This document shows, piece after piece, positions 1 to 64,000 of a DNA stretch of 64,000 nucleotides. The notes beneath the pieces were generated by a model. The model saw nothing but the letters and a program-made list of their open reading frames with translations. It did no database searches and was not told where the DNA came from. The position numbers were made by a program, and so were the translations under genes. Source of the DNA: Halichondria panicea (Eukaryota > Porifera > Demospongiae > Suberitida > Halichondriidae); NCBI RefSeq assembly GCF_963675165.1, contig NC_087388.1, forward strand, positions 1,900,800 through 1,964,799, in the 5' to 3' direction. How positions within the stretch are numbered: the stretch's first letter is position 1; every line of letters starts with the position of its first letter.

Positions 1-835
1 TTCGTGCTTTTCCTGGCAATCCTAGCAACGTTTCCGGCACATTGCAAATGTTTTTTAGCTCAATTCCCTTTCTTTTTTCAGTAGATGTATTATGAAATGC
101 CTATAAGAGGAACGTCAAAAAGCAAGCTCAAGAAGGGAAAACAGGGCTGACATTTATACATAGTCATGACTGTGATAAAATTACAGCCATGATAATGTAT
201 AATACTGTAGTGTAGATGTACTTTAAAGTGCAAGAGCATGTAGCGTAGGTATAAAAGAAAAGTGGAGCCTGAGAGGTCATCTGCCTCTTGAAAGCAAACG
301 CAATTCTAAGAAAAACGCCCATGGTCCGGGTTACTAGAGGCTCCATGTATCCTGAACATGTTTGTACAATCAAGGAGGAAATACTTTCCAAAAATGTTAC
401 TTACTTACTTACATGCACAGTGTCATACCAGGAATAGGAAGGGCAGCTGATCATGAGACTACCATTCTCCTTGAAATTGCATGCATGCACATGCAGGAGA
501 GGACCAGAGTGACTCAGTGCAGTACATTGACAATGAGCATGCACATGCATTTATAAATGTGTGCAAAAAATTTACAGGGTTTCCTTGAGCTAAATCAAGT
601 ACCTTTTATCTTGCAATTGCAGAGAAGACATGGAAGATCTGTGCCCTGATTTCTGAATTCACTGCACATGTTGTATCAACCCCCCAGAGCCCGCGGCCTA
701 TGTAACCAAAGTAGTATCGCGGGCCATACTTTTAATTAGACGTCAAAGTATGCCCCGCGAAACTACCCTGGGTATAGCCTTGATTCCAGGCCGCAAGGAA
801 GGGATCGAGGCTAGTCTAAACACCGGGACATAATT
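1..835. other. non-coding stretch at left edge
   Basis: I see no supportable exon here; the short open frames lack family resemblance and splice context. One structure is visible: an imperfect inverted repeat at about 708-765, whose arms (GTAGTATCGCGGGCC and its near-complement) fold around a TTAATTAGACGT spacer. It looks like a decayed fold-back element. The stretch lies downstream of the 3' end of the first copine gene. Confidence 0.6.
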
Positions 836-1342
836 ATGCCTCGGTGCGCATGCGCAAGCGAGGTATACGGTAGTGTGTGTCTGTGTGTGTATAGACCGCT
901 ACAGCCTGCTCAAGGATGAATCAAGTGCAAGTAAGAGTTTCTATAGGCTTCTAGTCATGTTTACTTGGATTTTAATTCGTGGATTTGCAAAATAATGCTT
1001 CTTTCTCCAGTTATGCCTAGTTTTGCTTACTTGGAATGCAATTGCAGCCTTTTCAGAAGAGTCCGTAGCAAAACTTGTTCACAGAGTGTTACTACTCTAC
1101 TTAGTAGTTAGCTCTGCACTAGAACGCTAGCTATTGGTAGCTGCAAGAGTTAGCAGAGAGCTGCAAGGCTCTGCTGCGCTGACTTGCAGCCATTAATTTT
1201 AGACTTGAACTTTTGGCATCGATCGTTTTTAACAACAATCATGGTTGATCATTACCCACTATTCGCATGCAGAAAATGTGTGTATAAAAGCTAGCTATTA
1301 GTAGTTTTATGTTATGTAGCTTTGGCACCTCCACCGAGGCAT
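836..1342 (+). mobile_element. MITE family A, copy 1
   Basis: About 507 bp bounded by an 11-bp terminal inverted repeat, ATGCCTCGGTG at 836-846 and CACCGAGGCAT at 1332-1342, followed by the palindrome GCACCCGCGGTGC. Two further copies occur at 28770-29325 (same orientation) and 62173-62701 (opposite orientation). They share the internal order: GCGCATGCGCA near one end, a central stretch with AGAACGCTAGCTATTGGTAG, then ACAACAATCATGGT. No transposase frame is visible, so this is a non-autonomous element; superfamily unknown. Confidence 0.75.
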
Positions 1343-1495
1343 CAGCACCCGCGGTGCTTTCATTACAACTGCTTTGACACAAAAATTAAAACAGGCTGCT
1401 ATGTACTGAAGAAATAAAATCAATGGACACACACACAATACAACTATACAACAATATAGACACACTAGACATGCAGTTAGTGTAATTCAATGAGT

Positions 1496-8565
<7,070 letters not shown>

Positions 8566-9619
8566 AATGTACGTACTGTCAACTCGAACTCAGCTAATAA
8601 CTTAACTGGCTGACACTTATTATTTTGTGCAAGTACGAGTACAACTCAGAGTACAACTCTTTTTTATACTAGGTAGTACTGGGCGTGGTCGAGGTTAAGA
8701 AAGGTGCAATAAATGGGCTTCAGTTGGAGTTCAGACCACGGTCGAAAAAATGTGACTATCCGTGATGCGCTACGTCATCGACTTTTTTTCATCTTTTGTA
8801 GCCTCCATTTATAGTAAAAAAACATGCAAAATCAAAATCAAGAATTTATGCAGCCTAGTTGATCAACAGAGACACAACAAAACAAGATATGTAGGTAAAA
8901 CATCATAGGCTTACAGCAGTGCTTCTTAAAAGGGGCACAAACTATTACTCTATCTCTGGTCAGACAAGGAGTAGTCATGCAGATCCACTGCCTGGTGTTC
9001 TCCGGCTCTAGCTCTGGCACTGATCGATCCATTCCCCTTGCTGTCTGTGGACACCTTATAATTCGCTTGCACAAGAACACAGTGACTACATTGAGCTCGA
9101 GCGTGTACGTACATACCAGTACCAAGTCTCGGTCCCACCATGCCATGCATGAGCTAAAATACCTTGGTTCAACGTACAGCTATAGATCGAGAGGACCCGT
9201 TGCCCGCTACATTATCTCTTATAATTCATATGCATTGTATACGTAGATCTACATGTTGCCTTAATGTGTAGTGATATCCTGTATATAATAGTGTTCATGT
9301 ACGTATTGTCATTTTGAGCTTTATAATTGAGCTTATTTATAGAGTATTATTTCTATAATTAGAACTATTATGCTTTGAGAGGGCGGTTTGTATACATGTA
9401 CGAGTTTTTTTTGTATAATCGTATAGTCTCGACCTCAGGCCGCTTAAAAAAATTAAGACAAATTGAGCTATAAGCTACTGTATCATAACATTATAAGAGA
9501 AAGTAACAGCTTTGATACAAAATTAAAACAGGATGCTACAAAAGAAGTATAAAACAATGGACACACACACACAATTACAACTAGAGACACTAGACATGCA
9601 GTTAGTGTAATCAATGAGT
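8566..9619. other. spacer between the two copine genes
   Basis: It holds the 5' flank of copine copy 1 and the 3' flank of copine copy 2. Short open frames on both strands around 8838-9246 overlap one another in antisense, lack splice or family support and are probably chance. The segment 8686-8720 (GGTTAAGAAAGGTGC, then AAATGGGCTTCAGTTGGA) resembles 22659-22702 upstream of copine copy 2, so some promoter sequence was duplicated with the gene. Confidence 0.55.
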
Positions 9620-22441
<12,822 letters not shown>

Positions 22442-22737
22442 AATGTACTCTTCACTGAGCTAGCTAATTGTTGTGTGTCGATTTGAGATCGAGAGTGTAC
22501 AAACCTCGGTACAAACTGTCACAGACAAGTACAATGTTAGGTGGTGGAAACTTAGATGGGCGTGCCCGTCCCCAGCCAGCCATAAATGGCTGGGGACGGG
22601 CACGCCCATCTAGTTGAAACTACGCCCAAGTAGATTTTAACTCCTGAAAGTTCAAAGGTTAAGAAAGGTGCGCTTTAGATGAAATAAATGGGCTTCAGTT
22701 GGAATCACTCGGACCCATGTGCGGCTAGCTGGACAGA
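22442..22737. promoter_or_regulatory. divergent promoter region, copine 2 / MRPS17
   Basis: Only 296 bp separate the start codons of copine copy 2 (-) and MRPS17 (+), so both promoters must lie here or overlap the genes. No TATA box is obvious. The hairpin at 22554-22611 lies near the middle. The segment TTAAGAAAGGTGC...AAATGGGCTTCAGTTGGA at 22659-22702 is shared with the 5' flank of copine copy 1. Confidence 0.5.
22554..22611. repeat. perfect hairpin, 25-bp stem and 8-nt loop
   Basis: Arms 22554-22578 (starting AGATGGGCGTGCCCGTCCCC) and 22587-22611 are exact complements around the loop GCCATAAA. The stem is far more GC-rich than its surroundings. It may be the remnant of a fold-back element, a transcribed hairpin, or a cruciform-forming regulatory element; sequence alone does not decide. 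Confidence 0.9.
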
Positions 22738-23211
22738 ATGTCTCAGTTTCTAGGCCGAGTAGTGGGGACCAAGATGCAGAAGACTGCAAAGGTGGAGGTG
22801 GTTAGAATGTTTCTCCACCCTCAAGTTCTAAAGGTGCCTTAGATCATGTTCGCCATAAATACTGCAATCTGATTGGTTAGAGGAAGTGCTCTATCCAACT
22901 TATTTTGATAGGCCTTGTCCCTTCAATAATTTATTAATGCATGTCAATTCGCAGTAATACAGTATAAATGATTAAAATATGACCCATCTATCCCTAAATG
23001 CATTTACACACCCGAATAGTATGTTCGTAAGAGGAAGAAGTTCTTTGCTCACGATGAGAAGGAGGAGTGCGGTGATGGTGACCTGGTGGTCATCAAAGAG
23101 TGTCAGCCGCTCAGCAAGAAAAAGTACTTCAAGGTCTCTGAGATTGTGAGAAGAGTTGAACATCACAAAGACCCTAGAACAGGAGAGGTTATCTATCAAG
23201 GACGATCGTGA
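22738..23211 (+). CDS. MRPS17: mitochondrial ribosomal protein uS17m (2 exons, 95 aa)
   Basis: A small-subunit mitoribosome protein of the uS17 family, which binds small-subunit rRNA in the mitochondrial matrix. Exon 1 (22738-22833) encodes MSQFLGRVVGTKMQKTAKVE and on to HPQVLK; exon 2 (23020-23211) resumes in phase with YVRKRKKFFAHDE and ends at TGA. The GTKMQKTAKV core and the K-Y/F-x-K-R-K-x-[YF]-F-A-H-D junction are hallmarks of uS17m, as is GD-V-V-I in the following OB-fold strand. The product is somewhat shorter than the vertebrate protein because the C-terminal tail is short. No N-terminal targeting extension is obvious, which is common for this protein. The gene is divergent from copine copy 2. 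Its exons are short and easily missed by open-frame scans. Confidence 0.88.
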
Positions 23212-23829
23212 CCTTTAGCCCAACATGTCTATACAGTAATCAATCCTGCGTGTGTCAGTATGTAATTTCATTGCCTTCATGTCACTATAATTATATAGTG
23301 TACAATTTGTGTTAACGTGTGCTCAATAATTTATTTTACATTATCGATCCCGGCCTCATGCACGTGTTCTCAGCTGTGATATATTCAGAATAATAAATAG
23401 TAATGTTAAACAGTGTGCAAATGAAAATAAACATAATAATAGTGTGCCAAATGATTGCAATGGTTGCTAGGAACTCTAAGACAGTGATAGTCCTAATCTC
23501 TTCAGTAAACCTGTCGCCTCTTCTTTTGCCTGCAGGAATAGCATTAATATCTGAGAACATAGTCATGGCATACATTATATACACATGGGAGGGGACAAAT
23601 GTTTCTTAAACTTACATGTAAATTATGTGCACGCATTGTTTGTAATCATTAACTTTAAGCTATAGTGGCTGACTCGCTGAAAGTAGCCCAGCTCTAAAAA
23701 AAGTATGCTACTTAAGATAGTTATGCTACTGGCCATTATGACATACTCGCATTTTGTAATTGCATGTGGCCTCTTATGAATGCCAATGTACAGTATACCC
23801 AATCTCTCTCTCTACAAAGTTATACGGTT
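23212..23829. other. convergent 3' flanks, MRPS17 and RMDN
   Basis: AT-rich sequence holding the 3' untranslated regions of MRPS17 (+) and RMDN (-). Short overlapping open frames at about 23336-23609 lie on opposite strands, are compositionally AT-driven and lack family resemblance. I see no RNA gene. Confidence 0.55.
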
Positions 23830-26800
23830 CTATAGGTCTTGAGTGTGCTCTCCCCAACTGACCTCGATATCATCTCCCAGTTGGCTCTGATAGTTAGCTG
23901 CCTTGCGTAGCCAGTCACCAGCCTCTTCCACTCGACCCAACTGCAACAAACTCTTGCCAATATACAGCCAGTTCATAGGATAGAAACCAGGGTCAACTGC
24001 AGAAAGGAAAGTCAGTCATGTAAATGTACTAGCAAATTTAAATAGCGATAAAATACACTGTGTTTGGCTACAATAAGCAGATGAATAGTTATACGTATAC
24101 TACAGGGAAGTCTTCAACATTACCCACATGTACATGTATACTACAGTAAGATGAGTTCACCACGAAAACATAATTCACGCAACACATACAATGACATCAT
24201 GAATCCTAAAGGGATGCTTTTGCTTTCACAGAAGAGGAACTTACTCTGTTCCGCTTGCTGGAAGTGTTGGAGTGATTCTTCAAAGTCTGAGTTTGGAGGT
24301 GTTGCAAATATCATGGTGGCCAGTTTCTTCTGATACCAGGGAACAGAGGACACTCCGTAACACCTGCAACCATCATAATATACATCATTACTACATCAAC
24401 ACTGTAAGAGGAAGTTTATAAGTACACTTTGTTCCCTGTTACTGGTTTAGAGGAAGTTAAGGAGAAGAGAGGAGGCTAAGGAAGTACAAAGAATGGAAGT
24501 GACGGGCATTGGACTATACATGACAGCTAGGTGGTCAATCCATTAAACACCCCTAAGCGAGGGAAACTACATGTACTTCCAACTTTCCTATCGGCTATTT
24601 TTGTAGGCATGTAGAGTATGTACACTTTATGTATAGTTAGCTTACCATTGTCCCAGTAAGTGTCTGCAAGTGGGGTCATTGGGATTCAGTTGAATAGCTC
24701 TCTGTGGGGGAATACCAATTCAACACAACTCAGTGTACAAAACCTAACAGTACTCCACACAATTTGTAAGGGCTTAACATTGAAAGAATAACAGATGACA
24801 CTATTATTAGATTTTCTACAGAAATACATGTTTCCATGTGACACTGTCCACAATTCTGTGTCATATTTCCTAATTGGAAGCAATTAAACTACCTCCACAG
24901 GTATCAAATTACCTTGAAACTGTCTTTGATGTCAAAGGACCTCTCAATCTTTTTCTTGTAGCCGTCAAACTCTGAGGAATAACTAATGAGCACCCCCTTC
25001 CACTTGTGACAAGCAAAGTTGTTGGGCCCCGCCCTCACAGCTCTGTCAGCGTACTCCATTCCTCTCACGGACAGCTGTCTCGACTCTTCCGGCCCAGAGC
25101 TGTGATACTTGCCAACCTAGAGGATACAAAGGTGCAGAATGATTGACAGTGCATATACATAAGTATGTAACATCTTTCTGGTATTGAGACAAAAGGTACA
25201 GCCAAACTGAGATTCACCGTATCAGTGTAAATGTAGCAACATACATATAATTGAGACTTTGGTAGATGTAATTATGGACACCCATGATTACGGCTTAATC
25301 AAGCAAGCCCATATAGGTACGAGTAGAGTACAGAGCCTATACAGAATACACTAACAGCAGTCTATACACACACGTACACCTTGTAAATAGCTCTACCTTA
25401 TACAGACACATTCCTGTCTACAACCTAGAGCAGACAACAACAGATGTGGTTACACGGTTCTAATATTACTCTCAGCCCCAACAATAACAGGACTTCCTAG
25501 TTCTTAGCTCTATTGAATTATAGACATCTAGAGGCATTAACCAACTGACAGTTTCCTCTATCTTCTAAGGAGAGTACCAAACAGAAGGAAAACAAACTGG
25601 AAAGCAATATCAATATTGCCTACTTTCAGCTTTCCTCTAAGTACAGTACCTACCTTATAGCATAGCCGTGCTAGTCTCCATAGCAGCTCATGGTTGTTAG
25701 TGTCTTTGTGTTGCTCCAGATATGTGAGAGCCTCTTTCCATTTGTTGCTGTCATAGAGACCATCAACGTACTGTACCACGCCCTGTATCCTGTCCTCGAC
25801 TACGGTTGCTTGTGCCACTTGAGTTTGAGTCAATCCCAGCGCTATAGTGGCCGCCATCACTCCACCACCTGCCAGCAGCACCTGGGGGTTGGATGACATG
25901 ATTATTATTGGGGGTTCAAATGATTTAAGACGTCATAGGTTAATTATAGTGTCTGATGTCATAATGTACTTCACTAAGCGGTACATGAAACTGAAACAGA
26001 ACAGTAACAGTGATGTTTGACTAAACACATACAAACAACAAACAAATGCTTCAAACGCAAAGCTTCTACTTGTATTGCTAACAAGACAATGGTTATCTAC
26101 AGCAGCATAGACTATACACTGATGATGCTTGCCAATTGGATGCGTTCAACACAGGCTTAAAAGATGTATAAACTCTGTCTATGGATCACACATTCCTGCT
26201 TCATTCAGGTGAACAAGACTACATTTTGCATCACGCTGTCATGCTGAATTGTTTACATAGACTATTATGGGATAGGTCATTGTGGGAGGCAATACAATGT
26301 TACTGTTGGCAGGCATGCCATACACATGGTATCCATGTGCTGACTAGTTTATGAATAACCTTCCAGTTCCTATGATAACATTCATTCATCTAAGCTAAAG
26401 CATGACACATGCTTACATGTAGTAGCAGCTTCATAGTGAAAATACACTGTTGGAAGGATAGAATAACTGTCCCTCTTTTGAAATGTATCATTCTGAGAAT
26501 GCTTGAGTGATTATTTACAACTACATGTTACAAACAAAAAACCAACTAACCAACACATACACACGTACGTACGTACCGGTACCTATAAAAAAAACCCATT
26601 TGAAAAAATCGCACATTAACACTGGAGGTGAAAGCCCTTACTAAAAACAAGAAGTTTCAAACAAACTACCACCTATACACTCACTGTAGTATTAAATTTA
26701 AATATTATACAGCCTAAAAACCTACTAGTACAGTGAAATGCCCTTGTCCTCTATTCTTCAAAGTCTAATACTGTTAAATATGTGAATGGCCCACCTTGGG

Positions 26801-26968
26801 TATCTTTCTTGATCCTACACTGGCTGTTGTATTTGTAGCGTTTCTACTGTACAGTACTTGTCCCTGGTTAGGTGACCTCTGCGAGTTGGGGGACCTTGCG
26901 AGCCCACCACACTGATTTATCCGCCTCATGGACACATTTGCAGCTTGTCTTGCACACGGTGTAGACAT
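23830..26968 (-). CDS. RMDN1: regulator of microtubule dynamics protein (6 exons, 315 aa)
   Basis: RMDN (FAM82) proteins carry TPR-like helical repeats and associate with microtubules or mitochondria. Exons: 26968-26795, 25881-25654, 25116-24913, 24701-24646, 24363-24245, 23996-23830; all GT-AG, all in phase, 948 nt. Residues 1-58 are basic and Ser/Asn/Arg-rich, compatible with a mitochondrial targeting leader. A hydrophobic stretch VLLAGGGVMAATIALGL follows at about 59-75. The helical repeat region runs from about residue 85 to 310, with NNHELLWRLARLCYKVGKY, RGMEYADRAV, CHKWKGVLIS, DIKDSFKRAIQLNPNDPTCR, LGQWCYGVSSVPWYQKKLA and FYPMNWLYIGKSLLQLGRVE. This is the expected RMDN order, and the length is close to RMDN1. 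A donor-like GTCAGT at 23862 could instead splice out the last ten codons. An alternative ATG at 25899 would skip exon 1. Confidence 0.85.
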
Positions 26969-27429
26969 ACCTAACTTTTGTCGAACTACTTGCTAGCAAA
27001 TAAGTTTCTTTTGTCTGATTCTGACACTTCTGAATCTTTGGTTTTGTATGGCAACTAAGACACGTGTGGCTAAAAGGGGGCGTGATGGCAGCTGAGATAT
27101 TGATAATGGGCGTGTCACATCGTAACTTGCTATGCTGCCTATAGGCCTAGCCTGCAAGTATTAAAAAGCAGAAGATAAAGATTAAAGAGCCAGACTACTG
27201 TATGTACTACAGTACATGCATAGATTATAGTATAGTATAGTGCAGAAAATTATGAATAGACGTCAGTGGTAAGTAATTATTTGGTGTCACTATAAATAGT
27301 GTGACTTGTTTATATAGTGTTTTTTGCTTTTGTTTGCTTTTGTTTTTGCTTGCAATGTAATCTAGTTGCTAAAACCAGACAAGGGTACAGTTAATAGTTA
27401 ATTGATTTATCTGCAGAATTTGATAGATC
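26969..27429. promoter_or_regulatory. divergent promoter region, RMDN / dynein heavy chain
   Basis: 461 bp separate the start codons of RMDN (-) and the dynein heavy chain (+). The stretch contains T-rich tracts (about 27310-27350), a TATAGTATAGTATAGT run at about 27227-27241 and GC-richer sequence near 27070-27120. I cannot identify an RFX/FOXJ1-type ciliary X-box by eye with confidence. Confidence 0.45.
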
Positions 27430-30400
27430 ATGGCTCAGAAAACTGAAACGTTTGTGCCTCGAGTCCCCTCGGCTGTGCGTCGTCATGCCAGGCGTGATCT
27501 CACAGGTGGCAAGAGAACGAGGATGAGTGTTCAACCAGATAGCCTGAGGGAGCAACAGGTTAGTTACAGTTTAATAGAGTGCCACACGGGTAGTATGGTA
27601 GCTATGAGGTAGTAATTTTTATGGCCACCCTGCCCAGGTAGTGCCTCAAAATATTGTTGCAGTTTGACAAAAAAATTCACACACACAACTCCCTCATGGT
27701 ACTTGATGCATAACATTTTGCTCAAAAGCAATGCACCTTTCTGCATGTTTGTAAAGTATAAAGGGAGCTGCATGTAACACAGCTTGTGTGTTCTTCGATC
27801 GTTTTTACTGGTGTCAAGAACACAACGTGCTAAACACCAGTTTATACTGTGCTAACGAACAAACCAACCTGAAACTGTTAGCAAATATTAGACTGTCTCT
27901 GTATAAGGTTATACTATGCATCGATATTTTGAAATCATCCAATCTGCAACTTAATTCTTAATTAAGAATCCCCAGCAACTATTAATATACTATTACAGTA
28001 ACTCCTCCCCTCCATGCAGACCAAGCAGCGAGAAGAGAGGGAAGCCAAGAGAGCTACAATGGATGGGAGATATGACTACATCCTCTCCACCGTGTCAGAG
28101 CGCCTCGGCATGAGCATAGAAGATGCTGAAGACTTTATGTTAGAGGGAGAACAGGTGAGAAACCGATACAACAACTGGGTATAGCGTAAGTATAGCAAAG
28201 CGCTCGTAAAAAATTTAAGTTACTGTAAGTGCATACAATAGACTACTGTTGTACACATGCAGTGTAAATCTATTTCAGTGTATGCGACGTAAAAACTTTT
28301 CCCTATTATTTTTTGTTTATGTGCTTAAAATCAATTTACCAAGAATGCTTATTTGCTCGACCTATTTTATGAATACTGTCGTAGTAGGTGTATTCATTGA
28401 AGTTTTGTTACAGATCTATGACCTATTGCCATAAACATAGCCAATGCATGGTCTAACTGTATAGCTTTATAAGTGTGCATGCATGGTTACCTTCTTTACA
28501 GCTGAAAGAGTTTGAAAAATTCTTTTCTCCTGGAGGACGAGCGGTGTTAATATTCTTCTATCAACCACCTAAAGAGGAACAGTCTGGAGAGGGTGGTGGG
28601 AGCAAGGCAAACCTTCCCTACAGTGCTAACGGGCGGAGATTATGGATCACGGATGGGACTGAAGATGCTTACACTGGGACCTGTCTGTTCTTCCTCAGGA
28701 TTAACATTCAGAAGGCCATCACAATGCTAAATGTTCATCAGGTGTGTTTTAGTAATACAGTAGATATTTATGCCTCGGTGCGCATGCGTAAGCAAAGTAT
28801 ACGGTAGTGTGTTTGTGTGTCTGTGTAGACAGCTACAGCTGCTCAAGGAACAATGAAGTGCAAGTAAGAGTTTCTATAGGCTTCTAGTCATGTTTACTTG
28901 GATTTAATTCGTGGATTTGCAAATAATGCTTCGTTCTCGAGTTATGCCTAGTTTTGCTGACTTGGAATGTCATTGCAGCCTTTTCTCAGAAGAGTGCGTA
29001 GCAAAACTTGTCCACGGAGTGTTGCTACTCTACTTAGTAGTTAGTTCTGCACTAGAACGCTAGCTATTGGTAGCTACAACAGTGAGAAGAGAGCTGCAAA
29101 GCTCTACTGATGCAGCCATTAATCTTATAGGCTTTAACTTTTGGCATCGATCGTTTTAACAACAATCATGGTCGATTATTACCCACTCTTGAGTTCTGGA
29201 TTCTACCTGCATGCAGCAAAATTAATTAATGCAAAAATGTTCATCAAATATTCATGATAAAATTACTATTAGTATATAGCTTTATGTTATGTAGCTTTGG
29301 CACCTCCACCGAGCACCCGCGGTGCTTTTATCTACCCATCAGTTGTGACATACATGTACATGTACTATACATATATACAGGAGATATTTTTTGGCTCCTT
29401 GGAGTCAAATGGCGATGGTCTCTTGGGGGCCATAGAGAGACTCCTTGGAGACATATTCATCCCAGCTCTCACTAATAATGAAAAATGGAGTACTCTAACA
29501 GGACCCGAAGGACAGGCCTCCAAAGTGGCCTTCCTCAGCAAACTGTCTTCGTTCGTAGCCGTAATAGCCAATGCACGAGCGAGCATAGCGAATGCTGTGA
29601 AGCTGACTCCATGCTCTCATCCAGTCCTAGCGGGCATCTCCAGCCCTGCAGAGATCATGGCTGTTGCTGGCCAGCCAGAGACAGTGGAGGCAGCAGAGGA
29701 CACCACTCTGGTCTGGTGCAAGGAGATCGAGCTCATCCTCACTCAGTCGGAGCAGATGCGTAAGGAATCTGACAGTGTGGGCCCGAGAGCTGAGCTGGAG
29801 CACTGGAAGAGGAGAATGGCCAAGTTTGACTCCCTCACCACCTGTGTAAAGAGCCCTCAGTGCAGAGCAGTCATCAGTGTGTTGGTGGCCAGCAAGTCCA
29901 AAGTCTTGCAGGTAGGTCAGCCTTTTTCACCTGCCAATAGCCTGGTAAATATCCGTCTCCTAAATTAATGTGTCTTACATGCAGAGGTGGAAAGATCAGG
30001 ACATGACCATCACTGATTTCACAAATGAAGCCAAAGACAACGTTAAGTTCCTGTACACTCTGGAGAAGTATTGTGAGCCTCTCTACAAGTGCAATCCAGT
30101 AAGTACCAAAAATACGTTAAGAGCACCCCCTGCTGACTCAGCAATCCCCCCAGGTGACAATGTTAGATGCCATTCCAGGACTCATGAACGCTATTCGCAT
30201 GATCAACAGCTACTCTCGCTACTACAACACATCTGACCGGATGACGGCACTTTTTGTGAAGGTGACGAACCAGATGATTACAGCGTGTAGGGCCCACCTC
30301 ACGGACAGTGGTTACCACAAAGTGTGGGAGCAGGAAGTGGGTGTGGTTCTTCAGAGGATCTCTGAATGCCTCAAACTCAACGACGAGTACCAGGCGGCCT

Positions 30401-33400
30401 TCCAGAGGACCAAGGAGACACTCAGAAATAACCCAGACGAGAGGCAGTTCGATTTCTCTGAGATGTACATGTTCGGGAAGTTCAACAACTTCGCTCGCAG
30501 GTAACATCTTCAGTTTATGTATGCCATGAGAAATACACTGCATTAAGTATGATACATGTACACGTGTACCTAGAAATCGTTGTGTATAGGCAAGAGTGCG
30601 TAAAGTGTTACTCTTGGTATGATATGAAGCTTTCCAATTTTTGTACTGCGTTTACATTCTGCAATTACACATCTTAATTAGTCTGTAGATATAATTGCAC
30701 CAAACATACAACATCACATGACCAAGTTCCACATGCTTGTACACAGACTGTACAAGATCCAAGAGCTCCTGGAGACGACCATCACCTACTCCTCCTTAGG
30801 CCACTCTCACATCGAAGGGATCGAGACTCTACATAACAGGTTCCAGCTGCTCGTCACAGGTATGAAGAAAAAGCCATACGATATATTGGAATATCGCAAA
30901 ACTGAGTTCGTCACTGACTTTGAGGAGTTTAAACGCCAAACTGCTGACATCAAGGTCCGTTTTCACAATTTAGGATCCTTGTTTAGAAAATAATGCTGTA
31001 GTTATACCAAGGGCGTATAAAAGAAGAGAGGGCATGCAACTCCTATATGAGCAGAGTTCAAACGTGGGCGGATGATTGTGCATGAAATGCTAAAAATAAA
31101 CATTTCTATTTTTAGCACTTCATGCAAATGCACACATTCCTCCGCCCACGTTTGAACTCTGCTAGCTACGTGTACTGATTGTGGAGTTGCATGCCCTCTC
31201 TTCTTTTATACGCCCTTGGTTATACTGTATTGCCCTACTCTGTTTGAATATGCTTGGTGTTTGTGCGTATGTCATCACAATTTTTTCTCACTTACATGTA
31301 GGACCAAGTGGTTGCCTTGTTCGATGAGAGGTTTGAGCAAATGCCAACTTTTGACAATGTGTATGAACTGATACAGAGATTCCACCGGTAACTGAGAGCT
31401 CACTGCATACTTATAATGATATAATTCTTACTTGTATGCATGCATAGAGTTAGGGTACTGCATGGCACCCTATGCTATTCTTACCTGTACGTACATTGAT
31501 TGTGCATTCTATATTTTGCATTGGATTTGATATGTGGATTCACATCAGTGTATAATAATCATCACAGGCTACAGCTGCCTGGGATCCCATTTGAGGACAA
31601 ATACAAGCAACTGATACGTCGATTTGTACGAGACCTCCTCCTCGTCGAAATAGGCTACAATGAGAACAAGGAGAACCCGCCGATTGCTCGTAACCTTCCC
31701 CCAATCTCTGGCAAGATAGCTTGGGCCCGACAACTCTATCGGAGGATCTCTGGGCCAGTGGAAGTGTTTCAGAAGAACAAGGAGCTGATGGCTCTCCCTG
31801 AAACCAAGAAGGCTATCAAGAAGTACAATCGTCTGGCGAGAGTACTCGTCGAGTACGAGCTCATCTTTGTGCAGGTGCGGGGGTGGGAGATGGCAAGTGT
31901 GCTTTCCATACGTGGGATTAAAAAATCAACACAACTGTTACAATTGCACATATATTACGGTACATGTGTACGTTATACACACGCGTACATGCATATAGAC
32001 TTGGTTCGATATTGTGATTTTTTTCAGGCATGGGGACGTGAGATTGAGGCGGGGCAGGCCAGTCTCAACTCAACAGTGCTTGTACGTCACCCGGAGACTA
32101 AGAGCCTCCATGTCAACTTCGATAGGAAGGTGACGGAGCTATTGAGGGACATCCAGGTGATGAGGGGGCTTGGTATTGAGGTGCCAACTCAAGCTCTGAC
32201 CGTGTACTCCCAGAAAGCTGTCATCATGGAGAGATATAACTGCGTTAATGTACGTACGTTGTATATGAAAAGTCTACCGATTGAGTCGGAAATACATATA
32301 TACCGTATCTTCTAATTTATCGGACACTTCTAATTACCCCGGACACTCTTTTGGGCAATTTTCGTTGTTCTAATACAACAGACACTCCAGTACTTTAATA
32401 TTACGGACAATACCTTGAAAAGTTGAGTTACTATTCATTAACGGCAAGTAAGACTTAGAGTACTGCAGTTAGATAGCTTTGAGTAGCTAGTTTTAGATAG
32501 CTAGTGCAACTATTCAGTCGTACCCTGTTCTATTAAACTTAGCTAGCTCACATGCAGCTGCTTATTATTCCGGACACTTTGCATGCTCTATAAAAATCTG
32601 TTCCAATTATACCCGGACAATTTCCAAAATAATTATTTTTTGCTGTCCGATAAATTAGAAGATATACGGTAATACATACGTACTGTAGGTGTTGTCTCTT
32701 TAGTACATGTAGTTTAAACTTGATACATAAAATCAATTGCTTCTTTTTAAACAAAGGAATCAGCTGTGTGTATGCCTAATGCAAATACTTATGTGTTCAT
32801 AATCTGCAGCATTTGGTTCTTGAGGATCAGCGTATCAGAGACAAGATCCCTGAGTTGTTTGCCCCCCTCATGATACATCACCTTGACGATTTGAACAAAG
32901 CTCTTAGTCCAGGTCTCACCCTTATTCGTTGGACCTCCCTCAACCTCCCGGCTTTCATTGAGGCAGCACTGTCTGCACTATCCAAAGTGGAGCTGCTTAT
33001 TGATAGAGTTATCAGTATCCATGAAAATCAACTCAATTTTGTCTTGAAAGAAATGCAAACTATACCACTCTGCGAGTTACCATTGGATGAGACGTTGACA
33101 GTTGAAGAGTTTATATCGACTACTGCGTCCTTGACGAGCAGTGCTACTAAAATCGTCGATACAAAGAGTCAAATTGTTGAAAAAGCTGCCAATGAACTGA
33201 TTTCACTTCTTACTGGTCCAGAAGTTGTTTTGGAGAAACCTGACGATGAATCATCTCCTGGTGCGATGGCTACCATAAGAATGATAGAACAACGAACAAA
33301 ACTGCAGCATGAAGCCGAAAACCTATTGTTGTATTTCGAGCAATGCAATATCGACGCACAAGTGCAGCTGTTGAAGTCTAACCTTGAGGCTATTCGCAAG

Positions 33401-36400
33401 AGAATCTACGTGCCCACACAGACGTATACCGACTATACTCACAAGACTCTGACGACTCATTCACCGCTCTTCAAGAGTGATATTTCTTTGGTCCTCCCAA
33501 ATGTTGTCATGTCTCCCACCCTGGATGACATACAGCAAGGTCTTAACCAGGCCGTCGGTTTAATCACTGCTCTCACTAAGAATGTAATACGCTGGGGGCA
33601 AGAAACACACACCCCCAAACCCCCTGAGGGGAAAAGGCCCTCTAACAGCCGTACAGACATTCGCACACGAAGTCGAGTTTTGATACAAAGTCAGACAACC
33701 TCTGTTCAACTCAAAAACTACTACAGACCCGTATCAGAGCACAAGGAAGTCGTGAAACTGGTTGGTGCACTTTCAACAGCTATAAACTCGACAAAGAAGC
33801 TTGTTGATGGCAGTAAGGATGTATTCACAGTGTATTCAGACCTGTGGAGTGAGGAGCAAAGCACGAGCATTGAAGAGTACACTAGCAGGAACCCGAGTGT
33901 TTACGAATTCAACAATAAAATGGAGGAATACATTGAACTGGAAGCAAAGATTATGGCTGAGCCCGACCTTATAGCTGCAGGTACAGTATAATTATGCTCA
34001 CGCGTAAATAGTACGTATATGTACAGTAGATGTAGTAATCCTTAATTGTGTTAGGCTCGAAGAAAGTGTGCTGCTTGTGTTGATGTGTCATACATGTATG
34101 TACAAGTCCGCTATAATTATAGATTCTGTACTGCTGTATCTATACAGATACAGTGTCTTGTACATTGTATACTGTAACCCGGGTCCATACGTGCTAGGAA
34201 TGTTCACAACGTCATACATTATTATAATAGTAGAAATGCTGTTTTTATAAGCATTTTTCCCACCAAACACAGGTACCCTTTGTCTGCACACAGAGAAGAT
34301 CAAGCTAGCCCTTTGCACAGAGGCAAAGAGTTGGAGAGTTGCTTTTGGACGTGCCATGAACACCAAGTACCAGACTCTAATGGAGGAGGTCAGTGGGTGC
34401 CTGGAAGACTGGATTAAGAAACTGAGTCGACCACTAAATGATCTTGACGATATCCGAGGGGTTATGGCCGCTCTGAAGGAGATCAGGGAGAATGAAATAC
34501 GCATTGACATGTCTCTGGAACCTATTGAGGTGTGTACAGTAACAGTACAGCATGCATCCAGTACGACACTGTTTCATTCACTAGCTACATGTATAAGTTT
34601 CACATTACAGTACATCAAAACTATACGTATAATTATACACTACATGTGAATGGCCAATGTGTAATGGTCGGATAGTACAAATGTACGTACACGTATATCA
34701 AGATAGTATAACATACCATATTACTGTTGTTACCATGCATCGATCCATATATTATAATCATACATGCACAGGAGAGCTACTCTCTCCTCCAAAAGCATGG
34801 CATTCAAGTGGCCATGGATGACCTTGAGAAGGTGGATACACTTCGCTACCTCTGGTCCAATCTCCACGAGCAGATCGTCAGAATACAGGGTGTACTTATG
34901 ACTGTGCAGCCAAAGTTCAAAACCAGCTTGGAGGAGAAAGTGGTCGGGTTCAAGACGGATGTCACCGCTTTTATGGGCGACTACACTACAGTAAGCTATA
35001 GCAGCTGTGAATGCATCAGGAATTAGAAACATTTCTGGTTTTGAAATACATGTATGAAGCTTTAAAAGTTCAACACTTTAATATAATTATGTACCGTATT
35101 ACTAGAATGTTTTGCGAGCATCAAACATTTGCGAACTTTGCGAGGGTTGATCAATTCGCAACAATTAAATCCGCAAAACCTAAATTATTACTAGTAATTA
35201 CACATGATCCTTTCCAGAACGCAATAATTAGATCGCAAAGGGTCAAATTTTCTGCTGATTTGGCTCATTCGCAAAGGTTTTTCACTCGCAAAATATTCTA
35301 GTAATACGGTGTAGCACTGAGCTTACAGGTGTTATTATTGAATAATTAACCATCATCTACATGATCGAGTGTAGCTATCCATTTTCTGTAGAAATATGGG
35401 ATACATTTTACAGTTTTAGCTCTCTTAGTAGTCTATAGTAAGGAATTAGCGTATTGTACGTACATCATTGCTTTGTTTTTCCGTACAGAGTGGTCCCAAT
35501 GTAATGGGGATTGCCCCAAGAGAGGCCAGTGACAAGTTAGTCATCTTTCAGACCAAATTTGACGACCTCTGGCGCCGTTTTCAGACCTGTTCTGGAGGAG
35601 AGGAGCTGTTCGGAATGGAAGTAACCGATTACCCAGATCTGGTAAGGACTAAAAAAGAGCTCAACCTTCTTCAGAAGTTGTATGGGCTATTCAACACTGT
35701 TATGGACAGTATCGATGGCTACTACGATATTCTGTGGAGTGACGTGGACATTGAGAAGATCAACAATGAACTGTTAGACTTCCAGAACAAGTGAGGGTTT
35801 ATTAACACTGTACACATACCAGAGTACACACGTACTTATGCCGTGTAATCACAATCGAAGCGTCTAGTTGTGTATATAGTAGAACCTCGCTAATCCGAAT
35901 AGAGCGGGACCAGACCCCATCCGAATACATGAAATTTCCGGATTAACAGATGTCATTAATTGATTATGAATATCATTAACAAAGACACTTTTGTACATGT
36001 ATTATGATATTACTGTGGCCAGAAGGGAAGCTGCTAGCTAGAATAGTCTTTATCTCAACTTTCTCTCCAATACAGTGAGTCTTGTGACCTCGCTCTTCGT
36101 TTTCTTTGCAGTGGCCATTGTCTTGAGCAATTTATCAATAAAATTATTGCTGATTCAGCTAAGCAATTTACATTGCGCATGCGCAGTACTCTATTCTACT
36201 GACAGCCCCTCCTATTTTTCAGTTTGCCATTTTGTCCGGATTTGCGAGGTTTCGGATTAAAGGGGTCCGGATTAGCGAGGTTCTACTGTATATATATAAT
36301 CTTTAAGATTGTTCACTGCAACCATTGCAGCTTATAGGATATCCATAATCTCTAAACCACTCCCTCTCTCAGATGCCGTAAACTCCCTAAGGGGCTCAAA

Positions 36401-39400
36401 GAGTGGCAAGCGTTTAACGATCTCAAGAAGAAGATAGATGATTTCAATGAGACGTGCCCTCTACTGGAGCGGATGATAGACCCCGCCATGAAGGAGAGAC
36501 ACTGGCTGAGGATAGAGGAGGTCACAGGGTGGAAGTTTGATGTCGAGTCCGAGGGTTTCCAACTGAGAAACGTTATGGAAGCTCCACTACTGAAGAGTTT
36601 GGAGGACATTGAGGTGTGTGTGCGTGTGTGTGTGTGAGCTAGGGGAGGATATTTTATTTACCCATGGGCAGTTTCACACCATTCTGAATCTTTAGCTACT
36701 TTCTCAGCTACTGAGTAAACAGAAAATGTGCTGCACATACTGTACATACCGTATAGCGGGTAATTTTCGTGGGGCAAAATATTTGTGGTTTTCGTGGTTG
36801 GAGGTCTGACCACGAATATTTTACCCACGAATGAAGCGACCTTGCCTACCTTTACCTACAATCCAAGCAGCAACCACGAAAATATTACCCATAAATGTCT
36901 CAATATTGCTGAACCACGAATATTTTGTCCCCCGAAAATTACCCGCTATACGGTAGTAGGACCGAGATATAAATCATGGGAATTATACCAAATTCCCTAT
37001 ACAATGGTAGCCATTGGAAAACCCGTTACATATGTACAGCTGTTGTTGTAGGATGCCTATAGTGTATTCAGCAGTACTTTACCCCCCCCCCCCCCAGGAC
37101 ATCTGCATCAGTGCTGTGAAAGAGAAGGACATTGAGATGAAGCTAAAGCAGGTGAAGGCAGACTGGGCAGTGCAGAACCTCTCCTTCTCTGGGTTCAAGA
37201 CTCGTGGAGAGCTCTTGCTGAGAGGAGAGGACACATCAGAGATTATTGGGCTCATGGAGGATTCTCTCATGGTGTTAGGGTCACTCATGTCCAACCGCTA
37301 CAACGCTCCTTTCAAAACGGACATTCAGAAGTGGGTCAAAGACCTCACAAATACAACGGAGATTCTTGAGAGCTGGTTGGTCGTGCAGAACCTGTGGGTG
37401 TACCTGGAGGCCGTGTTTGTGGGTGGAGACATCGCCAAACAACTGCCCAAGGTCAATCTGTTTACTGTAGCAGCGTACTGTAGCCAGTGGTAGGCCATAC
37501 GTATAATCTCAATAGAGGAGGGCTGTAAACTACATGTATTCCCGATTAAACTAACCACTGTGAATTTTCATCTCCTCTATGAATCTGTTGTATCATATTT
37601 CATGAATACATACATGTACATAATGAGAATAGGCGCCTAATTTCATCTCCTCCATTCCAGGAAGCGAAACGTTTTCAGAACATTGACAAGTCGTGGATCA
37701 AGATCATGACAAAGGCTCACGAGAACTCCAACGTGGTGACATGCTGTGTGGGAGACGAGACACTCGGACAGCTGCTGCCCCATCTCCTGGAGCAGCTGGA
37801 GCTCTGTCAGAAGTCCCTCACCGGCTACCTCGAGAAGAAGAGACTCGTCTTCCCACGATTCTTCTTTGTCTCAGACCCAGCACTCCTCGAGATCCTCGGA
37901 CAGGCGTCTAATTCTCATACCATACAAGCCCACCTCCTGAGTGTGTTCGATAATGTAAAGACAGTGACCTTCCATGAGAAGGATTATGATAGGATCACGC
38001 ACATCCACTCTAGAGAACCGGAGACCGTGGAGGTGAGTGTGTTTGGGTGATCCTTAACTTCTTCACGTATTCATAAACTCTTCATTGTGTGTATTTATAT
38101 GTATGCTCAAAAAGCAAAACGGTATAGCCCGAATTTTTGGGGCACATATATTTCGCTAAAAGCATTTCGTTGAATACATGTTGCTATTTAGTCAAATTAC
38201 ATTGTGTCTTCCGTTAGCTGAGCATTTTATGGAGTTAATTTTCGTAGAGGGATTGCTAACAGCGAAAAAATTAAACCTCCTCGAAAATTTCGCGCTAATA
38301 CGGTAGTACATTATAATTACAATTGTCGATATTAATGAATTAAGTAGTTATTTGACCTACGTAATCCTACAATATCATTAGCAACCCCCTCCTCCTATAG
38401 TTGGAAAAGCCGGTCATGGCCCAGGGCAATGTGGAGGTGTGGCTTGGCAAACTGCTGACAATGTCTCTGCGTTCGGTCCACTGTGTGATAAAAAATGCCG
38501 TCACTGCGATCAGAGACCCCAACTTTGAATTGCTCAACTTCCTCGACTCGTATCCTGCACAGGTAAAGAGTCGCAGTCAATTTGGCTTTTATATACACGC
38601 ACATAATTATTCATACAGGTAGGTCAACATTAATTTTTGTTTGCATTGTTGTGTGATAAACCTGAAGTTCTAAAAGCTACTATTTTAGTTTTAATCCGAC
38701 TTTAAGTTATCGACAATCACTATATACTGTACATTAAGTCCCAAAATGCCTCATTTGTTTGTTTGGGGTCCAAATCAACAGAAATTTTTGAGCAATCAAA
38801 GATTCAATAATATAATTATGTACACGTAATGTATTATTTTTTATATGCTACATGTACCATCCGCAGATTGGTCTCCTTGGGCTACAAATCATCTGGACAA
38901 CAGACTCAACAGAAGCACTCAAGCATGCCCGCTCGGACAAGAAAATCATGGCTGCTACCGATTCCCATTTTCTCAACATCCTGGACATGCTTATTGAAGT
39001 GACCACAAAGGAGTTAGCGAAGATTGAGAGGAGGAAGTACGAAACTCTCATTACCATCCATCTCCATCAGAGAGATATCTTCCATGCACTGGTACGGATT
39101 AATTATGCAATTACGTCTTTGGAAGTTTTGTCATTTTATTGGTTGTTAATTTGCACATAGGTGGACCTGAAAGTCAAGAGTGAAACAGATTTTGAGTGGC
39201 TTAAGCAAACTCGCTTCTACTTCAATGATGATACAGACAAAGTCATTATCTCCATCACTGACGTCGACTTTATCTATCAGAACGAGTTTCTCGGCTGCAC
39301 AGAGCGACTTGTCATCACCCCTCTCACTGACAGATGCTACATTACACTGGCCCAGGCTCTCGGGTTCTCAATGGGTGGGGCTCCGGCAGGACCAGCTGGC

Positions 39401-42400
39401 ACTGGCAAGACAGAGACCGTCAAAGATATGGGGAGGGCTCTGGGAAAGTACGTAGTGGTGTTCAACTGCTCCGATCAGATGGACTTCCGAGGACTGGGTA
39501 GGATCTACAAGGGTCTGGCTCAGTCTGGGAGCTGGGGCTGCTTCGACGAATTCAACAGGATAGAGTTACCCGTTCTCTCCGTGGCTGCTCAACAGATTGC
39601 CACTGTGCTAGCATGTAAAAAAGAGAGAAAACCGGAGTTCATTTTTACTGACGGAGATGTAGTAGCCTTGAATCCTGAGTTTGGACTCTTCTTAACAATG
39701 GTAAATATGAAATTGGCACTTGTATGTTGCAACGTGCGTGGTTAGTAGAATTTTTGCTTTGTCATTAATTATAAAGAGCGTGTACATTAGTACAAAAGTA
39801 CGTACACAATTCATGTACCGGTATATGTACATGCACATACATGTACAGCTTACATCATTCCCTCTTCGAGGTCAATAAGCCCTTGATCAAGAGCAGTAGA
39901 CTGATGTCTACTGATGTCTATACATTTAATCTATTGCTTGCTTATTTTCTCCCCACAGAATCCTGGTTATGCTGGTAGGCAAGAGCTACCTGAGAACCTC
40001 AAGATGAATTTCAGACCCATCGCTATGATGGTCCCAGACAGAAAGGTACGTGAAGCTATTTCATAAGCTGTGAACTGAAGTGTAGCTATGAGTTTGTCCC
40101 TCACTCAATAATTATTTGTCTTATAAAAACCTATTAAAGTGATATATATTACATACAAGTACATGTACATGCATTGTACGTAGTTCTTTACTGACCGTAT
40201 GTACACTGTACATGTATGTCTTGTAATGCAATTACGAAGTACATGCATGCATCTCAATGTGAAATAGCTACACTGTACATGCAATATACGTATATAATTA
40301 TTGTAGGATATACTATTTAAGTATCCCTTCACTCCCTCATGCATGCAGATTATCATTCGAGTGAAGTTGGCCAGTTGTGGTTTCCTTCAGAACATTGTTC
40401 TCTCAGAGAAGTTCTACACTCTCTACAAACTGTGCGAGGACCAGCTCTCCAAACAGGTCCACTACGACTTTGGACTCAGAAACATTCTCTCCGTGCTCAG
40501 AACTCTCGGAGCTGCCAAGAGGGCCACCAAAACCGATACAGAACTTACCATTGTAATGAGAGGTCTCAGAGACATGAACCTCTCTAAGCTAGTGGACGAA
40601 GACGAGCCTCTCTTCATGTCCCTCATCAACGATCTCTTCCCGGGCATTGAGATAGCCAAAGCCGTGTATGAAAAACTTGAGGCGGCCATTGATCAAGAAG
40701 TGCGGGCAGCGGGACTCATTAACCACCCATCTTGGACTCTGAAGCTCATCCAGCTGTACGAGACACAATCTGTACGTCACGGGTTCATGGTCCTGGGTCC
40801 AACGGGCACGGGGAAGACCAAGTGTATTCACATCCTCATGAAAGCTATGACAGACATTGGCGTACCTCACAAGGAGTGGAGAATGAACCCTAAGGCCATC
40901 ACTGCCTCCGAAATGTTTGGACGTCTAGACGTGGCCACCAACGACTGGACAGACGGTATTTTCTCAACTCTCTGGAGACGTTCACACAAGTTGAAAAAAG
41001 GAGAACATATTTGGCTTTTGTTAGATGGACCTGTGGATACCCTGTGGATTGAGAATCTAAACAGTGTACTTGACGACAATAAAACGTTGACTCTGGCCAA
41101 TGGGGACAGGATTCCTATGTACCCGGACAGCAAAATTGTATTTGAGCCTGATAATGTGGACAATGCATCTCCCGCCACCGTTTCCCGGAATGGAATGGTG
41201 TACATGAGCTCGTCAGGCCTGGAATGGAAGCCCATCATGGAGGGATGGCTTCTGCACATGCTGGCGGAGAAGAAGGTCACACAGTCCGAGGCAGACATAT
41301 TGACAGCTCTCTTTGATGCTTCCTTTCTCGATCTTTATCTTTATTCCACCATATCCTTCTCTGCTAAAATGAAGCTCCTTCAATGCAGCTATATCATGCA
41401 AGCGTGTCAGCTCCTGGAAGGCCTTATTCCAACCAAAGCCAAAGACGATAACACCTCACTTCCCAAGTCACATCTAGAGAAGCTGTATATCTTTGCTGTC
41501 ATGTGGAGCATGGGGGCACTCATTGAACTCGACGACAGAGCCAAAATGGAGGCATGGCTGAGAGAAACTAAGAAGGAGTTGAACCTCCCCGTCTGTGCCG
41601 AGGGTTCAGGAGATACCATGTTTGAGTTTACTGTGGACAAGGCCGGGAACTGGGAACATTGGACCACTCATGTTGAGGAGTATGTGTACCCCCACGACAG
41701 CACGCCCACTTACGCCTCTATTCTCGTTCCCAATGTGGACAACGTACGAACAGACTTTCTCATTCATACGATCGCCAAACAGGGCAAAGGAGTACTCCTG
41801 ATTGGAGAGCAAGGAACGGCCAAAACGGTGATCATCAAGGGCTACATGTCCAAATATAACATAGAGGAACACATTGGTAAGAACCTGACCTTCTCCTCGG
41901 CCACCTCCCCCGGCCACTTCCAGCGAGCCATCGAAAGTTACATTGACAAGAGAGTGGGGACCACGTACGGCCCACCAGCTGGCAAGAAATGTACTGTGTT
42001 TATTGACGACGTGAACATGCCTCGAATCAACGAGTGGGGCGATCAGATCACCAACGAAATAGTCCGACAGTTGATGGAAATGAAAGGATTCTACAATTTG
42101 GAGAAGCCTGGCGATTTCATACACATCCAAGATCTCCAAATCATGGCCGCCATGATTCACCCCGGAGGAGGAAGAAACGATATTCCCTCAAGACTAAAAA
42201 GACAATTTGTTGTTTTCAACTGTACCCTCCCTTCGAATGCGTCAATCGACAAAATCTTTGGTGTGATCGGTAAAGGCTACTTTTGTAAGGATCGTGGATT
42301 CTCCATGGAAATTATCTCGATAGTCGAAAAACTAGTCACCTGCACTCGAAAATTGTGGCAAGCTACAAAAGTCAAAATGCTTCCGACTCCGGCTAAATTT

Positions 42401-45400
42401 CACTACACGTTTAACCTCAGAGATCTCTCTCGAATATGGGAGGGCATGCTCCACATTACCAGCGAGCCACTGACAAGTATTGTGGTTCTATTAGCTCTAT
42501 GGAAACACGAATGCACAAGAGTGATTGCTGATCGATTCACGAATGCTGAAGACAAGGCGTGGTTTCAGCAGATCATCCCCCGAGTGATTGAGGAGGAGAT
42601 AGGGGCGGAGACTAGTCGACTGATTCCTGAGGAGTCCTATTTTGTTGACTTCCTCAGGTAACACACTTATTGTTTATATCACAACCTGTGTAGGCTATCT
42701 AAGTAAATTTCCTTCCTCATCTATAAAAAAGAGCAAAACCGAGAGTAGAACCTATTACTTATAGTACTCTATTAGGTGCTAAACCACTAATATATAAGTC
42801 GTCAGAGTTACATGTAGTCGAAATGCATTCTGCCCCCAATTTGTGTATTTGTACTATAACAGCCTTGCGTTATTGTTTGATGTTTTATATATTCATTATC
42901 ATCTCCAATGCAGAGACCCACCAGAGCCAACAGGAGATGAGCCTGAGGACTTTGAGTTTATCGCTCCCAAAATTTATGAACCAGTGAGTTAAATTGCAAT
43001 CAGCTACAAGTACCATGTACATGTATAGAACGTTAAAAGTAGCGATCGTTTTTTTACTGAAGATCGCCATTTGTTCTATAGTTATGTGCATTTACATGTG
43101 TGTATCTTTATTAGATGTATATGTTATATGTAGGATACTGTACAGTCTACTCTGTAGTTGTACAGTGTAATCACAGAACTTGTCTCGGGACTGTGCATGC
43201 TGCACTAAGAATTCCAAACGTATATACATGTACACGTGTATGTAAATGTACATGTACATTCATTATTGTTGCTACTGTTTGATAAACTTACTTTCTTACT
43301 AAAAGCCTGCAATTGTTTTTCTTTCCATGGATGCAGATACCAGCTTACTCGGAGCTTCAAGAACGTCTAAGTAACTTTCTACTTCAGTTCAACGAGACTG
43401 TTCGAGGATCAGGAATGGATCTGGTCTTCTTCAAAGATGCGATGGTCCATCTGATAAAGATTTCTCGCATCATCCGCACAGACAGAGGAGCTGCTCTACT
43501 GGTTGGAGTTGGCGGGTCAGGGAAACAGAGTCTCACTCGATTGGCCTCCTTTATTGCCGGCTACAAAACGTTCCAAATCCAGCTGTCTCGATCTTACAGT
43601 TCCAACAATCTGCTGGAAGATCTGAAGGTCCTCTATCGAATTGCGGGAGAGCAGGGGAAGGGAGTAACGTTCCTCTTTACTGACAACGAGATCAAAGATG
43701 AGGGGTTCCTCGAGTACATAAACAATGTCCTCTCCTCTGGAGAGGTGTCCAACCTTTTAGCTAGAGATGAAATTGACGAGATTAACTCTAACCTCATCCC
43801 CGTCATGAAGAAAGAGTTTCCACGGAGACCACCTACACCTGATAATCTTTACGACTACTTCCTCTCTCGAGCCAGACAGAACCTCCATATTGTGCTCTGC
43901 TTCTCTCCGGTAAGTATATACGACTTTCTCTTATGCTAATATGATTAGCATAAGTATAATAATGTAATTATGTCTTCTGTCCTGCATATAATTATACTCC
44001 TATAGTATTGACATATGACACCATTCTCTGTGTAGATTGGTGAGAAGTTCCGAAGCCGTGCCCTCAAGTTCCCTGGAGTGTTCAGTGGCTGCACTATGGA
44101 CTGGTTCAGTCGATGGCCCAAAGACGCTCTCATTGCTGTGGCCCACCATTTTGTTGGCACTTTCGAAATAACATGTACAGATGAAGTCAAAGATGAAGTA
44201 GTTCAGACAATGGGTATCGTACAGGACTTTGTTGCCGAGTCATGCCTCAACTATTTCGAAAGATTCCGAAGGTCCACCCATGTCACTCCCAAGTCTTACC
44301 TCTCCTTCATCAACGGCTACAAGGGCATCTACCTAGAGCAGAAGAAGCACTTGGACCAACTGGCAGAGAGGATGAATACTGGTCTAGACAAACTGCTAGA
44401 GGCCAGTAAAAGTGTGGCCGAGCTCTCAAAGGAGCTCGAGGTGAAAGAGAAAGATCTAGTGGTCGCAAATATCGAAGCAGAGAAGGTGCTCAAGGAAGTA
44501 ACAGTGAAGGCCGAAGCCGCTGAGAAAGTAAAAGCATCTGTTCAGGTTGTGAAAGACAGGGCCCAAGGTGTAGCCGATTTAATATCTGCAGACAAAGTCG
44601 TGGCAGAGGGTAAACTGGAGGCAGCCAAGCCGGCTCTAGAAGCGGCAGAAGCAGCCCTCAAGACTCTCAAAGCTGCAGACATAGCCACTGTTAGGAAACT
44701 GGGCAAGCCTCCCCATCTGATTATGAGGATCATGGACTGTGTGCTACTGTTGTTCCAGAGGAGACTAAATCTTATGGCCCAGGACCCAGAGAGGCCGGGC
44801 CCAAAGCCGTCCTGGTCCGACTCTCTAAAGCTGATGGCCCAAACTGGTTTCCTTCAATCTCTCCAGAACTTCCCCAAAGACTCCATAAACGATGAGACAG
44901 TAGAGCTGATGGCCCCTTACTTTGACATGGAGGACTACAACCTGGAGACGGCCAAACGAGTGTGTGGCAATGTGGCTGGTCTGTGCTCCTGGACACAAGC
45001 CATGGCCGCATTCTTTTCAGTTAACAAGGAGGTGCTTCCTCTGAAAGCCAACTTAGCGATCCAGGAGGGCAAGTTTCGAATCGCTCAAGAAGAACTAAAT
45101 GTAGCAAACGCCCAGCTGGCAGAGAAAGAGAAGGAGGTGGCTGAAGTGAGAGCTATGTACGAGGCAGCCATGCGTAAGAAACAGGCACTGCAGGATGACG
45201 CAGAGACTTGTAAGAGAAAGATGACAGCGGCGTCTGCTCTAATTGAAGGACTGAGCGGGGAGAAAGTGAGGTGGACTGCGGCATGTAAAGAATTCAAGGC
45301 GCAGATTAGCAGATTGGTGGGTGACGTCCTCCTGGCCTCTGGTTTCCTCTCCTACTGCGGCCCCTTCAACCAAGAGTTCCGAAAGATACTGTTGGACTGT

Positions 45401-48400
45401 TGGAAGAAAGAACTCACCACTCGAAAGATCCCATTCACAGACAATCTAAACCTCACGGACATGCTTGCTGACTCAGCTACTGTGGGAGAATGGAATCTCC
45501 AAGGTCTGCCAAACGACGAACTCTCCGTTCAAAATGGCATCATTGTCACCAAAGCAACTCGCTTCCCCCTCCTCATCGACCCTCAGGGCCAGGCCAAAAA
45601 CTGGATCAAAAACAAAGAGACCGGTGAATCTTTTCGAACCACCACCCTCAACCACAAATACTTTCGTTCTCACCTGGAGGACTGCCTGTCTTTGGGGAAT
45701 CCCCTTCTCATAGAGGATGTGGAGGAGGATCTTGACCCCTGTCTGGATAATGTCCTAGAAAAGAATTTCATCAAAGCTGGTTCCATGTTGAAAGTTAAAG
45801 TCGGTGATAAAGAAGTGGATGTGATGAAAGGATTTATGCTGTACATTACCACAAAACTCCCCAACCCTTCTTACACACCAGAGGTATATTATATATGTAT
45901 AATTTGGCTTAACAATTATGTGTGCCAGTCATGCCAATTTTGCAAGACAGTGCCTTAATTTATTGACTATGCATGTGTGCTTACATGTAGATCAAGGTTC
46001 TGATAGGCCAAACTCCTTAGCAAAACATATAATGTCACGTACATTTCATGGTATAATTATGTACATGTACATGGTAGATCTATGCGAGAACGGCCATTAT
46101 TGACTTCACTGTTACCATGAGAGGCCTTGAGGACCAGCTACTGGGTCGTGTGATTGTGACTGAGAAGGGTGAGCTGGAGTCTGAGAGGGTGAAGCTAATG
46201 GAAGAGGTGACGGCCAATAAGAGACAGATGAAGGAGCTTGAGGATAGCCTGCTTTATCGACTCACCACCACCAAAGGCTCTCTAGTGGACGATGAATCTC
46301 TTATTGACATGCTCCGAACCACTAAGAAAACGGCTGAGGAGGTCACTCACAAGCTACTGGTGGCGGCAGAAACAGAGATCAAGATCAACCTGGCTCGAGA
46401 GGAATACCGTCCAGTGGCTGCTCGCGGCTCTGTCCTCTACTTCCTCATCATGGAGATGTCTATGGTCAACGTCATGTATCAGACATCTTTGCAGCAGTTC
46501 TTGGGCATCTTTGATATCTCCATGCAACGTTCTACTAAGTCACCAGTCACAACCAAGCGTATAGCAAGTGTCATTGAGTATCTAACATTTGCTGCCTTCA
46601 AGTACTGCATCCGTGGGCTTTACGAGCAACACAAGTTCTTGTTCACTCTTCTACTAGCTCTCAAGATTGACATGCAGAAGGCTGCTGTGAAACACAAAGA
46701 GTTCCAGACCTTGATCAAGGGCGGTGCTGCCCTTGACCTCAATGCCTGTCCCCCGAAGACGTCCAAGTGGATCACTGACATGACCTGGCTGAATTTAGTG
46801 GAGCTGGGAAGTCTGCCTCAGTTCCAGGAAATTCTTTCACAGGTACAACGTTATACAAAAAATGTGGCTATTTATAATACTGTTTACTGCATGTAGGTGT
46901 ACTGCATTCGTTTATCAATACTTTTCGGCTTGTACATGTACACTCCACTTTGTTGTATGGAATGTCTTCACACTCACTGTACATGCACCACAAACACACG
47001 CTTGTAGATTGGTCGCAATGATAAAGCTTGGAAGGTTTGGTTTGACTCGGATGCCCCCGAAGAGACCCCCATACCAGACGGCTACAACAATTCCCTTGAT
47101 ACATTCCGAAAATTGCTCATGATTCGATCGTGGTGTCCAGACCGTGTGTTGCCTCAGGCTCTCAAATACATTTCAGAGTCCATGGGGGTCAAATATGCTG
47201 AGGGTGTTATCTTGAACCTGGAGGAAATGTGGGAGGAGTCTAACAAGCGAATTCCGATGGTATGTTTCCTCTCCATGGGGTCCGATCCCACCAACAGTAT
47301 TGAATCGCTCTCCAAGAAACACAATTTCAGTAAGTGTTACATGTATGTACATGGTCGATACAATGAGAGTTGTGTACACTGTATTGTATCTAGAGTAGAC
47401 CTTCACTTAATTTGTCTATTCCTATACAGCTTTTGGCTCTGTGTCTATGGGTCAAGGTCAAGAGGTTCATGCCAGGAGACTTATTGGACAATGTCAACAA
47501 AATGTAATTGTACAGTAGCTAAAGTGCATTTGTGTTGAGTTCGACCTTCATAATACACTTCATACCATTGGATTCCTTGTTAAAAAGCGCTTCTGTCTAT
47601 AGTGCTAGCTGTATAGAGCTGTATAGAGCTGATTAGCTCCAACCATGCACCAGCTATACATTATAGTAAACATTTTCTATGTAGAAATGCCTGGCATACT
47701 TGTCAACCACATAGCATAAATGAAGCCACATAACTTCTGGGGCCGAACTCAACGCAAATAGACTTTAGACTATAGATTGAGTCTGACATATACATAAGGA
47801 GTTACACATTTAATGTAAAGGGCTCATTCCACCGCATGTACGTATGACTTACATGCATACCAATGTGAATTAGGACTGAATTTAAGTGGATCTGGGCAAA
47901 ATCTCCCCACCCCTTAACATTCTCAAAATCTTCCCCTGTGTTCATGCATATTCTCTTAACCAATAAACTGCTTCATCTTTCTATGTACTCAAACCTCCCT
48001 CAGTATAAGCCAATCTGATATCTGATATCAGTCTACTTTTGTGATATCAGTTACTTTTATTTGCTGCAGGGTGGCTGGGCCTTGCTCCAGAACACTCACT
48101 TGGCTCTGGATTTCCTTGACGAGCTCCTGGCAACCGTCATAGACACAGAGAATGTTCATGAGGATTTTAGGCTTTGGCTGACGACAGAAGTCCACGACAA
48201 GTACCCGATCAACCTCCTGCAGGCATCCATCAAGTACACGTTTGAGCCGCCTCAGGGCGTGAAGGCTGGTCTGAAGAGGACATACACCAACACAAGTCAG
48301 GAGACTCTGGAGTATTCGAACCTCCCTCAGTGGAAGCCGATGTACTACACTGTGGCCTTCCTTCACACCACGGTCCAAGAGAGACGCAAGTTCGGGCCAC

Positions 48401-50368
48401 TCGGTTGGAACATCCCCTACGAGTACAACCAGGGAGACTTCAACGCCAGCAGTCAGTACGTCATGAACCTCCTAGACGACCTCGACTTAAAGAAGGTGAG
48501 TCCCCTGACCTAGCCATTATGAGAGTGTGAGGGTTGTGCCTTGTGTGCCTGTAGGGTGTGTCGTGGGGGGCAGTTCAGTACATGATTGGTGAGATCCAGT
48601 ACGGAGGCAGAGTGACTGACGACTATGACAAGAGACTACTCAACACTTACGCCAGGGTAAGCGCTCATCCGTGACTCTGATATCTGACCTTTACCTTTTG
48701 TGTCCATTCAGCTTTGGTTCAACGAAGGAATGTTCAAACCATCCTTCATATTTTATGAGGGTTATAAAATACCTGTGCTCAAAACTGTTAAGGAGTACAT
48801 TGATTACATTGAGAGCCTTCCGCTAGCAGACACCCCTGAGATATTTGGACTCCATCCAAATGCTGATATCACGTATGTGTAAAATATCTCAAAAAATATT
48901 ATCAGCTCTTGTGTAATTTAAACAATACTGTAAATTTATATTTTCCTCACAACTGCATGTACTATAAATAATACATTTTTATCTTGTACGTTTAAACAAA
49001 ATGCATGACTTGCACTCACATTGCTTTTGTGTTCAGGTACCAAAGCAACACTGCAAACCAGAGCTTGGACACGATTCTCTCCATTCAGCCAAAGGACAGC
49101 TCAGGAGGAGGAGGAGAGACAAGAGAGAGTGTGGTGTACAAACAGGCCGGGGAAATGCTCGAGAAGCTACCCTCAGATTATATCCCCCACGAAGTGAGGG
49201 CCAGGCTCAACAAGATGGGTGCCATTGCTCCAATGAACATCTTCCTGAGACAAGAGATCGATCGCATGCAACGTGTCATCTCTGTTGTACGTAGTACCCT
49301 CCAAGATCTGCAGTTGGCCATTGATGGGACCATTATTATGAGCGAGGTATTTGCACTTCAAATTTTCTGTACTGAAGCCATCTTATTAGGTTTCATACAA
49401 AATACTATACCCTGGCTTCTATATTTAGTCTATCAGTTTATTTGAGTGTGTCTCATGTGTTTGCAGAACTTGCGAGATGCTCTAGACTGTATTTACGATG
49501 CCAAGGTGCCCAAAGTCTGGGGAAAGGTATATGCATGCATGTACATGTACATGTATACATGGGTGTGCATGTGTGTACATACAGTATATTAATGTGTTTT
49601 CAGCTTTAGCTAACCTGTACATGTAATTGTTTTTTATTATTGCAAATTGCGAGTTTTAGCATAAATCGCAATCAAAAGATACACAAAGTGAGCATGCGCA
49701 TGCAATTTCCCATGCTTTGCTTGAATTACAATCAGGCTTGTACAATGTCATTCACATTCGATTACCCTTGCATTCGAAGCCCGAAAAGTACGTACAGTCA
49801 TGTACTATAACCGTCTTGTATACAGATATCTTGGGACTCATCAACGATTGGTTTCTGGTACACTGAACTACTGGAGAGAGACAGTCAGTTCCGAGCCTGG
49901 GTGTTTGAGGGGAGACCTATCTCCTTCTGGATGACTGGCTTCTTCAACCCGCAAGGCTTTGTGACAGCCATGAGACAAGAGGTGACCAGGGCTCACAAGG
50001 GCTGGGCTCTGGATAGCGTCGTAGTCCACAACGAAATGACCAGGTTAGGCAAGGAAGACATCACTGCTGCCCCAGAAGAAGGGGTCTACGTGTACGGACT
50101 GTTCCTAGATGGAGCTGGCTGGGACAAGAAGAATAGTCGACTGGTCGATCCCACACCTAAAGTGCTCTTCATTCAAATCCCAGTGGTGCACATATTTGCC
50201 GTCAACCTCAAGGGATTTTCGCTAGACCCAAAACTGTACATCTGCCCAGTGTACAAGAAACCTCGTCGCACTGACCTCACGTACATCACCTACCTTAGCC
50301 TGAGGAGCAACCAACATCCCGATCACTGGATCATGAGAGGAGTAGCACTCCTCTGTGACACTAAGTAA
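27430..50368 (+). CDS. DNAH5: outer-arm axonemal dynein heavy chain, DNAH5/DNAH8 class, copy 1 (34 exons, 4,603 aa)
   Basis: The force-producing ATPase heavy chain of the outer dynein arm (the chain equivalent to Chlamydomonas gamma), which slides axonemal doublets in motile cilia and flagella. Joining the 34 exons gives 13,812 nt in one frame, 4,603 aa, full length for the class. Landmarks: N-terminal tail about residues 1-1400 with the DNAH5/8-specific [15 protein letters not shown] and [14 protein letters not shown]-like block; linker about 1400-1850; AAA1 P-loop GPAGTGKT near 1951 followed by [12 protein letters not shown]2 GPTGTGKT near 2233; AAA3 GEQGTAKT near 2569; AAA4 GVGGSGKQ near 2933; coiled-coil stalk and microtubule-binding tip in exon 25; AAA5-AAA6 and the C-terminal domain ending in the 34th exon with [14 protein letters not shown]. 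The AAA3 loop with Ala before Lys is, as far as I recall, normal for the family. DNAH5 versus DNAH8 is not resolvable by eye; this is probably a pre-split orthologue. Confidence 0.95.
28770..29325 (+). mobile_element. MITE family A, copy 2
   Basis: Lies in dynein copy 1 intron 3. The left end ATGCCTCGGTGCGCATGCG at 28770 is intact. The right end reads CTCCACCGAGCACCCGCGGT, missing six bases (GCATCA) seen in the copy at 836-1342. Internal sequence is collinear with that copy. Confidence 0.75.
31001..31225. mobile_element. near-complete palindrome, fold-back element
   Basis: The whole element folds on itself. The outer arms share CCAAGGGCGTATAAAAGAAG and AGAGGGCATGCAACTCC; inner arms share GCAGAGTTCAAACGTGGGCG; the centre (TGCTAAAAATAAACAT / TTTTTAGCA) is also self-complementary. 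It lies in dynein copy 1 intron 7. A half-related remnant (CCAAGGGCATATA) is visible near 2249. Confidence 0.85.
32301..32671. mobile_element. 371-bp TIR element
   Basis: Inverted ends TACCGTAT(AT)CTTCTAATTTATCGGACA on both sides, with internal repeats of the motif CGGACA(C/A)TTC. It lies in dynein copy 1 intron 10. The TACCGTAT tip is shared with other elements in the window (families C and D). Confidence 0.8.
35093..35310. mobile_element. MITE family C, intact copy
   Basis: Ends ACCGTATTACTAGAATGTTT and AATATTCTAGTAATACGGT, 218 bp. Internal arms TTGCGAGCATCAAAC and AAGGTTTTTCACTCGCAA continue the imperfect fold-back. It lies in dynein copy 1 intron 13. Confidence 0.85.
35876..36290. mobile_element. 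Tigger/pogo-like MITE
   Basis: 415 bp with inverted ends AGTAGAACCTCGCTAATCCG and CGGATTAGCGAGGTTCTACT next to TA dinucleotides. AGAACCTCG(C/A)TAATCCG-type ends and TA target sites resemble Tigger/pogo elements of the Tc1-mariner superfamily from established knowledge; no transposase frame survives. It lies in dynein copy 1 intron 14. Confidence 0.75.
36748..36955. mobile_element. fold-back MITE family D, best-preserved copy
   Basis: Ends ACCGTATAGCGGGTAATTTT and AAAATTACCCGCTATACGGT are near-perfect complements. The interior is built of repeated CCACGAA(A/T)AT words. It lies in dynein copy 1 intron 15. Confidence 0.85.
38121..38306. mobile_element. degraded TIR element related to family D
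   Basis: ACGGTATAGCCCGAATTTTT on the left and AAAATTTCGCGCTAATACGG on the right form imperfect inverted ends. It lies in dynein copy 1 intron 17. Confidence 0.45.
39161..42657 (+). other. DNAH5: AAA1-AAA3 region of dynein copy 1 (exons 20-22)
   Basis: Exon 20 carries the hydrolytic AAA1 site: Walker A GPAGTGKT and the CFDEFNRIE Walker B region. Exon 22 is the largest exon (2,309 nt) and holds AAA2 (GPTGTGKT, and [19 protein letters not shown]) and AAA3 (GEQGTAKT, and [16 protein letters not shown] with [15 protein letters not shown]). No catalytic residue looks replaced, so copy 1 should be an active motor. Confidence 0.85.
44036..45883 (+). other. DNAH5: stalk and microtubule-binding domain exon, dynein copy 1
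   Basis: One 1,848-nt exon contains the antiparallel coiled-coil stalk: CC1 with [17 protein letters not shown] and [20 protein letters not shown], and CC2 with [20 protein letters not shown]. The intervening tip carries the conserved [23 protein letters not shown]5 begins downstream ([20 protein letters not shown]). In copy 2 the same coding length is split by one extra intron. Confidence 0.85.
47518..47769. mobile_element. MITE family B, copy 2
   Basis: Ends CTAAAGTGCATTTGTGTTGA and CAACGCAAATAGACTTTAG in inverted orientation, about 252 bp. It starts 15 bp after the donor of dynein copy 1 exon 28, inside intron 28. Confidence 0.65.
49630..49812. repeat. dispersed repeat in dynein copy 1 intron 33
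   Basis: Shares CAATCAGGCTTGTACA and a following TGCATT(C/T)GAA(A/G)CCCG block with 4405-4475 and 12886-12935. TTGCGAGTTTTCGC-like words also occur at about 11655. Borders are unclear. Confidence 0.45.
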
Positions 50369-50371
50369 ACC

Positions 50372-51012
50372 TATATCACTTTTTGTGTATACATGTACAA
50401 TGTCATGTACGTATGCCCATCATTTTAAAACTGCTCACCCTAATTTCAATTATTGAGCTTAAAAACAATACATTTTTAACTATTATAATTATACATGTAA
50501 CGTATTTATAAAATAATGCATAATTAATTTTGGTTGTACTCACCCCCATAATAATGATTTTTATGCCTGCCATTGAACTATAATAATACAGTTTTGAATT
50601 GCATGCACGTATTACAGTACGCGTGGAACCTCGATCGATCTGTTAACAACCACCTCCGAATAATTAAAGGCCAGATAACGGCCATGGAGGCACCCAGGCC
50701 CCAAATGAACAGTTTGTGTACAAAACAACCTCAACAATTAAAGGCAACTTATATGTACTTGTATAAAGGCCAAAACATTGTTCCCCAAATTATAAAAGTG
50801 TCCGTTATAGAGCTATAGGGGTTCCATGCACTGTATAATTATAATGCTTCATATAATTATACATGCAAGTACATAATTATTGTGATTGACATTGTTATGT
50901 AAAAGACATGTTTAATTGCATGCATGGAAAGCAAAAATGTAAAAATATGTATAATTGTATATAAAGCACAGATTGGAAATATAAAACTATACGTGTTATA
51001 ATTATGAAATAC
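50372..51012. other. spacer after dynein copy 1, with a TIR element at 50613-50835
   Basis: AT-rich 3' flank between convergent genes. The 223-bp element at 50613-50835 has inverted ends TACAGTACGCGTGGAACC and GGTTCCATGCACTGTA with internal GGCC-containing arms. The short open frame across it is element sequence. No other gene is visible. Confidence 0.6.
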
Positions 51013-54000
51013 TCAAACTGCTAAAGCTTTAGTCCAGTCCTCTTTGTTCAACCAGGCCATTTCCTTGAGCAATGGTAGGTGTGTACAGTGTAGTAGTGAG
51101 CTGAGTGCCACACCCCCTTCCTGTGATACCCCAGCAGTGCCACACACCACCAGTAGACCGTGCTCTAGCTCATTGATGAGGGGGAGAGAGGAGATCGTGT
51201 GAGAGGCCTCTTTGGACAGTGACTGAGAGTTGGATGTGAGCCAAACGATGAGGTGGCGGTAATCTGTGAGCAGCTGTCTCCCTGCCGACGGTCTGTGGTG
51301 TGTGTACATTGGGGGGACCATAAGTGCCTGTATATACACATACATGCACGTCTGATGCAGGAATGTGTGTGAGGGGGACACCGTACAGCTAGGTAATAAT
51401 CCATTAAGTATTTGGAATAAGAACGAGTCATCATGTACAAATAAATTACCTATAATGTTATTTTTCGCTGTATACACATACATTATCATAACACATATTA
51501 AATTTTATGTAAGACACGATTGCAAACCTTAATTGTACCGTCAGAGATAACACCAGTTACACCATGCACTACTACTCTGTACACTTATTCAACACAATTA
51601 GAGTAGCATTTTTGCTTATATTTACGAAAGGATTGTAAACCTCTTTCACTGCTGAAACACACTATTATCTCACCTGTATACCCTCTCAGTGTCCAGAATG
51701 ACCTTCCTCAGTTCCAGGAGGACCACACTCAGACACAGTGCAGCGAGACCACTCTGTGCTCTAGGGGGCAGGGACAGACACGCCTCCAGCACAGGGGAGA
51801 GGAGCTGCTCAATGATCACCTCAGTGTAGCTGCTAGCATTGGCTGGTTGCTGTACTCCACCTACAGTGTATGAGAGTAAAGTGGTAAATTTGATTCTGAT
51901 ACATGTAACAGCACATTGAAGTGCTACACTGTATATTGATGCATAATTTTGTTCTACACCCTAACGTAGAAGCTGTTATTTGTAGTGCCAAGAGTACATG
52001 TATATAATAGAGAGAATGTAGGCATACTGTGTACCAGATGTATGCGGAGAGTAACGTGACTTCCTGTATTTGTCACAAGCTTGACACAAAAAGTGGATTA
52101 CATCACCCACACTTGGATTGGTCAGTGTGCAAATTCCAAGCCCATGACAGGATACAGAAAGTCACGTTACTCTCCGCATACATGTACATCTGATGCGTAG
52201 TATGCCTACGTTCGATACTCTCTCTCTATTATAATTATACTCTTGTTAGCACTTACTCGATTATAAGCGTATCTTGATATAATTATTATAAGCGTATGCG
52301 CAACAGAAGGTTTTTGTACTCAAATTGCTTTTCCAATAACAAAAACCTTGTACAGTGCTACACTTTAACTTACTTTTCCTGGCTGTATTTCTCCACGCCT
52401 TCTGGGAGGGGAACACAGTCTGCAGTACTTGGGCACATTGCTGACCCCAGACCCTGGTCATGTACACACATAGCTCATCACTGGATTCCTGCAATAGAGA
52501 AAACAAATTGTGTAGGTGATACTATTTCTGTGATATTCATTGAGTGACTGGAATATAATTTGAGTGTTATGCAATTAGAATATCATTATAGTGGTAGTAC
52601 GTTAAAGATTCAAAGCGTTCAATAAAAGATTGCTACTTTATTGGAACACATTCAAAGTAAGACCACAATGAACATACCATTACACAAACGTTTATATAAT
52701 GAATTACCTGCAGTGTCTTGAAGCTGCTATAGAGTAGGGAGTATCTCTGTCTGCTGGTACTCTCAATGAGGTGTGGTCCCATAGCCGGGGGAAACACAAA
52801 CAAAGGAGCAGCCACTCTCAACTGATACTCCCCTAAAGCAGCTACCTTTCTTACGGCTGGGGAATCTACAAACAAACCCTGTCCCAGTCCGCGCAGATTC
52901 CAATTAACCAAACAACTTTTCATCCCTTGAGAGAGAAACGTCGAAAACTTCCGTAGGGTCACTTCCATTGCCGCGACTATGGGTTGTGATAATCGAACGT
53001 TGTCCAGATGCTGAGCTACAGAGCCGGGGGTATTAGAGGCTTCAATTCGAGGAAAGGTGTCAGGGGATTGCATAAAGTCGGTGAGAGGGATAAACACAGA
53101 GTGGGTGACTAGAGATGTGGATTTTGTTGTTTTCTGCTCGTTTGTATGAGACTTGAATCCTCTTCTCAGATCCACAGGCATTGCCACAAGTAGAGACTGG
53201 AAACCTACAAACAAGCGGATTATCATTTTTTGTCATCGACATTGCATACTGTGTACTTATGAGTATATGCAACCAACCATACATAGTACAGAAATTTACC
53301 TGAGTCCCACTGCAAGAGGCAGACTTGCTGTCGTAGTGAAGCGGTTACATACCAAAGACACTTTACCACAGGGGAGTATGGTTGCAGGTCTAACAAAGAA
53401 AAAACACAGTGTGTCTTCAGAAATCCTTCTAATACATGTATAAGGTACATCACTGTACATTGTACAGTCATTAATGCACAACTCGGAGTATACAACACAT
53501 GCACACCCTTGTGAAGAGTAACACTTCAACTACTACATGTATGCAATAATTACGTATACCTGCAAGGCCAAAACAGTAAGATGCAAATAGTACATTATAA
53601 TACACACTCTGAGTAGAGTTGAAAAATCTTCTCACCTTCCTCTTTCTGTAGTCCCTCCAAAAGCGGTACCAACTCAGTCATGGCCCAATCATCAGGCAGT
53701 ACTGGCTGCAAGGCCTCCACCATACGACGGGCCACCTCACCCCACACCCTCCCAGTCAGCTCCAGGCCAGCTAGCCTCAATCCCTCAGACTGGGCTCCTG
53801 CAGTGGGAGAGTGTTCAAAGTTCAAATGAAGCTGGCCATGGCCATAGCCTTGCACGCACACAGCCTTGCACGCACACAACTATACATTTTTCAGTTCAAA
53901 GATAACATGCACCATCTTACCCTGTGTAATATACACCGTAAATAGCAAGATATATAAATCTAATCAAACCATAATTAACGGTCAGTAGGGCAAAGGTTTA

Positions 54001-54790
54001 ACCAATCAACTAAATTCATTTATTGGATTATTATCTGGTCAAGAAATGTTTTTTAATCTGAAAAGTTTATTTTACGTACCTTATGAGCAACCATAACACA
54101 CTGACCTGGAATCAGACAGTCCATCCATGTGAGCTTCTCCTGTCCATGGGCCAGAGCGAACATTTCTTCTGACACATACATCATTTTTGGTGTGTGCTTG
54201 GTATTAGGAGAATGCAATAAGGATGTGTAGGTAGCAAATATCCCTAGCAACGCTCGAATGAGTACAGACTCGAATTTAGCAAGATGTAATAGAGTAGACT
54301 TGGACGGATGATGGAGGATTGCCTGCGATATAAGCTTACAGCGTGATTGAATAATCCTTTTTGCAAAATCACAAAAGTCCGGCTTGAAAGTTGGTCGTCT
54401 GCTAGATTTGCTGTTGTGCTGATCACAATGGGAGCAAAGCAGACTGGTACAATGCTCCATCAGTTGACAAATCTTTTTACACTCACTGAAAGAGTTTTCG
54501 ACATTGTTCTCAAGCTCATTAGATATACAGAGAAGCTCAAACTGAGTCAAAAGAACATTTTTCACTATTTCCAGGCAATAAATTCGTTCTCCATCTTTCA
54601 AAAACTCCTTTGGCTCTCCTTCAGCTCCAAATTGTTGTAGTGCCAGCAGCCTGTCAGCAATATTGACATCCTTAATACAGTCATCATAGCTCAAAGGTAG
54701 GCCTTCATCACAGCAAGCTTGTAGGTGTCGTAGTTGCTGTGTTAAGCCAGTGTTTAGAAAAGAAAGGAGTGGCTTGGAAGACATGTCCAC
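51013..54790 (-). CDS. uncharacterised 677-aa protein between the dynein genes (7 exons)
   Basis: Exons: 54790-54080, 53789-53636, 53389-53300, 53204-52708, 52488-52374, 51860-51674, 51292-51013. Borders are GT-AG, phases agree and the 2,034-nt sum keeps one frame, so the gene model is good even though the family is not settled. The product is Leu-rich, predicted largely helical and cytosolic, with no signal peptide and no obvious membrane segment. Cys/His residues (CTSLLCSHCDQH near residue 130) lie in the first exon without a full zinc-finger pattern. Later segments include LRLAGLELTGRVWGEVARRM, YSPVVKCLWYVTASLRQQVC, QRYSLLYSSFKTLQESSDEL and QLLTDYRHLIVWLTSNSQSL. The overall pattern made me think of CCDC142-type proteins, but that is a weak recollection and no name is assigned. 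It is transcribed on the same strand as dynein copy 2, with a 451-bp gap. Confidence 0.75.
52004..52233. mobile_element. fold-back element in the 677-aa gene
   Basis: Arms ATAATAGAGAGAATGTAGGC and GCCTACGTTCGATACTCTCT, continuing inward through ATGCGGAGAGTAACGTGACT / AGTCACGTTACTCTCCGCAT. About 230 bp in intron 5 (between exons 5 and 6). No frame. Confidence 0.8.
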
Positions 54791-55241
54791 TCAACTTGTC
54801 TCTTCAAAGCTTGGCTACTATGGCAACGATACTCGATTTCAGGCCGCACAATAATTATTTAAGCCGCGGTTTTTTTGGAAGCAATTGCACTTACTATGCA
54901 AAAGGAACGGCGGCTAATTCATGAGACTACTATGCAACTAGCCTGGGGGCCAGACCTAATAGCTCGGGGGCAAAATCAAGAGAGCTAGGATTAGCTCTTT
55001 CTCTCTTCCCCCCGGCCCCTCCCGCCTCTTGAGAAAAGGTCTGGCCCCCAGACTAGATCTACTATGCAACATAGTATAAAAGTAAAATAGTATAAAAGTA
55101 AAATAAATAATGAAGTGTACAAATAATTAGTTACGTCCATTATAGTACGTACGGTATACTATGCACAAGGCAAACGTCATTATGTCATAAAAATAACAAC
55201 TGATAAATTATAGCTAAGCTCTACTGGCTCATAATGTATAA
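54791..55241. other. spacer with GC-rich hairpin at 54939-55055
   Basis: The 5' flank of the 677-aa gene and the 3' flank of dynein copy 2. The hairpin arms TAG(C/T)CTGGGGGCCAGACCT close a 117-bp fold-back with further pairing inside (AGAGAGCTA / TAGCTCT, GGGGGC / GCCCC-like). No gene seen. Confidence 0.7.
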
Positions 55242-58200
55242 TTACTTAGTGTCACAGAGGAGTGCTACTCCTCTCATGATCCAGTGATCGGGATGTTGAT
55301 TGCTCCTCAGGCTAAGGTAGGTGATGTACGTGAGGTCAGTGCGACGAGGTTTCTTGTACACTGGACATATGTACAGTTTCGGGTCTAGCGAAAATCCCTT
55401 GAGGTTGACGGCAAATATGTGCACCACTGGGATTTGAATGAAGAGCACTTTAGGTGTGGGATCGACCAGTCGACTATTTTTCTTGTCCCAGCCAGCTCCA
55501 TCCAGGAACAACCCGTACACGTAGACCCCTTCTTCTGGGGCAGCAGTGATGTCTTCCTTGCCTAACTTAGTCATTTCGTTGTGGACTATGACGCTGTCCA
55601 GAGCCCAGCCCTTGTGAGCCCTGGTCACCTCTTGTCTCATGGCTGTCACAAAGCCTTGCGGGTTGAAGAAGCCAGTCATCCAGAAGGAGACAGGTCTCCC
55701 CTCAAACACCCAGGTTCGGAACTGACTGTCTCTCTCCAGTAGTTCAGTGTACCAGAAACCAATCGTTGATGAGTCCCAAGATATCTGTGGAAATAATTGG
55801 TTGAAATGTCAATTTTAGTATATTCCAATCATAGACTAGCACTTACTCTAGACCAAGTGCCTGGTACTTTTGCATCATAGATACAATCAAGAGCATCTTG
55901 TAGGTTCTGTGATGAAGTCAACATTTTTTATTTTACATCTGTAGCACATGCATGGTAATCAATGAGAACATTATGTTCCCCAACACAAACTGGTAAAAGT
56001 AAGTTACCTCGCTCATAATAATGGTTCCATCAATAGCCAACTGTAGATCTTGGAGTGTACTACGTACAGCAGCAACGACACGTTGCATGCGATCAATCTC
56101 TTGTCTCAGGAAGATATTCATTGGAGCAATGGCACCCATCTTGTTGAGCCTGGCCCTTACTTCGTGGGGGATATAATCTGAGGGTAGCTTCTCGAGCATC
56201 TCCCCGGCCTGTTTGTACACCACACTCTCTCTTGTCTCTCCCTCACCCCCGGCACTGTCTTTGGGCTGGATGGAGAGGATCGTGTCCATGGAACTCTTTA
56301 CTGTGTTGTTCTGGTACCTACATATACAAGTATAACAAAGGAGGTCATGGTATACGGTCAGGACAGCATCTACTGAAATATCATGAGGTTGTTTCATGCA
56401 GTAGAGATATTTCAAATCACTTGTAAAGGTTTAGTTCTAGATTATTTGTTATACACAGCCAAACTCTGCAGTAATGCAGCAAACGTAAGCTCTACCATTC
56501 CAAAAAGATATCGCTTCTCGGATAATTACATACGTGATGTCAGCATTTGGATGGAGTCCGAATATCTCAGGAGTATCTGATAGCGGAAGGTTCTCAATGT
56601 AATCAATGTACTCTTTAACAGTCTTGAACAAAGGGATTCCATAACCCTTGTAGAATATGAAGGATGGCTTGAACATTCCCTCGTTGAACCAAAGCTGGAT
56701 GGACACAAAGGGTAAAGGTCAGATATCAGAGTCACGAATGAGCACTTACCCTGGCGTAAGTGTTGAGTAATCTCTTGTCATAGTCGTCAGTCACTCTGCC
56801 TCCGTACTGGATCTCACCAATCATGTACTGGACTGCCCCCCACGACACACCCTGAAGGCACACAAGGCACATCCCTCACACCCTGACAATGGCCAGGGTA
56901 GGGAACTCACCTTCTTTAAGTCGAGGTCGTCTAGGAGGTTCATGACGTACTGGCTGCTGGCGTTGAAGTCTCCCTGGTTGTACTCGTAGGGGATGTTCCA
57001 GCCGAGTGGCCCGAACTTGCGTCTCTCCTGGACCGTGGTGTGGAGGAAGGCCACAGTGTAGTACATTGGCTTCCACTGAGGGAGGTTCGAGTACTCCAGA
57101 GTCTCCTGGCTTGTGTTGGTGTATGTCCTCTTCAGACCAGCCTTCACGCCCTGAGGCGGCTCAAACGTGTACTTGATAGATGCCTGCAGGAGGTTGATCG
57201 GGTATTTCGGGTGTACTTCAGATGTCAGCCATAGCCTGAAGTCCTCGTGGACATTTTCTGTCGCTATGACAGTTGCCAGGAGCTCGTCTAGGAAGTCCAA
57301 AGCCAAGTGAGTGTTTTGGAGCAAGGCCCAGCCACCCTGCAGCAAACAAAAGTATGATTGTCAGATATCAGACAACACATAATTATTCATATATAGACAG
57401 CTGAAGCAGTGTACTAGTTAAATAGGAGCCACATGTGCCTGTATAACAATTATAACATGTGCAAAATTCTGTACCAGACTCAATCTGGCTACAACTGCAC
57501 TGCTATTAGCCAACTCACATTTAGTTGACATTGTCCAATGAGCCTCCTGGCGTGAACCTCTTGACCTTGACCCATAGACACAGAGCCAAAAGCTGTACAC
57601 AAGGTAACTTAATCATAACACATCCTCTGAATATAGTTGCAATAAAGCATTATAAATACATGCATGCAGACAAATACTCCCAATAAGGAGCACACAGCAA
57701 CTGTTAAGTTAACTCCATGCACTATAAACTACACAGTAATGTCACTGTACATGCACAGTGACACGCACGTACTCAGGTTATGTTTCCTTGACATCATGTC
57801 AATACCGTTGGTGGGATCAGACCCCATAGAAAGAAAACAGACCATTGGCACTCGCTTGGTCGATTCTTTCCACATATCCTCCAGATTCAAGATCACACCC
57901 TCAGCAAATCTAACCCCCATAGATTCTGAGATGTAGCGTCTTGCTTGAGGCAACACACGGTCAGGACACCATGACCTACACAAAAAGAGAAACAAGCACT
58001 ATAGAACACAGTGCAAATTGGACATAATGATAGGGTTTTTACTACTTAATCTGCAAAATCAAAAATCAAGTTAGGTGTAGAAAACGTCCTTGTCTGAGCT
58101 GGTATCTTATTAATGTACAGCTGTAACTGAGCCAACAATATAGAGTACAGTATATATGCTGTACCTAATGAGCAAAAGCTTAGAGAATGTGGAGACTGCA

Positions 58201-61200
58201 TTGTAACCATCCGGCATGGGACATTCGTCAGGAAGGTCGTTGTCATACCATCCCTTCCACCCCTTGTCGTTGCGACCAACCTACAGAGATACAACACATG
58301 TTTAATGTACCCATTCACTGATGGACGGAATGTGTTTTGTATTACAGATTCTTAAATGTACTAGCATATACAAGACTTAAACTACGTAATTATATCAAAG
58401 AAATAACCTATAACCAACCAGTTAAAATTTTCGACTATGTATACACAAAATAAAGCATACCTGATGCAGAATCTCAGTGAACTGAGGCAGTTTAGCAAGC
58501 TCCACAAGATTGAGCCACACCATATTAGTGATCCACTTGGACGTCTTCGGGGGACAAGCATTGAGGTCGAGGGCAGCACCACCCTTGATCAAGGTCTGGA
58601 ACTCTCTGTGTTTCACAGCAGCCTTCTGCATGTCAATCTTGAGAGCTAGTAGAAGAGTGAACAAGAACTTGTGCTCTTCGTAGAGACCTCTGACACAATA
58701 GCTGAACGCTGAAAAAGTCAAGTAATCGATAACATTGGCTATACGCTTGGCTGTGACTGGTGACTTAGTAGAACGTTGCATGGAGATATCGAAGATGCCC
58801 AAGAACTGCTGCAAAGCTGTCTGATACATGACATTGACCATAGACATCTCCATGATGAGGAAGTAGAGGACAGAGCCGCGAGCAGCCACTGGACGGTATT
58901 CCTCTCGAGCCAGGTTGATCTTGATCTCAGTTTCTGCCGCCACCATTAGCTTATGAGTGACCTCTTCGGCCGTTTTCTTAGTGGTTCGGAGCATGTCAAT
59001 AAGAGACTCATCGTCCACTAGAGAGCCTTTGGTGGTGGTGAGACGATAAAGCAGGCTATCCTCAAGCTCCTTCATCTGTCTCTTGTTGGCCGTCACCTCT
59101 TCCATTAACTTCACCCTCTCAGACTCCAGCTCACCCTTCTCAGCCACAATTACACGACCCAGCAGCTGGTCCTCAAGGCCTCGCACTGTCACGGTGAAAT
59201 CCACAATCGAGGTCCTTGCAAACACCTGTAAGTGTGAAGATCATGACTATCAATATTATAAGTACTTGTATGCTTGTATATTTCTACAGAACATGCTGGG
59301 TTAGAATAGTAGCTAGTGAAAAACACCAATTCAGAAAAAGCATTAGGTCTATAGCATAAAATTGCATGGTGCTATACAACGTACTGATGAAGTATTGAAT
59401 TAATAACTTGCCTCAGGAGTATACTTTGGATTTGGTAGTTTGGTGGTGATGTACACGGCAAAACCTTTCATTACATCTACTTCCTTGTCTCCAACTTTTA
59501 CCTGTACACATAATTATAGTATAACTGTTGATATAAAAGTACCCACCCAAATTTGACCCCAATTCAGGGTAGGCATATAATTATTGTCACAAACAAGGCT
59601 CCGACATAATTTTCTGAAAATGTGACCATTCAATCCAATCCAATATATAATTATACATGCACTGACCTTGAAGGTGGAACCAGCTTTGATGAAGTTCTTC
59701 TCCAGGACATTATCCAGACAGGGGTCAAGATCCTCCTCCACATCCTCTATGATAAGGGGATTCCCCAAAGACAGGCAGTCCTCCAAGTGTACACGGAAGT
59801 ACTTGTGGTTGAGGGTGGTGGTTTGAAGAGAACGGGTACTTTCTTTGTTCTTGATCCAATTCTTGGCCTGGCCTTGAGGGTCGATGAGGAGGGGGAAGCG
59901 AGTTGCTTTGGTGACAATGATGCCATTTTGAACGGAGAGTTCATCATTTGGCAGACCTTGGAGATTCCATTCTCCCACAGTAGTTGAGTCAGCAAGCATG
60001 TCTGTGAGATTTAGTTTCTCCGTGAATGGGATCTTTCGAGTGGTGAGTTCTTTCTTCCAACAGTCCAACAGCAACTTTCGGAACTCTTGGTTGAAGGGGC
60101 CACAGTATGAGAGGAAACCAGAGGCCAGGAGGACGTCACCCACCAATCTGCTAATCTGCGCCTTGAATTCTTTGCATGCCGCAGTCCACCTCACTTTCTC
60201 TCCACTCAGTCCTTCAATTAGAGCAGATGCCGCTGTCATCTTTCTCTTACAAGTCTCTGCATCGTCCTGCAGTGCCTGTTTCTTACGCATGGCTGCCTCA
60301 TACATGGCTCTCACTTCTGCCACCTCTTTCTCTTTCTCTGCCAGCTGGGCGTTTGCTATGTTTAGTTCTCCTTGAGCAATTTGAAATTTGCCTTCCTGGA
60401 TCACCAAGTTGGCTTTCAGGGGGAGCACCTCCTTGTTCACTGAAAAGAATGCGGCCATGGCTTGTGTCCAAGAGCACAGACCAGCCACATTGCCACACAC
60501 TCGTTTGGCCGTCTCCAGGTTGTAGTCCTCCATGTCAAAGTAAGGGGCCATCAGCTCTACCGTTTCATCGTTGATGGAGTCTTTGGGGAAGTTCTGGAGA
60601 GATTGGAGGAAACCGGTTTGGGCCATCAGCTTTAGAGAATCGGACCAGGACGGCTTTGGGCCCGGCCTCTCTGGGTCCTGGGCCATAAGGTCTAGTCTCC
60701 TCTGGAATAACAGTAGCACACAATCCATGATCCTCATGATCAGGTGGGGAGGTTTGCCAAGTTTCCTAACAGTGGATATGTCTGCAGCTTTGAGAGTCTT
60801 GAGGGCTGCTTCTGCCGCTTCTAGAGCCGGCTTAGCTGCCTCCAGTTTACCTTCTGCCACGACTTTGTCTGCAGATATTAAATCGGCTACACCTTGGGCC
60901 CTGTCTTTCACAATCTGAACAGATGCTTTTACTTTCTCAGCTGCTTCGGCCTTCACTGTTACTTCCTTGAGCACCTTCTCTGCTTCGATATTTGCGACCA
61001 CTAGATCTTTCTCTTTTACCTCAAGCTCCTTTGAGAGCTCGGCCACACTCTTACTGGCCTCCAGCAGTTTGTCTAGACCAGTATTCATCCTCTCCGCCAG
61101 TTGGTCCAAGTGTTTCTTCTGCTCTAGGTAGATTCCCTTGTAGCCATTGATGAAGGAGAGATAAGACTTTGGAGTGACGTAGGTGGACCTTCGGAATCTT

Positions 61201-64000
61201 TCAAAATAGTTGAGGCATGACTCGGCAACAAAGTCCTGTACGATACCCATTGTCTGAACAACTTCATTTTTGACTTCATCAGTACATGTGATTTCGAAAG
61301 TGCCAACAAAATGGTGGGCCACGGCAATGAGAGCGTCTTTGGGCCATCGACTGAACCAGTCCATAGTGCAGCCACTGAACACTCCAGGGAACTTGAGGGC
61401 ACGGCTTCGGAACTTCTCACCAATCTACACAGAGAATGGTGTCATGTCAATACACAAACACACAAGAGACAAAAGCAAGCCATCAAATACAGACGTATAC
61501 AACAAATCATAAAAGAAAGTCTTATAATTATAGTGCTGCAATCTCAAGAGAAACTATAAGAGCAGTACATAAATACCGATTAAACACGGCTAGCTGTTAA
61601 ATGTAATTATTTTATCCACAATGGTTGTACAGGAGGAGTAAACCCTATAAGGGTACTTCCTCAAGAGTATGAACAAAAAAATGAACATAGTAGACAAACA
61701 GAATAAGAATAAACGCTATGTAATAGTTGAACATAATCATTATTATGTGTACAAATGCAGGGGGAAATTAATTGCCAAGCGCCTTAGCGCGAGGCAACTA
61801 ATACTGCATCGTATCTCAGAAACCTTTGTATGTATGTATGTATGTATGTCACGCTCAGGAATGTCACGCTTCAGGAATGTGGAATTGGATGGCTACATTC
61901 GGTTAATCTTTATTACCTCCAAACTGATCTACTATTGGCATAATTATGCAGAGAAGAAAAGCTACGTAGCTATACATATATATACGTAGCTGGAGCTAGC
62001 TTAGGCCGGCTCTACTGTAGCTAGCTATATAAGAGTCTCACATGAACAAAGCCAACAACAACACTACACTCTACTCTTGGAATCAGAGTTCTTGAGAGAC
62101 AGATTCTAGCCGGCCAAGAATGTATAATTATGTCACATATTATTATTCATAATGAAAGCACCGTGGGTGCTGATGCCTCGGTGGAGGTGTCAAAGCTACA
62201 TAACATAAAGCTGCACATGTAGCATAAAGCTGTTTTATACACACATTGATTATACAATGATGAAATCAATTTTGCTGCATGCAGAATCCAGAATGAACTC
62301 AAAGAGTGGGTTATGATCGACCATGATTGTTGTTAAAACGATTGATGCCAAAAGTCCAAGTCTAAAATTGATGGCTGCATTACACATGTACATGCATCAG
62401 CAGAACCTTGCAGCTCTCTTCTCACACCTATACCAATAGCTATAGCGTTCTAGTGCAGAGCTAGCTACTAAGTAGAGTAGCAACACTCGGTGGACATGTA
62501 CAAGTTTTGCTACGTACTCTTCTGAAAAGGCTGCAATGGCATTCCAAGTAAGCAAAACTAGGCATAACTCGAGAACAAAGCATTATTTTGCAAATCCAAG
62601 AATTAAAATCCAAGAAAAACTACTAACACTTCATTGATCCTAGAGAGACAATCACACACATGCACACACACATACACACTTGCGCATGCGCACTAAGGCA
62701 TAACTATATCCAAATCATACTCTCTATAGCATGCAAGTCCAGTCTACTCTCCTTCTTTCTCCTAAAATTGTACTTAAATACAACTCTGCGCGAGGCTAAT
62801 CATGCGTATGCGTATACCTAGTTAAAAAGTGAGCTAGTAGTTTGATTTTGAATAAAATTTTACAACACTTACCGGAGAGAAGCAGAGAACAATATGGAGG
62901 TTTTGTCTGGCTCGAGACAGGAAGTAGTCGTAAAGGTTTTCAGGTGTTGGTGGTCTTCGTGGAAACTCTTTCTTCATGACGGGGATGAGGTAAGCGTTGA
63001 TCTCGTCAATTTCATCTTTAGCTAAAAGGTTGGACACCTCCCCAGAGGAGAGGACATTGTTGATGTACTCGAGGAACCCTTCATCTTTGATCTCGTTGTC
63101 AGTAAAGAGGAACGTTACTCCCTTCCCCTGCTCTCCCGCAATTCGATAGAGGACCTTGAGATCTTCCAGTAGATTGTTGGAACTGTAAGAGCGAGACAGC
63201 TGGATCTGGAACGTCTTGTAGCCGGCAATAAAGGAAGCCAATCGAGTGAGACTCTGTTTCCCTGACCCGCCCACACCAACCAGCAGGGCAGCTCCTCTGT
63301 CCGTGCGGATGATGCGAGAAATCTTTATCAGATGGACCATGGCATCTTTGAAGAAGACCAATTCCATGGCTGAACCTCTAACAGTTTCGTTGTATTGGGT
63401 GAGGAAGCTATGCAGACGATCTTGTAATTCCTGGTACTCTGGAATCTGCAGAAACAATAAAAAACATGCAGTCAACAAATTATAGAACAATATTTAAGGA
63501 AAACCATACAAAGGCTTATGGCAAAACTATAAACTTATTTACCGCTTCATATATTTTTGGTGCCTCGTACTCAAAGTCCTCAGGCTCATCTCCAGTGGGC
63601 TCAGGAGGATCTCTACGCAAGAAATAATTACGTGTAATTGATTATAGTAATCATACAGGGAGGAAAGAACACGTATTCGAAACTGTTCGCAGTTAGCAAA
63701 AAGTAACAGAATAGTCACCTGAGAAAGTCCACAAAGTATGGCTCATCAGCAAGTATTGCTTTCACCTCGGGTCCCATGTGTTCCTCAATTGCCCTGTACG
63801 TAGCACCATTAAACCAATCCTTGTCCTTCTCCGCCGTGAAGCGATCAGCTATCACACGTGTACACTCACTCTTCCAAAGAGCTAAAGCTCCTTTCTTATC
63901 TGTGATAGTATCCTTGTCAACGTGAAGCATACCCTCCCAAATTCGAGACAGATCTCGGAGATTGAACACATAATGAAATTTGGCGGGTGTCGGAAGCATT
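55242..64000 (-). CDS. DNAH5: axonemal dynein heavy chain, DNAH5/DNAH8 class, copy 2 (partial, continues past the right edge)
   Basis: Paralogue of copy 1 in inverted, convergent orientation. Exons 3' to 5': 55242-55784, 55847-55906, 56008-56317, 56534-56694, 56750-56851, 56911-57336, 57519-57592, 57773-57975, 58165-58280, 58461-59225, 59412-59501, 59667-61424, 62873-63445, 63543-63612, 63719-64000 (open). Content runs from the end of AAA3 ([17 protein letters not shown]) through AAA4 (GVGGSGKQ), the stalk and microtubule-binding tip ([14 protein letters not shown]), AAA5, AAA6 and the C-terminal domain. Exon sizes equal copy 1, except that two copy-1 exons are each split by an extra intron and one is a codon shorter. 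The frame is open throughout, so this looks functional in the visible part. One donor (exon 59412-59501) is GC rather than GT. Identity to copy 1 is strikingly uneven. Confidence 0.93.
62173..62701 (-). mobile_element. MITE family A, copy 3
   Basis: Reverse orientation of the elements at 836 and 28770: ATGCCTCGGTG at 62173 is its right-hand TIR, and TTGCGCATGCGCACTAAGGC near 62681-62700 its degraded left end. It lies in the 1.45-kb intron of dynein copy 2 between 61424 and 62873. Confidence 0.75.

Follow-up and report, generated by a model that had tools for sequence, protein, structure and literature searches.

Patchwork identity between two inverted dynein heavy-chain genes of Halichondria panicea points to ectopic gene conversion halted at diverged introns

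Background

The mammalian genes BMP8A/B, DDX19A/B and TUBG1/2 are described as old pairs of linked genes, in one case inverted, that evolve in concert; GC content is raised in the concerted regions, and at third positions significantly so for two of these three pairs (PMC2720389). As reviewed for Caenorhabditis paralogs, conversion occurs between adjacent copies in inverted orientation; introns that diverge fast may hinder it, and compact ones (modal length 47 bp) may be included in it (PMC3966223). Mosaic divergence made by conversion is also reported for the linked human red and green opsin genes (PMC3924837), and for the clustered major ampullate silk paralogs of Argiope, which undergo intergenic conversion, extreme intron divergence has been proposed as a brake (PMC9779670).

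Here we describe a pair of dynein heavy-chain genes in the sponge Halichondria panicea. It is a further and very clean instance of this known process, unusual in its coding nucleotide identity of 51% in the diverged islands of the tail against 94% in the low-divergence tracts. As in the mammalian pairs, homogenised and divergent regions alternate within a gene; those pairs were, however, chosen because two exons with the intron between them exceed 97% identity (PMC2720389), whereas in the sponge pair homogenisation leaves out most introns along with many exon ends, and the islands are saturated. The Caenorhabditis work reviews many pairs, while here the same rule can be followed inside one very long pair. 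The opsins show the opposite polarity, with homogenised introns and a divergent exon 5, whereas in the dynein pair it is the exon interiors that have been homogenised and the introns that have diverged. The silk genes are internally repetitive and homogenised mainly among repeats within a gene, unlike the dynein pair. In the open-access literature we found no report of conversion between dynein heavy chains.

Results and discussion

The gene pair

The window (the whole stretch of 64,000 nt analysed, NC_087388.1:1,900,800-1,964,799) carries two convergent, inverted genes that we assign to DNAH5-type dynein heavy chains (Table 1). A first-pass annotation of the same DNA had recognised the pair, which is real, but its extent of 43337-63612 was too small: copy A runs from 28011 to 50365 and copy B, on the minus strand, from 77125 to 55245, which takes it about 13 kb past the window end. 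Both models start downstream of the first exon(s), leaving the 5' ends incomplete, and since the spliced aligner penalises stops, their being stop-free is not independent evidence. In copy A the very small exons modelled at 32757-32767 and 35329-35330 are probably artefacts, through which two introns of B are counted twice among the 31 intron comparisons used below. Earlier, less complete gene models, replaced by the final set, gave the same pattern.

Pfam domains DHC_N1, DHC_N2, AAA_6, AAA_7, AAA_8, AAA_9, MT and Dynein_heavy on the exons of A cover tail, linker, AAA and stalk; the domain content of B follows from its alignment to A. For the stalk exon of A the top PDB match is 8j07 DNAH5 (E 5.3e-282), followed by a 9fqr chain that its depositors named CFAP57. 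For the last exon this 4730-residue chain comes first (E 5.2e-90) and 8j07 DNAH5 second (E 4.6e-79); judged by its length and match, the chain is presumably itself a heavy chain. By best match, A would be an outer-arm heavy chain of DNAH5 type, a class that here takes in DNAH5 and DNAH8 alike. A third, unlinked paralog on another contig (C4) served as outgroup for the A-B comparison.

Table 1. Features of the dynein gene pair. Positions refer to the window; tracts and islands are given in copy A coordinates with differing/compared fourfold sites between A and B.
Feature	Position	Strand	Fourfold differences	Remarks
Copy A	28011-50365	+		DNAH5-type axonemal dynein heavy chain (putative); 34-exon model, 4395 codons; spliced alignment, PDB matches, Pfam dynein domains
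Island	28011-29536	+	22/29	45% amino-acid identity
Tract, tail	29543-30423	+	11/112	covers two short homogenised introns
Island	30433-30858	+	10/11	few sites
Tract, tail	31677-32114	+	5/49	internal intron 31875-32027 not alignable
Largest island, tail	32157-35641	+	64/93	40% amino-acid identity
Tract	35660-36388	+	0/14	internal intron 35791-36372 not alignable
Island	36395-36586	+	9/14	few sites
Tract, linker (DHC_N2)	36587-37969	+	13/95	
Island	37997-39265	+	35/47	
Tract, Pfam AAA_6, AAA_5, AAA_7 region	39293-42187	+	43/331	B partner within 67033-63811
Island	42194-43408	+	30/55	exon end, short exon, start of next exon
Tract, AAA_8 and stalk (MT) region	43409-45784	+	42/337	end adjoins site of B-only intron
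Island	45794-46128	+	17/20	
Tract	46138-46560	+	5/68	
Island within exon	46564-46620	+	6/6	few sites
Tract	46645-46815	+	5/26	few sites
Island	46816-47289	+	16/32	
Low-divergence segment	47290-48147	+	3/15	few sites, weak
Diverged segment	48154-48183	+	3/4	weak
Tract	48190-49292	+	12/105	holds homogenised 59-bp and 55-bp introns; intron 48873-49036 not alignable
Island	49296-49511	+	8/11	few sites
Tract, last exon	49829-50362	+	4/79	B partner 55788-55242
Spacer between convergent copies	50369-55241			about 4.9 kb; A-B matches sought inside, none found
Copy B	55245-64000, on to about 77125 in the flank	-		inverted paralog; 38-exon model, 4391 codons; spliced alignment
B-only intron	59502-59666	-		165 bp; absent there from A and C4 models; at tract/island border
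Dispersed repeat	62150-62618	-		in 1,448-bp intron of B; corresponding A intron 126 bp

Silent divergence has two states between A and B only

The first-pass annotation had proposed gene conversion from the patchwork identity of the copies, together with sliding-window plots of divergence and a conversion test such as GENECONV. An equivalent test, run without that program, bears the proposal out: fourfold divergence between A and B falls into two classes, about 0.11 in 11 tracts and about 0.66 in 11 islands (two states over one, dBIC +226), and not into the uniform synonymous divergence named there as the contrary outcome. A three-state model gained 5 log units but was rejected (BIC -34). Across 1,553 fourfold sites the observed window variance was reached in none of 10,000 shuffles and the longest identical run in 42 of 10,000; coding windows of 87 bp with at most three differences make up 27.7%, against a mean of 0.009% in 200 shuffles. 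In codon strips many of the 21 tract/island borders are sharp steps and a few are blurred (near 37997 and 48154-48190).

No such steps appear against C4, for which both A and B prefer a single state (dBIC -26 and -28). At the 842 three-way fourfold sites in tracts the divergence is 0.128 for A-B, 0.646 for A-C4 and 0.648 for B-C4; at the 219 in islands it is 0.689, 0.671 and 0.749, respectively. Inside and outside the tracts, both copies thus stand at 0.65-0.75 from C4, so that the tracts are not explained by selection or by the local mutation rate, in line with the earlier argument that purifying selection alone is insufficient. Conserved motor sequence does abound in the tracts (A-C4 amino-acid identity 0.70, against 0.51 in islands), but tracts in the tail are 98.7% identical between A and B at the amino-acid level and yet only 48% to C4. 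That selection or a low mutation rate would hold blocks alike, down to silent sites and short introns, has in our view virtually no chance of being the explanation. The same negligible weight falls to a haplotype duplication or mis-assembly as the source of near-identical tracts, haplotype mis-assembly being the second contrary outcome named in the first-pass annotation: about 11% fourfold differences remain within them, the copies are inverted and some 4.9 kb apart with saturated islands between tracts, and a haplotype copy would match across introns, whereas 24 of the 31 compared are not homogenised.

Tracts stop beside diverged introns

Islands consist mainly of exon ends and short exons that adjoin non-alignable introns, whereas long exons are homogenised. 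The exon ends and starts singled out earlier as diverged do lie in islands (42194-43408, 45794-46128, 46816-47289 and 49296-49511), and the two 15-residue stretches quoted for the start of exon 24 were recovered, one in the A model and one in the B model. Fourfold divergence between A and B declines with exon-block length (29 blocks of four or more sites; rho -0.59, P 0.0008), against rho 0.08 (P 0.67) for A-C4. Likewise, with the first 61 alignment columns excluded, it is 0.57 at codons no more than 5 away from a non-homogenised intron and 0.12-0.14 at those more than 100 away, whereas A-C4 is flat (0.61-0.70) and B-C4 nearly so (0.63-0.74).

Near-identity in coding and short intron sequence was reproduced where it had been pointed out: in the stalk exon, 44399-44485 and the reverse complement of 60975-61061 translate identically, their 3 differences in 87 bases all falling on third codon positions; 4 of 55 bases separate the intron 48657-48711 from 56695-56749 (reverse complement), and 10 of 59 the neighbouring intron 48496-48554 from 56852-56910. 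The accompanying claim that all long introns are diverged is true of most of them, given the 24 of 31 paired comparisons mentioned above, but three of the 26 with at least 80 bp in one or both copies are partly or weakly similar, against four of five homogenised among those below 80 bp in both (P 0.005). Homology moreover enters two long introns by 24-31 bp from the exon side, at donor 40045 and acceptor 44036; of five junctions inspected these two clearly do so, 40349 does partly, and 39959 and 43909 do not. Non-coding DNA is homogenised inside tracts in four short introns and at the flanks of two more, with most longer introns left out, and non-alignable introns lie inside low segments (35791-36372, 36614-37097, 39701-39958 and 48873-49036). 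The 31 comparisons omit introns present in one copy only (two in A, seven in B). For the 165-bp intron of B, a genome search for mobile copies found only itself.

Source of the tracts

These introns bear on the possibility that a transcript of one copy, via cDNA or RNA, overwrote the exons of the other, perhaps in one event. Homogenisation is mostly exonic, some well-matched exon ends adjoin unmatched introns (e.g. 35790 and 49826) and tract ages are similar, all as such a template would leave them. The four homogenised short introns, however, would need it to be at least partly unspliced, and matches that run 24-31 bp into an intron and then stop are impossible with a spliced template and unexpected with a retained intron; they favour genomic DNA over spliced cDNA as template, so that we leave this explanation a small chance. 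A smaller one still is left to a recent duplication of the whole gene (0.11 at silent sites), after which a diverged third paralog would have supplied one of the copies with its islands and introns. It would yield a uniform tract age, but the import would have to extend to over 20 introns and to exon ends as well, in the islands neither A nor B is close to C4 (fourfold divergence 0.67-0.75), and no donor was found: once A, B and C4 are set aside, no match longer than 50 residues was more than 46% identical, though a lost donor is conceivable.

The mosaic with its steps, seen between A and B and not against C4, depends on block length and intron distance and takes in some intron sequence. Very probably, as far as sequence comparison tells, the tracts reflect ectopic (interlocus) gene conversion between two old copies, linked and inverted, that was brought to a stop at diverged introns. 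An old inverted duplication would have produced A and B, between which genomic DNA was then copied. Tracts would arise and spread where the copies still match (long exons and very short introns) and halt at introns scrambled by indels and insertions, possibly through heteroduplex rejection at heterologies; both this stopping rule and the recombination mechanism itself are inferred. Next to such introns, isolated short exons and the ends of exons would escape and drift apart. Some observations count against this reading. At 51% identity the tail islands are too diverged to start conversion today, so that the tail tracts must either have retained their homology since an early stage or regained it in some other way. 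Others are the non-alignable introns inside low segments, the junctions without clear extension into the intron, the few blurred borders and the weakness of the GC rise in A.

Fourfold GC content is 0.545 in tracts and 0.493 in islands of A (P 0.039, weak), 0.541 and 0.447 in B (P 0.00015), and flat in C4 (P 0.74); at three-way sites the P values are 0.36, 5e-5 and 0.26. The donor would be A by base composition and by codon usage (the latter in 73% of 500 bootstraps), a tendency short of significance.

Timing of homogenisation

Moderate evidence suggests that the tracts are of about one age, pointing to one epoch of homogenisation or one cessation and not to steady turnover. Compared with simulations of steady recurrent conversion, 250 runs for each mean tract length from 30 to 3000 bp, the observed values fall at quantiles of 0.012-0.064 for the lag-1 correlation and 0.000-0.18 for the among-tract chi-square, whereas both are ordinary under a single age. 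Window variance is not decisive alone (quantile 0.052-0.204 under recurrent conversion, upper tail 0.087 under a single age), and shuffling inside tracts reaches the observed value in 592 of 10,000 cases, a slight excess. The tracts extend over 20 kb and in the tail lie between islands of 51% identity; one repair event that took hold in patches along the inverted pair might be proposed for them, or continuous conversion of exons ever since the duplication with an abrupt shut-off (triggered, for instance, by a rearrangement), though we hold this only tentatively.

Conclusions

A pair of about 4,400 codons and more than 30 exons, together with an unlinked outgroup, provides a readable map of where conversion stops: beside diverged introns, in short exons and once at an intron of one copy only. 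The rule that introns end conversion becomes measurable in this way. Identity-based dating and trees of such paralogs mix two histories, and a whole-gene estimate would date the duplication too recently. If the tracts are indeed of one age, the near-uniform motor halves with their divergent tails would be a frozen record of conversion ending, with two dyneins sharing one motor and carrying two different tails. Judged from the predicted proteins, the sponge appears to possess a natural motor pair in which the motor domains are nearly alike and the tails very different.

The gene pair and its relatives

The genome searched comprises 131.5 Mb in 39 contigs, with the window at C12:1900800-1964799. 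Copies A and B are convergent and inverted, with ~4.9 kb between them. Their spliced models contain no stop codons, but the aligner penalises stops, so this by itself is no proof that the two genes are intact. DNAH5 is the best match (PDB) to the stalk exon; for the last exon it comes second, behind a chain of 4,730 residues in 9fqr, which carries the name CFAP57 in that entry yet looks like a heavy chain. With one exon as query, the genome search found one more close relative, on the unlinked contig C4 (68-70% amino-acid identity), and beyond these three nothing above 46% identity over more than 50 residues. This C4 paralog served as outgroup in the tests of A against B. The spacer's open frame, a short way downstream of copy B, has no Pfam match at E <= 0.001.

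Genes, introns and repeats in the window and its flank (positions above 64,000)
Feature	Position	Strand	Remark
Copy A, dynein heavy-chain gene	~28,011 to 50,365	+	spliced model, 4,395 codons
Copy B, dynein heavy-chain gene	~77,125 to 55,245	-	spliced model, 4,391 codons
Open frame in spacer	54053-54790	-	245 codons
B-only intron	59502-59666	-	
Intron of B, also in C4	58164-57976	-	A lacks it at ~47124
Dispersed ~470-bp repeat	830-1363; 28764-29331; 62150-62618		one copy intronic in each dynein gene
Short dispersed repeats	17875-18094 / 35091-35310; 35875-36290 / 80874-81271 (flank)		88-94% alike
Direct, patchy duplication	1367-8728 / 9505-22703		blocks 71% to 97% identical

Mosaic divergence between A and B

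The first-pass annotation had read patchwork identity between A and B as a sign of gene conversion; its numbers that we tested are all correct once the second copy is taken on the minus strand, and the whole genes show a stronger contrast than the stretch it described. In the N-terminal tail, diverged islands have 51% coding nucleotide identity, while the tracts between them reach 98.7% amino-acid identity with ~10% of fourfold sites different.

Our main test used fourfold sites in a codon alignment of A, B and C4. Between A and B 23.4% of 1,553 comparable sites differ, and a model that switches along the gene between two states, 0.114 and 0.663, is 226 BIC units better than one state; the window variance was matched in none of 10,000 shuffles and the longest identical run equalled in 42 of 10,000. 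For A-C4 (66.0% of 1,162 sites different) and B-C4 (67.5% of 1,140) one state is favoured. Segmentation gives 11 low segments (tracts) and 11 high ones (islands), several of the latter having 4-14 sites and being individually weak. Among the 21 borders, viewed as codon-level strips, many step within a few codons and a few are blurred.

Where a site is fourfold in A, B and C4 alike, divergence is 0.128 (A-B), 0.646 (A-C4) and 0.648 (B-C4) in low segments (842 sites), against 0.689, 0.671 and 0.749 in high ones (219 sites). Hence the silent sites of the tracts can change freely, and relative to C4 they have done so; the likeness there is confined to the A-B pair. In islands, where A and B are unconverted, they are only a little closer to each other (amino-acid identity 0.576) than either is to C4 (0.512 and 0.496); the duplication is old. 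NG86 values in tracts (dN 0.025, dS 0.211) point to purifying selection on both proteins; this dS exceeds the fourfold difference of 0.11, and our conclusions rest on the fourfold counts.

Introns, tract limits and template

Introns were sorted as homogenised or not by their own sequence alone, and exonic fourfold divergence was then taken by distance; adjacent sites are non-independent, so the P-values in this paragraph are guides. Close to a non-homogenised intron, at 5 codons or less, A-B divergence is 0.57; more than 100 codons away it is down to 0.12-0.14. Over the same distances A-C4 keeps within 0.61-0.70 and B-C4 within 0.63-0.74. The longer the block delimited by such introns, the stronger its homogenisation (rho -0.59, P 0.0008; 29 blocks of at least 4 sites each); block length shows no such relation to A-C4 divergence (rho 0.08, P 0.67). 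Homogenised introns make up 4 of 5 comparisons with both copies below 80 bp, against 3 of 26 longer ones, all three partial or weak.

One border coincides with the B-only intron, which the A and C4 models lack at that place: the tract stops at 45784, and the equivalent position of the intron in A is 45794. A genome search for it returned only itself, and it was possibly gained in B. The intron that B shares with C4 has apparently been lost precisely in A. One intron measures 1,448 bp in B and 126 bp in A, the B version carrying the third listed copy of the ~470-bp repeat, for which 40 matches were scored of 3,406 candidates genome-wide. A copy of the short repeats sits within an intron of A.

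Exon-bounded tracts could reflect a cDNA template, and unmatched introns do adjoin some well-matched exon ends (35790, 49826). However, homogenisation includes the introns at 29912, 30099, 48496 and 48657, and the match continues for 24-31 bp into two longer introns, past donor 40045 and acceptor 44036, before it ends. Of five junctions viewed, these two clearly extend into the intron, 40349 does so partly, and 39959 and 43909 do not. Intron flanks next to well-matched exon ends have an identity of 0.51 (22 junction sides), those next to diverged ends 0.31 (20 sides; P 0.001), a contrast that omits 16 intermediate sides of 58; over all 58, exon-end match and flank identity correlate (rho 0.43, P 0.0008). 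The template was likely genomic DNA.

Timing and GC content

Fourfold divergence does not differ detectably among the 11 tracts (chi-square 10.5, 10 df, P 0.40). When each tract was given an independent exponential age, a spread this even arose in 0.05% of simulations. Under recurrent overlapping events with six mean tract lengths, the quantile of the observed lack of local correlation is 0.012-0.064, and that of the among-tract chi-square 0.000-0.18. In 9 trimmed tracts with 1,113 sites, one common age fits on the three statistics used, with upper tails of 0.42, 0.087 and 0.54. We take these results as moderate support for a single epoch of homogenisation, or a single end to it.

Fourfold GC is higher in tracts than in islands in A (0.545 against 0.493, Fisher P 0.039) and B (0.541 against 0.447, P 0.00015), and flat in C4 (0.454 and 0.445, P 0.74). 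At three-way sites only, the contrast is lost in A (P 0.36) but kept in B (P 5e-5). Either GC-biased conversion or A being the donor would be in keeping with the pattern; by codon usage A is favoured as donor in only 73% of 500 bootstraps.

Other patchwork identity and known systems

At ~3.83-4.26 Mb of another contig (C11), stalk-domain matches to other dynein heavy chains form six groups, and some of the matched stretches contain stops. Pairs among four places compared there are ~88% alike in some blocks but as much as 98.7% alike in others; conversion may likewise be behind this patchwork. The window's own patchy duplication gave no Pfam match for the four ORFs tested within it.

Conversion with raised GC in linked old duplicates is established (PMC2720389, PMC3924837). 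For Caenorhabditis, PMC3966223 states that diverging introns may hinder conversion and that compact introns can travel along, and PMC9779670 proposes that in spider silk genes the fast turnover of introns slows exchange between paralogs. The process in the dynein pair is therefore already known; what sets this case apart is how large the contrast is, its exon-interior pattern, the convergent inverted arrangement of the copies and the age that the tracts seem to share.
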